Assembly: GCF_001661675.2 (NCBI RefSeq)
Contig: NZ_CP019602.1
Location: forward strand, 124,001 to 188,000
DNA: 64,000 nucleotides
Direction: 5' to 3'
Source: Croceicoccus marinus
Lineage (GTDB): Bacteria; Pseudomonadota; Alphaproteobacteria; Sphingomonadales; Sphingomonadaceae
Shown here piece by piece: positions 1-64,000 of this stretch (its first letter is position 1; each line of letters starts with the position of its first letter). The position numbers and the translations under genes were made by a program. Under the pieces are notes generated by a model, which was given only the letters and a program-made list of their open reading frames with translations, made no database searches and was not told the DNA's origin.

Positions 1-393
1 CCAAACCAGCACCGTGCCGGTTGCTACCATTGCGCAGCTGAGATCGGTGCCCGAGGGGAGCGTGCACCAGGCACCTGTGCGGTTGCCGCCTGCCGAGCCT
101 GTCGACACGCAGCGCATAGGGCCGCTTGCAACGATCACATGGCCCGTCGATGTCGTGCCTCGCGGGCCACCGAGAACATCGACCAGCGCATCGCGCGCTT
201 CGATCGCGCTGGCATCGGGGCAGGGCTGGTTCGTACGACACGTGCCGTCCATCTCGCGCGCGGCTATCCCTGAAATCCGGAGGCGCGGACCTTCCGCGCA
301 CCAGACCGGGCCATCGCCATCCCAGACCCGGGTCGGCGTGCAGGTGAAGGTCTGTCCGGCGGCAACGATCGAGGCGGCAAGAGCAAGAAGCAT
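1..393 (-). CDS. SNase-like (thermonuclease family) secreted protein, 3' end outside window
   Basis: The open frame begins with ATG at 393 and runs off the window edge, so only the first 131 residues are visible. The first 15-20 residues are hydrophobic and Ala-rich (MLLALAASIVAAGQ) and look like a signal peptide. The mature part has the pattern of small staphylococcal-nuclease-like proteins of alphaproteobacteria: a 'V-W-D-G-D' segment near residue 25, then 'LRISGIAAREMDG' and a Cys-rich CRTNQPCPDAS stretch. The family cleaves or binds nucleic acid outside the cytoplasm; catalytic Arg/Glu positions cannot be judged in the fragment. It lies 12 bp downstream of the S24 repressor gene on the same strand and may be cotranscribed with it. 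The assignment to the SNase family is by overall pattern only. Confidence 0.55.
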   Translation of the reverse strand, partial: MLLALAASIVAAGQTFTCTPTRVWDGDGPVWCAEGPRLRISGIAAREMDGTCRTNQPCPDASAIEARDALVDVLGGPRGTTSTGHVIVASGPMRCVSTGSAGGNRTGAWCTLPSGTDLSCAMVATGTVLVW

Positions 394-405
394 GGATTTC
401 CCCTG

Positions 406-1065
406 TTACAGCTGCCGCCCGAACCAAAGCACGCGGCCGACGATGTTCACATTGCGTCGGTCGAGACCGTTCCAGCTTGGATAGGTAGGATTGTCGCTCG
501 TTACCGAGATCCTGCGGCCGCTGGGCTCGATCGCGATGCGTTTGACCGACAGCGCATCGTCCATGCGCAGAACGTAGATCCCGTCGCGCAGCCGCGATTG
601 CCCGTCGCCAAGGTCGACCAGCACCTCATCGCCATCGTGCAGCGTCGGTTCCATGGAATCGCCCAGGACATGGATGATCGAGAGGCTCGAGGCCTTGCTG
701 GCGGTAAGGCGCCTGAGCCACTTTTCCTCGAACCCGAACTGCGAGGACTTCGCTTCCATCTCGGCCAGTGCGCCGTGACCGGCCGAGGCATCGACATCGA
801 GGATGGGGACCTGCACCAGTTCGACCACCGGGCCCGAACGGCGGGCAGGGGCGCCCAGCACTTTCTCGTCGACCCCGAAGAAGCGGGCGAGCACCAGCCT
901 GTCCTTCTCGTCGAGATGGCGCGGGCTGTTGCGCTTGATGTATTGCTGGATATAGGCCGCGTTCCGCCCAAGCAGGCGCGAGACCGAGGAATAGTTGACG
1001 CCCCGCTCCTGGATCAGGCGTTCGAGGTTTTCGCGGGCTTGGTCCATCACATGCGTCCGGTTCAC
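406..1065 (-). CDS. S24 (LexA/CI-like) autoproteolytic transcriptional repressor
   Basis: The 219-residue protein has an N-terminal helix-turn-helix (about residues 8-55, including VSRLLGRNAAYIQQYIKR) and a C-terminal S24/LexA peptidase domain. The motif GDSMEPTL supplies the catalytic Ser, and the downstream 'ALSVKRI' segment supplies the Lys of the Ser-Lys dyad. Proteins of this type repress stress or mobile-element genes and are cleaved after RecA activation or act as peptidase-fold repressors. The frame opens with GTG at 1065; an internal ATG at 1047 (MDQARENLERL) is an equally good start. A palindrome just upstream is the likely autoregulatory operator. It could control the downstream nuclease-like gene. 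The identity of the family is clear; the regulon is unknown. Confidence 0.85.
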   Translation of the reverse strand: MNRTHVMDQARENLERLIQERGVNYSSVSRLLGRNAAYIQQYIKRNSPRHLDEKDRLVLARFFGVDEKVLGAPARRSGPVVELVQVPILDVDASAGHGALAEMEAKSSQFGFEEKWLRRLTASKASSLSIIHVLGDSMEPTLHDGDEVLVDLGDGQSRLRDGIYVLRMDDALSVKRIAIEPSGRRISVTSDNPTYPSWNGLDRRNVNIVGRVLWFGRQL

Positions 1066-1084
1066 GTTCCGACGAGGGAATCAT

Positions 1085-1111
1085 TCTAGGAGATAGGAAG
1101 TTATTCCTAGA
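1085..1111. promoter_or_regulatory. Palindromic operator upstream of the S24 repressor
   Basis: Positions 1094-1109 read TAGGAA-GTTA-TTCCTA, a perfect 6-bp-arm inverted repeat. It is nested inside TCTAGGA (1085-1091) and TCCTAGA (1105-1111), which are also reverse complements. The site is 20-46 bp upstream of the repressor start, where an autorepressor operator would be expected. Binding is inferred, not shown. Confidence 0.5.
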
Positions 1112-1724
1112 TAGAACGTAACGCGAACGCAAGGGGTTTCGGCTTGCTGGTTATCAAAGACATGATTGCAGACCGCTCGGTCGGCTCGATGTTTCGGGAA
1201 GTATCCTCTTCAAGGATGGACTAGCAACGGGCATATTATGCTCTGACTGAGGGCGTGGACCTACCTTGTCTCTGACGCCGGATTGTCGAGGAAGCTGGTG
1301 GTCCGGCGCATTTGGGACTAACTGACGGTGATGAAGACGCTTGAACTCAATGGCTACCTTGCAGGCGTGAGCGCGCGAAAGGCAGAGTTGGCATCCAATG
1401 GCGTGATGTTGGCGGTTGAGTCCTGTCGCAATGGCGGTGCACGCCGTACTGCCGAAAAGCGGTCCGCGCTCAAGCGTGCCGATGCCCGTGCAAAGGTTGC
1501 AGACGTGCAGCCCGTCCTCTCGAATTACTGATTAAGTCCATAGTTACGGCGCTGATGCATCGCGCCGGGGCCACTACGCTTGATGTCCTGTCGCTAAAAT
1601 TCGGAACGAAGGAGCCTGGAAAGCCAGGGATCCTCAGTCTGATGCCCCATGGCATTTCTCCCATTATCAGAACGGGCCGCCGGCATGATCCCGCGCTTGA
1701 GTTTGCCAAGCCGCATGTTATAAC
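1112..1724. other. Gene-poor spacer between repressor and toxin-antitoxin pair
   Basis: About 610 bp without a confidently recognisable gene. A 67-codon frame (1328-1531, plus strand, GTG/ATG start) has no family resemblance I can see and no good ribosome site, so it is not called. The segment probably holds the promoter of the AbrB/Doc pair near its right end. Confidence 0.4.
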
Positions 1725-1730
1725 GTGCGT

Positions 1731-1958
1731 ATGAACGCTAGCCTCAAGATCACCAAAATCGGCAACTCTGCCGGCGTTGTCCTCCCCAAGGAGCTCCTCG
1801 CGAAGCTGCGTGCAGGCGTGGGCGATACGCTTTACGTTTCGGAAACGCCGGAAGGCATTCGAATTACCGCGGCAGATCCTTCGTTCGAAGCCAAGATGGC
1901 TTTGGCAGAAAAGATCATGCGTGAAGACAGGAACATCCTGCGCGCGCTAGCGAAGTAG
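1731..1958 (+). CDS. AbrB/MazE-type antitoxin (swapped-hairpin DNA-binding protein)
   Basis: Seventy-five residues from ATG 1731 (a GTG at 1725 is possible). The N-terminal 45 residues fit the SpoVT/AbrB swapped-hairpin fold: 'KITKIGNSAGVVLPKELL' followed by 'GDTLYVSETPEGIRIT'. The C-terminal tail (FEAKMALAEKIMREDRNILRALAK) is charged and helical, as expected for the part that wraps around and neutralises a toxin. It ends one base before the start of the Doc-like gene, so the two are a translationally linked toxin-antitoxin pair. Such antitoxins bind their own promoter and repress the operon. This AbrB-Doc pairing is common on alphaproteobacterial plasmids and probably stabilises the replicon. 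Confidence 0.85.
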   Translation: MNASLKITKIGNSAGVVLPKELLAKLRAGVGDTLYVSETPEGIRITAADPSFEAKMALAEKIMREDRNILRALAK

Positions 1959-1959
1959 C

Positions 1960-2349
1960 ATGGCAAGATCATCCGAACCGGTCTGGATCGAGGCCGAGTT
2001 GGCGCTTGCCATCCATGATCGACAACTGGCCGAGCATGGCGGCCCCATCGGTTTGCGCGATGCAGACGCATTGGAATCGGCACTGGCACGGCCCCGCAAC
2101 CAATGGGCCTATGGCGAGACGGATCTGTGCAAGCTCGCTGCCGCCTATGCCTATGGTCTGGCGCGCAATCATCCCTTCACGGACGGTAACAAGCGGACCG
2201 CCTGGGTTCTCGCCCGGCTGTTCCTCGCATTGAATGATTTCGAGATTGCCTATGCGCCCGAAGACGCTGTTCAGATGGTGCTCCAGCTTGCCGCGGGCGA
2301 ACTTGTTGAGGTTGCCATCTCGGAATGGTTTACTGAGAGGCGAGTCTAG
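1960..2349 (+). CDS. doc: Doc-like (death-on-curing, Fic-fold) toxin
   Basis: The 129-residue protein carries the Fic/Doc signature 'HPFTDGNKRTA' at about residues 71-81, with the catalytic His and the DGNKR phosphate-binding loop intact. Doc proteins phosphorylate elongation factor Tu and stop translation; related Fic enzymes AMPylate targets. Length matches the Doc family (about 125-135 residues). The start codon follows the AbrB-type antitoxin stop by one base. No defect is visible, so the pair is probably active in plasmid maintenance or stress. Whether the reaction is phosphorylation or AMPylation cannot be told from the motif alone. Confidence 0.9.
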   Translation: MARSSEPVWIEAELALAIHDRQLAEHGGPIGLRDADALESALARPRNQWAYGETDLCKLAAAYAYGLARNHPFTDGNKRTAWVLARLFLALNDFEIAYAPEDAVQMVLQLAAGELVEVAISEWFTERRV

Positions 2350-2425
2350 AGCTGCTGACATCCTGACCATTGCCGGGCATCGAGCTTCCATTGAAAAGTT
2401 GACGTTCAAAATCCAGACTGGACAC

Positions 2426-3202
2426 TCATTTTTCCGCGAACGCGCGCTCGATCACGTAGTCGCCCAACTCACCAGTGCCCGGCGAGATATCGAAGCCCAG
2501 TTCATCGAGCACGCCCGACATGTCGCGCAACATGGCTGCGCTGCCGCAGATCATCGCCCTGTCCAGCCGAGGATCGATTGCAGGCAGGCCAAGGTCGGCG
2601 GCGAGCTTGCCGGTTTCGACCAGCTGCGTCAGCCGCCCGGTGTTGCGAAAGGGCTCGCGCGTGACGGTGGGGTAGTAGTGCAATTTTCCGGACACGAACT
2701 CGCCAAGGAAGGGGTGCTCGGGAAGTTCCCGGCCCAGAAAGTCTGAGTAAGCCAGTTCACCGACCGTGCGCACGCCATGGGCGACGACCACATTCTCGAA
2801 CTTCTCGTAGGTCTCCGGATCCTGCACGATGCTGAGGAACGGCGCGAGCCCGGTTCCGGTCGCGAACAGGTACAGCGTCCGACCGGGCCGAAGGTCACGG
2901 ATGACGAGCGTGCCGACCGGCTTGTTGCTGACGATGATGTCCTGACCGGGCGCAATATGCTGCAGTTGGGATGTCAGCGGGCCGTCGGGTACCTTGATGC
3001 TGAAGAATTCCAGTTCGTCCGCATAGTGGGGGCTCGCGATGCTAAATGCGCGCATCAGAGGCTTACCGCTCAGGTGCATGCCGAGCATCACGAAGTGGCC
3101 GCTCTCGAACCGGAACGAGGGATCACGGGTCGTCCGGAAACTAAATAGCCGGTCGTTCCAGTGATTGACGCTGAGGACGCTTTCGGTGCGAAGACTTGCC
3201 AT
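2426..3202 (-). CDS. fpr: Ferredoxin/flavodoxin--NADP+ reductase
   Basis: The 258-residue flavoprotein matches bacterial Fpr throughout. It has an FAD-binding beta-barrel with 'RAFSIASPHY' (the RxYS-type FAD motif), then an NADP-binding half with 'LYLFATGTGLAPFLSI' (the GTGxAPF loop), and it ends with a typical 'ERAFAEK' C-terminus. It transfers electrons between NADPH and ferredoxin or flavodoxin in the cytoplasm, supporting iron-sulfur enzymes and oxidative-stress defence. The ATG at 3202 is preceded by a GGAG ribosome site. The gene is divergent from a LysR regulator, the arrangement seen for fpr/finR in Pseudomonas. It could supply electrons to the orphan Rieske oxygenase near 45.5 kb, but that is speculation. 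Confidence 0.9.
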   Translation of the reverse strand: MASLRTESVLSVNHWNDRLFSFRTTRDPSFRFESGHFVMLGMHLSGKPLMRAFSIASPHYADELEFFSIKVPDGPLTSQLQHIAPGQDIIVSNKPVGTLVIRDLRPGRTLYLFATGTGLAPFLSIVQDPETYEKFENVVVAHGVRTVGELAYSDFLGRELPEHPFLGEFVSGKLHYYPTVTREPFRNTGRLTQLVETGKLAADLGLPAIDPRLDRAMICGSAAMLRDMSGVLDELGFDISPGTGELGDYVIERAFAEK

Positions 3203-3277
3203 CTCAATTCTCCATGCGGGGCGTCCGGGCCCTAGGCGAACCTCTATTATCCAAAAAGCTGGTAATATGGATTTGCT

Positions 3278-3296
3278 ATATCTATTGAATAGATAT
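3278..3296. promoter_or_regulatory. Perfect 19-bp palindrome in the fpr/lysR divergent promoter
   Basis: The sequence ATATCTATTGAATAGATAT has 9-bp arms around a central G. It includes a T-N11-A LysR-type box and overlaps the start codon of the LysR gene at 3295. It lies 76-94 bp from the fpr start. The position and symmetry fit a LysR operator giving autorepression and fpr control; binding is inferred. Confidence 0.55.
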
Positions 3297-4173
3297 GCGG
3301 TTCAGCCTCCGTCATCTCGAGATATTCGTCGCCATCGCCCGCGCCGGGAGCATCTCGGTCGCCGCCGTCGAACTTTCCATGTCGCAATCCGCGGCGAGCA
3401 CGGCGCTCATCGAACTGGAACGGCGCTATGGCCGCTCGCTGTTCGACCGTGCCGGAAAGCGATTGAAGATCAACGAGACGGGCCGTTCACTTCTCGTGCC
3501 CGCGCTCGAATTGTTGGCTCGCGCCGAGGAGATCGACGGGCTCCTGTCGGGCCGGACCGGTCCGGGGCCATTGCACATCGGCGCTACGCAGACGATTGGC
3601 AATTATGTCGCCCCGGCTCTGATCAATGCCTACTCCGAGCGGTACGAGGGATGCGCGATCACGCTTGAAATCAGTAACACGGCGGAGATCGCGGCCAAGA
3701 TCGCCGATTTCTCACTCGATCTGGCGTTGGTGGAAGGCGCCCATGTCCACCCCGACCTTGTCGTGAAGGAATGGCTTCATGACGAGCTGATCCTGATCTG
3801 CGGCGTGTCGCACCCACTTGCCGGACGACAAGCGTGGGGCATTGATGATGTCCTTGCCGGACGCTGGGTCGTCAGGGAAAAGGGATCGGGTACCCGGCAG
3901 ACTCTCGACACTGCCATGCAACCATACCTGAGCCGTTGGCGCATCGGTATGGAACTCCAGCAGATAGAGGCCATCTTGGAAATGGTGGCCGTCAGTTCGC
4001 TGATTGGTTGTGTCCCTCGCGTGGCTGCACAGAATCTCATTTCGCAGGGGCGGCTCGTCGAGATTAAAGTCCCCGAACTCGACTTGCAGCGTCGTTTCTA
4101 CATCATCACGCACAAATCCAAGTACTTCACTGCCGGCATCCGCGCCTTTCTCGATATCTGTGAAGGCGCCTGA
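3295..4173 (+). CDS. LysR-family transcriptional regulator, divergent from fpr
   Basis: The 292-residue protein has the LysR N-terminal winged HTH (residues 1-62: 'MRFSLRHLEIFVAIARAGS' through 'LIELERRYGRSLFDRAGKR'). A periplasmic-binding-like effector domain follows (about 88-290, 'GPLHIGATQTIGNYVAP' onward). It is probably a redox or metabolite-responsive activator/repressor of the divergent fpr gene, similar in arrangement to FinR, although I cannot assign orthology. The start at 3295 sits inside a perfect palindrome, so binding there would block its own translation start region or promoter. No truncation is visible. Confidence 0.9.
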   Translation: MRFSLRHLEIFVAIARAGSISVAAVELSMSQSAASTALIELERRYGRSLFDRAGKRLKINETGRSLLVPALELLARAEEIDGLLSGRTGPGPLHIGATQTIGNYVAPALINAYSERYEGCAITLEISNTAEIAAKIADFSLDLALVEGAHVHPDLVVKEWLHDELILICGVSHPLAGRQAWGIDDVLAGRWVVREKGSGTRQTLDTAMQPYLSRWRIGMELQQIEAILEMVAVSSLIGCVPRVAAQNLISQGRLVEIKVPELDLQRRFYIITHKSKYFTAGIRAFLDICEGA

Positions 4174-4233
4174 TGGAGAGTCCCGGATACTGTTGCGGCT
4201 GAAGTCGAGCGAATTGTCTTATTCCGCCGACTT

Positions 4234-4261
4234 GCACGAACCCGCTTCGCGGGACGGGTGC
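4234..4261. repeat. Hairpin near left side of the IS91-type element
   Basis: CCCGC-TTC-GCGGG (4241-4253) is flanked by GCAC (4234-4237) and GTGC (4258-4261), giving an extended imperfect stem. It lies between the LysR gene and the recombinase gene. It may be a terminator for lysR or a structured end of the IS91-type element; there is no T-tract. Confidence 0.4.
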
Positions 4262-4352
4262 CTATTTGCGAGGTAGCGTGGTATTAATTGGCTTTGGCCG
4301 GGGAGCGGCCGCCGCCTGACGATGCAAGTCCCTTCAAAGAGAGGAACTTGCC

Positions 4353-5270
4353 ATGACTACCACCACTCCATCCACTTCCGTCAGTCCGCTGCGTCAGCGG
4401 ATGCAGCACGACATGATGATGCGCGGGCTCTCGCCCCGCACCCAGCGTCAGTATGTCCGCAACGTACAGCGCTTTGCAGCCTATCTCGGGCGCCCTCCCG
4501 ATACCGCCACGTCGGAAGACCTGCGCAATTTCCAGATCCACCAGCACGAGTGCGGCGCGAACGCCGGAACCATCAACAGCACCGTTTCGGCCTTGCGCTT
4601 CTTTTACACGGTCACCTTGCGGCGACGCGATCTTGCCCGCGGCCTTGTCGCCACACGCCGCCCGCACACGGTGCGTGAGGTGCTGAGCGTCGAAGAAGCC
4701 GCTCGACTGCTCGAGGCAGCGCCGGGGATTAAATATAAGGCCGCGCTGGGCGTCGCCTATGGCGCAGGCCTGCGGGTCTCGGAGGTCGCACACCTCAAGG
4801 TCGACGATATCGACAGCCAGCGGATGTTGATCCGCGTCGAGAACGGCAAGGGCGGGCGCGATCGCAATGCCATGCTTTCGCCGCCGCTGCTCGAACTGCT
4901 GCGGATATGGTGGCGCGAGGGCAAGCGACGCGGCGTCATGTTTCCGCATGGCTGGCTGTTCCCGGGGCGCAGCTACACCGATCCCATCTCGGCCCGGCAG
5001 TTGCACCGCGCTGTGCAGGAAGCCGCCGAGGTGGCCGGTATCAAGCGACGCATCAGCCCGCATACGCTGCGGCATAGTTTCGCCACGCATTTGCTCGAGC
5101 AGGATGTCGATATCCGCGTGATCCAGGTCCTGCTCGGCCATGCCAAGATCGACACGACCGCGATCTACACCAAGGTCTCGACCAAGACGATCCAGGCGGT
5201 GACCAGCCCGCTCGACCGGATCATCGCGCTGATGGAGGGCAAGGAACGAGCGGCATCGCCGCCCGGCTGA
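4353..5270 (+). CDS. Tyrosine-type recombinase/integrase of the IS91-type element
   Basis: The 305-residue protein is a compact XerC/D-like recombinase. A SAM-like N-terminal core-binding domain (about residues 10-95) precedes a catalytic domain. The catalytic set is visible: Arg in 'GAGLRVSEVAHLKVDD', Lys in 'ENGKGGRDR', the H-x-x-R box 'SPHTLRHSFATHL', His in 'LLGHAKIDTTAIYTKV' and the nucleophile Tyr in 'AIYTKV'. A GAGAGGA ribosome site precedes the ATG at 4353. It ends four bases before the IS91 transposase start, so the genes are coupled. In this element class the recombinase probably assists resolution or integration, but its exact role is not established. Confidence 0.92.
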   Translation: MTTTTPSTSVSPLRQRMQHDMMMRGLSPRTQRQYVRNVQRFAAYLGRPPDTATSEDLRNFQIHQHECGANAGTINSTVSALRFFYTVTLRRRDLARGLVATRRPHTVREVLSVEEAARLLEAAPGIKYKAALGVAYGAGLRVSEVAHLKVDDIDSQRMLIRVENGKGGRDRNAMLSPPLLELLRIWWREGKRRGVMFPHGWLFPGRSYTDPISARQLHRAVQEAAEVAGIKRRISPHTLRHSFATHLLEQDVDIRVIQVLLGHAKIDTTAIYTKVSTKTIQAVTSPLDRIIALMEGKERAASPPG

Positions 5271-5274
5271 GCCG

Positions 5275-6468
5275 GTGCACGCCGGCCTCGAGGTCGCCCA
5301 AATCTTTCGAAGCGCAGGTCCGGCCTATCGTGCCGCGCACGACGGGCATCTCGGCCTGATGCAGCTCAAGGTCATGACGGCGATCGAGAACTGCCGCACC
5401 GCCGCGCTGGGTGGTCATGTCGAGGCCTGCGAGGACTGCGGCCATTGGCGCGTCGCCTACAATTCCTGCCGCAACCGGCATTGCCCCAAGTGCCAGGGTG
5501 CCGCGGCGCGCGTCTGGCTGGCCGAACGCGAGGCCGACCTGCTGCCCGTCGGTTACTTCCACGTCGTATTCACGCTGCCTGCCGAGATTGCCGCCATTGC
5601 ATTCCAGAACAAGTCGCTGCTTTATGACCTGCTGTTCAAGGCGGCCTCGCAGACGATGCTGACGATCGCGGCAGATCCGAAGCATTTGGGCCCCCGTATC
5701 GGCATCACCGCTGTGCTCCACACATGGGGCTCGGCCATGACCCACCATCCGCACGTCCACATGATCGTGCCCGGCGGCGGCATCGCGCTCGATGGGACCC
5801 GCTGGATATCCTCGCGCCCCGCGTTTCTTCTACCGGTGCGCGTGCTCGACGCGCTGTTCCGCCGCCTCATTCTCACCGGCCTGCTGGCATTGTACGATGC
5901 CGGCCGGTTGTTCTTCGCCGGCAACATGGCCGCGCTGGAGCAGAGGCGCGCATTCCTGCGTCATATCGCGCCGGTGCGGAAGAAGCGCTGGGTCGTCTAT
6001 GCCAAGCCCCCGTTTGCCGGACCGCAGGCGGTGCTAGCCTATCTCTCGCGCTACACCCACCGCGTGGCGATCTCGAACCGGCGTCTCGTCGCCTTCGACG
6101 ACCGCGGGGTCACGCTGCGGTACAAGGATTATCGCCGCGACGGGCCCGAACGTCAGCGAGTCATGACGCTTCCTGCCGACGAGTTCATCCGCCGCTTCCT
6201 GCTCCATGTCCTGCCTCGCGGGTTCCATCGCATCCGCCATTACGGCCTGCTCGCCGGCTCCGCCCGCAAGGATGCCATCGCCCGGGCCCGCGCCTTGCTT
6301 CACGTCGCGCCCGAACCGCCGCCGTCCGACAACGTAGATCCCCCTGACCATCGCCCGCCATGCCCCTGCTGCGGCGGCCATATGATCGTCATCGAGACCT
6401 TCGCCCGTCGGCAGCAACCGCGCGCGCCGCCCCAAATCGTCGCGCTTACCCGGAGCCACGCGCCATGA
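5275..6468 (+). CDS. IS91-family (Y2/HUH) transposase
   Basis: The 397-residue protein begins with a GTG start directly after the recombinase stop. The N-terminal zinc-binding region has 'CEDCGHW' and 'CRNRHCPKCQ' (about residues 47-73), typical of IS91/IS801 transposases. The relaxase-like HUH motif is 'HHPHVHMIVPGGG' (about residues 158-170), and the segment 'YLSRYTHRVAISNRRL' contains the Tyr region used in strand transfer. A second Cys-rich motif (CPCCGG) is near the C-terminus. IS91 transposases cut single-stranded DNA and replicate the element by rolling circle, sometimes carrying adjacent DNA. The frame is intact, so the element could be active and might have mobilised its neighbours. 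Confidence 0.93.
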   Translation: MHAGLEVAQIFRSAGPAYRAAHDGHLGLMQLKVMTAIENCRTAALGGHVEACEDCGHWRVAYNSCRNRHCPKCQGAAARVWLAEREADLLPVGYFHVVFTLPAEIAAIAFQNKSLLYDLLFKAASQTMLTIAADPKHLGPRIGITAVLHTWGSAMTHHPHVHMIVPGGGIALDGTRWISSRPAFLLPVRVLDALFRRLILTGLLALYDAGRLFFAGNMAALEQRRAFLRHIAPVRKKRWVVYAKPPFAGPQAVLAYLSRYTHRVAISNRRLVAFDDRGVTLRYKDYRRDGPERQRVMTLPADEFIRRFLLHVLPRGFHRIRHYGLLAGSARKDAIARARALLHVAPEPPPSDNVDPPDHRPPCPCCGGHMIVIETFARRQQPRAPPQIVALTRSHAP

Positions 6469-6883
6469 CCGGGCATGGCTTATCCTGCCCATTGGCCGCC
6501 TCTTGCCTGAACCGGCCAACGGTACCGTTCGCGCCCTCCACGGCTGCAGCTATGGCTTTGCCGTCCGGCGTCGGAGAGATGACCATGTCCGGAGCGCCAT
6601 CATCGGCGCGACAGCGCTCGCCAAGGCGGTTCCGGCACGGCCAATGGGCGATGCGTCCCGCAAGCCAGACCATTCCAAAGCACAATTCCCCATAGCGCAG
6701 CGCATGCGGCCCGCGGGTTCCTGCATGTTAGGATTTCGTACGCTTAAGCGCCCGAAATCCTTCGACAAAGCCGTCGTAGGAAGGGGGATTGAAGCTACCC
6801 CTTAGCGGTCATTCGTTCATACTGCTTAGGAAGCAACCGGGCCCGCGAAGGAGAAGTGCTTGTGCTTTGACGCCGGCTCATTT
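6469..6883. other. Non-coding right flank of the IS91-type element
   Basis: About 415 bp with only short overlapping frames on both strands and no recognisable protein. It includes the near-perfect palindrome at 6730-6761. The IS91 origin end and the junction to the defence island should lie in this stretch. Confidence 0.45.
6730..6761. repeat. 32-bp near-perfect palindrome
   Basis: AGGATTTCG (6730-6738) pairs with CGAAATCCT (6753-6761), and the centre CGCTTAAGCG (6741-6750) is itself a perfect palindrome. Only the two-base steps between them (TA and CC) break symmetry. It lies 262 bp past the transposase stop. It may be part of the IS91-type end or a recombinase site; no T-tract supports a terminator. 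Confidence 0.6.
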
Positions 6884-7630
6884 CTATGTGCCGACCGGTG
6901 GCTGGACCGCGACGCCGCGAGTTTTGATCACCATCACAGAGAAGTCGGTAACTTCTTTGAGGTCGGGAAATGGGCCTTCTCTCGGCCCCCAGGACCAACG
7001 GGAGGCCGAGTAGATCATGTACATGAAGGGGTGATAGTCGGTGTAGAATGCGGTCAGGCTGAGGTGTCGACGCTCGGGCTTGACGTGGCCGAGCGTGATG
7101 TTGCGGTGACGCCTGAATTCTCGCGCAAATGATGGCGGCACGCTCTCGGGATAGGCGCTGAGGGCATTCTCCCATGCCGGAGCGGTCCCGTTGATAATCG
7201 CCTCCCTTCGATTGGTGAGCACGCGCTGCGCCTCCCTCATGATCTCGCGCTCGGCGTCTTCGAAATGCACGGCGGCCGTGTCGCGGCGGTCGCGCATGAT
7301 CGCACCCATCAGGAACTCGTAGAGATGGTGGATGAACCGTGCATAGGCATTGTAGGACCGGTAGGCGCGCTGCCGGTCCTGTCCAAGCATGATCAGTTCT
7401 TCGGCACTTCGTGCGAAATCGACGAAGGCGTCCTGGCAGCGCATGAACTCGTGCTGGAGCGCCACGCATAGCGCTTTATCGTTGTCGTCGCCGATCTCGA
7501 ATTTCAAATGCCCCTCCCAGTGCCGTCGATGCGAAGCCACCGATCCGGCAACGCCGACATACCCGCCGTTCGAGCCAACCGTACGTGCCCCTGTAAGCTG
7601 CCCTCCAATCAGCAGCGTGAGACCTGCCAC
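6884..7630 (-). CDS. Hypothetical protein with hydrophobic N-terminus
   Basis: A 248-residue frame with a GTG start at 7630; I do not recognise the family. The first 12 or so residues (VAGLTLLIGGQL) are hydrophobic and could be a short membrane anchor, but no ribosome site is evident, so the true start may be further in. The middle (about 60-170) is predicted helical, with many Arg, Glu and aromatic residues ('YRSYNAYARFIHHLYEFLMGAIMRDRRD'). The C-terminal part is rich in Tyr and Trp ('TAFYTDYHPFMYMIYSASRWSW'). It lies at the edge of the defence island, on the same strand as the DUF4238 and Pycsar-like genes, after a 185-bp gap. A defence role is only suggested by position. Confidence 0.6.
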   Translation of the reverse strand: MAGLTLLIGGQLTGARTVGSNGGYVGVAGSVASHRRHWEGHLKFEIGDDNDKALCVALQHEFMRCQDAFVDFARSAEELIMLGQDRQRAYRSYNAYARFIHHLYEFLMGAIMRDRRDTAAVHFEDAEREIMREAQRVLTNRREAIINGTAPAWENALSAYPESVPPSFAREFRRHRNITLGHVKPERRHLSLTAFYTDYHPFMYMIYSASRWSWGPREGPFPDLKEVTDFSVMVIKTRGVAVQPPVGT

Positions 7631-7815
7631 AAGGAGCCTAACTGGGCCGGTAGCCGCAGGGTAGCTTTCAGTTCGAAAATAAGGAAGCAGACATTCGAGC
7701 CACCGATTCTCTCAGTGCGAACGAGATGCTATACCTACGGCTCAGAATGGGCCGAAAGCGAGGGGATTATTTCCGGGCGGTAAGCATCGATAACGGATAC
7801 AACTAAGGTCGGTGG

Positions 7816-8916
7816 CTAATCTAAGTAGCCATCCCGCTCTATCGCCTCTGTCAACCGCGCCGCCTTCTCCGGCGTGTCAACATAGGGCGACAGAATTGGC
7901 CGTTGCCCAAAGAGATGCCGCCAGGTCATTCGCAGATGGCCAGGCTCGAACTCCGCGTCGACATGCACCGTGGGCACGGTCGCGGCATATTGCCGAACCA
8001 AGTCGTCGCACGAGCGGTCCCGAGCGATATAGAGCCGATAGCCGAACTGGGCGACCGTCCGGTTGATCTTACGAACCTTCGCCTTGTCGCTCAACACACG
8101 ATGCCGCACAACGCTGTTCACAGGGCGAAGACGTGTCGATCCGCGAAGAACCATACCTGCATCGATCGGGAAAATGAACTCGATCTCTCCGCTTTCAGGG
8201 TAGGGCGTGCGGGCATGGGCTGATTGGTTCGGATCATAAAAGCAGACAGGATTGTCGGTAGTCAGGAACGGCGAGCCGGTCTTGTTATGGAGGACCTCGA
8301 AGCCCATGCGGAAGGCTAAATCGCCACTACCCACAATGTCCTCGAGCATATTGGCGAGGCTCTGCTCAGGATTGATGCCGACAGGGACGCGATCAAGCTT
8401 CCCAGCATATTCTGCTAGATTGGCGGGCAGCGCCCCGATCGCTTCTAAAGTCTGAATCTCCGCGCGCATCTTTTGTGCAAGGAGATATTCATGTCGTTCA
8501 CGCGCCGCCGGCACACGCGCCATCAGAATCGCAACCATGCCGAGTAGATTGAAGGAAATCGCCGGCGACAAGCGCTTCGCACGCGCGGCGGCGACAGTGA
8601 CAGGCCACACAGTCTCCACACGATTCCAATGATCTTCCCAAGACGTGTCATCACGACCGCCATCCTTGGATGGCAGCGAATAATATAGTTTGCGATACCC
8701 GATCGAGCCAGGCTGTGATGGCTGCGGATCATCAGGTTTGTCGTCAAAGTAAGCCCAGACTCGGCCGTCCGGGCCCGTGAAACCCGCCATATAGGTGATC
8801 GACAGATAGTGATGTTTGCGAAGCTTTCTCCCCGCCCCACCGCTACCGGCCTTGAGTTGGCTGAAAGGAACAACATCGCCATCGGTAGGGACTAGCCCCC
8901 AATTCCAACGAAACAT
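7816..8916 (-). CDS. DUF4238-domain protein
   Basis: A protein of 366 residues from ATG 8916, chosen because GAGG lies four bases upstream; ATG at 8937 is an alternative. It opens with the DUF4238 pattern 'KHHYLSITYMAGFTGPDG' (His-Tyr-Leu then Phe), and about two thirds of the way along has the characteristic 'SPFLTTDNPVCFYDP' segment. The biochemical function of DUF4238 is not known; such genes are frequent singletons in accessory and defence-rich regions. It follows the TIR-like effector gene by about 90 bp on the same strand, so it may be the last gene of that operon, or an independent passenger. Confidence 0.75.
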   Translation of the reverse strand: MFRWNWGLVPTDGDVVPFSQLKAGSGGAGRKLRKHHYLSITYMAGFTGPDGRVWAYFDDKPDDPQPSQPGSIGYRKLYYSLPSKDGGRDDTSWEDHWNRVETVWPVTVAAARAKRLSPAISFNLLGMVAILMARVPAARERHEYLLAQKMRAEIQTLEAIGALPANLAEYAGKLDRVPVGINPEQSLANMLEDIVGSGDLAFRMGFEVLHNKTGSPFLTTDNPVCFYDPNQSAHARTPYPESGEIEFIFPIDAGMVLRGSTRLRPVNSVVRHRVLSDKAKVRKINRTVAQFGYRLYIARDRSCDDLVRQYAATVPTVHVDAEFEPGHLRMTWRHLFGQRPILSPYVDTPEKAARLTEAIERDGYLD

Positions 8917-9008
8917 CGATCCTCGAGGAAAATGCATTTAGTTATCGACGTCCTTGAAATGGTCACCGGGTAGGCGCCGCCCAATGACCGGCGATTGACC
9001 TCGCCGTT

Positions 9009-9938
9009 CTAATTTTTCTCGATTAGCGAAGCGCGAACACCCATTTCCTCGATGATGGCACTGATCCGATCGATCACGGGGCCGAGCGCCACAGCCCTAG
9101 CACTAGCTTTGTCAGCAGTTGCGTAAGGAAGCGGCGTCAGACCCTTGAAGTCGGAGGGCAGTATCACATCGGTGCGTTGCGGCACCAGCAACAGAGTCCG
9201 ATGGCGGCCAAGGCGGGACATGAAAAAGCCGAGCTCGAAGATGACGTTGTCGCGCGGGACCTCCGATGTCTTGCCGCGGGCCGTGACGAGATCATCGGGC
9301 TCGCAGAGCGCAACGCCGAAGTCGGCAATGTTGACCTGCTCCTCGAGGGCTTCGATCGGATAGCCGCCGGCCGGAAAGATCATGTCGTCGCTCCAGATCT
9401 CAATGTCCGCATCGTGGGAAAGCCCGACGCGAATGGACTTTGCGATCGGTAGCGCCTCCGCAGAGCAGATCATGAACACCCGGGGGCGTATATTGGCACG
9501 GTTGACGAAGCGATTCCGCTGTTCGAGCCGCCCAGCAAGGTCCTGGGCGACGAGGCGCCACATCTCGGGATGCGCTTCGCCGACCTCGGCAAACTTCTCA
9601 TAGCCAACTTTCAACGTGACCACGTTCTCGACCGCTTCGATGGTCGCGGATCGGCCGACACTGGGATTTATGGCCGACATTTCGCCGATGGTGCAGGGTG
9701 GCTCGCGGTGATAGAGGCGCACCCCGTTGATGATGATCAGGCCTCGGCCGGACAGCAGAAAATGTACCGACCGATCGCTGCCACCTTGCTCGATGATATT
9801 CTTGCCCGCGGCGAATTCGACCAAGTCGCCGGCATCGGCAAAGGCCGCAGCGATCGTCTCGTTGCCGCGAATAATCTTCTGGCCGAGCAGCGCGTCGATC
9901 AACACTGCGCGATCCTCATATCGTTTCTTCAAGCTCAA
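9009..9938 (-). CDS. Pycsar-like effector: cyclic-nucleotide-binding domain fused to TIR-like domain
   Basis: About 309 residues from a TTG at 9938. I prefer this start because AGGAGG lies five bases upstream and the TTG overlaps the JAB stop as TTGA; an ATG at 9995 would add 19 residues. Domain order: a Crp-like cyclic-nucleotide-binding beta-roll (about 25-140; 'FAAGKNIIEQGGSDRSVHFLLSGRG', 'IGEMSAI') joined to a TIR-like nucleotide-binding domain (about 150-260). The latter has 'RVFMICSAEALPIAKSIR', 'IEIWSD' and the hallmark 'PRDNVIFELGFF' with its conserved Glu. There is no HTH, so it is not a Crp regulator. Known PycTIR effectors bind cyclic pyrimidine nucleotides and then degrade NAD+, killing the infected cell. 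The same activity is inferred here; the ligand is unknown. Confidence 0.88.
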   Translation of the reverse strand: MSLKKRYEDRAVLIDALLGQKIIRGNETIAAAFADAGDLVEFAAGKNIIEQGGSDRSVHFLLSGRGLIIINGVRLYHREPPCTIGEMSAINPSVGRSATIEAVENVVTLKVGYEKFAEVGEAHPEMWRLVAQDLAGRLEQRNRFVNRANIRPRVFMICSAEALPIAKSIRVGLSHDADIEIWSDDMIFPAGGYPIEALEEQVNIADFGVALCEPDDLVTARGKTSEVPRDNVIFELGFFMSRLGRHRTLLLVPQRTDVILPSDFKGLTPLPYATADKASARAVALGPVIDRISAIIEEMGVRASLIEKN

Positions 9939-10498
9939 TCGTTCCTCCTGTTGATGTCGTTCCTGCGCCACCAGCCTGACCGCGTCCAAGGCCATAGCGT
10001 AGGCCTGCCGGAAAGGGTCGGATCATCGGGCGGCCTCGGCTGAATGCGGATCTCGACCCGCGTCGGCGCCGATCCTGGCGTGAAGGCCGTTGCGCCAAGT
10101 TCGATGCGCTCGCCGCCGTCGAGGCGGATGATGAGCAGGACCGCGAACAACGGCGCGTCGGAACCGTCTTCTACGATCAGCTGCATCTGCGCCAGATCGG
10201 TAGTGCTCGGAACCGGCAGGTAGAGGGGATGGGAATGCCACTCGCCCAGATAGTTGAAACGCGCATAGTCGGCGCCGGTTCGGCGGAAGAAGCTCCGTAT
10301 GAAGCGACGATGCTTCTTGGGATGGCGAACGAAGCAGCTCTCGGTTCCGCCCGAACGCTGAACCGACAGACCAACCACGCGGAATTCTTCGTCGGCGACG
10401 TGCTCGCCCACAAGCACACCGCCAATTTCACGGGTGCCGGCGCGCGACAGCGCTTTTTCGAACTTCGCGATGAGATCAGGCGGTAGCGTTACGATCAT
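9935..10498 (-). CDS. JAB/JAMM-family isopeptidase (Cap3-like)
   Basis: The 187-residue protein has a complete JAMM zinc-protease signature: Glu24 in 'REIGGVLVGEH', then H88-S-H90 in 'GEWHSHPLYLPVPSTTD', with Ser98 and Asp101. Such enzymes remove ubiquitin-like or C-terminal conjugates; in type II CBASS the relative Cap3 reverses the attachment made by Cap2. The start overlaps the E2-E1 stop by 23 bases and follows an AAGGA site. Its stop overlaps the effector start. It therefore almost certainly acts as the deconjugating partner of the E2-E1 protein, here in a cyclase-based system rather than one with a CD-NTase. The C-terminal 20 residues are Trp/Arg-rich and not part of the core. Confidence 0.9.
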   Translation of the reverse strand: MIVTLPPDLIAKFEKALSRAGTREIGGVLVGEHVADEEFRVVGLSVQRSGGTESCFVRHPKKHRRFIRSFFRRTGADYARFNYLGEWHSHPLYLPVPSTTDLAQMQLIVEDGSDAPLFAVLLIIRLDGGERIELGATAFTPGSAPTRVEIRIQPRPPDDPTLSGRPTLWPWTRSGWWRRNDINRRND

Positions 10499-12179
10499 GA
10501 CGTTCCTTGATCAGGCGCTGCACGGTGGCCAAGCCTTCTGGATCCATTGCCGGCGTGGCTTCCGGCTCCGGTTGGCCGAGGTCGATCGGAAAGGTGTGGA
10601 ACGGCTGCAGGAAGAGCCATTCCGCCTTCAGCCCGATCAGATAAGCAGAGACGGGAAAAGCCGACTCGCCGGGCGACAGGAGCGTGTCGATAGCGAAGCG
10701 CGTGGCGTGCGCTGCGATCACGGCAACGTCGGCATCATCGGCGATCATCAGGCCATTCAAAGCGTCGATCCCGTACCCCGCGGTTGCGCGCGGTGCGACG
10801 ACGTTCTTCTCCGCGCACACCGCTTCGATCCGCGTTCGCGCGATTTGCGGCGCAGGATCGAGACCGGGCCGCGACCGGGCGATCATACCGCCGAACCCGC
10901 CACCATAAATCTCCAGCCACAGGAGCGGCTTCCGGGCTGCGGCGACAACCGACCCGAGCAAGTTAAACACGCGCGCATTGGCGGTTGCGTCGATGATCAG
11001 GTCACAGGTCTGCAAAAGCGCCAGCACGCCGTCGATGCTGCCGCTGCTCTCCTGTCCGGCGAGCTGCTGACGGCGCACGGTGCACTTGGCGGCCGGCGCG
11101 ATCATCTCGATTCGGCGCCTCAGCCCCTCAGCCTTGTGATCGCCGACCGCGTCCCAGTCGAGATCGTGCCGAACGAGATTTTCGGGAAGCATCACATCGT
11201 CATCGATAAACAGGAAATTGCCGACGCCGCTGCGGGCCAGGCTGGTTGCGATCTTGCCGCCAGCCGAGCCGCACCCGACAAGACCCACGGTCATGGTCCT
11301 AAGGGCCGCGCGAGATGGCTCCATGCGACCGCCGCCGTCCTCGGGAAGGCATTTGAATTCTGTGACGGTGTCGGTCCCGTCCTTCACCCAGAACAGACGG
11401 GCGACGCCATCTGCATGCACCAGGCACATATCCAGCACGTCAGAGACATAGCCCTCGGGATAGCTGCAGCCCGCTTCGGCCAGAGCCTTCTTCAACCCGG
11501 ACGCAGTTCCCTGCGCAGGAATCGGCATTCCGGCTGGTAGAATGGCGACATGCCCTTTCAGGGTCAGGCTAGACGCCTTCAGGGCTTCCGGAACCGTCGG
11601 GTCACGCCAAACAGGGTCTTCATCGCCGACAGTCAGCGGGATCACGACGTGCGTCGTCGAGCGCATCAAAAAGTCCATCGGGAGCAGTTGCGGGCCTGGC
11701 GTTGCATCGAGCTTGCTCGCAAGCGCCCGGGTCAGGACAAAGCCCACGGTCGAAGCGCGCAGTTGCTGACCCAGGCTTTCAACATGGCGCGATGGCAGGA
11801 CCGGATGCGCATCGGCATCATTCGGCGTCTCACCGTGCAATAGCCGGTAAGCACTCTCGACCATCTGGGCACCCGTGATGTCGGGCGTCCAATTGTCCGG
11901 GCCCCATTCGAGGCAAAGTTCGCCGCGCCCCCATTGGTGCTCCGACCAGCGCTCGGGGGATTGGGGAAGAACCGAGATCGGGGTGTAAGGAAATGTCTGC
12001 GGATATATCAGCCGGATCGGATAGCGCTTCGCGCCGATCTCGATTTCGGCATCGAAGCAAAGCCGGACCTGATCGTCGAAATACATGCTGGCGACGGTGA
12101 ACCAGGCCTCCCGCCCTTCAAGGTCGGCAAGGGCCGCCTGTTCGGATGTCAGGCGGCCCAGATCACGCATATACCACAT
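10476..12179 (-). CDS. E2-E1 fusion (Cap2-like ubiquitin-transfer protein)
   Basis: A 567-residue fusion. The N-terminal region (about 1-120) is an E2-like fold with a candidate catalytic Cys89 in 'GELCLEWGPDNW', the Cys-x-x-W/x-x-N-W pattern of Cap2 proteins. A linker domain (about 120-290) follows. The C-terminal ThiF/E1 domain (about 295-520) has the nucleotide-binding 'VGLVGCGSAGGKIA' loop, 'FLFIDDD' and 'ENLVRHDL', with a candidate E1 Cys455 in 'IEAVCAEKN'. Type II CBASS Cap2 adenylates the C-terminus of its CD-NTase and conjugates it to cellular targets, priming second-messenger synthesis. Here the start codon overlaps the cyclase stop (ATGA), so the cyclase is the expected substrate. 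That substitution is inference. Confidence 0.9.
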   Translation of the reverse strand: MWYMRDLGRLTSEQAALADLEGREAWFTVASMYFDDQVRLCFDAEIEIGAKRYPIRLIYPQTFPYTPISVLPQSPERWSEHQWGRGELCLEWGPDNWTPDITGAQMVESAYRLLHGETPNDADAHPVLPSRHVESLGQQLRASTVGFVLTRALASKLDATPGPQLLPMDFLMRSTTHVVIPLTVGDEDPVWRDPTVPEALKASSLTLKGHVAILPAGMPIPAQGTASGLKKALAEAGCSYPEGYVSDVLDMCLVHADGVARLFWVKDGTDTVTEFKCLPEDGGGRMEPSRAALRTMTVGLVGCGSAGGKIATSLARSGVGNFLFIDDDVMLPENLVRHDLDWDAVGDHKAEGLRRRIEMIAPAAKCTVRRQQLAGQESSGSIDGVLALLQTCDLIIDATANARVFNLLGSVVAAARKPLLWLEIYGGGFGGMIARSRPGLDPAPQIARTRIEAVCAEKNVVAPRATAGYGIDALNGLMIADDADVAVIAAHATRFAIDTLLSPGESAFPVSAYLIGLKAEWLFLQPFHTFPIDLGQPEPEATPAMDPEGLATVQRLIKERHDRNATA

Positions 12180-13750
12180 CAGGCGAAGCCTGCCGGCTTG
12201 GTCGGCGTGGCATCGCGGTTCGGAAAGCGGAAGGCGCTCGGTGCCGCAGCGGCCGGCGCGGCAATGACCGGCTCCAGAAGCGCCATCGACATCGCGGCCT
12301 TGGCGGCCGCAGCCGTCGCATCCCCTTCGTCAGCAAGCTCCTCGAGCGCCACCTCATAGGTCAGGCCTGAGCGCTTCCGGCTGGATCCGAAAATCTCCTG
12401 GCCAGCGTCGGAGCACCACCCATAAGCGACCGACCCGACCGCGGTCTCATCCCCCGCACACCGACGCTGCTCGTTCTCCGAAGCGAGGATGGCCCGTCCC
12501 GTTGCGCAGCGGATCATCGACCCCTTCATGCCCAGGCGCGTCAGTGCGACGGGACCAGCATCAAATCCGATTGCGATCCCTAGGCCGGCAACGTCGATGC
12601 CCTTGTCCTCGAGCAACTCCAAAGCGCGGTCGAAGCCGCTGCGCAGTCCGCCCGCGCACAGGATCGCCGCGCTTGCGCTCGCTTCGGTATCGGTGGTCTG
12701 CGCGGTACCTTCGCCGATGACACCGTGGACGCAGTCGCCGATGAACCGGATTTTGCGCCCCCCGAAATCCTCAGTGAGGACGGCGTCGAGTTCAGCGCGC
12801 AGCACATGTAGTGCCCGCACGACGTCCATTGCGTCATCGTCGTCATCGATATGGTCGGCAACATAAGCGGTGAAGCCGTCGATGTCCGCATAGATCGAGA
12901 TCGCGTCGTTGCGGCGCGAATTGCCGGGCGTCAGTACCTCCAGATCGAGATCGGCAAACGGCGGTGTATGCCCGCTAAACGAAAACTTGCCGATCGGATT
13001 GACTTCCAGGTCCTTTTTCCAATCCTGGACGATGCCATCGGCGGTCACGGCGAGCGCCGCTACCTCCTGGCTGTCGCCCACCTCGGTTGCGGTCAGCGCG
13101 CTGGCGTCTTCGTCATCCACTTCATCCAGATCAATGGCGCCGCGCGCTTCGTTGGACAGATAGATGCCGGTAGCCGTTCCACCCCCGGCGCGCTTGGCGG
13201 CATGGTTTGCGGGCACGCCCAGGAAGAGCGGCTCGGAACTGCCACGGCGGCCGTTCCGCACCGCCAGGGCCAGGCCCGTGTCAATGCCGACCCTGACCTT
13301 TGCCGATGGAATCTTCTCGTCACCATCCTCGCCGGTCTTGGCCAGGACATCCATAATCAGTTGGCCGATCGCTACCGCCTTGTGCACGCGCGCGGCCTCG
13401 TCGCCATACGGCTTGGCGACCACTAGGTGCAGCCGTTGATTGTGGAAATCGACCTGAATCGCATCCACCGCGGCAATGATCCGGTAGACGGCGCGATAAT
13501 GAAGGTTGAGAAAGCGAAAAGTCCGCTTGTGGCACGTCTCGCCTTCGACCTCGGTCGACTGCAGCATCTCGCCCAAGTTGAGAATGTCTACATAAACATG
13601 GACGCCCTCGACGCGATACGCCTTGTTCCGCGCGAGCCCATGCAGATCGGTATCGCGCACATAATCCTTGATCTCGACCGTCTCGACCTCCTTCAAGCGG
13701 GTTGCCACCCGCTTGTCGGTTGTCTCGATCTTCCACACCTTCTTCGCCAT
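12179..13750 (-). CDS. Tandem class III nucleotide cyclase (Pycsar-like), first gene of defence operon
   Basis: 523 residues from ATG 13750 (MAKKVWKI). Two class III cyclase homology domains are visible. The second (about 283-430) has both metal-binding Asp regions: 'YADIDGFTAY' (D289, D291) and 'RKIRFIGDCVHGV' (D339). The first (about 48-195) keeps 'VHVYVDILNLGEML' (D55) and 'VRVGIDTGLALA', but where the second Asp belongs it reads 'RLHLVVAK', so it looks non-catalytic. A low-complexity Ala/Pro tail (about 495-523) ends in KPAGFA. PycC-type cyclases make cCMP or cUMP after phage infection; which nucleotide this one makes cannot be read. The divergent promoter with paired palindromes lies just upstream. 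The tail is a plausible conjugation site for the E2-E1 protein. Confidence 0.88.
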   Translation of the reverse strand: MAKKVWKIETTDKRVATRLKEVETVEIKDYVRDTDLHGLARNKAYRVEGVHVYVDILNLGEMLQSTEVEGETCHKRTFRFLNLHYRAVYRIIAAVDAIQVDFHNQRLHLVVAKPYGDEAARVHKAVAIGQLIMDVLAKTGEDGDEKIPSAKVRVGIDTGLALAVRNGRRGSSEPLFLGVPANHAAKRAGGGTATGIYLSNEARGAIDLDEVDDEDASALTATEVGDSQEVAALAVTADGIVQDWKKDLEVNPIGKFSFSGHTPPFADLDLEVLTPGNSRRNDAISIYADIDGFTAYVADHIDDDDDAMDVVRALHVLRAELDAVLTEDFGGRKIRFIGDCVHGVIGEGTAQTTDTEASASAAILCAGGLRSGFDRALELLEDKGIDVAGLGIAIGFDAGPVALTRLGMKGSMIRCATGRAILASENEQRRCAGDETAVGSVAYGWCSDAGQEIFGSSRKRSGLTYEVALEELADEGDATAAAAKAAMSMALLEPVIAAPAAAAPSAFRFPNRDATPTKPAGFA

Positions 13751-13788
13751 GATATTGAAATCCCTGTTCCTTTTCCGCTCAAGGCAAT

Positions 13789-13854
13789 TTGCCAGCAGAT
13801 TTGTTGGTAATCTATAAGCCATGTTTTTCCGTTTGCCAACAAAATTGATGGCAG
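13789..13854. promoter_or_regulatory. Pair of similar imperfect palindromes in the divergent promoter
   Basis: Two 22-bp sites, 13789-13810 and 13833-13854, both start TTGCCA and carry a TGG near the other end (TGGTAA and TGGCAG). Each is an imperfect palindrome (18 and 16 of 22 positions symmetric) and they resemble one another. Their starts are 44 bp apart, about four helical turns. They lie between the cyclase start (13750) and the ATPase start (13896), so one regulator could control both directions. Confidence 0.5.
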
Positions 13855-13895
13855 CTAGGAGTCTGAAAGGTGTTGATCAGGGAGGAACGTCGACG

Positions 13896-16800
13896 ATGGC
13901 GTATAAATTCAATCCGGCCTTTCAGTCTGATGACGAGGCTGTATCGAATTTTATCGTTCGACAGCGCGAGCTCGCGGAAATCTTGACGATCCTGCGCGGC
14001 GAGACGGCAGTGCCCCGGGTCGTTCTGGTCGCGCCGCGAGGTGCTGGAAAAACGACCTTGTGCCGGCGTGTGCTGGCTGAAATCAGGGCCGATGAAACAC
14101 TGTACACATCCTGGCAGCCGATTTTCCTTGGCGAAGAAAGCTACACGGTCACCACGCCGGGCGAATTCTTCCTCGAATGTCTGTTTTATCTCGCCGACGA
14201 TGCCGGCGACGCGAGCCTCAAGGCCCTGCACCGCGAAGCCGTAGCAATCTCCGACGAGACGATCCTGCTGCAGCGCTGCCTGGAGATCTTGCACGACGTC
14301 GCGATAGCGACTGGCAAGCGACTGCTTGTGGTTGTCGAGAACTTCCACATGCTGCTGAACGATCAGATCGGCGGCGACCGTTCAACCCTTCTGACTGCCT
14401 TGGCCGACGAAACGCTCTTCGGCGTACTTGCAACTTCTGTTGCGCAATCGAGCGACGAGAGTTCGGGCCGCGCCCTCGAGGGCTACCGCATGCTGCCGCT
14501 TCGGCCGCTGACGCTTGAGGAATGCCATGCATTATGGGCCTACCTTACCATGCATGACGTGCCGCGCGCCCGCATCCGGCCCTTGCAGATTCTGACCGGC
14601 GGAAGTCCGCGACTAATCCATATTCTTGCGGATTTCATGCGCACGCCTTCGCTTGGCGATCTCATGGAAAACCTCAATCAGCTGATCGATCAGAACACCG
14701 AATATTTCAAAAGCCAGCTCGACATGCTCCCAGCAGTCGAGCGGAAGGTGTTCGCCGCACTGCTCGACGCATGGGATCCGAGCACCGCAAAGCAGATCGC
14801 GGAGGCAGCGCGGGTCAATGTGAACACGGCCTCCGCCATGCTTGGTCGGTTGAGCGACCGCGGTTCGGTGATCAAGGAGCAAGGTCGCGGACGATCGGCG
14901 CTATATTACGCCGCCGAGCGGCTGTTCAATATCTACTACCTGATGAGGCGGCGCAGCCATCCTTCGAGCCGGGTCCGCGCACTTGTCGCTTTCATGACCG
15001 AATATTACGATCGTGACGAACTGGTCGCGACGACAGCCAAACTCGTCGATGAAGCCTGCCGATTTGAGCCCGCCAAGCGGGCCGACTATCACTGGGCCTT
15101 CGACGCTATTTTGACGGGGCAGCCCGAGACGGTCCGCGCACGTATCCTCGCGCAGACGCCCGCTGATTTCCTCCAGTCGCTGCGTCAGGACGGTTTGCCG
15201 GCGGAAGTCGCGCCAAGCTTGATCGAAGCGGAATTCGACGAGAGCGACGGCGATGCCGCTGTTGACAGGCTTCTTCGCGAGGCACACGACGCGCTCGAGA
15301 GCGACGATACCGACCGGGCGAAGGCTTTGCTCGCTGATGCCGCCGCTATCTCCCCATCGAACCCGATGCCATTCATACAGTTGGCATTCACGCATCTTCA
15401 ACTCCACGAACATGAGGAATCCGTTCTGGCGGCCGAGCGCGTCGTGGAACAAGAGCCGGACAATCCCGGCACACATTCGATATACGGGCTGATGCTGTCG
15501 TTCGCCGACCAGACCGAGGAAGCCGAGGCGGCATTCAATCGCGCGTTGGAAATCGACCCCAGCTGCGCGCCGGCGATCCTTCATCTGGCGCGTTTGCGAG
15601 ATCGGAATGATGATGAAGATGGTGCGCTCTATTTGTATCGCAGGGCGGCTGCGCTCGGCGAGTTGACAGATGACGCGACCGCGCACTTTGCCAGAATCCT
15701 GATGCGTCAGGACAAGGAGGATGAAGCCGAGGCAGTGCTTCGTCAGGCGCTCGAGGATCATTCTGATCGTTCCGAAGCCAGGCACCTCTTGGCCAGCTTG
15801 CTGAGCGGAACCGGTCGTGCGCCAGAGGCGATAATGCTGCTCCGGGATGTGGCCGAGTACGGCGACGATTGGATGGCCTGGGCCGATCTCGGCGCCTTTC
15901 TCTCAGCCGAGGGAGAATTTGCCGAGGCCCGCGCTGCACTAGATCGGAGCATTGCGACCGGCGCCGATAGCCCTGTGATCTACCGGATGCTGGCAACTGC
16001 CATGCGCAATTTGGGCGAACCTTTCGAAGCGATTGCCAAGTTAGTCGACGCCATGCTGGAAAAGTATGCCGACGATGCCTGGGCATGGATTGCGGCCGGA
16101 GATATTTATAGCGCGAGCCGTCAGCGAGATCGCGCCGAGAAGGCCTATCGCCACGCCACGACCCTCGAGGATGGCGAGCCGGCCTGGGTCAGGCTGGCGC
16201 GCCTGCTGATGGAGAAATCGGCTTCGGATACCGAGGCGGAGTCGGCACTGCGGAAGGCCGTCGAGGCAGTTCTTGAAAGCGGTGCATGCGGTCCGATGCG
16301 CGAAGTTGCCGAGCTACTCGTCCATCATGGCGACGATGACGACGCGCTCGAATTGCTGAACGAGGCGCTTGCCGCAAATGAAGACTGCTATTGCAGTCTT
16401 GTACTCCAGGGGGACATCGCGGCCCGTCGGCATAACGAGGATGGTGCGCGCGAACATTTCGAAGCCGCCCTAGCCCTGAATGACATTGGCGTATCGGCGC
16501 TGACGGGACTCGCGCGTATCTCTGCGCCTTCCGAAGCGAAGGCATTGATTGGCCGGGCGATGGAGGCTGACCCCGACAATCCCAAATGCCTTTTAGCGCG
16601 TGCGCAGTTGACCGATCGCGAACTGCAGTTCCGGATCGAGGACGGCTCCGAAGCGCTCAAACGCGACCCGGATCTGACCGAGGCACGGCTATTTCTCGCG
16701 CCGCTCGAAGCCAAGCGTGGCGATATCCAGGCGGCAATCGGCCATCTCGGTGCCGCACTGCCGGAATTGGAGACGCGCCGTGAGCTCATTCCGAGCTTTG

Positions 16801-16997
16801 TCGACACAAGCCTGGAGCTTGCCCGTGCTGGCCTTAGTAATGAGTTGAGCGCACTGCTCGACTCCGAAGAAGGCCGGACAGTGGAGCCGCTCTCGATAGC
16901 GTTGAAGCTGGACCGAGGAGAAACGCCAGCTGTCGCCAAGGAAATTCGGGAAGTTGCGCTTGATATTCTGGATCAGCTTCACGCCAACGAACGATAG
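13896..16997 (+). CDS. AAA/STAND-like ATPase with winged helix and long TPR array
   Basis: About 1033 residues from ATG 13896 (MAYKFNPAF), preceded by GGAGGA; an upstream ATG at 13821 is less likely. Residues 15-250 form a P-loop ATPase: Walker A 'APRGAGKTTL' (about 46-55) and Walker B-like 'RLLVVVENFHMLL' (about 142-154). A winged-helix segment follows (about 295-345, 'AKQIAEAARVNVNTASAMLGRL'). From about 440 to 1000 there are many 34-residue TPR-like helical repeats ('PGTHSIYGLMLSFADQTEEAEAAFNRALEIDPSCAPA'). This architecture resembles STAND signalling ATPases that oligomerise on sensing a trigger. It is divergent from the cyclase operon and shares a 145-bp promoter region. It may be a sensor, a regulator or a separate defence gene; no effector domain is seen. 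Confidence 0.82.
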   Translation: MAYKFNPAFQSDDEAVSNFIVRQRELAEILTILRGETAVPRVVLVAPRGAGKTTLCRRVLAEIRADETLYTSWQPIFLGEESYTVTTPGEFFLECLFYLADDAGDASLKALHREAVAISDETILLQRCLEILHDVAIATGKRLLVVVENFHMLLNDQIGGDRSTLLTALADETLFGVLATSVAQSSDESSGRALEGYRMLPLRPLTLEECHALWAYLTMHDVPRARIRPLQILTGGSPRLIHILADFMRTPSLGDLMENLNQLIDQNTEYFKSQLDMLPAVERKVFAALLDAWDPSTAKQIAEAARVNVNTASAMLGRLSDRGSVIKEQGRGRSALYYAAERLFNIYYLMRRRSHPSSRVRALVAFMTEYYDRDELVATTAKLVDEACRFEPAKRADYHWAFDAILTGQPETVRARILAQTPADFLQSLRQDGLPAEVAPSLIEAEFDESDGDAAVDRLLREAHDALESDDTDRAKALLADAAAISPSNPMPFIQLAFTHLQLHEHEESVLAAERVVEQEPDNPGTHSIYGLMLSFADQTEEAEAAFNRALEIDPSCAPAILHLARLRDRNDDEDGALYLYRRAAALGELTDDATAHFARILMRQDKEDEAEAVLRQALEDHSDRSEARHLLASLLSGTGRAPEAIMLLRDVAEYGDDWMAWADLGAFLSAEGEFAEARAALDRSIATGADSPVIYRMLATAMRNLGEPFEAIAKLVDAMLEKYADDAWAWIAAGDIYSASRQRDRAEKAYRHATTLEDGEPAWVRLARLLMEKSASDTEAESALRKAVEAVLESGACGPMREVAELLVHHGDDDDALELLNEALAANEDCYCSLVLQGDIAARRHNEDGAREHFEAALALNDIGVSALTGLARISAPSEAKALIGRAMEADPDNPKCLLARAQLTDRELQFRIEDGSEALKRDPDLTEARLFLAPLEAKRGDIQAAIGHLGAALPELETRRELIPSFVDTSLELARAGLSNELSALLDSEEGRTVEPLSIALKLDRGETPAVAKEIREVALDILDQLHANER

Positions 16998-17054
16998 CCG
17001 GCGCCTTCGCTGAGAGGGTAGTCGTCTGGTCGAAATAGGGTGCGTTGAACGCGG

Positions 17055-17762
17055 TTACGGCGTCCACTCGTAATTTGAGCGGTAGACGTCTTCGTCCACG
17101 CCAGCGAACTTCATGCTTCGCTTTTCCCACATATTCACCCCTTTGCTAAGCTTCGCTTCGTCCAACATTGCGTCATACACTGCGGCCGAGATGAAGGTGC
17201 AGTAGGGATATTCCCGATTATCGGAGAGCTTCGCGGCGAAGCTTGGTGGGCGGCCGATCCAAATGAGATCGTTGTTGTTGCGGATGCCCGCGCGAACCGC
17301 TCTGGAGATTCCGACATCGATGCCGCACGCTTGCCGGATCTTCACGTCATTATTCTTTACCGAGTTAAACCGGGCTGTCGCCTTTCTCTGAATCAGATTT
17401 TCAGTAGCCCACTGAATTTTCAGGGCAGCCTTCACTGCGTCCGTTCGCTTCCTATCGCCGATAAACACACCCATCACGCGATCACCATCGAAGCTTCGTA
17501 TCTCACCTCCTTGCGCTCTGATGATGCGTACCGAGCAGTCCAGATAGGCGCGGATGATTTTCGCCGTGGTGTCCCAGGGACAAAGCTTTGCGATGACGCC
17601 CGATCCCGCGAGATCGGCATAGAGGAAAGCGGCATCCAGCTTCACGGCTCCGTTCGACAGGGCGATGTCGTCCGACGTCGGTATTTTCTTGCCCTCGCGT
17701 TCCTCGAACGCCGTTCCAAGGGTGCCGTCGACGGCATCCGTGAGATCGTCTTTCAATGCCAT
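17055..17762 (-). CDS. pycC: Pycsar nucleotide cyclase (PycC)
   Basis: The 235-residue single-domain class III cyclase matches compact PycC enzymes. The metal-binding residues are D50 in 'AAFLYADLAGSG' and D94 in 'GGEIRSFDGDRVMGVFIGD'. The later 'CGIDVGISRAVRAGIRNNNDLIWIGRPPSFAAKLS' region is typical of the PycC nucleotide site. PycC makes cCMP or cUMP when phage infects the cell; the product here cannot be decided. The gene follows the membrane effector by four bases and is translationally coupled to it. It converges with the AAA-TPR gene across a 57-bp gap. Compact size and its own effector mark this as a separate Pycsar operon from the tandem-cyclase operon nearby. Confidence 0.88.
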   Translation of the reverse strand: MALKDDLTDAVDGTLGTAFEEREGKKIPTSDDIALSNGAVKLDAAFLYADLAGSGVIAKLCPWDTTAKIIRAYLDCSVRIIRAQGGEIRSFDGDRVMGVFIGDRKRTDAVKAALKIQWATENLIQRKATARFNSVKNNDVKIRQACGIDVGISRAVRAGIRNNNDLIWIGRPPSFAAKLSDNREYPYCTFISAAVYDAMLDEAKLSKGVNMWEKRSMKFAGVDEDVYRSNYEWTP

Positions 17763-17766
17763 GGGA

Positions 17767-18270
17767 TTACCCGCGAATCATTGGTATCCGACTATGTTCG
17801 ATTGCCGTCATCACCAGAAAGATCGCAAAAGGCAGGAAGGTCGCCAGCGTAATACGGATTGCGACAGCAATGGCCCGGTATTTCTCGCACAGAATGTGGG
17901 AATTGCGCCAGACTTGGCCAATCATGTCAGAGCGATAGTCCGCCTCGCTAACCGCTTCGAACTCGTCCTTGAATTTGGTTTCCGTGCGGTCTCGGATTGC
18001 GGCGAAATAGATCAGGCTGCCCTGGCCGCCCTCAAGATCAGGAAAGTTGCACCGATAGAGAAATGTGTAGGACCCGACTAAGCCAAGGACCAGAAAAACA
18101 GCGGGAATGGCGATGTACCATTGTTTGAGATCGCCAGCTTGCACATTGAGCGCGCTGATCGTCAGCACAGCTGAGTTGACGGTGAAGAGCCCGCCGACCT
18201 TGGTGTCAACGCGGGGAAAGAAGCTCAAGACGCGCGTCAACTGCGCATCAATGACGTTAAGATCTTTCAT
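17767..18270 (-). CDS. pycTM: Pycsar membrane effector (PycTM)
   Basis: 167 residues from ATG 18270, chosen because GGAGGGG lies five bases upstream; a longer frame begins at 18363. Hydrophobic segments occur at about 28-45, 51-72 and 142-160, separated by a soluble loop ('FKDEFEAVSEADYRSDMIGQVWRNSHI') like that of Pycsar TM effectors. These proteins bind the cyclic nucleotide made by PycC and disrupt the inner membrane, aborting infection. The stop lies four bases before the pycC start. The order effector-then-cyclase differs from some known Pycsar operons but the pairing is clear. No nuclease or TIR domain is present. Confidence 0.85.
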   Translation of the reverse strand: MKDLNVIDAQLTRVLSFFPRVDTKVGGLFTVNSAVLTISALNVQAGDLKQWYIAIPAVFLVLGLVGSYTFLYRCNFPDLEGGQGSLIYFAAIRDRTETKFKDEFEAVSEADYRSDMIGQVWRNSHILCEKYRAIAVAIRITLATFLPFAIFLVMTAIEHSRIPMIRG

Positions 18271-18745
18271 GCCGCCCCTCCAATGGGAAAGGGTACCAAT
18301 ATCCGCCGACGCCGCAAAGCATATTGTCTGGGCGCTACTTGGACGACGAGCGGTGAAGAGCAAACTGTGAAAAGGTGTGAGCGAACGACCGCTTGCGGGA
18401 TCACGAGCGAGGTCGTCAAACGGCGGAAACTGGGGCGCTGTGTTGCTGCCGCCATAGGCGGGCGGAAATGTCGGCTTTCCCCGATTCCATCCCCATAAGC
18501 GGACTTTCCGGAGTGTCCGACAGAGCGGTCGACCCGGTTCAACTAATTCTCCGTCGGCCTTTGCTCCTTTGGACGTTGACGGAAAATCTCCAAAACCGGG
18601 CGTGATGGAGGTTCATCGTCGCGGCCGAGGGAAGGTGCCAACTAATTCGGAGAGTAGAGGGTGCAAGTTGTCGGCGAACCCTATTGGGTCGAATTTTCCT
18701 CTCCCAATCCCAGTCTGTTTCCGCTATGTTCCAAGGATTAGCCGG
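18271..18745. other. Intergenic region between the Pycsar pair and the tra region
   Basis: About 475 bp without a recognisable gene; short frames on both strands have no family resemblance. It must hold the promoter of the PycTM-PycC operon at its left end. An imperfect inverted repeat at 18463-18511 (GGAAATGTCGGCTTTCC ... AAGCGGACTTTCC) resembles dispersed intergenic repeats I have seen in sphingomonads. Confidence 0.4.
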
Positions 18746-18976
18746 ATGAACGCCCTCATGCCCAACTTCGATCTTGATCCCAGAAACAAGCCTCGCGGCG
18801 AGGAATGGCAGGGATTTGCCGAGGTCGACGAGGCCATCCGCGAAAACCGCCTCATGGAATATCGCTTTCGCAAGTCCTGGGCCGATCCCTGGGGCCGCAA
18901 GCTTACGATAGCCGGCGTGCTGGTGATTGTCGCAGTGTTTGCGTACCTGATTGGGTCGTCCCTGCGGATATTTTAA
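18746..18976 (+). CDS. Small single-pass membrane protein, convergent with traG
   Basis: 76 residues from ATG 18746, with AAGGA upstream. The N-terminal half is charged and soluble (MNALMPNFDLDPRNKPRGEE...), and residues about 51-72 form one hydrophobic helix ('LTIAGVLVIVAVFAYLIGSSL'), so a short cytoplasmic head with a C-terminal anchor is likely. I do not recognise the family. It sits 10 bp from the end of traG in the opposite orientation. It might be linked to conjugation, for example entry exclusion, but nothing in the sequence shows that. Confidence 0.6.
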   Translation: MNALMPNFDLDPRNKPRGEEWQGFAEVDEAIRENRLMEYRFRKSWADPWGRKLTIAGVLVIVAVFAYLIGSSLRIF

Positions 18977-18986
18977 GCCGCACCCC

Positions 18987-21689
18987 CTACCACTTCTTCA
19001 CGTCATCCGCGGCATCGGCGCTGGCCCCGCGAGCCTCTTTCGTGGATTGCTGTAGCGCATCGCGAACCTTGCCGACACGTCCATTCCCGTCGGATTGCAC
19101 GCGGCCTACTTCGTTCTGAATTGGCTCAATGTTTGGGGCGTACGGCACCGATCGTCCAGCGCTGCCGACTGTTGCGCGAGAGCGCACATCTGCCGCACCA
19201 GACACGTTCGGTCGCGCAACGGCTGAACCGGATTTCAGCACAAGCTGATCCTCTATATTGTCGCGCAGGACATCGGCATAGTTGTCGATAAAGCGGGCCT
19301 GCAGTGCCTGGCCTTCGCTGCCGAGCTGGAACGCAACGTCGTCGAAGCGCGCATTGCCGTAGAAGTCGCGGTTGCGGTCGATCTCCGCCATCCCCCATTC
19401 GCGATAGGCCTGAGACAGGTTGAGCGTGCCCGAGGCGCTGTTGCTGTCGAAGAGCGAGGCCTGCTGTTCGAGCCGATTGGCGATTTCTTCCGATCGCCGT
19501 GCTTCCCTCGTGTAGCTCTGGGCTTCGGTCAGCGATGCATTCATTCCGCTTGCGGACGTGGAAACGGCCGAACTAGACTCCGTCCCGACGGTGCGAACAA
19601 AGCCGTCGCGCGTGCTGGTCCAGTTCCGGCTATCGGAAATCTGGCGCAGGCTGCCCAATATCCGCGACCGGTCTTCCGAGGCGATCCCGATATCGCTGTC
19701 GGACCAGGTCTTTGTTCCGCCGCCTTTGGCGCCCGCCTTCGCAGACAAGACCCCGTTCGAAACGCCGGCATTGGCTCCGGCCTCGCCGCCCAAAAACCAC
19801 GCTGTCGTGATATCGTCGGCCGCCCGCCGCGATAGCCCGAACTGCCGCTGGAGCGCGAGCGAGGCCTGATCGACCTCAGAAAAGGCGGTCTGGATGCTGT
19901 CGGAATTCGACTGGCCGGTGGCGGTCTCGAAGCCATGCCCCTGACTGTACTGGTCGCGCAGTTCGCGAAATCGCGAGACGGCACTGCTGGTCGATTGCGC
20001 GGCGATATTGGCGAGGCTTTCGGAATTCGCGCGGGCTTCGCTCGCCATGGTGGCAAGCCGGCTCGAGACTTCCTGGCCGACCGAGGGCGTGAACGGATAG
20101 CTCGAATTCGGGAGCTGGTCGTAGCTGGCCTCGGGATAGCTGGTCTCGATCGAACCACTGGCGCTGACGGTGCGGGTCTGCGCCGCGCCATAGCCGAAGG
20201 ACGGCGCAACGGTCCCTTGCGCGAACTGGCGGGTGAGGACGTTCGAATTCTCGAAGCTCGTATTGCCCAAGGCGACATTGCCGGTGCTGGCCTCGCGGGC
20301 GGCTTCCTCGGCTGCGTTCTGGCTGGGGCCCAGATAGCTTGTCGCCTGGTGCGAGATCGCCATCGCGCCGCGGGCGACGCCACCGGCAAGAAACGGAACC
20401 GAAGCGATGAGGTAACCGGCAAGAATGCCGATGTCATTGTTGACGTCGGCCATGCCGGTAAAGCTGGCCAGCGTCAGGCCGTTCGATCCCGCAACCGCGC
20501 TCATGTCGGCGGCCCCCTTGGCCATCAGCATCATGTGGAGGATGACGAAGAGCGGCCCCCAGGCGGCAAGGTAGAAGAAGCCGGTGACGTAGCCCTTGAG
20601 CGCAACCGGCCCCGAGCGCGGCATCAGGAACAGCGGGAAGAGAACGGGGAAGAGCGCGTAGAACAGGACGGTCAGGACCACGTTCAGAAGCGGCACCCAT
20701 TTCATGGCATTACTGGCGATCGAGGAATAGGTGCGCTCGGTCTGGATATCGGCGCGGGTCTGGGCATAGACATCGACGCTGCCGGCGCCGCTCGCCCCCG
20801 ACATCGAATGCATCGCGCTTTCCATCGCGTTGATGGTCAGCGTCTGCTGGAAAATCTTGGTCGCATTGGCCGAGACGCCGGCGAGATACTGGTAGGCGAT
20901 GGGCAGATCAGCAAAGAGCTTGGCCTTGGCGAGCGCCGCGGTCTGGTTGGGATAGAGCTGGCGCCCGAAGACACTGCCCATGTCATCGATCAGTCCAGCC
21001 CATTGCGCGGAAAGCGCATCATAGGCCTCGCGGCAGGTGACGATGTCCGAAGTGACCATGCCGCTGCCACTGTCGCGTACGAGAAAGCGCTGCGCGCGGG
21101 CCTGGCTGCCCGGCGCTATCGTCGCCCAGATATCGCTGCTTTCAGCGAGGTCCTTCATCGACATGCGGCCGAGCAGCACGTCGTAGAACACGCATTGCTT
21201 GAAATGCTCGTCGAGATTGGCGGCAAATTCCGGATCGGAAATCCGCAAGGATCGCGTCGCATCGTAAAGCCGTGCGCCATAGATCATGCCGTTCTTCGAA
21301 TAGTCGAGATCGCCGGGAAGGCCGAAGACGACTTCGGCGGAGCCGGTGAGATAGTCGCCGACCTGGCTGGTAAAACTCGCCATGAGCGCGAGTCCCAGCG
21401 GCACATTGGCAACTTCTGCCGGCGCTAGGCCCGGGTTCAGCCGGTCGGTCACATGGACGTCGAGGCGCGGGACCATCAGGCACGAATAGATGAGCGTTGC
21501 GCCCAAAAACCAGTTGATCCAGGCGCGCCAGTCCTGGTTGAAGGCGAGGGTGAGGGCGGAAAGGCCCAGCCCCATGACCATGACAACCTGGATCAGGCTC
21601 TTGTAGCCGCCGTTCCCGGTCCAGGCGGCAACGGCCTGGAAGGTGCTGACGAGATAGTCGCCGCCGCCGATAGTGAAGATCTCGACCAT
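18987..21689 (-). CDS. traG: TraG, mating-pair stabilisation/assembly protein of F-type T4SS
   Basis: The 900-residue protein matches the length of F TraG (about 940). The N-terminal 450 residues carry several membrane helices ('SLIQVVMVMGLGLSALTLAF', 'VPLLNVVLTVLFYALFPVLFPLFL'), and the remainder is a long, Ser/Ala/Gln-rich periplasmic region typical of TraG C-termini. In F, the N-terminal part is needed for pilus assembly and the C-terminal part for mating-pair stabilisation and entry exclusion. It is the last gene of the tra operon here and follows traH by 12 bp. The C-terminal region is likely fast-evolving. Confidence 0.92.
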   Translation of the reverse strand: MVEIFTIGGGDYLVSTFQAVAAWTGNGGYKSLIQVVMVMGLGLSALTLAFNQDWRAWINWFLGATLIYSCLMVPRLDVHVTDRLNPGLAPAEVANVPLGLALMASFTSQVGDYLTGSAEVVFGLPGDLDYSKNGMIYGARLYDATRSLRISDPEFAANLDEHFKQCVFYDVLLGRMSMKDLAESSDIWATIAPGSQARAQRFLVRDSGSGMVTSDIVTCREAYDALSAQWAGLIDDMGSVFGRQLYPNQTAALAKAKLFADLPIAYQYLAGVSANATKIFQQTLTINAMESAMHSMSGASGAGSVDVYAQTRADIQTERTYSSIASNAMKWVPLLNVVLTVLFYALFPVLFPLFLMPRSGPVALKGYVTGFFYLAAWGPLFVILHMMLMAKGAADMSAVAGSNGLTLASFTGMADVNNDIGILAGYLIASVPFLAGGVARGAMAISHQATSYLGPSQNAAEEAAREASTGNVALGNTSFENSNVLTRQFAQGTVAPSFGYGAAQTRTVSASGSIETSYPEASYDQLPNSSYPFTPSVGQEVSSRLATMASEARANSESLANIAAQSTSSAVSRFRELRDQYSQGHGFETATGQSNSDSIQTAFSEVDQASLALQRQFGLSRRAADDITTAWFLGGEAGANAGVSNGVLSAKAGAKGGGTKTWSDSDIGIASEDRSRILGSLRQISDSRNWTSTRDGFVRTVGTESSSAVSTSASGMNASLTEAQSYTREARRSEEIANRLEQQASLFDSNSASGTLNLSQAYREWGMAEIDRNRDFYGNARFDDVAFQLGSEGQALQARFIDNYADVLRDNIEDQLVLKSGSAVARPNVSGAADVRSRATVGSAGRSVPYAPNIEPIQNEVGRVQSDGNGRVGKVRDALQQSTKEARGASADAADDVKKW

Positions 21690-21701
21690 GGGGAAATCCG
21701 A

Positions 21702-23150
21702 TCAGTGCGTGAGCGCGCGGGTGCGCACGCCGCGCGACCAGTCGAGCGAGGCTGCCATGCCCGGCGACATCGAGGCGGCGAGCACGTTCTCGATGAAGGC
21801 GGTCTTCTCGATGATCTGCATGATCGCACTGACCCGCAAATGCGTATTGGCCTGCCGGTCGGCCAATGCGGTGCGCACGTCGCTGACCTGGCGTTGCCAC
21901 ATGGCAAGCTTGGCTTCGTCAGCGCCGATGAACGAGGTCATCGAGCGGCCCGCTTCGCCGGTAATCCGCTCGAGGATCGCGAAGAGCAGGTCGACACTGG
22001 CGATTTCGGCGAGGGTTTCGCGGTCGTCGGTCGGCATGCCGCGGCCATAGGCGGCCTGGACGGTGAGGATCTTGTAGAGCGGGACCGAGGAAACCTGCAG
22101 CAGTTCCTTCTGCGCATCGGTGATCGCAGTATCGTCGCGGATCGCATCGACCATGCCGCTGATGAGCACGGCAACGCGCGGGCGCAGTGCCTTCGAGGCG
22201 GGCAGGTTCAGCGTCTTGAAGCTGGGATTGAGGCACTGGTCGGGTTCATCGCAATCGAAGATCCGCACATCGTTTGCCGCTGTGCCGTCGAGCAGCGCGG
22301 TGACGAGCGTCGAGGAGGCATCGCCGGCAAAGGGCACGAACTTGCCGGGTTCGTCATCCTTGGGCGGAATATAGATGACGGTGCCGATCAGCGTCATCGC
22401 ATATTCGGCAAGCTCGCGATCGAATGTCCCGCCGGGATTGAAGAAGGCGCTCTTCTTGAGAATCGTCCAGGTGTAGTTGCGCGGCACGCCCGGATTGACG
22501 TCATCGTATTTGCCCGCGCCTGCCGCAGTGGTGCTGGCGCGCTCGCCCTTGGCGCCGCAGCCGTGCTTCGCCGCCGCATAATCGGTGAACACGCCTTCGC
22601 TATTGCCGATCGCTTCGCAGATCGCCTTGTCGGCAAGATCGCCCTTGGGCCAGACGCCGCCGACGAGGCCTTGCGCCATTTCGCAGGAGCTGATGTTCAA
22701 ATTGTTCATCAGCTGCGCTTTTTGCGAAAATTCCTGCATGATCTTCGAGCATTCGGGGCAGACGGTGTCGATCGCGAGGGAGAAGGCAAATCCGATCGAA
22801 TTGTTGGCGACGGCTTTTAAAAGGGCGACGATCTCGCTCGCGTTGATGAACGAGAAGGAGCCGGCGAAGATGTCGATGCCGCCGCAACCGGCGCGGGCGC
22901 GCGGCAATTGCAGGTTGGCAATATTGGTCGTCTTCTGCGGAAAGCGCGTCCAGACATTGCCGAGACTGTAATAGCCCGCAGACTGGCCCTCGAAGGCGGT
23001 CGGACCGGTGACGTTGGAGGCACCGCCGAGATCGCCGAGGAAGGCATCCATCGACGAACCCACATCGGCCGAGGCCGGGACGGCAATCGTGGAACCGACG
23101 AGTGCGAGGGCGGCAATTGCGCCCGTCCATGGCTTGCACCTAAAAATCAT
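21702..23150 (-). CDS. traH: TraH, F-type pilus assembly protein
   Basis: 482 residues with a signal peptide (about 1-28, 'GAIAALALVGSTIAVPASADVG'), then 'SSMDAFLGDLGGASNVTGPTAFEGQSAGYYSLGNVW', the characteristic TraH opening. Conserved cysteines occur in 'DTVCPECSKIM' and 'HGCGAKGE', suggesting disulfides. TraH is a periplasmic/outer-membrane-associated protein that helps extend F-type pili. It overlaps traF by 11 bases, and both need the DsbC-like protein encoded upstream. The length is normal for the family. Confidence 0.93.
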   Translation of the reverse strand: MIFRCKPWTGAIAALALVGSTIAVPASADVGSSMDAFLGDLGGASNVTGPTAFEGQSAGYYSLGNVWTRFPQKTTNIANLQLPRARAGCGGIDIFAGSFSFINASEIVALLKAVANNSIGFAFSLAIDTVCPECSKIMQEFSQKAQLMNNLNISSCEMAQGLVGGVWPKGDLADKAICEAIGNSEGVFTDYAAAKHGCGAKGERASTTAAGAGKYDDVNPGVPRNYTWTILKKSAFFNPGGTFDRELAEYAMTLIGTVIYIPPKDDEPGKFVPFAGDASSTLVTALLDGTAANDVRIFDCDEPDQCLNPSFKTLNLPASKALRPRVAVLISGMVDAIRDDTAITDAQKELLQVSSVPLYKILTVQAAYGRGMPTDDRETLAEIASVDLLFAILERITGEAGRSMTSFIGADEAKLAMWQRQVSDVRTALADRQANTHLRVSAIMQIIEKTAFIENVLAASMSPGMAASLDWSRGVRTRALTH

Positions 23151-23991
23151 GTCCGGCGTCCTTGCTGGTGAGGAGGTAGATGCGGTCCTGGAGTTCGTCG
23201 GCGCTCATCACGCCGTAGCCGATCGGAATGGCGCGCTGGTTTTTCGCGTCCCAGAGGACGACCGCGGGCGTGACCTTGGGCTCGAGACCCATGCGTGCGC
23301 GCTGGTTGGTTTCGACGGTGTAGTCGGGAAACTGCTTCGAGGGCCCGCCATCGGTCGATATCGCGCGCACGGTGATGTTCCAGGTCGATGTCACCGAGCG
23401 CACGATCGGGCTCATGACCTCGCAGGCGCCGCAGCTCTGTGCGAAGAAATAGAACAGGCCATAGCGCGCCGAGAGCGAGCGCATCGCGGCATCGCGTTCG
23501 GCTTTCCTTGCATCCTGCCATTGCCGCTTGCCGAGCGTCGAGACCGGGCGCTGGAGGGTGTAGTCGAGTTCGGGATACTGCCAGATCGCGCGTTGCCATA
23601 CATCGGAGAAGAGCGCGGCCTGGTCGAGCTGGCGGCGCTGGAAACGGATATAGGCGGTGACATTGGCCGGGGTCGGTTCGATGATCGCGCGCGCCTTCAG
23701 CTCGCGCAAGGTGGCGGTGATCGCATCGAGCTTTTCGACCGCGCTCGACGTCGGCGGTTCGGCAGCGTCGGTGTCGTCTTCCACCTGTTCGGGCCGAGCG
23801 CAGTAGAACCAGTAGCCGAGGCGGCGTTCCTCGCAGTAGAAGGCGTCATCGCCGTCGCCGGTCGTAACGAAGGGCGTGTTGGTTGGCCTTTCGTCTGCCA
23901 AGGCAATCTTCGGCGCTCCGACCACGATTGCGGCGAGCAGCGTCATGGCGACGGCGAGGCGGCGCCAGGTCTCAGGAGCCGGAACGGGCAT
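23140..23991 (-). CDS. traF: TraF, F-type conjugal transfer thioredoxin-fold protein
   Basis: 283 residues with a signal peptide (to about residue 32, 'GAPKIALADE'). A thioredoxin-like C-terminal domain has the CxxC motif 'FAQSCGACEVMSP' (about residue 192). The segment 'FYCEERRLGYWFYCARP' near residue 52 is characteristic of TraF. TraF acts in the periplasm in F pilus assembly with TraH, TraU, TraW and TrbC. Unlike F TraF, which has lost the CxxC, this copy keeps it, so it may still be redox-active. It overlaps traN by 20 bases. A second, different 'TraF' (an S26 peptidase) is encoded upstream in the same operon. Confidence 0.92.
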   Translation of the reverse strand: MPVPAPETWRRLAVAMTLLAAIVVGAPKIALADERPTNTPFVTTGDGDDAFYCEERRLGYWFYCARPEQVEDDTDAAEPPTSSAVEKLDAITATLRELKARAIIEPTPANVTAYIRFQRRQLDQAALFSDVWQRAIWQYPELDYTLQRPVSTLGKRQWQDARKAERDAAMRSLSARYGLFYFFAQSCGACEVMSPIVRSVTSTWNITVRAISTDGGPSKQFPDYTVETNQRARMGLEPKVTPAVVLWDAKNQRAIPIGYGVMSADELQDRIYLLTSKDAGHDF

Positions 23992-25708
23992 AATAGTCCT
24001 CGATTTTCTGCTGGATGTCGCTCGCCGCCTCGAGCTCGTCGGGGAGGCGCGCGGCGGCGGTGAACTCGGCGTAGACTTCGGAGAAATCCATCCGGCTCAA
24101 ATCGAGCCGGGCGAACTCGTCGATGGTGAAGCCCTCGCATTGCTCGCGCTTGGGCTTGTCCCAGGGCTTGTTCAGCTGAACCCGGCCTTGTTCCTGGAGG
24201 ATCCGGGTGAGCTTGGATTCAAAGCAGCAATAGACCTTCTTCTTGGTGAGACAGACGCCGAGGAAACTGTCCGAGCAATAGGTGCCGACATAGGCGCAGA
24301 GGCCCTGAGCATCGCGTTCATGGAGCAACACTTCCTCGCTGCTGCAGCCCAAGGCCACGAGGAGCTGCGAGCCGGGCAGCAGCGGGAAACCCTTGCCCTT
24401 GCAGCAGTTGAGGACGCCGAAGACTTTCGAGGAACAGGTGTTGCGGGTGCCTTCGAAGAGACGCAGCGTCTCGGGATCGAACTCGCGGCGGGCCTGGTCC
24501 ATGGCATTCAAGGCCACGACGGCATCCTTGAACTCGTCATTCGGCGTGCGCTCGATCGTCTCGCACGACCCGTCGATGCAATAGACATCGCCGTCGCAGA
24601 TATATTGGGTGGTGCCGGTCGCTTCGTCGGGCAGCGGGCAGTCGTAGACGCGCTCCCAGGTCCGGCAGGGTTCGCCCGCGAGGCAATCCTCGCGCACCAG
24701 CGTGCAGCCGGGCGTCGTATCGAGCGTGCCGCAATCCTCGGCGGCAGAATAGGTGCTGCAGCTGTAGCTGCGCTCCCAGGCCCAGCAAGGCTTGGTCACC
24801 GATTGGCCGCCGATGATCCGCGTCACCGGATCGGAAGCGGTGCAGGTCTCGACTTCGCGTGCGCAGGTATCTTCAACTTCGAGGCCGGCGCAGGCGCTCT
24901 CATTGCGCGTGGTAACGAGCACGTCCTCTACGCTCGTCGAAGTGGGCTCGAGCGGCGGAACCGGCGCGCTGCAGGAGAGCAGATCGACGCGAAGATCGCC
25001 GTAGCAGTTCCAGTAATATCCATAGATCCCGAAATCGCAGGGGATCGGAAAGGACTGGGTGACGGTGCAGGTTCCGGACGGGAAATTGCCGCAGGCATAG
25101 GGGCTGGCGGGATCGATGGTGCCGCCATCGACGCAGTAATATTGGTAGCGCGTCTGCTGCTCGATCCGCGTTTCCAACGTAATCGGACAGATGAGCAGGT
25201 CCTGGCTCGCGGTGTAGCCCGCATTGCAGGTGGCGTAATAGCGGCCGGGCGATGCGGATCCGCCGGGGAGCGCAACGCAGTCCCCCTGGCTGCCGGTGAC
25301 CGATATGCCGCTGGTATAGGAGAGCGGATCCTCGCTGATGGTCGTGCTGCGCGCGAGCACCGCCTCGATGTCCTCGGGATCGAACGTGGCGCGGCTTTCC
25401 ATGGACTCGCGCATCACGCGGTAGCCGGTATGGGCGGGCGCGGCGCTGGCGGCGCGGGATGTCAGGCTGTCGGGATTATCGCCATAAGTGCTTTCGATCG
25501 GATCGGCATCGTAGCCCGGAATGCGCGACGGATCGGGCGTCGTCGTGGCCGCCTCCTGCGCGCGGGTTGCCAGCGAACTGGCGAAATCCTTGCCGTCGGC
25601 TTTCGCGTCGTCGGTCGTGGTCTGGGCCATGCCGGTATCGATGGCGCCAAGGCCCGAGGCGACGACCAGCGCCAGCGCGATGGCGGCGGCGGTTCGGGCG
25701 CGGATCAT
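23972..25708 (-). CDS. traN: TraN, mating-pair stabilisation outer-membrane protein
   Basis: About 578 residues from ATG 25708 (MIRARTAAAIALALVVASG), which begins a signal peptide; a longer upstream frame is not needed. Start and trbC stop overlap as ATGA. The mature protein is very Cys-rich (about 40 Cys) with TraN patterns such as 'CKGKGFPLLPG' and 'YCCFESKLTRILQEQGR' near the C-terminus. TraN sits in the outer membrane and stabilises contact with recipient cells through its variable tip. Formation of its disulfides is presumably the job of the DsbC-like protein in the operon. Confidence 0.93.
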   Translation of the reverse strand: MIRARTAAAIALALVVASGLGAIDTGMAQTTTDDAKADGKDFASSLATRAQEAATTTPDPSRIPGYDADPIESTYGDNPDSLTSRAASAAPAHTGYRVMRESMESRATFDPEDIEAVLARSTTISEDPLSYTSGISVTGSQGDCVALPGGSASPGRYYATCNAGYTASQDLLICPITLETRIEQQTRYQYYCVDGGTIDPASPYACGNFPSGTCTVTQSFPIPCDFGIYGYYWNCYGDLRVDLLSCSAPVPPLEPTSTSVEDVLVTTRNESACAGLEVEDTCAREVETCTASDPVTRIIGGQSVTKPCWAWERSYSCSTYSAAEDCGTLDTTPGCTLVREDCLAGEPCRTWERVYDCPLPDEATGTTQYICDGDVYCIDGSCETIERTPNDEFKDAVVALNAMDQARREFDPETLRLFEGTRNTCSSKVFGVLNCCKGKGFPLLPGSQLLVALGCSSEEVLLHERDAQGLCAYVGTYCSDSFLGVCLTKKKVYCCFESKLTRILQEQGRVQLNKPWDKPKREQCEGFTIDEFARLDLSRMDFSEVYAEFTAAARLPDELEAASDIQQKIEDYYARSGS

Positions 25709-26472
25709 GGCCGGTCTCCCGCGAGCCGGGCGAGGTGCTGCGCGGCGATCCGCGCGCCGGGGCCGTTCCCTTGCGCAAATGTCTCGAGGACATGGGCGAG
25801 CGTGACATTGCCGCTCATTCGGTCGTGCGGTGGGACATTCGTGCTGCAATCGAACCCGTCGCAGAGTTCGAAGTCGCTCGCGGCCATGACATAGGTCGGG
25901 ACGGCCTCGACGCCGAAGGCGCGGAACAGGCGCGGGTCGATGCCGACATGCTCGAGTTGCGCGCTGTCCTTAGCAATCGGCGCGAGCGCGGCGGTCAGAC
26001 GTTTGGCGCTGCCTTGCGGAAATCCGCGCAACACGACTACGCCGCCGGCCTTGCTGACATCGGCGATCATCGCGGCGAGCGCTGCTTTGGGCATCGACGT
26101 GCTAGCAAAGGCGATCAGCCGGGGCTGGCCGGCCAGTTCGGCCTCGGTCATGTCGCCCGCGTCGGCGATCATCCGGTCGAAATCGAACGCCTGGCTGTCA
26201 TCGGGCTGGTTCGCACCGGACTTGGCCGCAGCGGTAAAACGTGCGCCGTTGTCGGCGGCGCCTTCTGCGGCCTGCCTGGCCTCCTCGGTCACTGCTTCGG
26301 CGCGGCGGCGGGCTTCGGTGGCGAGCGCTTCGGCATCGCTCGCCTGCGCCTTGGCCGCCGCGCGGATCTTGGCGAGATCGAGATCGGGCTCGTGGACTTG
26401 CGCGGACGCGGCGGCAAGGCCGGCGGTCATCACGAGGCTTGCGAGCATGGCGAGGGAGAGCTTGTTTGTCAT
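25705..26472 (-). CDS. trbC: TrbC, F-type pilin assembly protein
   Basis: 255 residues from ATG 26472, overlapping the traU stop. A signal peptide (1-25, 'LAMLASLVMTAGLAAASAQ') is followed by a charged helical stretch (about 30-70, 'AAAKAQASDAEALATEARRRAEAVTEEARQ') and a thioredoxin-like domain with 'LIAFASTSMPKAALAAMIADVSKAGGVVVLRGF'. The family's conserved 'GVEAVPTYV' is present. TrbC works in the periplasm with TraW during F pilus assembly. In many plasmids TraW and TrbC are fused; here they are separate genes. Confidence 0.93.
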   Translation of the reverse strand: MTNKLSLAMLASLVMTAGLAAASAQVHEPDLDLAKIRAAAKAQASDAEALATEARRRAEAVTEEARQAAEGAADNGARFTAAAKSGANQPDDSQAFDFDRMIADAGDMTEAELAGQPRLIAFASTSMPKAALAAMIADVSKAGGVVVLRGFPQGSAKRLTAALAPIAKDSAQLEHVGIDPRLFRAFGVEAVPTYVMAASDFELCDGFDCSTNVPPHDRMSGNVTLAHVLETFAQGNGPGARIAAQHLARLAGDRP

Positions 26473-27494
26473 AGCGCGCAACAGTTCCGCTTGCGCCAGA
26501 CGAGGTAGCCCATGTCCTCGCCGATGGCTGGATAGACCTGACCTGCCGACATAAATGTCGTCGAGGCGCCGATGGGGGCGCAGGCATAGCGCCCGCTCGT
26601 CTGGGGGTTGGGATTGGTGGCCTGGAAGCGGTACTGTTGCTTGCGCATCACCGGCATCAGATATTTGCCGCACAGGCCCTTCGAACCCATCGTGCCCCAG
26701 GCGGCGAGTTCGCGGTGGAGCTTGTAGGCAAAGCGTGAAAGCACGAGCCGCGAGGCCTGGACATGGCCGATCGTCGCCGAGACGTTTCCGTTCAGCGGAT
26801 ACATTGAGCCCTGGCAGCCCGCGCACCAGAACAGCTTGTCGCTCGGCAGCTTGCGGGTCGCCTCGACGCAATCGGCAGCGCAGGCGGCCAGTGCCAGCGG
26901 ATTGGCGAACAGCACGGCTTCGGGGTTGATGATCGCGGTGAGTTCGGAATCCTGCCAGAGCGGATCGAGCTCGGAGATATAGAGAATGTCGACCGAGCCC
27001 GATTCAAGGCACAGGAAGTCGGCGACAAGCTCCATCCAGTAGATCAGCGGATAGGCGTACCAGTGGACGTGCCACTGCGAATGGTATTGCGTCGCGCCGC
27101 CCACCGCCGAAGGCCCGGCCATCGTCTTGAAGCCGATGTCGAAACCCGGATCGAGCTTCATTCCGCCCAGATTGACGAAGCACCAGGGCTTCATCGACAC
27201 ATCGGCAAGCCGGACCGGCTCCCAGAAGCCCATGGCGATGCCGGGGCGCAGACCGCAGAGACACACCGGCAGATCGGGATTGTCGGGATCGGGCCGGTTC
27301 GATGGCCAGATTTTCAGGCTCCCGACCGAGATCGGGAACAGGCAGGACCAGCAGATATCGGTGATCGGGTTCACGAAACTCCCGGTGCAGCGTCCCGGCC
27401 CGGCATCGGCGCGCGCCGGCGTGGCGGCAAGCGCAAGGCAGGCGAGCATGACGACCACAAGCCGGACGATAGGAGCGAACGGGCGATACGTCAT
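26469..27494 (-). CDS. traU: TraU, F-type conjugation protein
   Basis: The 341-residue protein has a signal peptide (1-29, ending TPARADA) and the conserved TraU core: 'CTGSFVNPITDICWSCLFPISVGS', 'SCLF', 'PDLPVCLCG' and a C-terminal 'KRNCCAL'. It is periplasmic, Cys-rich and needed for DNA transfer as well as pilus assembly. It overlaps traW by four bases (ATGA) and trbC by four. Length is close to F TraU (330). No anomaly is seen. Confidence 0.95.
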   Translation of the reverse strand: MTYRPFAPIVRLVVVMLACLALAATPARADAGPGRCTGSFVNPITDICWSCLFPISVGSLKIWPSNRPDPDNPDLPVCLCGLRPGIAMGFWEPVRLADVSMKPWCFVNLGGMKLDPGFDIGFKTMAGPSAVGGATQYHSQWHVHWYAYPLIYWMELVADFLCLESGSVDILYISELDPLWQDSELTAIINPEAVLFANPLALAACAADCVEATRKLPSDKLFWCAGCQGSMYPLNGNVSATIGHVQASRLVLSRFAYKLHRELAAWGTMGSKGLCGKYLMPVMRKQQYRFQATNPNPQTSGRYACAPIGASTTFMSAGQVYPAIGEDMGYLVWRKRNCCAL

Positions 27495-28150
27495 GGCCGG
27501 CCATCCCGTTTGGGTGGCAGCGCGTGTTCGCGGACCTGGAGCTGGCGGCCCTGTTGTTCGACCACGGCGGGAACGGCGCGAATGCCGAAGCGGCGGACGA
27601 GCTTGCCCTCCTGGTCGAACCAGAAACGGCGCTGGCGGGCTTTCATCAGCTCGAGCGGTGCGCCCGCCACCAGGATGAATTTTGCCTTGGTGCTGGCGTA
27701 GGTCCTTGTCGCCCAGGCGAGCTGCTCGGGGTCGTCGCCATCGAGAAAGACGAGTGCCTGGCGCAGCGGCACGCTGTCGAGCGGATTGACGCGGGTGCCG
27801 GCGGCGATGACGACGCGGCCCTTGTCGTCGGTGATGTTCTCGGCGACCGTAATCGTCGGATCGAACAGCCAGCTGCGCGGGGCTTCGGCACGCACGAGAC
27901 CGGCGACCGGGCTCGGCCGATTGACGCGGGCGATCGTGCGCTGCTTCAGCCGTTCGTTGAGTTTTTTCGTTTCGCCGCTCGCCTCGAGCGCGGCGAGGCG
28001 CGCGTGGATCTGCGCAAGCAGGTCAGGTTCGGTAATCGCCCAGACCGTGCCTTGCTGGCCATAGTCGCGCGCGGCAGCAGGCGCTGCGGCGGCGGCAAGG
28101 CCGGCGAGTGCGAGTGGCAGCATGAGAGCCAGACGGCGTATCCGGGTCAC
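27491..28150 (-). CDS. traW: TraW, F-type pilus assembly protein
   Basis: 219 residues. A signal peptide (1-28) precedes the TraW opening 'RDYGQQGTVWAITEPDLLAQI'. Later segments 'SWLFDPTITVAENITDDKGRVV' and 'ILVAGAPLELMKAR' are typical of the family, and the C-terminus has the conserved 'FGIRAVPAVVEQQGR'. It is periplasmic and interacts with TrbC. It overlaps its upstream neighbour (S26 TraF) and downstream traU by four bases, so the operon is tightly coupled. Confidence 0.93.
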   Translation of the reverse strand: MTRIRRLALMLPLALAGLAAAAAPAAARDYGQQGTVWAITEPDLLAQIHARLAALEASGETKKLNERLKQRTIARVNRPSPVAGLVRAEAPRSWLFDPTITVAENITDDKGRVVIAAGTRVNPLDSVPLRQALVFLDGDDPEQLAWATRTYASTKAKFILVAGAPLELMKARQRRFWFDQEGKLVRRFGIRAVPAVVEQQGRQLQVREHALPPKRDGRP

Positions 28151-28695
28151 AGGATCGGCCTCCCGACCCCGAGGATGCGGTCGGCACAGATCCAGCCAAT
28201 CGCGGCATAGCGGCTGTCGAAGGAATCGGGATGGTCGGTGCCGACGTAATAGCAGCCGGCAGGGATCGTGCCCGTCGGCCCCAGCGCGAGGACTTCGCCC
28301 TTGCGGCTTTTCGGCTTGGCCGTGGCGACAATTTCACCGTTGATCGCGAAGGTTCGGCCCTGCCGCGTCACCACGTCGCCGGGCATGCCGAGCACGTGCT
28401 TGCCGAAAGGCTGCGGCTTTTTCCCGAAATGCGCTGTCAGTAGCTCGGAGGGCGGCGGCGCGAACAGCACGATCGTGCCGCGCGCCGGCGCCGCGTCTTT
28501 TTCCAGCCAGATCGCCCAATGCGGCAGCGAGGGGCTGGCATTGATCATCAGCGCGTGGCTCTGGGCAAAGCCATGGAGCGCGGTGAGCGCCAGCGCGCCG
28601 GCGCCCAGACCTGCCAGGAGGGCGAAGCGGGGCCATATCGGGCGCGAGCGGGGGCGCGGGCAAAGACTGGGAGCAGGGCGATCAGCGCGCGGCAT
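28147..28695 (-). CDS. S26-family signal peptidase TraF (RP4 TraF-like)
   Basis: About 182 residues from ATG 28695 (MPRADRP); an upstream ATG at 28725 is less likely. One membrane helix ('FALLAGLGAGALALTALHGF', about 25-44) precedes a catalytic segment 'NASPSLPHWAIWL' carrying the Ser of the S26 Ser-Lys dyad. The Lys region lies near 'GKHVLGMPGDVV'. RP4 TraF-type peptidases mature and cyclise conjugative pilins. F plasmids lack this enzyme, but alphaproteobacterial F-type systems often carry it, so it may process the TraA pilin. It overlaps trbI and traW. Confidence 0.9.
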   Translation of the reverse strand: MPRADRPAPSLCPRPRSRPIWPRFALLAGLGAGALALTALHGFAQSHALMINASPSLPHWAIWLEKDAAPARGTIVLFAPPPSELLTAHFGKKPQPFGKHVLGMPGDVVTRQGRTFAINGEIVATAKPKSRKGEVLALGPTGTIPAGCYYVGTDHPDSFDSRYAAIGWICADRILGVGRPIL

Positions 28696-29086
28696 GGTCC
28701 AAGTCCTCCATCCGGCGGACGACATCGGCGCGCACGATGGGCGTCATGTCGTGGGCCTGGCCCGCGAGCACGGCTTCGCCGACGAGCACGGTGCGCCCAT
28801 TGCGGCCTAGCGCATCGACCGAGGCGTCGATCGCTTGCAGATAGGCCGCAACACGCCGCTGGCTTGCCTCGGGGTCGGCGCCGCTGCGCGCTTCGGCCTC
28901 GACGAAAGCGCCGATCAGCCCCGAGAGTTCGACGGTCACGACCTCGCGGCTTTGCAGCGCCAGCAGCGTGCGTGTTGTCCAGGCGCCCCAGAGCAGCACG
29001 CCAAGCAGCAGCACGCCCAGGCCGAGCGAGGCGAGCGGAACGCCGAACAATTGCCGGCGCGCCGCTAATGGGACGAGGCCGCTCAT
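28682..29086 (-). CDS. trbI: TrbI, F-type conjugative transfer protein
   Basis: 134 residues with one N-terminal membrane helix (about 15-40, 'LASLGLGVLLLGVLLWGAW') and a periplasmic tail. The segment 'VVTVELSGLIGAFVEAEARSG' and the C-terminal 'VLAGQAHDMTPIVRADVVRRM' fit the F-type TrbI family. It influences pilus retraction or outgrowth in F. It overlaps orf138 by four bases and the S26 gene by 14. It is not the unrelated P-type TrbI/VirB10. Confidence 0.85.
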   Translation of the reverse strand: MSGLVPLAARRQLFGVPLASLGLGVLLLGVLLWGAWTTRTLLALQSREVVTVELSGLIGAFVEAEARSGADPEASQRRVAAYLQAIDASVDALGRNGRTVLVGEAVLAGQAHDMTPIVRADVVRRMEDLDHAAR

Positions 29087-29499
29087 TGCGCGTCATCCCG
29101 GTGGACGGGAGTGCCAGTGACATCGGCGAGGAAGGCCGGCAGACGCCACATCGCGATCAGCGTCGTGCTCGAGATCAGCACGACCTGAATCGTCTGGGTA
29201 AAGGCAAGCTTGCGTGCTGCGTCGGCGGCGATCCAGCGCGCAGCCAGATTGTCGACCTGCCAGAACAGCACGTCGAGATTGCCGCCCGAAATCGCCAGGA
29301 AGAACAGCAGCGGCAGACCGAAGGCCATAAGCCAGCAGGTGCCGAGAAAGCCGCAGGCCTTGAGGCTGAGGTAGGCAATATCGGCGCCGTGCCGGCGCCA
29401 GCGCGCGAGGCGCTGGGGCAGGGTTGCGCTTGGATGTTTGTCCCGCGTCGGGGGCGCGGCCAGCGCGCGGTCGACGGGGGTGGTGACGTGCATGTTCAT
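29083..29499 (-). CDS. Conserved-position membrane protein of the tra operon
   Basis: 138 residues that I cannot assign to a named Tra family. Two hydrophobic segments are visible (about 51-70, 'CGFLGTCWLMAFGLPLLFFLA', and 100-118, 'TQTIQVVLISSTTLIAMW'), with a charged N-terminus. It lies between traC and trbI and overlaps trbI by four bases, so it is a regular part of the operon. An inner-membrane accessory role in transfer is likely from context only. Confidence 0.7.
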   Translation of the reverse strand: MNMHVTTPVDRALAAPPTRDKHPSATLPQRLARWRRHGADIAYLSLKACGFLGTCWLMAFGLPLLFFLAISGGNLDVLFWQVDNLAARWIAADAARKLAFTQTIQVVLISSTTLIAMWRLPAFLADVTGTPVHRDDAQ

Positions 29500-29514
29500 G
29501 GGCTTATTGGTCCT

Positions 29515-32073
29515 TCAATCGGGTGTCTGCGTATCGGGAAAGGCGATGCGTTCGATGGCATCGGCGAGCTGGTGGCCGCGCGCGATCTCGTGTTCGATCG
29601 CGGCAAATGTTCCGGGCGAGCTCGAAAACAGCGTCGCCGAAAAAGGATCGAGGACGAGCCGGCCGATCGCCTCGGTCTCGGGCCCCTTGATGAAGACTTC
29701 GGAATAGTCGGTGCCCGAGCGCTTGAGGCTGCGAATCAGCGTTTCCGAGCGGTCGTCCATGTCGAGGCGCTTCGACGCCTTGAAGTCGGCGATCGTCTCG
29801 CTCTTCTGCTGGAGGATCAGCATCCAGTCGCTGTTCTCGAGCGCCGCCGTCGCGCCGTCGGACTTGTAGTAGTCGTTGAGGGACTGGGTCGCGGTGGCGA
29901 GCGCGCCGCCATATTTGCGGCAGGTGCGGGCATAAGTCTCGACGAACTCGCCCATCGAGCCGCCCTTCAATAGGCTCCAGGCCTCGTCGATCAGCAGCAG
30001 CTTCTTCACCGAGCGGTCGCTGCGGGTCATCGACTGGCTGGTCATGAACATGATTGCCGAGAGCACGACCGCGCGCAGTTCCTCGCGCGCGGCGAGATCG
30101 CTCATCTCGTAAACGATGAAGGGCGCACCCACCTCGAGGCTCGCCTGGCCTTCGAAGAAGGCGCCATAGGTGCCGCCGTGCATGAAGGGCGCGAGTGCGG
30201 TCGCGAGATCGTGCGCGGCGGGCTTGTCCGACGCGGCCAGCGCTTCGCCGACCGCGGTGACGCTGGCGGCAGGGCCAGCTGCGGACCAGACCTCGTTCAC
30301 CGCCTTGTCGATAAGGCCGCGTTCGGTGTCGTTGAGCGGCGCGCTGTAGCGCGCCATCTGGCCGATAATGGCTTTCACCATCGCGAAGCAGTCGAGGCGG
30401 TAATCCTCGTCGTCCTCGGCGCGGGTGGCATCGATCATCGAGAAGGGGTTGAGGCAGAACCCCGAAGCAAGGGTGAACTCGACGAAGCGGCCGCCCTGCA
30501 GTTTGACCGAATGCTCGAAGCTCCTCCCATCGTCGATGACGACGACCTCGGCGCCCGCACCGCGCAGCGCCGCGCACATTTCCTGGAGCAGGACGGACTT
30601 GCCCGATCCCGATTTGCCGCAGATCGCGACATTGTGGTTGCCCGCCTCGTTCTCGAAGGGCGACCAGTAGAAGGGCTGGCCGCGCCGTCCGACCAGCAGC
30701 AGGTGCGGCAGGGGCCCGCCCAAGTACTCGCCCTGCATCGGCGCGATATGCGCCGCCGTTGTCGACAAGAGCGTGCGCATGCGCTTCAAACGCGCCATGT
30801 CGGTGGCAAGGCCATCGGCCAGCGTCAGCGGCAGCGCGGCGACGAGCCCCTGGATCTGCAGAAAGCGTTCGTCGGCAAGGTCCCATCCGGCCGCCTTGTA
30901 GATCGACTTGATCGCGCGCTCGTGCCGGTCGCCTTCGCCCAATGGCGAAAAGCTGGTGAGCCCGTAGAAGACTTTGACGAGCCGACGGCCTTCCTGGAGC
31001 TCGGCCTGGACATGCTGCCATTCGGCGGACTGCTCGGCGAGACGGGGGAGAAAGCGCGCGCTCTTGGAGCCTGCAAGCGTCGTTGTGCGCATGAACTTGT
31101 AGCCGGCTTTCGCCTCGGCGGCCTGGCGGTCGGGATAGACAAGGCAGAGCATCGTCGCGACGGGGCAGGGAAAGCGCAGCTTGTCGGTAAAGAGATCGCC
31201 GATAAGCCGCGCGCATTCCCATGGCGCCCAGCGTGCCGGCATGTTGCGCACCGCGTAGTGGCGTACGTCGAACGCATCGGGATAGACGGTGCCGATCTCG
31301 GGAACGCCGTCGTGTTCTTCGCCGGTTGCGCGAAAGCGCTCGGTCGCCAGCACCATGCGATCGTCCTCGACGCTCAATTCGATATCGCGGCGCAGGATTT
31401 GATCCGAAATCGGGTCGTGCTGATTGTACGCGAGCGCATCGTCCTGCGGTGCGGTCGTCGGCGAAGTGAGATCGTCGACCAGCGCGATCAGCGCTTCGGG
31501 ACCCACTTCGCTGACCCCGAGATTGAGCGACTTCAGCATCGAGACCAGCCCATCGCGGGCCTGCGCGAGTTCGTCGCTCGGGATATCGCTTTTTGATGGC
31601 ACACCGACCGAGATGACGACCTGGTGATGGCGGGCATGGAAGGGCGCATCGGCCGAGCCCGATTTCCAGACGAGGCCGTAGAGCCGGCGCGCGCGGTGGC
31701 GCGCGATCGCTTCGTAGACCCCGCCCTGGAGGTAGCGCGGGGCAAACCAGGGGGCGACGATCCGGCTGATCCGCGGGCTCGCATAGTGGAGGATCTGGAC
31801 GCAGGCGCCTTCAGGCAACCCTTCGGAAAACCAGGCGCCCAGAATCTCGCCGGTGCGCTCGTCGGCGCCGATCAGCGGGGTAACGGCCAGGACAAAGCCC
31901 TTCGAACGCGCATTGATGTAAAGGCGCGATGCAGGGTCGAAGACCCGGTAGGGGAGCCAGTCCGAGAGCATGTCGAGCATGAGCGCGGGGCGCGCGGCTT
32001 CGCCATGTTCGGCATCGCCAAGAAGGCCGGTGAGCACGCGGTCAGCCAATGTTCCGATCGAGAGCGCCATCAC
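29515..32073 (-). CDS. traC: TraC, F-type T4SS ATPase
   Basis: The 852-residue protein is the VirB4-class ATPase of the F system. The Walker A motif is 'CGKSGSGKSVLLQEM' (about residue 480), with Walker B near 'KKLLLIDEAWSLL'. The N-terminal TraC domain precedes it. It powers pilus assembly at the inner face of the membrane. It overlaps traV by four bases. Length is close to F TraC (875). No defect is seen. Confidence 0.96.
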   Translation of the reverse strand: MMALSIGTLADRVLTGLLGDAEHGEAARPALMLDMLSDWLPYRVFDPASRLYINARSKGFVLAVTPLIGADERTGEILGAWFSEGLPEGACVQILHYASPRISRIVAPWFAPRYLQGGVYEAIARHRARRLYGLVWKSGSADAPFHARHHQVVISVGVPSKSDIPSDELAQARDGLVSMLKSLNLGVSEVGPEALIALVDDLTSPTTAPQDDALAYNQHDPISDQILRRDIELSVEDDRMVLATERFRATGEEHDGVPEIGTVYPDAFDVRHYAVRNMPARWAPWECARLIGDLFTDKLRFPCPVATMLCLVYPDRQAAEAKAGYKFMRTTTLAGSKSARFLPRLAEQSAEWQHVQAELQEGRRLVKVFYGLTSFSPLGEGDRHERAIKSIYKAAGWDLADERFLQIQGLVAALPLTLADGLATDMARLKRMRTLLSTTAAHIAPMQGEYLGGPLPHLLLVGRRGQPFYWSPFENEAGNHNVAICGKSGSGKSVLLQEMCAALRGAGAEVVVIDDGRSFEHSVKLQGGRFVEFTLASGFCLNPFSMIDATRAEDDEDYRLDCFAMVKAIIGQMARYSAPLNDTERGLIDKAVNEVWSAAGPAASVTAVGEALAASDKPAAHDLATALAPFMHGGTYGAFFEGQASLEVGAPFIVYEMSDLAAREELRAVVLSAIMFMTSQSMTRSDRSVKKLLLIDEAWSLLKGGSMGEFVETYARTCRKYGGALATATQSLNDYYKSDGATAALENSDWMLILQQKSETIADFKASKRLDMDDRSETLIRSLKRSGTDYSEVFIKGPETEAIGRLVLDPFSATLFSSSPGTFAAIEHEIARGHQLADAIERIAFPDTQTPD

Positions 32074-32804
32074 TTGGACTCCTTTTGTTCTTCCGCGCTT
32101 TGCGCTGCGACGACGGCGTCGAGGTTCGGGAAGCCGGGACGGATGACCTGCGTCGGGAAGGGCGCCGGAACAAATTGCCGGGAGACCCGATCGGGCGGGA
32201 CGGTGCCGTCTCGAGATCCCCCGGCTGCCGGCAGGGGTGGGCCGGCATCTGCCTCGCGCGCCTCGGAGGGGACCGGGGGAGGAAGCGGCGAGGTAGCGGT
32301 GAAATTTTGCGCGACGAAGGGATCGTCCGATGGCGGTGTAGCGACGTCGGCGCGCGCATCGGCGCGTGTATCGACACCGCCTTCGGCATCGCGGATCTGG
32401 CGCTTGATCGCGCGCAGCAGCGTTGCCGGACGGCCCTTGCCCGTGCTGCCCTGCAACTCGGCGGCCCAGCGCGGGGTCTCGACGACGATCCAGGCTATCG
32501 CTTCTTCGTGCAGCGTGCCCGAGCCATCGACATGCGCGGGGAAGATGACTTTCAGGCGCCGCTCGGCAGTGCGCGATGTGTCGCCGGGCGCGACTGGACC
32601 GGCGGCAAATATCCGGGCTTCAGGTGACGGCTCGATGCCGGCGATCCCCGCGACCGCGTCCTTGTCGGTGACGGCGGTCGGCGCGCAGGTGCCCTTGAGC
32701 GCTCGGCAGGAAAAGTCGCCTTCGATATTGGTGCCAAGCCCGACGCAGCCGCTGGCGACGAAAAGCATGGGCAGGAGCACGAGGGGACGGAGGGAATAGG
32801 TCAT
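32070..32804 (-). CDS. traV: TraV, outer-membrane lipoprotein of F-type T4SS
   Basis: 244 residues. The lipobox 'MLFVASGCVG' places the lipidated Cys at about residue 20. The conserved TraV segment 'FSCRALKGTCAP' follows. The rest is Pro/Ala-rich with a C-terminal charged helix. TraV links TraK in the outer membrane to TraB, forming the secretion channel. It is 12 bp downstream of the dsbC-like gene. Confidence 0.92.
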   Translation of the reverse strand: MTYSLRPLVLLPMLFVASGCVGLGTNIEGDFSCRALKGTCAPTAVTDKDAVAGIAGIEPSPEARIFAAGPVAPGDTSRTAERRLKVIFPAHVDGSGTLHEEAIAWIVVETPRWAAELQGSTGKGRPATLLRAIKRQIRDAEGGVDTRADARADVATPPSDDPFVAQNFTATSPLPPPVPSEAREADAGPPLPAAGGSRDGTVPPDRVSRQFVPAPFPTQVIRPGFPNLDAVVAAQSAEEQKESK

Positions 32805-32816
32805 GGGTTTGGCTCC

Positions 32817-33713
32817 TCAGCGCGTCTTCATGTTGGCGGTGAGAAAAGCGCGCAGCGCTTCGGCGGGGCGATAGCCCTCGAGCACCGCGCCATCCGAGGG
32901 CCGGACGATGACCGGCGTGCCGCCGAAGCCGTGCGCCTTGGCAAAGGCTTCGTTCTCGTCGAGCCCGGTGACATCGCAGGATTTGGCGCTGGCCAGCGCC
33001 ACGCCGGCATAGGCCATGCGCAGCGAGACTTCGGGCCGCCTGGCGCAAAGCACCTGTTCGGCCAACTTGCGGCTGTCGGCGCCGAAGATCGAGATTGGGC
33101 GTTCCTCGACGCGTGCGCCGATCGCTTTCAACTCGGCCTCGAGCTTTTTGCAGTAGCCGCAGTGAAAATCGGAAAAGACCGTCACGCGCGGCCCGTCCTT
33201 GGGCCCCCAGTGGATGGCGCCTTTGTCGGACAGTTTCGACAGGTCGACCGTAGTGGGTGCTGCCGCATGCGTCGGTGCTGACGAATTGTCGCTGTCCGCT
33301 TCGCTGCGCCTTGCAGCGCCGGCCGCCAGCAGGTCGGGATTGAGTTCGAGCAGCCGCGCCGCGGTGAGGTCCTGCCGGGTCTCCATGTCGTAGACCCGGC
33401 CGATCACCAGATAGCGCGCTGTCCGGTCGACATAGAACAGCGTCTGCTTCGAGGCGACTTCGCAAAGACCTCCCAGACCCTTGCAGACGATCGCGTCGAT
33501 CGCGGTCTTGGGGAGCCGGACTTTCAGCGCTTCGCGCACGGCCTCTGTCGTTGCGGCACTCGTCCCTTGCGCGAAGCTCGCGACGCCCCATCCGGTCGCG
33601 CCCGAAAGCGCGAGGACGGCGAGCGTGGCCGCGACAGGTTTGGTCCAGCGCGAGTGACTGAGTGTTCGGGCGCGGGTGCGCAGGCGTTCGGCAAAGTGGG
33701 GCTTCGAGGTCAT
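32817..33713 (-). CDS. dsbC: DsbC-type disulfide isomerase of the tra operon
   Basis: 298 residues from ATG 33713, which overlaps the traB stop as ATGA. A membrane anchor or signal segment (about 28-45, 'VAATLAVLALSGATGWG') precedes an N-terminal dimerisation domain and a thioredoxin domain with 'FSDFHCGYCKKLEAEL', the CxxC active site. A cis-Pro loop 'GFGGTPVIV' follows. It probably sorts the disulfides of Cys-rich TraN, TraU and TraH in the periplasm. Such genes are regular members of F-type operons (trbB or dsbC). Confidence 0.92.
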   Translation of the reverse strand: MTSKPHFAERLRTRARTLSHSRWTKPVAATLAVLALSGATGWGVASFAQGTSAATTEAVREALKVRLPKTAIDAIVCKGLGGLCEVASKQTLFYVDRTARYLVIGRVYDMETRQDLTAARLLELNPDLLAAGAARRSEADSDNSSAPTHAAAPTTVDLSKLSDKGAIHWGPKDGPRVTVFSDFHCGYCKKLEAELKAIGARVEERPISIFGADSRKLAEQVLCARRPEVSLRMAYAGVALASAKSCDVTGLDENEAFAKAHGFGGTPVIVRPSDGAVLEGYRPAEALRAFLTANMKTR

Positions 33714-35065
33714 TGGGCATTCCTCACGAAGGCGCCGTCGAGAAACACGATCTCGACTTCGATGCCGGTCGGCATCTCGACGACGGGTTGGTACTGTTCG
33801 GCGCGTTCGATGAGGTACTTGCTCACCGTATCGGCGGCATCGCCCGCGCCTTGGCCGAGACCGCCGGCGAGGATGTCGGTGCCCGAGAGTTTCGAGCGCG
33901 TGCCGTCGGAATTGGCGGTGATCCCGGAGAACACCGAATTGGCGTTGGCCGAAAAGCCGCGCCCGAACCCACCGACGATGCCGGCAAGCAGCGCCTGGCT
34001 GATCAGCGAGCCCTCGCGGCTGACGACCCGGCCGCGCACGCCCGACTTGCCGGCAAAGGCGATGAAGCCCTTGACCTCGGAGACCGCGACGCGGCCCCCG
34101 GGCTGGTCGCAGGTCATGCGGGCCAGTTTGACGTAGACTTTCTCGGACGAGAGATCGCCGCGCGCCGCGCCATTGACCACGCAACCCTCGATCCGGGTGG
34201 TGAGGACGCGCCCGTCTTGCAGGACCGAACGGGCCGGGCCGGTAATGCGCAACACGACAGGCAGCGGATCGGTCTGTGAGGCAACGCCCGCCGAGGCATC
34301 GACGCCGACGATGACGCGTGCCGGCGCGTAGGAATTGGGCGGCAGGTATTCGGGCGAATCCTCGATGACCAGCGGCGGCGCTTCGGCGCGGCGCACCGAG
34401 GCTCCGGCCGAACTCTTGTCCAATGCGAAATTGAGCAGGCGGACACCGGCAGGTGCGCTGCCATCAAGACCCGTCCCAGCGCTTGATTGCGGTGAACCGT
34501 CAGGTGATCCGAGACTACGCGCATCGTAGCCGCCCGCTTGCGGGCCATAGGTCGGTGGCGGCGGTGTGGCAGCCGCCGTGGTTTCGGCCGTCGCAAGCCG
34601 GGTCTTCAATTCTGCATTCTCCGCCGAGATCGCATCGATCGCCGCTTCGCCATCGGCGCGCATCATTTCGTTCTCGGCGCGGATCGCCTGGAGCTGGGCT
34701 TCGAGTTCGCTTCGTGGCAGCTGGTTTTCGGCCAGCTTCTTCTGCTGCTGTTCGACATTGCCGACGCGGTTGTCGAAGACCGAGACGAACTCGCGATTGG
34801 CAAGGTCGCGATTGACGAGGCCCGCCGTTTCGATCGTGCGCGCGCCATCGGCATCGGCGGAACCGCCATCCTCGCCGCCAAAAATGATCCAGCTGCCGCC
34901 CAGCAGCGCGATGGCACCGAGCGAGGCGAACAGCATCTTTTGTCGGCACTGGGTGCGCTCGTTGATATTGCCGACGGTAGCGGCCTTGCCCGGCGCGGAT
35001 GCACTGGACACCTTGGTAGCGTCGGACTTGGGAGCGCTCGCCGGCGGCTTGGTTGTCTCAGTCAT
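33710..35065 (-). CDS. traB: TraB, F-type T4SS scaffold (VirB10-like)
   Basis: About 451 residues from ATG 35065 (MTETTKPPASAP). A cytoplasmic Pro/Ala-rich start, one membrane helix (about 44-62, 'MLFASLGAIALLGGSWIIF') and a coiled coil (about 95-160, 'NVEQQQKKLAENQLPRSELEAQLQAIRAENEMM') precede the conserved C-terminal domain ('LRITGPARSVLQDGRVLTTRIEGC'). It spans the periplasm, joining TraV/TraK to the inner membrane. It overlaps traK by eight bases. Confidence 0.95.
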   Translation of the reverse strand: MTETTKPPASAPKSDATKVSSASAPGKAATVGNINERTQCRQKMLFASLGAIALLGGSWIIFGGEDGGSADADGARTIETAGLVNRDLANREFVSVFDNRVGNVEQQQKKLAENQLPRSELEAQLQAIRAENEMMRADGEAAIDAISAENAELKTRLATAETTAAATPPPPTYGPQAGGYDARSLGSPDGSPQSSAGTGLDGSAPAGVRLLNFALDKSSAGASVRRAEAPPLVIEDSPEYLPPNSYAPARVIVGVDASAGVASQTDPLPVVLRITGPARSVLQDGRVLTTRIEGCVVNGAARGDLSSEKVYVKLARMTCDQPGGRVAVSEVKGFIAFAGKSGVRGRVVSREGSLISQALLAGIVGGFGRGFSANANSVFSGITANSDGTRSKLSGTDILAGGLGQGAGDAADTVSKYLIERAEQYQPVVEMPTGIEVEIVFLDGAFVRNAQ

Positions 35066-35813
35066 GGGAAAAGGCTCCTGCCCCGGTAACGAGATAGGCA
35101 CTGGTCGCTTCGCCGGGCGCGAGTTCGTCCTTCCCGAAGGCGAGGGCGAGCGTGCCCGCCGGTGCCAGCGCGTCGGCATCGAGCGTGACCGGTTCGCTTG
35201 TCCGGTTGGCGATGCGCAGCACCTTGCCGGTGAAGGCCGCGCCCTGGTAATCGCTGACGAGCTGGATCTCGAAGTCACCGACACGGGCCGGCAGACCGCC
35301 AAGGCTGCGGATCTCGTAGCCTTCGATGAGTTCATCGCTTGCCATCGCACGGATCAGCCGCACGGCGGTGTCTTCGGGCGCGGTTGCCTTCTCGAAACGC
35401 GCGGCGGCACTTTGCCCGAGCGCGGGATTGGTGATGAAGACCTGTTGCGCCCCGACCGCTTCGATGCGGCAGGCGAACTTGTAGACCTGGCCCTTCTTGG
35501 TGGTCGCAAAGAAGCTGATCGAGCGGGCTGCAAAGGTCTCGGGGATCGAGACGTAGATATCGCCGCGCAGCGGTTCGTTGCTGACCGCGAAATCATTGTA
35601 GGGATAGCCGCTCGAGATCTTCGAGACGCTGGCGAACTGGTCCTCGACCAGCGCGAAACGGGTCAGTTCGCGCTGCGACACCGTGCAATCGATCGCCGCG
35701 CCATCGGCGGCCTGCTTGAACTGGTCGGCTAGGGCCGGCGTGGTACCCGCAAGCGCAGCGGCAACCGCGAGGCCTGACAAAGGCAGGCGCGAAATGGGAT
35801 TGGGCCAGGGCAT
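35058..35813 (-). CDS. traK: TraK, secretin-like outer-membrane protein of F-type T4SS
   Basis: 251 residues with a signal peptide (1-29, ending TTPALADQ) and the TraK pattern: 'YNDFAVSNEPLRGDIYVSIPETFAARSISFFATTKKG' then 'IRAMASDELIEGYEIRSL'. TraK is a VirB9-like protein forming the outer-membrane ring with TraV and TraB. Start and traE stop meet directly at 35813. Length equals F TraK (about 242). Confidence 0.94.
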   Translation of the reverse strand: MPWPNPISRLPLSGLAVAAALAGTTPALADQFKQAADGAAIDCTVSQRELTRFALVEDQFASVSKISSGYPYNDFAVSNEPLRGDIYVSIPETFAARSISFFATTKKGQVYKFACRIEAVGAQQVFITNPALGQSAAARFEKATAPEDTAVRLIRAMASDELIEGYEIRSLGGLPARVGDFEIQLVSDYQGAAFTGKVLRIANRTSEPVTLDADALAPAGTLALAFGKDELAPGEATSAYLVTGAGAFSHD

Positions 35814-36385
35814 CAGCCAGCCTCCTTCTGGTCGTTGTCCGTGGAAATCTGGGCGAACCCGGCAAGCGCTAGCCTGAGGCCGCGATAGGTCCAGCTAAGG
35901 CGGAACTTGCGTTCGTCGCTTGCGATCACTTGCGAACCGACGAAAGTCTTGAGCTTGCCTGACACCTCGGACGTCAAACCCTTGGGATCGACGGTCATCT
36001 GGGTGATGACGAAAGCCTGGCTGACGTCAGAGCCGCGCTGTTCGGCAACGATCTTGACGAGGTCCGCCTTCAATCTCCCGCGATGCGCGGGATCGGCGAC
36101 ATCGAGGATCGTCTCCATCCAGTAGTCGAGACCTTCGGGGCTGCGGTTCAAGAGCATCAGCGCGACATCGCGGGTGACAAGCTCGAGATAGTCGGCTTCG
36201 ACGCCTGCGCTCGAGACCGTCAGCGGGCGCTCGAGCGTTGGCAGCAGGACGACCTCGCGGGCGCGGGTCATGGCAAGACCGGTCGCTACGACCAGCGCGA
36301 TGGCAAGTCCGGCGCTGGCGAGCGCGAACATGTTGCGTTGGCGCAGCAGCACCTGCTGGCGTTCGTGGGCAAAATCATGGAGCAC
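35813..36385 (-). CDS. traE: TraE, F-type T4SS inner-membrane protein
   Basis: 190 residues, matching the family (about 188). One N-terminal helix (about 20-41, 'MFALASAGLAIALVVATGLAM') anchors a VirB8-like periplasmic domain ('DYLELVTRDVALMLLNRSPEGLDYW'). TraE is essential for pilus assembly. It lies 12 bp after traL. Confidence 0.93.
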   Translation of the reverse strand: MLHDFAHERQQVLLRQRNMFALASAGLAIALVVATGLAMTRAREVVLLPTLERPLTVSSAGVEADYLELVTRDVALMLLNRSPEGLDYWMETILDVADPAHRGRLKADLVKIVAEQRGSDVSQAFVITQMTVDPKGLTSEVSGKLKTFVGSQVIASDERKFRLSWTYRGLRLALAGFAQISTDNDQKEAG

Positions 36386-36397
36386 GGCTTTTCCTCC

Positions 36398-36685
36398 TCA
36401 GCCTGCCAGGCGGCGGCAGTGGGAGGGCGGCGTTGCGACAAGGCCGGTAAAGCCTGCCGGCAGATACCAATAGGCGGCATGGAGAAGCCAGGAGCTTGTG
36501 CGTCCTGCCTTTGCCTTTCGCAGAGCGAACCAGGCTCCCATGGCAAGCGCAATGCCGATCAGTATGTGCTGGGCAAGGATCCCCCAGGCGAAGGGGATTA
36601 TCATCCCGGCGAACTCGTCGATGGTCCAGAAGCCAATCAGCTCCGGATCGTCGAGACGCCGCGGGATCATGTACCGGTCTGCCAT
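36398..36685 (-). CDS. traL: TraL, F-type T4SS membrane protein
   Basis: 95 residues with the TraL opening 'YMIPRRLDDPELIGFWTIDEF' and hydrophobic segments at about 26-60. It is a VirB3-like inner-membrane protein needed for pilus assembly. It lies 34 bp after traA. Confidence 0.93.
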   Translation of the reverse strand: MADRYMIPRRLDDPELIGFWTIDEFAGMIIPFAWGILAQHILIGIALAMGAWFALRKAKAGRTSSWLLHAAYWYLPAGFTGLVATPPSHCRRLAG

Positions 36686-36719
36686 CGTGGCCGCCCTCCC
36701 GTCGTGACCGCAGGTGCCG

Positions 36720-37064
36720 TCAGATCACCGCGGTCACGACAGAGGTGACGATGGGAACGCCCGTGCCCACGCCAATCCCGACGCCGACCGGCACCGCGAC
36801 CTGGCCCAGGGCAAAGCGGCCCGAGGCCAGCGCGATCAGGCCGCCAGCAAGACTGAGGACGGTGATGATCTTGCCGCCCGATCCTTCGAGGAAGTCGGTG
36901 AACATGGTGAGCGCCGGATTGAAGGTCGTGTCGGCGCCGGCATAGGCCGTGCCGCCCACAAGAACTGCGAGCGCGATCGGCAGGGCGAGGTTGGCCGCCT
37001 TGGCGAGGGCGGGCTTGCCGCGAGCCGAATGGGGTGCTGCGGCGGGAAGGGAAGGGGTGTGCAT
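36720..37064 (-). CDS. traA: TraA, F-type conjugative pilin precursor
   Basis: 114 residues. A long leader (about 1-43) ends with a likely cleavage site 'TAYAG', leaving a mature pilin of about 70 residues, the size of F pilin. Two hydrophobic helices follow (about 64-80, 'GGKIITVLSLAGGLIALASG', and 87-112, 'VAVPVGVGIGVGTGVPIVTSVVTAVI'), with short basic loop 'RFA'. It is the first gene of the operon, as usual. The S26 peptidase downstream may process it. Confidence 0.9.
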   Translation of the reverse strand: MHTPSLPAAAPHSARGKPALAKAANLALPIALAVLVGGTAYAGADTTFNPALTMFTDFLEGSGGKIITVLSLAGGLIALASGRFALGQVAVPVGVGIGVGTGVPIVTSVVTAVI

Positions 37065-37416
37065 GAAGGAAACTCCGGTTCGTTGAGCGTCTGTGAGCCA
37101 GCGGTCGACCCGCTGTGTGATCCTTCATGCGGCTAGGAAATCAGTGTAGGAAAGAGGAAAGCGTGATCCGGACAATGCTACGGACGGATATGGACGATCA
37201 ATGGAGTTGGTGACGGAGTTCGGTGACGGTGATGTAAGCGAAAATCGACTGTACTGCCGCAGAATCACGCGCTTTCTGTCGACGAATCACGACACTATCT
37301 TGCTGTCGTCATCGACGAACGAAAAACCAGATGTTCCGTTAATGTTCTTTCTTGTTTCCTACAGTCTGTTGGTTCGTTATGTCTGCGAGTCGCGATTACG
37401 AAAGCGAGGCAGGACG
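37065..37416. promoter_or_regulatory. Divergent promoter region of the tra operon and XRE gene
   Basis: About 350 bp between traA and the XRE-type regulator. It must carry the main tra promoter and probably the regulator's own promoter. A/T-rich stretches and direct repeats of GAATCACG (near 37262 and 37284) with nearby TCGACGA-type repeats are seen, but no clean operator. An in-frame extension of the XRE gene back to 37201 is possible but has no ribosome site. Confidence 0.45.
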
Positions 37417-37878
37417 ATGGACAGGCAGGGGAAAGATCTGGATGCGGGCAACGACCGGATTGCGCGCGTTCTGGCGCATGCGGTCGATAGCGCCGGGCGT
37501 TCGCGCGCCGATCTTGCTGCCGAGGCAGGCATGCACCGCGAAACCCTGACCCGGCTTATTCGCGGCGAGCGCCCGATCAAGCTTGAGGATGCCGCGCGGA
37601 TCCTGTCGGTCTGCGGCGTGCCCGTCCGTTCGACGCTGATCCTCGCGCTGAGCGGCGACGACGAGCTTGCCTGCCAATGGATGCGGCACGACGTCGGCGC
37701 GTTTCTGGAAGAGTTTCTGGTGACCCTGCCGGGTGCGCTCGAGACCACGCTAGGCGAGCGCTGCGACGAATTGCGGCCGCGCTGGGCGAAAGGAACTTCG
37801 CAGCTCGTCGCGCGCATGCTTGCCAACCATATCGACGATTTTGCCGCGCGCGATGTGGCAGCTCAGCTGGCGCGGTAA
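37417..37878 (+). CDS. XRE-type HTH regulator adjacent to the tra operon
   Basis: About 153 residues from the ATG near 37417 (MDRQGKDLDAG), preceded by GAGGCAGGA. The HTH lies at about residues 25-60 ('SRADLAAEAGMHRETLTRLIRGERPIKLEDAARIL'). The C-terminal half is acidic and helical with no motif I recognise. It is divergent from traA, so it is a candidate regulator of conjugation. Orthology to a known transfer repressor is not apparent. Confidence 0.8.
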   Translation: MDRQGKDLDAGNDRIARVLAHAVDSAGRSRADLAAEAGMHRETLTRLIRGERPIKLEDAARILSVCGVPVRSTLILALSGDDELACQWMRHDVGAFLEEFLVTLPGALETTLGERCDELRPRWAKGTSQLVARMLANHIDDFAARDVAAQLAR

Positions 37879-37930
37879 ATGGGGATCAGCCTGTTTTGGA
37901 GGGGGCCGCCTTCAAACGAGGTGAATTGTG

Positions 37931-38173
37931 ATGACGAATGAAATTGCGAAAATTGAGGATGGCGATGCGCAGGTTGCAGCCCCGCGGCCGCAGCGGTTGC
38001 TGCGCTTGCCCGAGGTCATGCACCGGGTCGGGCTCAAGCGCTCGGCGATCTACCAGCGCATGAGCGAGGGGCGGTTTCCGAAATCTCGATCGCTTGGGCC
38101 GAAGTGTGCCGTCTGGCTCGAGAGCGAGGTGGAGGAGTGGGTCTTAGAAATAGCCAGAGAATCCTTGGTTTGA
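37931..38173 (+). CDS. AlpA-family DNA-binding protein
   Basis: 80 residues from ATG 37931 (a GTG at 37928 adds one residue). The AlpA/MerR-like HTH is 'LLRLPEVMHRVGLKRSAIYQRMSEGRFPKS' (about 23-52), followed by 'SLGPKCAVWLESEVEEWV'. AlpA proteins activate excision or accessory genes in prophages and integrative elements. It lies 52 bp downstream of the XRE gene, probably as an operon, and 51 bp upstream of the IS21 left end. Its target is unknown. Confidence 0.88.
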   Translation: MTNEIAKIEDGDAQVAAPRPQRLLRLPEVMHRVGLKRSAIYQRMSEGRFPKSRSLGPKCAVWLESEVEEWVLEIARESLV

Positions 38174-38223
38174 TTGAGGTGACATTGTCTCTGGATCACT
38201 TTGATGAGATAGGTTTAACTATA

Positions 38224-38272
38224 TGTAGCGCGACAAACTGGATGAGGATTGCGCGTCAATCAGGATGAGAAA
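38224..38272. repeat. Left terminal repeats of IS21-family element
   Basis: Two related 22-bp copies at 38228-38249 and 38251-38272, of the form GCGCGACAAACTGGATGAGG and GCGCGTCAATCAGGATGAGA. They match the right-end repeats in inverted orientation. IS21 transposases bind such multiple end repeats. Confidence 0.75.
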
Positions 38273-38293
38273 GTGATTGTCGCGGCGCGTCGA

Positions 38294-40761
<2,468 letters not shown>

Positions 40762-40798
40762 CTACGGGCTACGCCCTCCGCCGGTCCCGACACACCGG

Positions 40799-40846
40799 AT
40801 TCTCATCTTGATTGTCGCGCTTTCTCACTCTGATCGTCGCGCGACA
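40799..40846. repeat. Right terminal repeats of IS21-family element
   Basis: Copies at 40799-40820 (ATTCTCATCTTGATTGTCGC..) and 40821-40842 (TTTCTCACTCTGATCGTCGC..), then GACA at the terminus. They are inverted versions of the left-end repeats. Confidence 0.75.
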
Positions 40847-41374
40847 GTACCGGCATCCTTCGCCAACCGGCCGGTCAGTTTACGTATCTATCCCGACCGG
40901 ATCGTCATCGCCGCTGAAGGCAGGATATTGTGCGAGCATCAGCGGATCATGGACAGGGCCCATCATCTGCGTGGTCAGACCATCTATGACTGGCGGCATT
41001 ACCTGGCGGTGATCCAGCGCAAGCCTGGAGCACTGCGTAATGGCGCGCCCTTTACCGAGATGCCCGAAGCGTTCCGCCGGTTACAGGTACATCTCCTGAA
41101 GCATCCCGGCGGCGACAGGGAGATGGTCGATATCCTCTCGCTGGTGCTGCATCACGATGAACAGGCGGTGCTGTGTGCGGTCGAACTGGCGTTGGAAGCA
41201 GGGGTTCCCACCAAGACCCATATCCTCAACCTCCTGCACCGGCTGAGCGACGGCAAGGACGGGAACCCGCCCAGGATCGATGCTCCGCAGGCGCTCACCT
41301 TGAACCGTGAGCCCAAGGCCAATGTAGCCCGGTATGATGCCTTGCGCGGGAAGGAGATGCGCCATGCATCATGA
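40847..41374 (+). pseudogene. istA: Truncated istA of a second IS21-family element (C-terminal third)
   Basis: About 175 codons, in frame from the right edge of the first IS21 element to a stop at 41374. The protein is the C-terminal part of an IS21 IstA: 'VPASFANRPVSLRIYPDRIVIAAEG', 'HQRIMDRAHHLRGQTIYDWRHYLAVIQRKPGALRNGAPF' and 'LLHRLSDGKDG'. The N-terminal catalytic region is missing and is not found on the other side of the intact element. So the deletion is tied to the insertion or to later recombination. No start codon of its own is needed; an ATG inside the IS21 end fuses in frame by chance. Confidence 0.85.
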
Positions 41375-42170
41375 TCCTGCCAGTGCCGCCGTGGTGGTCA
41401 TGCTACGTGGCCTGAAGATGTACGGTATGGCCCAGGCCGCCGACGATCTGATCGACCAGGGAGCACCGGCCTTCGGCACGGCGGTTCCTATACTGTCACA
41501 ACTGCTCAAGGCGGAGGTCGCCGAACGTGAGGTTCGCTCGATCGCCTATCAGATGAAGGCGGCAAAGTTCCCCGCCTACAAGGATCTGGCCAGCTTTGAT
41601 TTTGCGTCGAGCGAAGCGAACGAGGCCATGATCCGTCAGCTCCATCGTGGAGACTTTATCGATGGAGCCCACAACGTCGTTCTGATCGGCGGGCCCGGCA
41701 CCGGCAAGACCCATATCGCCACCGCGCTGGGCGTTCATGCCGTCGAGCACCACCGTAAGAAGGTGCGCTTCTTCTCTACCGTCGATCTGGTCAACGCACT
41801 GGAACAGGAGAAGGTGCTGAACAAGGCTGGCCAGCTTGCCGAACGCCTGCTCCGCCTCGATCTCGTCATCCTCGATGAACTGGGATATCTGCCGTTCAGT
41901 TCGTCAGGCGGGGCATTGCTGTTCCATCTGCTGAGCAAACTCTACGAGCGCACCAGCGTCATCATCACCACCAACCTCAGCTTCTCCGAATGGGCCAGCG
42001 TGTTCGGCGATGCCAAGATGACCACCGCTCTGCTCGACCGGCTGACCCATCACTGCCACATCCTCGAAACCGGAAACGACAGCTTCCGCTTCAAGGCTTC
42101 CGCCGCCATCAACGAACAGAAAAAGGAGATCGTCAAACCCTTGACCAGGCCCAACAACCACGAGCAATAA
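41364..42170 (+). CDS. istB: IstB-like ATPase of the second (truncated) IS21-family element
   Basis: 268 residues from ATG 41364 ([21 protein letters not shown]), overlapping the truncated istA. Walker A is '[15 protein letters not shown]' and Walker B '[14 protein letters not shown]'. It is clearly different from the IstB encoded at 38.3-39.2 kb and belongs to another IS21 subgroup (IS1326/IS5376-like). It is intact, but without its IstA it cannot transpose by itself. Confidence 0.92.
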
Positions 42171-42181
42171 TACCCCCGCAA

Positions 42182-42229
42182 CCCGGGTCAACTCTCAATG
42201 GAAATCCCGGGTCAACTCTCAGTGGAAAT
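42182..42229. repeat. Right-end tandem repeats of the second IS21-family element
   Basis: Two adjacent 24-bp copies starting CCCGGGTCAACTCTCA and ending TGGAAAT differ at one base. They follow istB by 11 bp and mark the end of the element, at about 42231. The interrupted glcF sequence begins immediately after. Confidence 0.85.
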
Positions 42230-42231
42230 CA

Positions 42232-43209
42232 ACACGCGAACGGCTGGTCCGCTCGCTACTGGCGATGGTGCTGCCGCATCCCGGCCGGTTTCCGCTCGCG
42301 CTGCGGCTGGCCCGGCTGGCGCGGCCGGCCTTACCGGCCATCGGCAAGGTGAGCGCGCTGCGGCCCGTGGCGGCGATGCTGGCCCTGGCGCCGGCCTCGC
42401 TTCCGGAACCAACGCCGCGCGAGGACCAGCCGGTGGCCGCTTCGCGCGGTCGCGTCGCGCTGCTGGCAGGATGCGCCGAGCCGGTGCTGCGGCCCGAATT
42501 CCGCGCCGCCGCCGTGCGCCTGATCAACCGGGCCGGTTTCGACGCGATCTTCGCTCCCGGCGAAGGGTGCTGTGGGGCGCTGGTCCATCACCTCGGGCGC
42601 GAGGAAGAGTCACTCGCGGCGGCGCGTCGCAACGTCGATGCCTGGTCGCAAGAGATGGCGCGCGGGCTTGACGCGATCCTGGTCACGGCTTCGGGCTGCG
42701 GCACCACGATCAAGGACTATGGCTTCATGCTGCGCGACGATCCCGCCTATGCCGAGAAGGCGGCGCAGGTCTCGGCGCTGGCACGCGACGTTTCGGAATT
42801 CCTCGCCGACGTCGCGCTGCCCGCCGCGACCCCGCGCGGCCTGACGGTCGCCTATCACCCGGCCTGTTCGCTGCAGCACGGCCAGAAAGTTACCGAAGCG
42901 CCGCGTCGCCTGCTGACCGATGCCGGGTACACGGTGCGCACGCCCGCCGAAGCGCATTTGTGCTGCGGTTCTGCCGGCACGTACAACATCCTCCAGGCCG
43001 AAATCGCCAGCCAGTTGGGCGATCGCAAGGTGGCGCAGATCGAACGGCTCGCCCCCGACGTCATTGCCACCGGCAACATCGGCTGCGCCGTACAGATTGC
43101 GGCGCGCACCGGGATCCCTGTCGTCCACACGGTCGAATTGCTCGACTGGGCCACAGGCGGCCCGGCCCCGCCCGCCCTTCATTCCCGCCAATACGAGGTC
43201 TCGACATGA
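42232..43209 (+). pseudogene. glcF: glcF fragment: glycolate oxidase iron-sulfur subunit, 5' end lost
   Basis: The reading frame is open from the IS21 edge (TRERLVRSLLAMVLPHPGRF...) and gives about 325 residues of a protein normally about 400-430 long. The two Cys-rich CCG domains are present ('EGCCGALVHHLG' and 'LCCGSAGTYNI'). The N-terminal 4Fe-4S ferredoxin domain and the start are missing, having been replaced by the IS. GlcF passes electrons from the GlcDE flavoprotein during glycolate oxidation. No glcD or glcE is present. The ATG at 42265 is internal to the family alignment and not a natural start. The fragment is probably non-functional. Confidence 0.88.
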
Positions 43210-43634
43210 ACATCATTACACTCGACCAGGCGAACGCGATTATCGCCGCCGGATTCGACAAGGGCCAGGCGCTGGGCCTGAAGCCGCTCAGCATTGCCGT
43301 GCTGGATGCCGGCGGCCACCTCATCGCGTTCCAGCGGCAGGACGGCGCTTCGACCATGCGGCCGCAGATCGCGGCAGGCAAGGCTGGCGGGGCATTGGCG
43401 CTCGGCGTGTCGAGCCGGACGATCGCCACCATGGCAGCCGAGCGGCCGACATTCATCGCCGCGCTCGGTCCGGTGAGCCAGTAAGGCATCATCCCCGCCG
43501 CCGGCGGGGTCATCGTCGTGGAAGCAGAGGGGCGGCCGATCGGCGCTGTAGGCGTGACTGGCGACACCAGCGACAATGACGAGATCTGCGCGCTCGCGGG
43601 CATCGCCGCCGCCGGTCTGGTCGCCCAGTCTTGA
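43206..43634 (+). pseudogene. glcG: glcG/HbpS-like gene interrupted by an in-frame stop
   Basis: The ATG at 43206 overlaps the glcF stop. The product has the GlcG/HbpS pattern ('ITLDQANAIIAAGFDKGQALGLKPLSIAVLDAGGHLIAFQRQDGAS'), ending at a TAA (43482-43484) after 'ALGPVSQ'. The frame then continues without any shift as 'GIIPAAGGVIVVEAEGRPIGAVGVTGDTSDNDE' to a normal stop at 43634. A single-base change made the stop in the conserved 'PVSQGG' region. The full-length product would be about 142 residues, normal for this heme-binding-like family. Confidence 0.9.
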
Positions 43635-43644
43635 GGAAGGGACG

Positions 43645-44488
43645 ATGAGCGAGACGACGAGGCACGCGATGATCAACAAGGCCGGACTGCAAGTCGCCCA
43701 AGCCCTGGCGGATTTCATCGAGAACGAAGCACTGGGCGGCACCGGGATCGAGCCGGCTGCTTTCTGGCAGGGCATGGCGGATATCTACGCCCGCTTTTCC
43801 GGTGAGAATGCCGCCCTGCTGGAAGTGCGCGACCAGATCCAGGCACAGATCGACGATTGGCACACCGCGCGAGCCGGCACGCCTGCTCGAGCAAAAGATC
43901 GCCCATCCCCGCACTGGCGCCAATACCGCCTGGGTTCCCAGCCCCACCGCCGCGACGCTGCACGCGACGCACTACCACCTGGTCGATGTCTTCCAGCGCC
44001 AGCAGGAGCGTTCGAGCGAGCCGGTCGCCCCGCTGGAGCGGCTGCTTGCGGTGCCGCTGGCCGATGGCCGCAACTGGAGCGCGGACGAAGTGCGCGAGGA
44101 ACTGGACAACAACGCCCAGGGGATCCTGGGCTATGTGGCGCGCTGGGTGGACCAGGGCATCGGCTGTTCGAAGGTTCCCGATATCCACGACGTCGGCCTG
44201 ATGGAAGACCGCGCGACCTTGCGCATCTCGTCGCAGCACATGGCCAACTGGCTGCTGCACGGCGTCGCCAGCTCCGATGAGGTCGAGGCCGCGCTGCGGC
44301 GGATGGCCGCCAAGGTGGATGGCCAGAACGCGGGGGACCCGGTCTATTCCCCGATGAGCGGGCACGAGGATACGAGTCCTGCATTCCAGGCCGCTCGCGC
44401 GCTGGTTTTCGAAGGGGTGGAGCAGCCCAACGGCTATACCGAGCCGCTGCTTCACCAGTTCCGCGCCCGCCGGAAGGGAGCGGCCTGA
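43645..44488 (+). pseudogene. glcB: glcB fragment: malate synthase G with large internal deletion and frameshift
   Basis: The start (ATG 43645, after AGGAAGG) gives a normal malate synthase G N-terminus for about 80 residues ('[35 protein letters not shown]', '[19 protein letters not shown]'). At about 43880 the homology jumps to another frame and to the last quarter of the enzyme: '[27 protein letters not shown]', '[29 protein letters not shown]', '[15 protein letters not shown]', ending at 44488. Intact malate synthase G has about 720 residues; about 450 are missing, including the catalytic barrel. It cannot be functional. Confidence 0.9.
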
Positions 44489-45015
44489 TGCCCCGCTATC
44501 GGATCGACGACAAGGAGCCGGCCGTTGCGGCAGGGGCGTGGATCGCGCCCAGCGCCGACGTGATCGGCGATGCCCGGCTGGGCGAGGACGCGGGCATCAG
44601 GTTCGGTGCGGTCATTCGCGCCGACAATACGCCGATCGAAGTCGGTGCCCGCACCAACGTGCAGGAAGGTGCGATGCTCCATTCCGACCCCGGAAGCCCG
44701 CTGACCATCGGCGAGGACTGCACCATCGGCCATCATGCGATGGTCCACGGCTGCACCCTGGGCAACCGGGTGCTGGTCGGGATGGGGGCGACCATCCTGA
44801 ACAACGCTGTGATTGGTGACGATTGCCTGGTTGGGGCAGGGGCCCTGGTAACGGAAGGGAAGGTGTTCCCCAACGGCAGCCTGATTGTCGGCGCTCCGGC
44901 CAAGGCGGTGCGCGAACTGGGACCGGAGGCCATCGCCGCGCTCAAGGCATCGGCCGAAGGCTATGCGGCCAAAGCCAGGGCTTATGCGACAGGACTGACG
45001 CGACTGGACGACTGA
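44488..45015 (+). CDS. Gamma-carbonic-anhydrase-like hexapeptide-repeat protein
   Basis: 175 residues, with the ATG overlapping the last base of glcB. It is a left-handed beta-helix of hexapeptide repeats ('PSADVIGDARLGEDAGIRFGAVIRADNTPIEVGARTNVQEG'), with metal ligand candidates His in 'AMLHSD' and 'IGHHAMVHGC'. The family includes YrdA/PaaY-like thioesterases and gamma carbonic anhydrases. The position after the glc genes suggests it belonged to that operon. It appears intact while its neighbours are broken. Confidence 0.9.
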   Translation: MPRYRIDDKEPAVAAGAWIAPSADVIGDARLGEDAGIRFGAVIRADNTPIEVGARTNVQEGAMLHSDPGSPLTIGEDCTIGHHAMVHGCTLGNRVLVGMGATILNNAVIGDDCLVGAGALVTEGKVFPNGSLIVGAPAKAVRELGPEAIAALKASAEGYAAKARAYATGLTRLDD

Positions 45016-45466
45016 ACAATACTCTTGCTGCTCATCGAAGCTCCCGCGAAAGGGAGCATACCATGTCTGGAGCGTGCATTTGCGATGCTCTGCACCACTC
45101 GCATCGGCCATTACGGCAGCAGCCTTGCACAGGCTCGGGCTGACGACATCGGCGCGTTGCCGATGCGGTGCCTTGTTGGCGCGCAATCGGGGATTGGCCC
45201 CTGCGATGATCGGAGCAGTGATCTACGGCTGAGCAAATCGGTCGGGTGAGAACAATCGCAGGCTAGCCGCGTGGGGCAGCCGCGAATATTTCGACTGGAT
45301 CGTGGCACGCCGACTTCCTCTGGTTTTCGGCCACCGCGACCGGAAGCATCGTGACAGCCAGCGACGCCACTGGCCCGCCAACCCCGAGCGAACCCGTTCA
45401 ACCTGCGTCGAACCTCTTGCCAACCGAAACGGACAATGCCATACGGCAGCGTATGGAGATGGAAGA
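45016..45466. promoter_or_regulatory. Upstream region of the Rieske dioxygenase operon
   Basis: About 450 bp without a recognisable gene. A hairpin GCTCCC-GCGAAA-GGGAGC (45040-45057) follows the carbonic-anhydrase-like gene and may end its transcript, though there is no T-tract. The rest should hold the promoter of the catabolic operon. The last bases before the ATG at 45467 include GGAGATGGAAGA. Confidence 0.45.
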
Positions 45467-46786
45467 ATGACATTCAACGCGTCGAGTTATGTCGATCCGG
45501 AGTTCGGCTCCGTCGATCGCAGGATTTTCTGGTCACCTGAAATCTACGAGCTCGAGCTGGAGCGGATATTCGCCCGATCGTGGCTGTTCGTCGCGCATGA
45601 GAGCCAGCTCGAGAAACCCGGATCCTTCCTGACCACCTACATGGGGCAAGACCCGGTCATCGTCTCGCGAGATGCGCAAGGGATCAACGTTTTCCTGAAT
45701 TCCTGCCCCCACCGCGGCAATCGTGTCTGCTTTGCCGACTCGGGCGAAAGCCGACAGTTCACCTGCAACTATCACGGCTGGGCGTTCGGTCTCGACGGTG
45801 CGCTGAAGCGCATGCCCAAGATGGGCATCTACAAGGCGACGCCCGGCTTCCGCATGGAGGACTGGGGGCTGAAGCGGGCGCGGGTGGCGAGCTACAAGGG
45901 TCTGGTCTTCGCCAATTTCGACGAGGCGGCCCCTTCGCTGGACGAATGGCTCGGCGATTTCCGCTGGTATCTGGATGCAGTGCTCGATGCCGAGGACGGG
46001 GGCACGGAATTCCTGCCGGGCGGCGCGACGCGTTCCGTGCTGAACTGCAATTGGAAGTTCCCGGCCGACAACTTCGTCGGCGACATCTACCATGCGTTGT
46101 GGACGCATCTTGGCGGGGCGGAGCCGACGCTTGGCCCGCATGGCGGCGTGAAAGTGGAAAACGAGCGATCGTGGCACGTCTCGGTCAACGGCCATGGTTG
46201 GGAATTCAACGACAGCTTTTACGGCAATGCCGCCACCATGGGCGACCGGGAAGTCCTGCGATACATGCGCTCGAGGCAGGAGGCGATCACGAAACGGCTC
46301 GGTGAATTCCGTGCCAACATGTGGGGATCGGTGGCATCTTCGACGATCTTTCCCAACTTCTCGTTCCTTCCCGGTTATTTCACTTTCCGGACATTCCAGC
46401 CCAAGGGGCCGACGCGCACCGAAATCCATGCATGGACGCTCGTCCCCAGGAACATGCCCGATGAAATCAAGGACCGCTTCCGCAGAGGTTCGATGCGCAC
46501 ATTCTCACCCGGCGGCATCCTCGAGATGGACGATGGCGAGAACTGGGAGCATTCCACCGCCGTCAATGCTGGCTGGGTCACCCGCCATCAGCGGCTTTGC
46601 TATGCCATGAACCCTCAGGACGAAATGGCCGAAACCGGGCTTGCCGGGAATGTCAGGGCCGGTCAGCTTTCCGATTTCAACCAGCGCGAATTCTATCGCC
46701 AGTGGATGAAGATGATGGACGCTTCGTCGTGGCAGGATATCGAGCTGGCGCCCGTTGCCGGCCCTGCGGCGGAGGCGGTCGAATGA
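45467..46786 (+). CDS. Aromatic-ring-hydroxylating dioxygenase, large (alpha) subunit
   Basis: 439 residues from ATG 45467, with a GGA-rich ribosome site. The Rieske 2Fe-2S ligands are C80-P-H82 and C100-N-Y-H103. The catalytic mononuclear iron site is in 'ADNFVGDIYHALWTH' (D206 bridging, H209, H214). It dihydroxylates an aromatic ring using O2 and electrons delivered by ferredoxin. The protein starts the operon and overlaps the beta gene by four bases. The closest relatives appear to be toluene/biphenyl/naphthalene-type oxygenases, but the substrate cannot be read. No ferredoxin or ferredoxin reductase gene is in the operon. Confidence 0.95.
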   Translation: MTFNASSYVDPEFGSVDRRIFWSPEIYELELERIFARSWLFVAHESQLEKPGSFLTTYMGQDPVIVSRDAQGINVFLNSCPHRGNRVCFADSGESRQFTCNYHGWAFGLDGALKRMPKMGIYKATPGFRMEDWGLKRARVASYKGLVFANFDEAAPSLDEWLGDFRWYLDAVLDAEDGGTEFLPGGATRSVLNCNWKFPADNFVGDIYHALWTHLGGAEPTLGPHGGVKVENERSWHVSVNGHGWEFNDSFYGNAATMGDREVLRYMRSRQEAITKRLGEFRANMWGSVASSTIFPNFSFLPGYFTFRTFQPKGPTRTEIHAWTLVPRNMPDEIKDRFRRGSMRTFSPGGILEMDDGENWEHSTAVNAGWVTRHQRLCYAMNPQDEMAETGLAGNVRAGQLSDFNQREFYRQWMKMMDASSWQDIELAPVAGPAAEAVE

Positions 46787-47400
46787 ACGCGTCCGCTTCG
46801 ACACGGCCGGACTATTCGACCTATCCCCGGCTCACCATGGCCGAGGCAAGGGACGCCGCGCGGCAACTGATCGCCATGCGCGGAGCGGGAAGCACGGTCG
46901 ACGATGTCCGCCTTCTCTCGTTGCAGCGGTTCTATGCCATGGAGGCACGGTTGCTGGACGAGGAGCGCTATCAGGAATGGTACGAGCTTCTGGCCGACGA
47001 CCTGTTCTACTGGCTGCCGCTGCGCCAGAACCGGCATCGCAGGGAAGGCGGTGACGGTGCCGATCCCGACGCGATGGCGTTTTTCGACGACTGCAAGGCG
47101 GACATCGCCGTGCGGGTCGGACGTCTGGCATCGGGCCTTGCATGGACGGAAGATCCTCCGACGCGGCACGTCTATGTCATCAGCAACGTCGAAGGCTTCG
47201 AGACCGGTGTTGCGGGCGAACTGGAGGTCCATTCGACCTTCATCCAGTATCGCAACCGTTCCGAACATGACGATGCGACGATCGTCGGGCGCAGGCGGGA
47301 TCTGCTGCGGATCGCTGGAGACGGTTACATGATCGCGCGTCGTCTGGTGCTGGTGCCGCAGTCGGTCCTTCTGACCAAGAACCTGTCGGTTTTCTTCTGA
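46783..47400 (+). CDS. Aromatic-ring-hydroxylating dioxygenase, small (beta) subunit
   Basis: 205 residues from ATG 46783, overlapping the alpha stop. The SnoaL-like cone fold of RHO beta subunits is indicated by 'LLSLQRFYAMEARLLDEERYQEWYELLADDLFYWLPL' and 'RKNR...EVHSTFIQYRNRSEHDDATIVGRRRDLLRI'. It has no cofactor and forms the alpha3beta3 oligomer. It ends where the dehydrogenase begins (ATGA-type overlap). Confidence 0.93.
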   Translation: MNASASTRPDYSTYPRLTMAEARDAARQLIAMRGAGSTVDDVRLLSLQRFYAMEARLLDEERYQEWYELLADDLFYWLPLRQNRHRREGGDGADPDAMAFFDDCKADIAVRVGRLASGLAWTEDPPTRHVYVISNVEGFETGVAGELEVHSTFIQYRNRSEHDDATIVGRRRDLLRIAGDGYMIARRLVLVPQSVLLTKNLSVFF

Positions 47401-48176
47401 TGGCGCGGCTGGATGGATACCGCATCGTCGTGACCGGCGCGGCGGCGGGGATCGGCCGGGCCGTGGTGCGCCGCTACGTTGCCGAAGGCGCGCGGGTCGT
47501 CGCCGTGGTCCGCAAGGAAGGCGACATGGAAGGGCTGGCCAGTGACGGCGCGCTGCCGGTACTGGGCGATGTCCGGGACTACGCGACCGCGGAGCGTGCC
47601 GTTGCGCTAGCCGTCGAGCAGTGGGGCGGGCTGGACTGCTATGTCGCCAATGCCGGGATCTGGGATTTTCACAAGCGCCTGGAAAAGCAGTCTGCTTCCG
47701 AACTGGGCGATGCGTTCGACGAGATTTTCGCTGTCAACGTCAAGGGCCTGATGTTCGGCGCTCGGGCCGCGGTGGCGCACCTGCGCGCCACTGGCGGCAG
47801 TGTCATAGCGACAGGATCGAACGCAAGCTTCCTGGCCGGCGGCGGCGGGGCGCTGTACACCGCATCGAAGTTTGCGTTGCGCGGTATGGTTATGCAGCTT
47901 GCGCGCGAATTCGCGCCGGATGTGCGCGTCAACGCGGTGGCGCCGGGCGCGACAGACACGGCCATTTCCGGGCCGACCGCACTTGGCCAGGCCGACCGTG
48001 CGATGAATGGCGATGCTGACCGGATGGACGCGATGGCCGGCGATATGCCGCTGGGCCGGGTTTCCGTGCCCGAGGATCATGCCTCGCTGTTCGTCCTCCT
48101 CGCCAGTCGCGAGGAAAGCGCATACGTCACCGGGGCTACCATGCTTTCGGACGGCGGGCTGACCATTTCGGTGTGA
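47400..48176 (+). CDS. SDR-family cis-dihydrodiol dehydrogenase
   Basis: 258 residues of the short-chain dehydrogenase family. The NAD-binding loop is 'VTGAAAGIGRAVV', with 'LDCYVANAGIWD' and the catalytic 'YTASKFAL' (Tyr-x-x-x-Lys) preceded by 'GSNASFL' for Ser. It probably oxidises the cis-dihydrodiol made by the dioxygenase to a catechol. The last base of the beta-subunit stop is its first base. The role follows from context; the family is broad. Confidence 0.9.
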   Translation: MARLDGYRIVVTGAAAGIGRAVVRRYVAEGARVVAVVRKEGDMEGLASDGALPVLGDVRDYATAERAVALAVEQWGGLDCYVANAGIWDFHKRLEKQSASELGDAFDEIFAVNVKGLMFGARAAVAHLRATGGSVIATGSNASFLAGGGGALYTASKFALRGMVMQLAREFAPDVRVNAVAPGATDTAISGPTALGQADRAMNGDADRMDAMAGDMPLGRVSVPEDHASLFVLLASREESAYVTGATMLSDGGLTISV

Positions 48177-48320
48177 TCGGACCTCAGCGGATCTGCCGCT
48201 GGCGGGTCGGGGCTGTGCAGTCCCGTTCGCGGTCCGACGGGCCTCACCATACGGATGCGTATTGACTTGATCGGGGGTATGACGCAAGGTCGGTCCCGCA
48301 ACTCGACAGGAAGAACTTGG

Positions 48321-49157
48321 ATGAATGGAGAGGTGGAAGACGGTCGTGGCAAGACGGTTCAGGCATTGGACCTGGCGACCAATTACCATGACATGGGTGA
48401 CGGGTTTCCCGTGGTGCTGCTGCACGGGTCCGGCCCTGGCGTGTCGGCATGGACGAACTGGAAGCGGGTGATGCCCGCGCTCGCTGACAGCTTTCGCGTC
48501 ATTGCCCCTGACCTGGCGGGCTTCGGATATACCGAGCGCAATCCCGAACTTCACTACGACATCAAGCTCTGGTCGAAGCACCTGATCGCCATCCTCGACG
48601 CATTGGGGCTGGAAAAGGTGAACCTTGTCGGAAACAGCTTTGGCGGCTCGCTCTCGCTGGCCGCCGCGGCGCGTTTTCCCGAACGGTTCAATCGCATCGT
48701 CCTGATGGGGACGCCCTGCGACAAGTTCACCATGACGCCGGGCCTGCGCGCCGGGTGGAATTATACGCCCAGCCGCGAGAACATGCGCGAGGCGATGCAG
48801 CATTTCCCGTTCGATCCGGCTTGCATCACCGACGAGCTGGTCGAGGACCGCTATCAGGCGAGCCTGATCCCCGGAGCGCAGGAGGGCCTGCGCAAGCTTC
48901 TGGTCAAACCCAACGATGAAGGCGAGACGCCTCTATCGGGAATGCCCGTAGCTGTCGTCGGCAATGTCGTGCATCCCACGCTGGTTCTCCACGGGCGCGA
49001 GGACATGGTCATCCCGGTCGAGATGGGCATCCTGCTCGCGCGTTCCATGCCCAACGCCGAACTGCACATGTTCGGACGTTGCGGGCACTGGGTTCAGGCC
49101 GAACGTTTTGACGCCTTCATACGTCTTGCGAAGGCGCATTTCGGGGCGGCCGCATGA
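48321..49157 (+). CDS. Meta-cleavage product hydrolase (alpha/beta hydrolase)
   Basis: 278 residues from ATG 48321, with AGGAAGA upstream. Conserved features of BphD/XylF-like C-C hydrolases: 'VVLLHGSGPGVSAWTNWKRVMPAL', the nucleophile elbow 'LVGNSFGGSLSL', the Asp in 'LVLHGREDMVIPVE' and the His in 'CGHWVQAERF'. It hydrolyses the ring-fission product to a carboxylic acid and 2-hydroxypenta-2,4-dienoate. The gap of 144 bp before it may carry a secondary promoter. It overlaps the extradiol gene by four bases. Confidence 0.93.
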   Translation: MNGEVEDGRGKTVQALDLATNYHDMGDGFPVVLLHGSGPGVSAWTNWKRVMPALADSFRVIAPDLAGFGYTERNPELHYDIKLWSKHLIAILDALGLEKVNLVGNSFGGSLSLAAAARFPERFNRIVLMGTPCDKFTMTPGLRAGWNYTPSRENMREAMQHFPFDPACITDELVEDRYQASLIPGAQEGLRKLLVKPNDEGETPLSGMPVAVVGNVVHPTLVLHGREDMVIPVEMGILLARSMPNAELHMFGRCGHWVQAERFDAFIRLAKAHFGAAA

Positions 49158-50062
49158 AGGGCTGCGTTAACGCGCTGGGCTATATCGGACTGGAAATTTC
49201 CGATCTTGCGGATTGGCGCGCATTTGCCAGCGGCGAGCTGGGGGCGCAGTGGGTGGACCGAGAAGACGGCACTGCCGATCTGAGGATGGACGATTATGCA
49301 TCGCGCATACGTCTCCATGTCGGCGATGCCGACGATCTTGCCTATATCGGGTGGGAGGTTGCCGATGCTGCGGCGCTGGCGGCGCTGGCCCAACGCATTG
49401 AGGGAGCCGGCTTCGAGGTCGAGCGGCCCGGCACCGAACTGGCGCGGGAACGGCGGGTCTATGACCTGATCCGCTTCCGCGACCCGGAAGGGAACGCGCA
49501 CGAAGCGTTCTATGGCGCGCTGCAAAGAACCGACCAGCCATTCGTCAGCCCTACAGGCGCGCACTTCAAGACCGGGGCGCAAGGTCTGGGCCACGTCGTG
49601 CTGTCGGTGCGCGATGACCAGGCGATGACGGATTTCTTCACCGATACCCTTGGCTTTCGGTTGTCCGACTACATCCAGACCGAAGTCGTGCCGGGGCGAC
49701 CGCTCAGGATCACCTTCCTGCGCTGCAACGGGCGGCATCATTCGCTGGCGCTTGCGCCCGTTCCGCTGCCGAAGAAGATCGTCCACATCATGCTGGAGAC
49801 GCGTTCGATCGACGATGTCGGGCGCGCGCTCTATCGGTGCATGGCGGCAGGCCGCCACCTCAGCTTCACCCTTGGACGTCATTCGAACGACGAGATGTTG
49901 AGTTTCTACCCGGTCAGCCCGTCCGGATTCGATGTCGAATACGGCTGGGGCGGCCTCGAGGTCGAGGATCACAGCTGGCACGTCGTCACGCACGACACGA
50001 ATTCGGCGTGGGGTCATGTGTATCAACGCCCGCCACGGCCAGCAAAACCGGAGAACAATTGA
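49154..50062 (+). CDS. Extradiol catechol dioxygenase (type I, BphC-like)
   Basis: 302 residues with two vicinal-oxygen-chelate modules. The iron ligands are visible in the second: H147 in 'GLGHVVLSV', H211 in 'KKIVHIMLE' and E262 in 'GFDVEYGW'. It cleaves the catechol next to the hydroxyls (meta cleavage). It overlaps the hydrolase by four bases and the hydratase by one, so the order hydrolase-dioxygenase-hydratase is tightly coupled. Length matches the 2,3-dihydroxybiphenyl dioxygenase family (about 290-305). Confidence 0.95.
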   Translation: MKGCVNALGYIGLEISDLADWRAFASGELGAQWVDREDGTADLRMDDYASRIRLHVGDADDLAYIGWEVADAAALAALAQRIEGAGFEVERPGTELARERRVYDLIRFRDPEGNAHEAFYGALQRTDQPFVSPTGAHFKTGAQGLGHVVLSVRDDQAMTDFFTDTLGFRLSDYIQTEVVPGRPLRITFLRCNGRHHSLALAPVPLPKKIVHIMLETRSIDDVGRALYRCMAAGRHLSFTLGRHSNDEMLSFYPVSPSGFDVEYGWGGLEVEDHSWHVVTHDTNSAWGHVYQRPPRPAKPENN

Positions 50063-50844
50063 TGTCCGAATTCCACGAGGCGGTCGCTGCCCGACTGCGC
50101 GATGCCTATTCGACCGGTGTGATCGACCCGTTGCGGCAGGCCCTGGCGCCAACCGATGCCGCCGGTGCCTACGCGGTTCAGGCGATCAACACCCGTTTCT
50201 GGCAGGCTCAGGGGCGTCGCATCGTCGGGCGCAAGGTTGGCCTGACGGCGCAGGCGGTACAGCAGCAGCTCGGTGTCGATCAGCCCGACTTCGGCGTTTT
50301 GTTCGACGACATGGCCCTTGCCGACCAAGGGCGGCTGGACCCGACACGGGTCATCCAGCCCAAGGCCGAGGCGGAGATTGCCATTATCCTGGCTGCCGGC
50401 ATCGACAATGCGGAGGCAAGCGCAAGCGATGTCGCGGCGGCAGTGGGCGAAGTCGCGCCGGCGATCGAGATCGTCGACAGCCGGATCGCGAACTGGCAGA
50501 TCACATTCGCCGACACGGTGGCCGACAACGGCTCTTCGGCATTCTTCGTCCTTGGCGAATCGCGCAAGCCTCTTGCGGGACTCGACCTTTACAGCTGCGG
50601 CATGGTGATGGAAGTGAACGGCAAAGTTGCCTCGCTTGGCGCGGGTGCTGCCTGTCTTGGCCATCCGCTGGAGGCGGCGGCGTGGCTCGCCCGGACGCTC
50701 AGCGCGATCGGCGAGCCGTTGCAGGCCGGCGATGTCGTATTGACCGGCGCGCTCGGCCCCATGGTGGCCCTGAAACCGGGCGACACTGTCGCCGCGCACA
50801 TCGGCGGACTCGGGTCTGCCTCCTTCACTTATGGCGACAACTGA
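50062..50844 (+). CDS. 2-hydroxypenta-2,4-dienoate hydratase
   Basis: 260 residues of the MhpD/BphE/XylJ hydratase family. Characteristic segments include 'VGRKVGLTAQAVQQQLGVDQPDFGVLFDDM', 'IQPKAEAEIAIIL', 'EIVDSRIANWQITFADTVADNGSS' and 'VVLTGALGPMVALKPGDTV'. It adds water to the dienoate to give 4-hydroxy-2-oxovalerate. The start overlaps the extradiol stop by one base. Confidence 0.94.
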   Translation: MSEFHEAVAARLRDAYSTGVIDPLRQALAPTDAAGAYAVQAINTRFWQAQGRRIVGRKVGLTAQAVQQQLGVDQPDFGVLFDDMALADQGRLDPTRVIQPKAEAEIAIILAAGIDNAEASASDVAAAVGEVAPAIEIVDSRIANWQITFADTVADNGSSAFFVLGESRKPLAGLDLYSCGMVMEVNGKVASLGAGAACLGHPLEAAAWLARTLSAIGEPLQAGDVVLTGALGPMVALKPGDTVAAHIGGLGSASFTYGDN

Positions 50845-50860
50845 CCGGCGGGAGTAGCCT

Positions 50861-51802
50861 GTGTCCAAGATCAAGGCGGCGATAATCGGTTCGGGCAACA
50901 TCGGCACGGACCTCATGATCAAGATCATGCGCAATTCCGATGTCCTGGAAATGGGTGCGATGGTCGGTATCGACCCCGAATCGGACGGCCTGAAGCGGGC
51001 CAGTCGATTGGGCGTCGCAACCACGCACGAAGGCATCGACGGGCTCGCCCGGCTGGATGTCTGGCCCGAAATCGGGGTGGTGTTCGATGCAACGTCGGCA
51101 TCGGTCCACCAGCGGCATTCCAGTGTCGTGACCGGGGCAGGCAAGGTCATGATCGACCTGACCCCGGCAGCAATCGGTCCTTATGTGATCCCGGTCGTCA
51201 ATGGCGACGCGCACCTCGACAGTTCCAACGTGAACATGGTCACATGCGGCGGCCAGGCGACCATCCCGATCGTTGCCGCCGTCAGTTCGGTCGCCAGGGT
51301 GCATTATGCCGAAATCGTCGCGTCGATTTCGTCAAGGTCCGCCGGGCCAGGGACGCGGGCCAATATCGACGAATTCACCGAGACGACGTCGAAAGGCATC
51401 GAGCAGGTCGGCGGCGCGGACAAGGGCAAGGCGATCATCATCCTCAACCCCGCCGAACCGCCGATGCTGATGCGCGATACGGTGTTCACCCTGTCGAGCG
51501 GTGCTGACGAAGCCGAAATCGAGGCAGCGGTGAAGGCGATGGTGGAGCGTGTTGCGGCCTATGTCCCCGGCTATCGCATGAAGCAGGACGTCCAGTTCGA
51601 ACGGTTCGGATCCAACAATCCGGTGCGAATAACGGGTGTCGGAGAGTTCGAGGGGATCAAGAGCACGGTGTTCCTGGAGGTGGAAGGCGCGGCGCACTAC
51701 CTGCCTGCCTATGCCGGCAACCTGGACATCATGACGTCGGCCGGACTGGCCACGGCGGAAAAGATCGCCCGGCGCAAATTCCTGCAGGAGACAGTGCGAT
51801 GA
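50861..51802 (+). CDS. Acetaldehyde dehydrogenase (acylating)
   Basis: 313 residues from GTG 50861 after CGGGAG. NAD-binding start '[17 protein letters not shown]', catalytic Cys129 in '[12 protein letters not shown]' and '[26 protein letters not shown]' are typical of MhpF/BphJ. It converts acetaldehyde to acetyl-CoA and works as a complex with the following aldolase, channeling the aldehyde. It overlaps the aldolase by four bases. Confidence 0.96.
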
Positions 51803-52827
51803 GTTTCGATCCGGCAGTAGACAAGCTCTACATCCAGGACGTGACGCTTCGCGATGGCATGCACGCGATCCGTCACAAATACGGTATCGACCACGTGCGC
51901 GCCATTGCTGCGGCACTCGACGCTGCCAAGGTCGATGCCATCGAAGTCGCCCACGGCGACGGTCTCAACGGTTCGTCCTTCAACTATGGTTTCGGTGCCC
52001 ACACCGATTGGGAATGGATCGAGGCGGTGGCCGACGTGCTCCGGCACTCGGTGCTCACTACCTTGCTGATCCCGGGTATCGGCACCATCGAGGAATTGAA
52101 GCACGCCTACTCGCTTGGCGTACGGTCGGTACGGGTAGCGACGCATTGCACAGAGGCCGACATCTCGAAGCAGCATATCGAGGCGGCCCGCAACCTTGAC
52201 ATGGACGTATCGGGCTTCCTGATGATGAGCCACATGAGCGAGCCGGATGCCCTGGCCGGACAGGCGAAGCTGATGGAAGATTACGGCGCGCATTGCGTCT
52301 ATGTAACCGACAGCGGCGGCGCGATGGACATGGACGATTACCGCGCGCGGCTTGCGGCCTACGATCGTGTTCTGAAACCCGAGACGCAGCGCGGAATCCA
52401 CGCTCACCACAACCTCTCGCTTGGCGTTGCCAATTCAATGGTCGGCGCACAGGCCGGAGCCGTCCGGATCGACGCCAGCCTGGCTGGCATGGGCGCCGGG
52501 GCCGGAAACGCTCCGCTGGAGGTGTTCATAGCCGCGGCCGATCGCAAGGGGTGGAAGCACGGGTGCGATCTCTACGCCCTGATGGATGTTGCCGAAGAAC
52601 TCGTCAGGCCACTGCAGGACAGGCCGGTGCGCGTCGATCGCGAGACGTTGAGCCTTGGTTATGCGGGCGTCTATTCCAGCTTCCTGCGCCATGCGGAAAA
52701 GGCGAGCGAGGATTATGGGGTCGATACGCGGCGAATCCTCGTCGAACTCGGCCGCAGGCGAATGGTTGGCGGGCAGGAGGACATGATCGTCGATGTCGCC
52801 CTGGATCTGGCAAAGTCAGGTGACTGA
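51799..52827 (+). CDS. 4-hydroxy-2-oxovalerate aldolase
   Basis: 342 residues of the MhpE/BphI family. The catalytic opening '[18 protein letters not shown]' has Arg18, Asp19 and His22, and the metal site is in '[15 protein letters not shown]'. It splits 4-hydroxy-2-oxovalerate into pyruvate and acetaldehyde, which is passed to the dehydrogenase. It overlaps the next gene. Confidence 0.96.
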
Positions 52828-53788
52828 CCGGTCCATCGTCGACCAGTTGCAGGCACGGTTGCGTCTTCCGGCAATCGTGGCGCCGATGTTCCTGATTTCC
52901 GGACCCGACATCGTGATCGCCGCTGCCAGGGCAGGGATCATGGGAATGTTTCCCGCGCCCAATGCGCGCACGATCCACGATCTGTCCGAGTGGCTTGCCC
53001 GCATCACCAGAGAACTGACCGAAGCCGGGCGCGAGGGAATGTGGGCGATCAACATGATCGTGCACCCCACGTACGATCGTTTCGATGCGGAACTGGACCT
53101 TGTCTGTGAGTACAAGCCGCAGATCGTGGTGACGGCGCTGGGCAATCCGCGCCGTCCGATGGACCGCATCCATGCCTATGGCGGGTCGGTGTTCGCCGAT
53201 GTCATCTCGCCCGCGCAGGCCCGCAAGGCGGCCGATGCGGGAGCGGATGGCCTGATCCTTGTGGCCAGCGGGGCAGGTGGCCACACGGGTCACTACAGCC
53301 ATTTCGCCTTTGTCGAGGAAGTGCGCAGCTTCTGGGACGGCCCGCTCGTTCTTGCCGGTGCGATCGGTAGCGGCAACGCGATACGGGCGGCGCTGACTTT
53401 GGGGGCCGATTTCGCCTACATGGGGACGCGATTCATCGCGACCCGCGAAGCGCAGGTGGCAGAAGCGAACCGCGAAATGCTGGTGAGGTCGGGCATGGAG
53501 GACATCGTCACCACCCGGGCCGTCACGGGTATAGCATCGAACTGGATGCGCGAGAGCCTGGAAGCATCGGGCTTCACAGCCGAGATGCTCGAGGAGAAGA
53601 AGAAGGTCGATTTCTCTAATATGGGAGACACCAAGGCCTGGAAGAGCATCTGGGGCGCGGGGCACTCGGTGGGAAGGACCTGCCGCATCCAGACAGTAGC
53701 CGAAGTGGTCGATGAACTGGCGGACGAGTATGCAGGTGGGACATCGCGGGCACAATCCATCGAACGTTGGTCCACGTGTCGGCGGTGA
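52820..53788 (+). CDS. Nitronate monooxygenase/2-nitropropane dioxygenase-like FMN oxidoreductase
   Basis: About 322 residues from GTG 52820, which overlaps the aldolase stop; ATG 52793 would add nine. FMN-binding TIM-barrel features are '[31 protein letters not shown]', '[15 protein letters not shown]' and '[30 protein letters not shown]'. The family includes nitronate monooxygenases and enoyl reductases. In aromatic operons it might act on a side-chain enoyl or an unsaturated intermediate. The reaction here is unknown. It is cotranscribed with the meta-cleavage genes. Confidence 0.85.
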
Positions 53789-53858
53789 TGGTCTAGCGCC
53801 TCGATAAGGAAGGACGCCGCTGTTCGGCGTTGACAATCCGGCCGCGATCAAAAAATGC

Positions 53859-54461
53859 ATGTCCATGAACAACTCCTCACGCAGCAGATCCGCCGATGCA
53901 CAGCATCTCGGTATCGACGATTGGACGGAGGCTGCTCTCAAGGCTCTGGCCGTGAATGGCATCGACGGTGTTCGCGTCGAAATCCTGGCCAAGTCGCTTG
54001 GAGTGACCAAGGGTAGTTTCTATTGGCATTTCAAGGATCGCGATGCCTTGCACAAGGCCATGCTCGATCACTGGCGGCGACGCTCGACCCTTTCGCTGAT
54101 CGAGCGGCTGGATAGTTCGGACCAGACGCCGAAGATCCGCTTGCGCCGATTGCTGCGGGTTCCGTTCACGGCCAGCCGGTCGCGCAGCGCTGCCGATGTC
54201 GAACTGGCAATCCGTATGTGGGGAAGGCGTGACCGGCGCGCTCAGGACGCGCTTGAGGAAGTCGACAGCCTGCGCCTGCGCTACATCGCCGGATTGTTGG
54301 AAGCCTGCGGGTTCTCGCGCGACATGGCCGAAGAGCGCGCTGTCCTTGCCTATTGCTACATGCGGGTCGGGGCCACCCTCATCGAAGCCGATGCGACCGA
54401 CCTTCTGGAGCGGTGCGAAACGCTGCTGATCGAACCCGATCAGGCTGCCGCTTCAGCCTGA
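53859..54461 (+). CDS. TetR-family transcriptional regulator
   Basis: 200 residues. The N-terminal HTH is 'ILAKSLGVTKGSFYWHFKDRDALHKAML' (about 42-70). The C-terminal ligand domain is specific to the protein and cannot be assigned. It lies 70 bp downstream of the oxidoreductase gene and probably controls the catabolic operon or the divergent transport genes. Its last codons form one arm of a strong hairpin. Confidence 0.92.
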   Translation: MSMNNSSRSRSADAQHLGIDDWTEAALKALAVNGIDGVRVEILAKSLGVTKGSFYWHFKDRDALHKAMLDHWRRRSTLSLIERLDSSDQTPKIRLRRLLRVPFTASRSRSAADVELAIRMWGRRDRRAQDALEEVDSLRLRYIAGLLEACGFSRDMAEERAVLAYCYMRVGATLIEADATDLLERCETLLIEPDQAAASA

Positions 54462-54466
54462 TCGGG
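54435..54466. terminator. 13-bp-arm hairpin at the end of the tetR gene
   Basis: CCCGATCAGGCTG (54435-54447) and CAGCCTGATCGGG (54454-54466) are exact reverse complements around the loop CCGCTT. It spans the stop codon and lies between convergent genes. There is no T-tract, so a bidirectional structure or Rho-dependent end is more likely than an intrinsic terminator. Confidence 0.6.
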
Positions 54467-54602
54467 CAGTAAGTCGCGCATAGTGTCGGATGCGGCACCA
54501 GGCTGCGTTCCATCGCGGCATCGCAAAAAGGCAACTCGCCTGTCGGTCCGGCGTGCGACCACCTCCGCGCAGAGCATCGCAAGGCCTGGCGCGGTGCCAG
54601 GC

Positions 54603-55949
54603 TCAGCGATGCAGGCTGTTTACGATGGCCGCGAACAGAGCCGCATCTTCACGGCCATTCCTTTCGCGGTCCTCGTCCGGCCATGCGGCCCATTTCACGA
54701 TGACCACCCGCTCTGCCGGGTTGATCAGCAGCACCTGGCCGGCGCTACCCATGCCGTAATAAGCGGTCGCCTGTCCTGTCATCGGCGCGCTGCCCGATTT
54801 TTCGTCGACACCGATGCCGATTTGCGGTGAGTTCGCGACGCTGCCCTTTGGCAACCACCAGGCAAAGCCGTAAGGGCGTCCGGCCGCGATCGACGGTCCG
54901 GTCGGGGTTGTGGCCTGCGCCAGCCAGCCGTGGGGAAGGGCCGATGTCCCGTCTCGAAGCCTGCCCTGATGGAGCAGGAAAAGGCCGAGGCGGCCATAGT
55001 CGCGCAATGTGGCGCCGAATCCGGAACCGCCGAAACCCGAGCCGTCGGTGGTTTCCATGTTCCAGTAGGCCGCGTCCTCCATCCCGAACCGCTGCCAGAT
55101 CGCTTCTGAGAGGAATCGGGGCAGGGACATGCCGGTGGCATGTTCGACGACGATGCCGTTGAGGACGGCATCGGCGGTCGAGTAATGGAAGCTGGTGCCA
55201 GGCCCGACTTCGGGATTCTGCGGCCGGGTGCCGATCTTGTGCAGGAATTCCAGCAGGCAGCCCTTGTGAGAACCGAAACAGCCTTGCAGGTCGGTCAGGT
55301 CCGAATTCGGATCGGCGGGATTTTCGTAATAGTGGACGCCGGACGACATCGTGACCAGCTGGCGCAGCGTTACGGGGCCGTAGCGGGTGTCGGCCAGCTC
55401 CGGAACGTAGGTTGCGACGGTATCGTCGATGCTGGCAATGTCGCCGCGTGCAATGGCCGCGCCCAGCAGCGTGGAAGTGACGGACTTGGCCATCGAACGC
55501 GAGGCCGACACCGTCTGCGCGGTATCGCCCCTCGTATAGCGTTCGAGCACGATTCGGTCGTCCTTGAGCACCAGCAGTGCGACCGCGCCGGTCCGCTCGA
55601 AATAATCGTCGAGCGAGTGGACGCCGCCGTCGAAGCTGTATTCCGGCGTCAGCGCCTCTCCCGTCGTCAGCGGGTAGGGATTCTGCCCTGCCTCGACGAT
55701 GCCGCTGGGGAAGAGCAGGTGCATGTTGCGATGACCGACCAGCTTTTGCCCGGCGGTCCAGCGCAACTGGTCTTCCGCCTTGGGCATGATGGCAAGATCG
55801 GATGCGGTCGCGGGCGGCAGTCCCCGGGAAATTGCCGGTGCCCCGACGTTCGCACGCTGACCGTCAGACGGCGAGATTGCGCACCCCGAAACGCCGATCG
55901 CAAGGCACATCGCCCCGAAATGACCGATGTACCTTGCGAAAGATGTCAT
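54603..55949 (-). CDS. Secreted serine hydrolase of the class C beta-lactamase family (lipoprotein)
   Basis: 448 residues. A lipobox 'AIGVSGCAIS' places the lipidated Cys at about 23. The serine-hydrolase motif S-x-x-K is 'SRSMAKSV' (Ser152, Lys155), and 'FHYSTADAVLNG' supplies the Tyr. The protein resembles 6-aminohexanoate-dimer hydrolase and EstB-type esterases more than beta-lactamases. It is probably anchored to the outer or inner membrane, where it may cleave an ester or amide substrate before uptake by the adjacent receptor. It lies 16 bp downstream of the TonB-dependent receptor gene. Confidence 0.9.
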   Translation of the reverse strand: MTSFARYIGHFGAMCLAIGVSGCAISPSDGQRANVGAPAISRGLPPATASDLAIMPKAEDQLRWTAGQKLVGHRNMHLLFPSGIVEAGQNPYPLTTGEALTPEYSFDGGVHSLDDYFERTGAVALLVLKDDRIVLERYTRGDTAQTVSASRSMAKSVTSTLLGAAIARGDIASIDDTVATYVPELADTRYGPVTLRQLVTMSSGVHYYENPADPNSDLTDLQGCFGSHKGCLLEFLHKIGTRPQNPEVGPGTSFHYSTADAVLNGIVVEHATGMSLPRFLSEAIWQRFGMEDAAYWNMETTDGSGFGGSGFGATLRDYGRLGLFLLHQGRLRDGTSALPHGWLAQATTPTGPSIAAGRPYGFAWWLPKGSVANSPQIGIGVDEKSGSAPMTGQATAYYGMGSAGQVLLINPAERVVIVKWAAWPDEDRERNGREDAALFAAIVNSLHR

Positions 55950-55965
55950 GTGAAATTCCCTCCGA

Positions 55966-58761
55966 TCACATCTTCAGGCGGAAGCCGACCCGGAAGCTGC
56001 GGCCGATGGTATCGTACAATTGCGCATTGATCGGAGCGTAGAGGAACGGCTGCGAAATGGCCGAGACGATGACAGGGTCCTTGTTGAACACGTTGTCGAC
56101 GTTCACGAAGAAGCTGCCGTTCATCGAACCCTGCTCGAACTTGAAGGTCGTGGACAGGTCGAAATACATCGCACCCGGGATCGAGTTGTCTTCAAGCACG
56201 GCCGGTGTGTAGGCGTTGTCGTACTTGCCGGGCGAAACGTAGCGACCGGTGAAGATCACGCCCAAATCGTCGTTGTTGAAGCCGACCGAGCCATTCGCGC
56301 GCCACTTGGGAACAGCGCCGCTGTTTTCGCCCGCCGCTTCGTCACGCGTGCTGCCATCGTCGATATAGCGGGTGTCGGTATAGGTCGCGCGACCGCGCAG
56401 CGTAACCGTTCCACCCATGATATCGGCCGGGATGACGTAGGCGCCGTCGATGTCGACACCCTTGAGCCCTTCGGTGTTGATGTTGACCGGACGGCGATAG
56501 ACGTTGGTGATGGTCGTCCCCGTGCGCTGAACATCGGCGCACAGCACAGCGTTGCCCGCATAGCAGCCATCGACGATCTGCTGCACGGTCAGCGTGTTGA
56601 TCGCGCCGCTGATCTTGATGTCGTAATAGTCGACCGACAGCGAGAAACCGGGCAGGAAGCTTGGGGTCAGTACCGCGCCGACCGAGAAGCTGCGCGCGAT
56701 TTCCGGCTTCAGGCTCGGACTGCCGCTCGTGATTGCGGTGAACCCGCTCTGCTGCGCGTCGATGACCGGGTCGTTCACGGTCTGCGCCGAAGCGACCACA
56801 CCGCCCTGGAACAGGTCGTTCAGGTTGGGCGCGCGGATGTCGCGCGACCGCACGGCGCGGAAGCGGATGTCGCTTATCGGCTGGTAGGTCAGGCCCAGCT
56901 TCCAGGTGTTGACGTTGCCGCTTGTGCTGTAGTGTGTGCGGCGTACCGCGCCGTTGAAGTCGAGCGACTCGCCGAGCTTGCTGTCGGCCAGCAGCGGCAC
57001 CACGACTTCGGCAAAACCTTCATAGACGTCGTACTTGCCGGTCGACGGCTTGTAGTTCGCCGAGAAATAGCCGTTTACCAGCGATATGGGGTCGGCGGTG
57101 CCGTTCACCTGTTCCTTGCGGTATTCGAGGCCTGTCGCGAACGAGATCGGTCCCGCCCACGTCTGCGCGGGCTCCCCCTGGATCGATGCGGAGCCGACGT
57201 ACTGTTCAAGCTTCTGGTCGAGGATGGAAGCGCCGGTGACGTAATCTATGGCATCCTGTCCGTTCAGGCCGTAGCCGAACACGTTGTAGGGAACGCAGCC
57301 GTTGGTCGGATCGGTAAGCGTGGAGCGGCAGACGATATTGTCGTTCACGTCGTATACCGCATCGACGGCGCGGGCGTAGTTGGCCTTGATCTCGAGGTTG
57401 CGGACCTGGGTGTTGACGTGGGTCTGGCCATACTGGCCATAGACCTCGTAGCTCCAGCTTCCGCCCAGATCGCCTTGCGCGCCGATCACGTAACGCTGCA
57501 GTTCGCGCTTCGCCCGGCCGTATTGGCGGCCAAGGTCGGGATTGAGCGTGCCGAAGCTGAAGCTGGTCTCGCCCGGCTGCAGCTGTGCGCGAAGGTCGTC
57601 TGGCAGGAACGCGTTGTCGGCCTGGATGGTGATGTTGCCAAAGTGGAAGTTATACGCCGACGGCGCATCCGCGATCGCCTTGCCGTAGTTGACTTCGACG
57701 AATGGCTGGAAGGCGTCGTTCACTTCGAAGCTGAGGCGACCGAACGTCGTGAACTGCTCCAGCGGAATGTCGAGCGCATAGAACGAGGCCAGATCGCTGG
57801 TCGTGCCACCGATCATGTAGGGGCCGGACAGGGTGCCAAACGTGAAGTCGCTCTGCGCGCCATTCAGGCCGAACTGCGTTCCGCGCAGCGTGCCCGAGGT
57901 GATAAGGCCGCCGAACGCCGCACGCGAGTGGTTCACGTCGCTGGCGTTGATCAGCTGCGGTTCGCCATTGGTGGAGGTATATGCAGGGTTCGGGATGATC
58001 TTCTGGCCATCGTACCACGGGCGCGAACCCACTTCCCTGATGCCCTCGACCTTGGAGTACGTCGCGCTGGCGATGAAGTGCCCTCGACCACCGGCGAACC
58101 CGGTGCCGTATGCGCCTTCGACCTTGTAGTTGAAGTCGTCGCCATAAGTCGTGATGCCGGTCTGGCCTTCAAGCTTCAGTCCGGTGAAGCGTGTATCGAG
58201 CACGAAGTTGACGACGCCGGTGACGGCGTCGGAACCATAGGCCGCCGATGCACCGCCGGTCACGACGTCGATGCGCGACACCAGTGCCGACGGCAGGGTG
58301 TTCACGTCGACGAGGCCGTTGACGTTGGCGCCGACGACGCGACGTCCATCAAGGAGGACAAGCGTCCGGCTGGCGCCGAGCCCGCGCAGGTTGAGGAAGT
58401 TGGAGCCGCCCGAACCGGACGAAACGGTGACAGTTGCCTGACGCGGGGTCGATGAGCCAGCCAGTGCGGGAAGCTGGTTGACGACGTCGGCGAGGTTGGC
58501 CGGAGCTTTTGCCTGGAGTTCGGCGGCGCCGACAACGGTTTCGGGGGTCGGAGCCGAGTAGCCGTCGCGCTTCACTCGCGAGCCGGACACGATGATCGCT
58601 TCCATTGAAGAACCGTCCGAGTTCTGAGCGGCGGCGATTTCGTCTGCGGCATAGGTATCGGTCTGCGTTTCGTCAGCGACTTGGGCGAAAGCGGCGGGAC
58701 TGGTCGCGGCCAGCACGGCGAAGCTGGCGGAAAGATACATTGCGGCCTTAGTCGGAATCAT
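55966..58761 (-). CDS. TonB-dependent outer-membrane receptor
   Basis: 931 residues. A signal peptide (1-26, ending 'SPAAFAQV') is followed by the plug domain ('EAIIVSGSRVKRDGYSAPTPETVVGAAELQAKAPANLADVVNQLPALAG') and a beta-barrel ending in the aromatic 'FRVGFRLKM', with the C-terminal hydrophobic residue expected. It belongs to the large sphingomonad group of TonB-dependent receptors for organic substrates. It is upstream of the serine hydrolase in one operon and downstream of a PAS-AraC regulator. It probably imports the hydrophobic substrate or a complex of it. Confidence 0.95.
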   Translation of the reverse strand: MIPTKAAMYLSASFAVLAATSPAAFAQVADETQTDTYAADEIAAAQNSDGSSMEAIIVSGSRVKRDGYSAPTPETVVGAAELQAKAPANLADVVNQLPALAGSSTPRQATVTVSSGSGGSNFLNLRGLGASRTLVLLDGRRVVGANVNGLVDVNTLPSALVSRIDVVTGGASAAYGSDAVTGVVNFVLDTRFTGLKLEGQTGITTYGDDFNYKVEGAYGTGFAGGRGHFIASATYSKVEGIREVGSRPWYDGQKIIPNPAYTSTNGEPQLINASDVNHSRAAFGGLITSGTLRGTQFGLNGAQSDFTFGTLSGPYMIGGTTSDLASFYALDIPLEQFTTFGRLSFEVNDAFQPFVEVNYGKAIADAPSAYNFHFGNITIQADNAFLPDDLRAQLQPGETSFSFGTLNPDLGRQYGRAKRELQRYVIGAQGDLGGSWSYEVYGQYGQTHVNTQVRNLEIKANYARAVDAVYDVNDNIVCRSTLTDPTNGCVPYNVFGYGLNGQDAIDYVTGASILDQKLEQYVGSASIQGEPAQTWAGPISFATGLEYRKEQVNGTADPISLVNGYFSANYKPSTGKYDVYEGFAEVVVPLLADSKLGESLDFNGAVRRTHYSTSGNVNTWKLGLTYQPISDIRFRAVRSRDIRAPNLNDLFQGGVVASAQTVNDPVIDAQQSGFTAITSGSPSLKPEIARSFSVGAVLTPSFLPGFSLSVDYYDIKISGAINTLTVQQIVDGCYAGNAVLCADVQRTGTTITNVYRRPVNINTEGLKGVDIDGAYVIPADIMGGTVTLRGRATYTDTRYIDDGSTRDEAAGENSGAVPKWRANGSVGFNNDDLGVIFTGRYVSPGKYDNAYTPAVLEDNSIPGAMYFDLSTTFKFEQGSMNGSFFVNVDNVFNKDPVIVSAISQPFLYAPINAQLYDTIGRSFRVGFRLKM

Positions 58762-58829
58762 CGGAACCCTCCCTAGTTTATATGCGACAATTGTCGTCAG
58801 GGCCTCATTAGGCGAAACGATTTGAGCAA

Positions 58830-58867
58830 AAAAAATAGAGATTAATGATCGCTACGTTCTATTTTTT
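58830..58867. promoter_or_regulatory. A/T-rich inverted repeat upstream of the TonB receptor gene
   Basis: AAAAAATAGA (58830-58839) pairs with TCTATTTTTT (58858-58867) across an 18-bp spacer. It lies 69-106 bp upstream of the receptor start, in an A/T-rich patch unlike its GC-rich surroundings. It may be an operator for the AraC-type regulator or the core of the promoter. Confidence 0.45.
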
Positions 58868-58921
58868 AGTTATATCGCCGGTTGGCCGACGTTTTCCGAA
58901 CAGGACCGGAAATTGCCCCCG

Positions 58922-59677
58922 CTAGTGCGGCCGTGAGCTGGTTCGGGAGACTGGTTGGCTTCGGTTCGCCGTGCGCCAGCTGTGGGGCGTCATGCCGGCG
59001 ACCTGATGGAACCGGCGCGTGAAGGCGCTTTGGTCGGCGTAGCCGCATGCCTGTGCGATTTCGGCGATGGATTTGTCCGTTTCGATCAAAAGCGGCGTCG
59101 CCATTTCCATGCGAAGCCGGTGAAGGAAGGACTGCAAGGTCATCCCCAGGACCGAACGAGAGTCCCGCTCAAGCTGTGAAACCGAGATGCCGGCAAGTCG
59201 GGCCAATGCCGCAACGTCCAGCGGTTGCGCGGGGTCTGCCCGCAACCGTTCCAGCGCCCGCGCAAGCCGGGTGTATTTCGTGGACTGGCCACCTCTTGCT
59301 TGTAGCGACCGACCGACCGTCAGCACCCCGACGGTCAGCCCGGAAAGATCGACGACCGGCAACCGGGTATAAAGAAGCCATGCCGCGCCGCGCATCCCGA
59401 ACGGTTCGAGGCGGTCGCGGATAGGACGCCCTGTCGCCAGAACCTCTGCGTCGAGATCTTCGTAGTGCCGCGCGACATGTTCCGGAAGGAAGTCGCCAGA
59501 CCTGCGGCCAATGAGGCCGGACACTTCGGTCAGCCCGAAAATTTCGGCTGTTGCAGGGTTTGCGGCGACATAGCGCAACTCGGCATCCTTCACGAAAAAG
59601 GATACGTCGCCAAGCTGCTCCATCATCGCGTCGAGCAAACCCAGATCGGCAGTTCCGAGCATATGGACTTTGGTCAT
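58922..59677 (-). CDS. AraC-family regulator with PAS sensor domain
   Basis: About 251 residues from ATG 59677 (MTKVHMLGTADLG); a longer upstream frame is possible. A PAS-like domain ('LGDVSFFVKDAELRYVAANPATAEIFGLTEVSGLIGRRSGDFLP', about 20-80) precedes an AraC double HTH ('LDVAALARLAGISVSQLERDSRSVLGMTLQSFLHRLR' and 'SIAEIAQACGYADQSAFTRRFHQVAGMTPHSWR'). It probably senses a small aromatic ligand or redox state and activates the receptor-hydrolase operon or the divergent oxidoreductase. The gap to the divergent gene start at 59774 is 96 bp. Confidence 0.9.
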   Translation of the reverse strand: MTKVHMLGTADLGLLDAMMEQLGDVSFFVKDAELRYVAANPATAEIFGLTEVSGLIGRRSGDFLPEHVARHYEDLDAEVLATGRPIRDRLEPFGMRGAAWLLYTRLPVVDLSGLTVGVLTVGRSLQARGGQSTKYTRLARALERLRADPAQPLDVAALARLAGISVSQLERDSRSVLGMTLQSFLHRLRMEMATPLLIETDKSIAEIAQACGYADQSAFTRRFHQVAGMTPHSWRTANRSQPVSRTSSRPH

Positions 59678-59773
59678 TTTATGCAGAAATCCGCATCGTG
59701 GTTGCCGAAGCCGCTCTAGCAAGCAAGTCCCGGAAGGGTCAAATTGGCGATCAAAGCCGATGGAGAGGACACG

Positions 59774-62700
59774 ATGTTGCCAGCCGTAACCCTGACCGAC
59801 CGTTTTGAGCGTCGCCAAGGTCCCATTCTGATCAGCGGGGTGCAGGCGCTGGTCCGCCTCATGCTCCTCCAGGCAGACCGGGATCGTGCTGCCGGACTGG
59901 TCACGGGCGGGTTCGTCTCCGGCTATCGCGGGTCGCCGCTCGGCACGCTGGACCAGGCGTTCGCCTCAGCGCGCAAGTACACGGCAGAGCGTGGAATAGA
60001 GGTTATGCCGGGCGTCAACGAGGAACTGGCCGCCACCGCGATTGCGGGAACGCAGCAGATCGACACCACGCCCGATGCAAAGGTCGCTGGCGTTTTCTCG
60101 CTCTGGTACGGCAAGGGGCCGGGGCTGGACCGTGCCGCCGATGCCATCCGGCATGGCAATATCCAGGGCGCGTCGCAATTCGGCGGGGTTGTGCTTGCCG
60201 TCGGGGACGACCACGTTGCCAAGTCCTCGACAATCGCCTGCTATAGCGACGAGACGGTGGCAAGCCTGCACGTTCCGCTGTTCTATCCGGCGGACCCGCG
60301 CGAAGTCGTGGAGTACGGATTGCACGGTTTTGCCATGTCGCGGCACACGGGCTCGTGGGCGGCAGTCAAGATCGTCACTGACGTGGCCGATTCCGCGCGC
60401 ACGGTGGCAGCGGACGAACTGGCCTTTGCGCCATCCCTGCCGCCAATTGCCGGCGCTCCGCGCGGCGTCCACTTCCGCTGGCCCGAGACGCCGCTGGAGC
60501 AGGAAGCCAAACAGATCGAGGTCCGGTTGCCTGCGGTCGCCGACTATGTTCTCGCCAACGGCCTCGACAAGGCATTCAACCGGACCGACGCCAGCCGGAT
60601 CGGCATTATTGCCGCCGGCAAGACGTGGAACGACCTGCGTTCCGCGCTGGACATGCTCGGTCTCGACGATGCCGCCCTTCAAGAGCGGGGAATCGCGTTG
60701 TACAAGCCAGCGATGATCTGGCCGCTGGAGCAGCGCGGCCTGAGCGCCTTTGCCGAGGGCCTGGAGCGACTGCTGGTGCTGGAGGACAAGGGCGGCTTCA
60801 TCGAAGGGCAGGTGAAGTCGATACTCTATGGCAAGTCGGGCTTTCCGGCGGTCGCGGGCAAGAAGGACTTTGAAGGCAGTCCCCTGTTGCCGGCAGTGGC
60901 CGAACTGACGCCGGAAAAGATCACCGTGGCGATCGGGCGGATCGCCCGGCTTGGACCCGAAGAACGCGAACTTCCGGAACAGTTGCGCGCGCTGCTGGAA
61001 ACGGCGAATGCGGCGCAAGGCTCTGCCGTGCTGCGCAAGCCGTTCTTCTGCTCGGGTTGCCCGCATAACCGGTCCACCGTCCTGCCCGACGGCAGTCGCG
61101 CCTATTCGGGTATCGGTTGCCACGGCATGTCGACCAGCCTGCGGCCGCGCCATTCGGGATTCTGCCAGATGGGCGGCGAGGGCGTTCACTGGGTCGGCCT
61201 GTCGCGGTTCACCAACGAGGATCACGTGTTCGCCAACCTTGGCGACGGCACCTACTTCCATTCGGGAATACTGGCGATCCGCCAGGCTGTCGCATCGGGC
61301 GCGAACCTGACCTACAAGATCCTGTACAACAGCGCCGTCGCGATGACGGGCGGACAACCGGTGGACGGGGAACTGTCGGTCGAGCAAATGGCTGAACAAC
61401 TGCGCGCCGAAGGCGTGCGCAAGATCGTTCTGGTTACCGACGATCCCGATCGTTATGCCGGACACGCTCTGCTCAAAGCTGCCGGACCGCGCGGGCCCAT
61501 GATCGAACGCGTCGAACATCGCGACGATATCGATGCGGTGCAACGCGACCTGCGGACCGAGAAAGGTGTCACGGTCCTGCTCTACGACCAGATGTGCGCG
61601 ACCGAGAAGCGACGGCTGCGCAAGCGGGGCAAGATGGCCGAACCCTCGCGCCGCGTGTTCATCAACACCGCGGTCTGCGAAGGTTGTGGCGACTGCTCGG
61701 TGAAGTCCAATTGCCTTTCGGTAGAGCCCGAACACACGCCGCTTGGGGTCAAGCGCAAGATCAACCAGTCCACCTGCAACAAGGACTATTCCTGCCTTAC
61801 CGGCTTTTGCCCCAGCTTCGTCACCATCGAAGGCGCAAGCCCGCGCAAGGCGGCCAATTCGCAGGCGTTGGCAGGCATGGCTCCGCTGCCGGAAATACGG
61901 ACAGTCGCCCCGGAGGAAAACCGCAATATCCTCGTCACCGGGATCGGCGGCACGGGCGTCGTAACGATCGGCGCGCTGATCGCGATGGCCGCACATATCG
62001 AGGGGCGCAAGGCCGGGGTCCTGGACCAGGTCGGGCTGGCGCAAAAGGGCGGTGCGGTCACATCGCATATCCATGTCGGACCGGACGATATCCATGCCCT
62101 GCGCACCCGGGCAGCGGGCGCCGACCTTTTGATCGCCTGCGACGAAGTGGGCGGAAACTCGCGCGATGCGATCGCCGCCATAGATCCGGGCCGCACGCGG
62201 GTGGTGGCCAATTCCGATATGGCGATTACCGGCGATTTTACCGGCAACCGCGACATGGTCATCGACGCAGCGCCGTTCGAACGGAACCTGTCGGAGAAGG
62301 CAGGTGTCGGGAACTTCGCAGCATTTCCGTTTACCCGCCTTGCCGAGAGACTGCTGGGCAATGCCATTGGCGCCAACCTGATGATGGTGGGTTATGCCTG
62401 GCAGAGCGGCTGGCTTTACCTCGACGCCGATGCCCTGGACGCGGCAATCGAATTGAACGGCGTTGCGCTCGCCATGAACAGGTCTGCGATCGAGATCGGG
62501 CGCGGGCTGGCCCAAAATCCGGATGCGGTGATGCAGGCGGCCGGTCTTGCCGACCCCGCGGCGGAGCAGCTCGACGACGTAATCTCGCGGCTGGCGGCCG
62601 ATCTCGAACGGTATCAGGACAGTGCCTATTCAGAGCGCTTCCTGTCCATCGTCGCCACCGCTCGCGATGGCGCGTCCGCCCTTGGCGGCGGGGATGGTTT

Positions 62701-63244
62701 CGTGGACGCCGTGGCACGGTCGCTGTACAAGCTGATGGCCTACAAGGACGAATACGAGGTGGCGCGGCTCTACACCGACGGACGCTTTGCCGATGCCCTG
62801 CGCGAACAGTTCGAAGGTGGCGGGAAACCCAGCTTCTATCTTGCGCCGCCGTTTCTGGCGCGGCGCGACCCGGTGACGGGCCAGGCTCGCAAGCGCAAGT
62901 TCGGACCATGGGTTTTCACGGCCTTCCGCATTCTGGCAAGGATGAAGCACTTGCGCGGCGGCCCACTGGACGTTTTCGGCAAGACGCACGAGCGGCGGAT
63001 GGAGCGGGCGCTGATCGAGCGGTTCGAAGCTATCGTCGCCGAACTGGCCGGCGCGTTGTGCCCCGCGAACCTGGACCTTGCGCGCCAGATTGCGGCGATG
63101 CCGATGGAGATTCGCGGCTATGGGCACGTCAAGGAAGCCGCTGTCACCGCTTTCGATGCCGAGTTGCCGTCACGGATGTCGGCCTTTCGCGATGCTGCGC
63201 AGCGGGGCGCCGCCAATGCGACTGCCGTGCCCGAATTCGCCTGA
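59774..63244 (+). CDS. Indolepyruvate ferredoxin oxidoreductase-family protein (fused IorA/IorB-like)
   Basis: About 1156 residues from ATG 59774 with GGAGAGGA upstream; an in-frame TTG at 59744 is an alternative. An N-terminal pyrimidine-binding region ('GGFVSGYRGSPLGTLDQAF', 'VMPGVNEELAATAIAGTQQ') and a TPP-binding region ('HWVGLSRFTNEDHVFANLGDGTYFHSG') are followed by a 4Fe-4S region ('CEGCGDCSVKSNCLSVEP', 'CNKDYSCLTGFCPSF'). A gamma domain ('ITGIGGTGVVTIGALIAMAAH') completes it. It oxidatively decarboxylates a 2-oxo acid to an acyl-CoA, reducing ferredoxin. Fused enzymes of this type occur in phenylacetate, indole-acid and estrogen degradation (EdcC in Novosphingobium tardaugens). The substrate here is unknown. 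Confidence 0.92.
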   Translation: MLPAVTLTDRFERRQGPILISGVQALVRLMLLQADRDRAAGLVTGGFVSGYRGSPLGTLDQAFASARKYTAERGIEVMPGVNEELAATAIAGTQQIDTTPDAKVAGVFSLWYGKGPGLDRAADAIRHGNIQGASQFGGVVLAVGDDHVAKSSTIACYSDETVASLHVPLFYPADPREVVEYGLHGFAMSRHTGSWAAVKIVTDVADSARTVAADELAFAPSLPPIAGAPRGVHFRWPETPLEQEAKQIEVRLPAVADYVLANGLDKAFNRTDASRIGIIAAGKTWNDLRSALDMLGLDDAALQERGIALYKPAMIWPLEQRGLSAFAEGLERLLVLEDKGGFIEGQVKSILYGKSGFPAVAGKKDFEGSPLLPAVAELTPEKITVAIGRIARLGPEERELPEQLRALLETANAAQGSAVLRKPFFCSGCPHNRSTVLPDGSRAYSGIGCHGMSTSLRPRHSGFCQMGGEGVHWVGLSRFTNEDHVFANLGDGTYFHSGILAIRQAVASGANLTYKILYNSAVAMTGGQPVDGELSVEQMAEQLRAEGVRKIVLVTDDPDRYAGHALLKAAGPRGPMIERVEHRDDIDAVQRDLRTEKGVTVLLYDQMCATEKRRLRKRGKMAEPSRRVFINTAVCEGCGDCSVKSNCLSVEPEHTPLGVKRKINQSTCNKDYSCLTGFCPSFVTIEGASPRKAANSQALAGMAPLPEIRTVAPEENRNILVTGIGGTGVVTIGALIAMAAHIEGRKAGVLDQVGLAQKGGAVTSHIHVGPDDIHALRTRAAGADLLIACDEVGGNSRDAIAAIDPGRTRVVANSDMAITGDFTGNRDMVIDAAPFERNLSEKAGVGNFAAFPFTRLAERLLGNAIGANLMMVGYAWQSGWLYLDADALDAAIELNGVALAMNRSAIEIGRGLAQNPDAVMQAAGLADPAAEQLDDVISRLAADLERYQDSAYSERFLSIVATARDGASALGGGDGFVDAVARSLYKLMAYKDEYEVARLYTDGRFADALREQFEGGGKPSFYLAPPFLARRDPVTGQARKRKFGPWVFTAFRILARMKHLRGGPLDVFGKTHERRMERALIERFEAIVAELAGALCPANLDLARQIAAMPMEIRGYGHVKEAAVTAFDAELPSRMSAFRDAAQRGAANATAVPEFA

Positions 63245-63349
63245 AGCCGTTAACATCTAACCGGCGGAGCGGTCCTGCGCGCCAGTGTGCAGGGCCACCC
63301 CCCTTGTTGCCGACGCTCCACGCGTCAAGCGCTCACGGCGTCGGGTATG

Positions 63350-64000
63350 TCAGGACAGGGTTTCGCGAAGGGCTGCATAACGCGCAGCCTGGGTCTTGCC
63401 ACCGGCGATCCGGGGCAGGAAGCGGGATGCACGCGCGGTCGCGTTGTCGAGCCAGTGCTCGCTAGCCGCTATCAGCATCGCATCGCTCGTGCCGTCCCGC
63501 AGGTAGCCGGCAGCTATCCAGGCCAGCGCGGCAGTGGCGGCGATGTGCAGCATTGCTGTCGCCCCGCCTTCGGCACATTCCGGAGAGGCCGCGATTGTCC
63601 GGGCTGCTTGGTCGAGCACGTCGAGGCAGCTCTCCAGCCGGGCATCTCCGGTGCCGCGCGCCGTCGTCATGAAACTGTCGAAGCTCGACCGGTCATCGAC
63701 CAGGCGACGTAGAACAAGGTCCTGCGCCTGCATTCCCGTGGTTCCTTCGAAGACGGTGAGGACGCGGGCATCGCGAAGAAACTGCTCTGCCGGCCATTCC
63801 GAGGTATAACCAGCTCCGCCCAGCACCTGGATCGCGCCGCTGGCGACATCGAACGCGGTCTCGCCGCCCGTGGTCTTTACAATCGGCAGCAGCCATGCCC
63901 CAAGCGCTTGGGCCTGCGTGTCGCCCTGCGAGGCGAGATCGTTGCAATTCGCCACCGCAAACAGCAATCCGCGCATCAGGATGGTCGGGGCCATAAGGTC
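63350..64000 (-). CDS. Acyl-CoA dehydrogenase, C-terminal part (5' end outside window)
   Basis: The visible C-terminal 217 residues end at 63350. The segment 'TAFDVASGAIQVLGGAGYTSEWPAEQFLRDARVLTVFEGTTGMQAQDLVLRRLV' is the classical C-terminal acyl-CoA dehydrogenase signature, including the catalytic region near 'FEGTTG'. A long extra C-terminus ('CLDVLDQAARTIAASPECAEGG' onward) is typical of the larger DUF/AidB-like subfamily acting on bulky acyl-CoAs. It converges with the ferredoxin oxidoreductase gene across 105 bp. The pair suggests CoA-ester breakdown of a side chain or ring fragment. Confidence 0.93.
   Translation of the reverse strand, partial: DLMAPTILMRGLLFAVANCNDLASQGDTQAQALGAWLLPIVKTTGGETAFDVASGAIQVLGGAGYTSEWPAEQFLRDARVLTVFEGTTGMQAQDLVLRRLVDDRSSFDSFMTTARGTGDARLESCLDVLDQAARTIAASPECAEGGATAMLHIAATAALAWIAAGYLRDGTSDAMLIAASEHWLDNATARASRFLPRIAGGKTQAARYAALRETLS

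Follow-up and report, generated by a model that had tools for sequence, protein, structure and literature searches.

Pycsar is described in PMC11224242 as a cyclase paired with a receptor, and the same source defines clade A PycC by two consecutive class III cyclase domains. In CBASS, according to PMC10097602 and PMC11153139, Cap2 joins the C-terminal Gly/Ala of the cyclase to targets and Cap3 reverses the reaction; replacement of the Gly by Ser in the Escherichia coli cGAS abolished conjugation (PMC10097602). The locus analyzed here lies in a window of 64,000 nucleotides from the genome of Croceicoccus marinus and resembles both systems. Like the clade A Pycsar pair of Pseudomonas aeruginosa (PycC 6yii and PycTIR), it has a two-domain class III cyclase and an effector with cyclic-nucleotide-binding and TIR domains, but it adds an E2-E1 and a JAB gene to Pycsar as described. 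With type II CBASS, it shares the gene order cyclase, E2-E1, and JAB, the E2-E1 family (PDLC00855), and the GFA/GFG type of cyclase tail; however, the synthase of type II CBASS is a CD-NTase, whereas that of the window is a class III cyclase, from which a cyclic mononucleotide is expected. CD-NTase models had no match among the nine open reading frames (ORFs) scanned from 7816 to 23150 with Pfam and PADLOC. Short type II CBASS, composed of a CD-NTase and a lone E2, differs from the window in architecture and in cyclase fold and instead parallels E2-only Pycsar, in which a lone E2 follows the cyclase and the tails carry [KR]P plus an aromatic residue or His. Bil/Bub systems have JAB-type release enzymes, and the E1 and E2 domains are common to them and the window, as reflected in a match to BubCD, but no ubiquitin-like family was matched among the nine ORFs of at least 80 amino acids (aa) scanned from 7816 to 23150 (Pfam and PADLOC), and the cyclase tail appears to take the part of the modifier. 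The locus is probably a clade A Pycsar anti-phage operon that is regulated by protein conjugation in the style of type II CBASS. No statement of a link between the cyclase, E2-E1, and JAB in Pycsar was found in the accessible portions of the literature searched; key works lie outside that search, and an earlier mention is possible.

The operon consists of four overlapping genes on the minus strand, and the initial annotation had placed all four correctly and read their frames correctly. The first gene (12179..13750) encodes a clade A PycC of 523 aa with two class III cyclase domains (PADLOC PycC PDLC00762, E value of 8.4e-215; PDB 6yii_A, 5.2e-171). It is followed by a Cap2-like E2-E1 fusion of 567 aa (10476..12179; PADLOC E1-E2 PDLC00855, 3.4e-200; Pfam E2-E1mid, 5.3e-36, and ThiF, 3.1e-20), a Cap3-like JAB/JAMM isopeptidase of 187 aa (9935..10498; PADLOC JAB, 2e-65; Prok-JAB, 2.9e-12), and a PycTIR effector (9009..9938; PADLOC PycTIR, 1e-101; PDB 8jsj, 1.2e-43). 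The Pfam families of the operon are E2-E1mid, ThiF, Prok-JAB, CAP12-PCTIR_TIR, cNMP_binding, and Guanylate_cyc. The cyclase starts with the ATG at 13750, in agreement with the homolog starts in A1, within a longer ORF from 13822, and PycTIR starts with a TTG preceded by AGGAGG, within a longer ORF from 9995. The cyclase and E2-E1 genes overlap in TGATG, the E2-E1 and JAB genes overlap by 23 nucleotides, and the JAB and TIR genes overlap in TTGA. Divergent from the operon is a gene on the plus strand for an AAA/TPR protein of 1,058 aa (13821..16997; Pfam TPR and AAA), which is part of the traveling block and keeps the same place in three other loci (L019, L020, and L021) and in the plasmid locus L008. 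Beyond it, on the minus strand, lies a second Pycsar pair, made up of a small cyclase of 235 aa (17055..17762; PADLOC PycC PDLC00766, 5.3e-91) and a PycTM effector (17767..18363; Pfam PycTM, 1.8e-14; PADLOC PycTM, 1.4e-44). A DUF4238 gene is also present in the region.

The two consecutive class III domains that define clade A PycC are found in the cyclase by the PADLOC model, by the match to 6yii, and in an AlphaFold2 model (mean pLDDT of 88.6), whose secondary structure falls into two cyclase-like halves. The Asp pair singled out in the initial annotation, D289 and D339 in the numbering of the 523-aa protein (D313 and D363 on the 547-aa ORF), is indeed that of the class III metal site, and each residue is invariant in 84 of 84 relatives. 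Pycsar pairs PycC with an adjacent cyclic-nucleotide-binding effector, either PycTIR or PycTM; here it is PycTIR, in which all of the residues that contact cUMP (G, E, R, S, R, and N) are present. The reading of this protein as a cyclic-nucleotide-binding effector stands, and its description as "TIR-like" gives way to assignment to the known PycTIR type.

The E2-E1 protein has the E2 catalytic Cys and the E1 adenylation residues expected of Cap2. In an alignment of the E2-E1 family, Cys89 of the E2 half is invariant in 44 of 44 sequences, as are G302, G304, G307, D326, R337, K349, and D393, the roles of which we take to be those of the ThiF/MoeB family. Cys89, the E1 loop GCGSAGG at residue 302, and E24, H88, H90, and D101 of the JAB were all found where the initial annotation had named them. 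C455 is a candidate E1 catalytic Cys of uncertain assignment; of the 44 members, 22 have a Cys somewhere along the 30 residues of this stretch. The top PDB match of the E2-E1 model in Foldseek is Cap2 (7to3_A; E value of 8.2e-24), which spans the full length but superposes only loosely when treated as rigid (TM score of 0.46; root mean square deviation of 11.6); BubCD structures are also among the Foldseek matches. Matches by VIA-align cover the E1 domain only, and the E2 half is identified by its motif and by two matches along the full length, one in PADLOC and a loose one to Cap2 in Foldseek. By family, E2 Cys, and JAMM residues, the locus has the Cap2-like E2-E1 and the Cap3-like JAB of type II CBASS. 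Pycsar and CBASS E2-E1 proteins are 28 to 40% identical, and their tree, with its deep forks open, is compatible with module transfer between Pycsar and CBASS in either direction. A search of phage records with the E2-E1 protein gave one weak match, confined to the E1 nucleotide-loop stretch (residues 300 to 362), in a record without annotation. Such proteins have already been seen by curators, as is evident from the Pfam families E2-ntca, E2-Crich, and E2-E1mid and the PADLOC E2 and E1-E2 models.

A survey of clade A cyclases was based on 97 complete cyclases, from which 13 were removed at an identity of at least 97%, leaving 84. The rows dropped before counting were L001, which is the window itself, L017, a fragment of the plasmid cyclase of L008, and L008 and L046, in which the cyclase is cut by the end of the record; a cyclase match occurs in 28 plasmid records, of which 16 were examined. 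Clade A cyclases occupy 80 species-genome loci; the gene directly after the cyclase encodes an E2 or E2-E1 in 79 of them, and the remaining locus is cut by the end of its contig. The linkage spans many Pseudomonadota families and one Acidobacteria MAG contig. The initial annotation had looked to a homolog survey to expose a coincidental grouping; the association proved to be conserved. The nonredundant cyclases comprise 36 with an E2-E1 and 48 with a lone E2, and a JAB was found in 34 of the 36 E2-E1-linked cases (33 of 35 relatives and the window). The combination is recurrent, with an E2-E1 beside 36 nonredundant cyclases, and uniqueness of the gene set to one locus was rejected. Neighbors were classified by phmmer at an E value of 1e-4, at which weak TM and TIR matches are approximate; 5 of 35 E2-E1 entries and 4 of 48 lone-E2 entries have no effector match within reach, some of them because the contig ends. 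In locus L005, a P. aeruginosa plasmid encodes a cyclase that agrees with 6yii_A at every one of 514 residues; the ORF behind it, a lone E2, is missing from the gene table.

The C terminus of the window cyclase (residues 491 to 523; 12182..12280, minus strand) is predicted to be disordered (pLDDT of <50) and is the proposed conjugation tail, ending in FRFPNRDATPTKPAGFA, with PTKPAGFA as its last residues. This end of the cyclase provides the strongest evidence. Among the 84 nonredundant cyclases, a GF[AGS] ending occurs in 35 of the 36 with an E2-E1, as Gly-Phe-Ala/Ser, versus 0 of the 48 with a lone E2, of which 42 carry xP[HYF] close to the terminus. In the 35 cyclases linked to the E2-E1 family of the window, G-F at positions -3 and -2 is invariant and the last residue is Ala (29) or Ser (6). 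The other proteins of the operons do not share the ending, which was seen in 0 of 33 JAB, 0 of 33 TIR, and 0 of 34 E2-E1 proteins. In the protein database, 117 of the best 120 of 1,379 matches end in GF[AS] and the other three end in GYA; these counts, which are skewed to the clade of the window, were left out of the test. The cyclase tree contains three changes of module, in two of which the tail changed along and in one of which (L011) it did not, and with only three changes an independent-pair test of tail against module cannot reach significance. The argument therefore rests mainly on a replicate across folds. CD-NTases beside the same E2-E1 family end in GFA or GFG in 7 of 7 cases, and most of these endings are preceded by a similar FPN..P..P stretch; where the neighbor is a lone E2, the CD-NTase terminates with [KR]P[WH] and a further 2 to 4 residues in 8 of 8 cases. 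These samples are small (7 and 8), and all 15 of the proteins have Pfam CD-NTase domains. Seven of the 10 distinct records with CBASS lone-E2 matches were examined, and one of these seven (L127) has a transposase in the CD-NTase position. Judged from these sequences, the tail tracks the conjugation module rather than the fold of the cyclase, and it does so in two unrelated folds.

Since the tail tracks the module across folds, the C terminus of the cyclase itself is most likely what the E2-E1 attaches to targets, from which the JAB would release it. PycC would then most likely be conjugated through its own C terminus and not merely tagged, making the cyclase its own ubiquitin-like modifier. 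The claim of the initial annotation that conjugation and release machinery of the CBASS type controls a Pycsar cyclase is supported by the conserved association and by the module-matched tail. During infection, PycC would make a cyclic pyrimidine, probably cUMP, which would bind PycTIR and lead to NAD+ loss and abortive infection, with protection against the phage as the predicted outcome. The E2-E1 would adenylate the C-terminal Ala of PycC, hold PycC as a thioester on Cys89, and join it to lysines of target proteins, and the JAB would cut it off again; conjugation may in this way set the amount of messenger made by PycC. The GFA end of the window cyclase agrees with the Gly/Ala expected with Cap2 and Cap3, and the Ser ends of six E2-E1-linked cyclases (6 of 35) depart from it; these ends, along with the presence of a Cys in the candidate E1 stretch of only half of the members, count against conjugation of PycC.

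The direction of the effect is more likely priming than restraint. Restraint, with PycC parked by conjugation on a host protein and freed by the JAB upon infection, is possible but less probable; it corresponds to a published type II CBASS model in which a Bacillus cyclase is held on PspA (PMC11153139) and would fit the JAB present in 34 of 36 E2-E1-linked cases, but conjugation is reported to raise messenger output in the CBASS of E. coli (PMC10097602). Both priming and restraint place PycC on the targets. It is improbable that the E2-E1 and JAB instead work as in Bil/Bub and attach an unseen ubiquitin-like modifier to a protein of the phage or the host or to PycTIR, with the cyclase a mere neighbor: the BubCD matches would suit such a role, but no ubiquitin-like family was matched in the nine ORFs scanned (Pfam and PADLOC), the cyclase carries the module-specific tail and the TIR, JAB, and E2-E1 proteins do not, and the cyclase is linked to an E2 or E2-E1 in nearly all of the loci. 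There is a similarly small chance that the shared GFA tails reflect accident or simple descent within one clade and have no link to conjugation. Descent alone could retain the tail in the 34 of 35 GF-tailed cyclases that form one clade, but the remaining one (L096) is placed separately and has the same ending, as do the CD-NTases, whose fold is unrelated, that neighbor this E2-E1 family; moreover, the last three residues of the 35 E2-E1-linked cyclases are nearly fixed, whereas most adjacent positions vary. That two separate defense modules simply clustered in a defense island is very improbable, since, despite the second Pycsar pair and the DUF4238 gene in the region, the reading frames overlap, and the linkage in 79 of 80 loci across many Pseudomonadota families and one Acidobacteria MAG contig rejects chance co-location.

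The GFA-type tail shared by two unrelated families of alarm enzymes suggests that both are controlled by attachment to other proteins. We lean toward the view that conjugation of the cyclase is a layer of control that can be carried from one nucleotide-messenger immune system to another, with a tail code of two words, in which GF[A/G/S] would be read by the E2-E1 and JAB and [K/R]-P-aromatic/His would be processed by a lone E2; both words would be fitted to class III Pycsar cyclases as well as to CD-NTases, and practically all clade A cyclases would use one of them. This code is open to direct tests by point mutation. Clade A Pycsar studied as a cyclase and an effector alone would miss a regulator, such as the E2 behind the 6yii cyclase. 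For CBASS cyclases, it has already been shown that an immune second-messenger enzyme undergoes ubiquitin-like conjugation; if the same tails are borne by a second cyclase family of unrelated structure, attachment through the tail would be the step under control, and one cyclase fold could be exchanged for another.

The initial annotation described four overlapping minus-strand ORFs at window positions 9009-13750, encoding a cyclase, an E2-E1 fusion, a JAB protease, and a TIR effector; all four are present, the overlaps were seen, and the residues named in their products proved correct on checking. For the cyclase, the ATG at 13750 is the most likely start codon; it gives a protein of 523 aa and agrees with the start of most relatives. 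At the first junction, TGATG holds both the stop codon of the cyclase gene and the start codon of E2-E1. JAB begins 23 nt before E2-E1 ends, and the TTG start of the TIR gene, closely preceded by AGGAGG, overlaps the stop codon of JAB. In PADLOC, the products match PycC (8.4e-215), E1-E2 (3.4e-200), JAB (2e-65), and PycTIR (1e-101), and the second carries the Pfam domains E2-E1mid (5.3e-36) and ThiF (3.1e-20). Among solved structures, the cyclase is closest in sequence to 6yii_A (5.2e-171) and the effector to PycTIR 8jsj (1.2e-43).

The window cyclase has two class III domains, the feature that defines clade A Pycsar cyclases according to PMC11224242. Its metal-binding Asp pair, D289/D339, is unchanged in 84/84 relatives. 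The predicted structure is confident up to about residue 490, and the remainder (residues 491 to 523) is disordered and terminates in FRFPNRDATPTKPAGFA. The predicted structure of the E2-E1 protein (mean pLDDT of 82 and pTM of 0.63) has as its top PDB match Enterobacter cloacae Cap2 (7to3_A; E value, 8.2e-24), aligned over 603 columns and almost the full length, though with a TM score of only 0.46 and an rmsd of 11.6, and a second structure aligner grouped the E1 half with MoeB, ThiF, and UBA5. E2 Cys89 and the E1 residues G302, G304, G307, D326, R337, K349, and D393 are kept in all 44 members of the E2-E1 family. A candidate catalytic E1 cysteine in the window protein is C455, with a Cys in that stretch in only 22 of the 44, and its lack in about half of the family suggests that some members hand the cyclase directly to the E2 cysteine. 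The PycTIR ligand is probably cUMP, because six of the residues that contact cUMP in PsPycTIR (G86, E87, R97, S98, R138, and N143; PMC11224242) are conserved in the window protein; the seventh position, A89 of PsPycTIR, is Ser.

It had been considered that a broad homolog survey might expose the gene group as coincidental. When species genomes were searched with an alignment of clade A cyclases, 170 stretches were confirmed. Of the best 80 loci, which were analyzed, 79 have an E2 or E2-E1 gene immediately after the cyclase (lone E2 in 46 and E2-E1 in 33); in the remaining one, L046, the contig stops inside the cyclase. All 16 plasmid records opened, from 28 found, likewise have a module after the cyclase (12 lone E2 and 4 E2-E1). 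In a sample of 398 genomes, Pfam E2-ntca has three carriers, each with a clade A cyclase alongside. The lone-E2 loci tested have E2-ntca plus E2-Crich in 6/6 cases, and in locus L009, the two domains lie on separate genes. One such module follows the structurally solved cyclase itself: the PycC of the Pseudomonas aeruginosa plasmid locus L005 is identical to 6yii_A over all 514 residues, and directly after it, at 8536-9309 (+), lies an ORF of 257 aa with a TTG start, missing from the gene table, that encodes E2-ntca and the cysteine-rich E2-Crich. Close copies of this ORF occur in L012, L013, L069, and L070. Within 9 kb, JAB is found in 33 and a TIR effector in 28 of the 35 E2-E1 cases other than the window, and a TIR effector accompanies 43/48 lone-E2 cases. 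The precise arrangement of the four window genes is thus frequent without being general: within 4.5 kb downstream in these 35 cases, a TIR gene shares the strand of the cyclase in 17, lies on the other strand in 9, and is not seen in the remaining 9. In the Xanthomonas plasmid locus L018, the TIR effector (4933-5852, −) is annotated as two genes, with the binding domain and TIR apart.

In CBASS, Gly or Ala is the last residue of cyclases accompanied by full Cap2/Cap3, and other architectures lack such conservation (PMC10097602); if E2-E1 acts on PycC, a Gly/Ala-type end is therefore expected only where E2-E1 is present. Among 84 nonredundant cyclases, a GF[AGS] ending occurs in 35/36 with E2-E1 versus 0/48 with a lone E2 (the Fisher value of 6.8e-23 treats rows as independent and is not quotable as a probability). 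Right-aligned, the 35 tails have unchanged Gly and Phe and a final Ala (29) or Ser (6). The lone-E2 cyclases have xP[HYF] close to the end in 42/48 and a diverged [RK][AS]H form in the other six, and a looser pattern spanning both forms is found in 48/48 lone-E2 versus 0/36 E2-E1 cyclases. The contrast is weaker for a final A or G alone (30/36 versus 7/48). GF[AGS] does not end any JAB (0/33), TIR (0/33), or E2-E1 (0/34) protein of the same loci. The exception among the 36 E2-E1-linked cyclases, L011 on an Agrobacterium plasmid, ends in TRHA; its E2-E1 (8571-10376, +), which follows a clade A cyclase, belongs to a different family (PADLOC PDLC00836) and is a separate acquisition. No JAB match was found at this locus, and an AAA/TPR-like protein is adjacent. 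The cyclase tree needs just three module changes (a clade of 34, L096, and L011), and the tail switched with the module in two of them and not in the third, so the Pycsar tail data by themselves cannot reach significance once descent is allowed for.

The CD-NTases of CBASS provide a replicate in another fold. The PADLOC model that fits the window E2-E1 had matches in six further genomes among 398 and one among 385; a third sample of 369 gave no further match. Each of these seven genomes has a CD-NTase with a Pfam SMODS or DncV-like domain ahead of E2-E1 and a JAB behind it, and each of the CD-NTases ends in GFA or GFG, in most cases behind an FPN-like block and prolines (for example, FPNTRREPTSPKGFA versus FPNRDATPTKPAGFA in the window cyclase). 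At eight lone-E2 CBASS loci (2 genome and 6 plasmid), the CD-NTases, confirmed by Pfam, carry [KR]P[WH] followed by a final two to four residues in 8/8. In these sequences, tail type therefore tracks the conjugation module in both cyclase folds, with CD-NTases beside E2-E1 or a lone E2 splitting as the Pycsar cyclases do.

A small PycC and a PycTM (17055-18363, −), which form a second Pycsar pair, and an AAA/TPR protein (13821-16997, +) adjoin the operon, and the whole seven-gene block also occurs in L019, L020, L021, and a Sphingobium baderi plasmid (L008 and L017). At 10/35 E2-E1 and 19/48 lone-E2 loci (L010, L015, L016, L018, L074 to L076, L080, L081, L091, L092, L094, and others), a small Pycsar cyclase lies no more than 9 kb from the clade A operon, in many cases with a TIR or TM effector of its own, and paired Pycsar systems may be a recurring theme. 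Just downstream of the operon, a DUF4238 protein at 7816-8937 (−) matches the PADLOC DUF4238 model only weakly (E value, 0.012). The region is probably located on a mobile element, because it is flanked by F-type conjugation genes (TraG, TraH, TraF, TraU, TraC, and TrbI-like) and an IS91-type transposase with integrase (18987-35350, −, and 4353-6468, +).

Its cyclase and effector make the operon a Pycsar system. It is not CBASS, since its synthase is not a CD-NTase, but judged by its module, gene order, and tail, it would work like type II CBASS. The text of the literature searched, which did not include the founding Pycsar paper, made no mention of Pycsar paired with E2, E1, or JAB. In the E2-E1 tree, the CBASS and Pycsar groups meet at open forks, so the direction of transfer is not read from it.

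The best reading of these sequences is that PycC would be its own ubiquitin-like modifier, adenylated and then carried by E2-E1, joined to lysines, and freed by JAB. The terminal Ser in six E2-E1-linked cyclases conflicts with Escherichia coli cGAS mutant data. With PycC as the modifier, messenger output would be set by its conjugation. By analogy with E. coli CBASS, in which conjugation raises cyclase output (PMC10097602), conjugation may raise it; a Bacillus study proposes the reverse order, in which the cyclase is parked on PspA and then released (PMC11153139).
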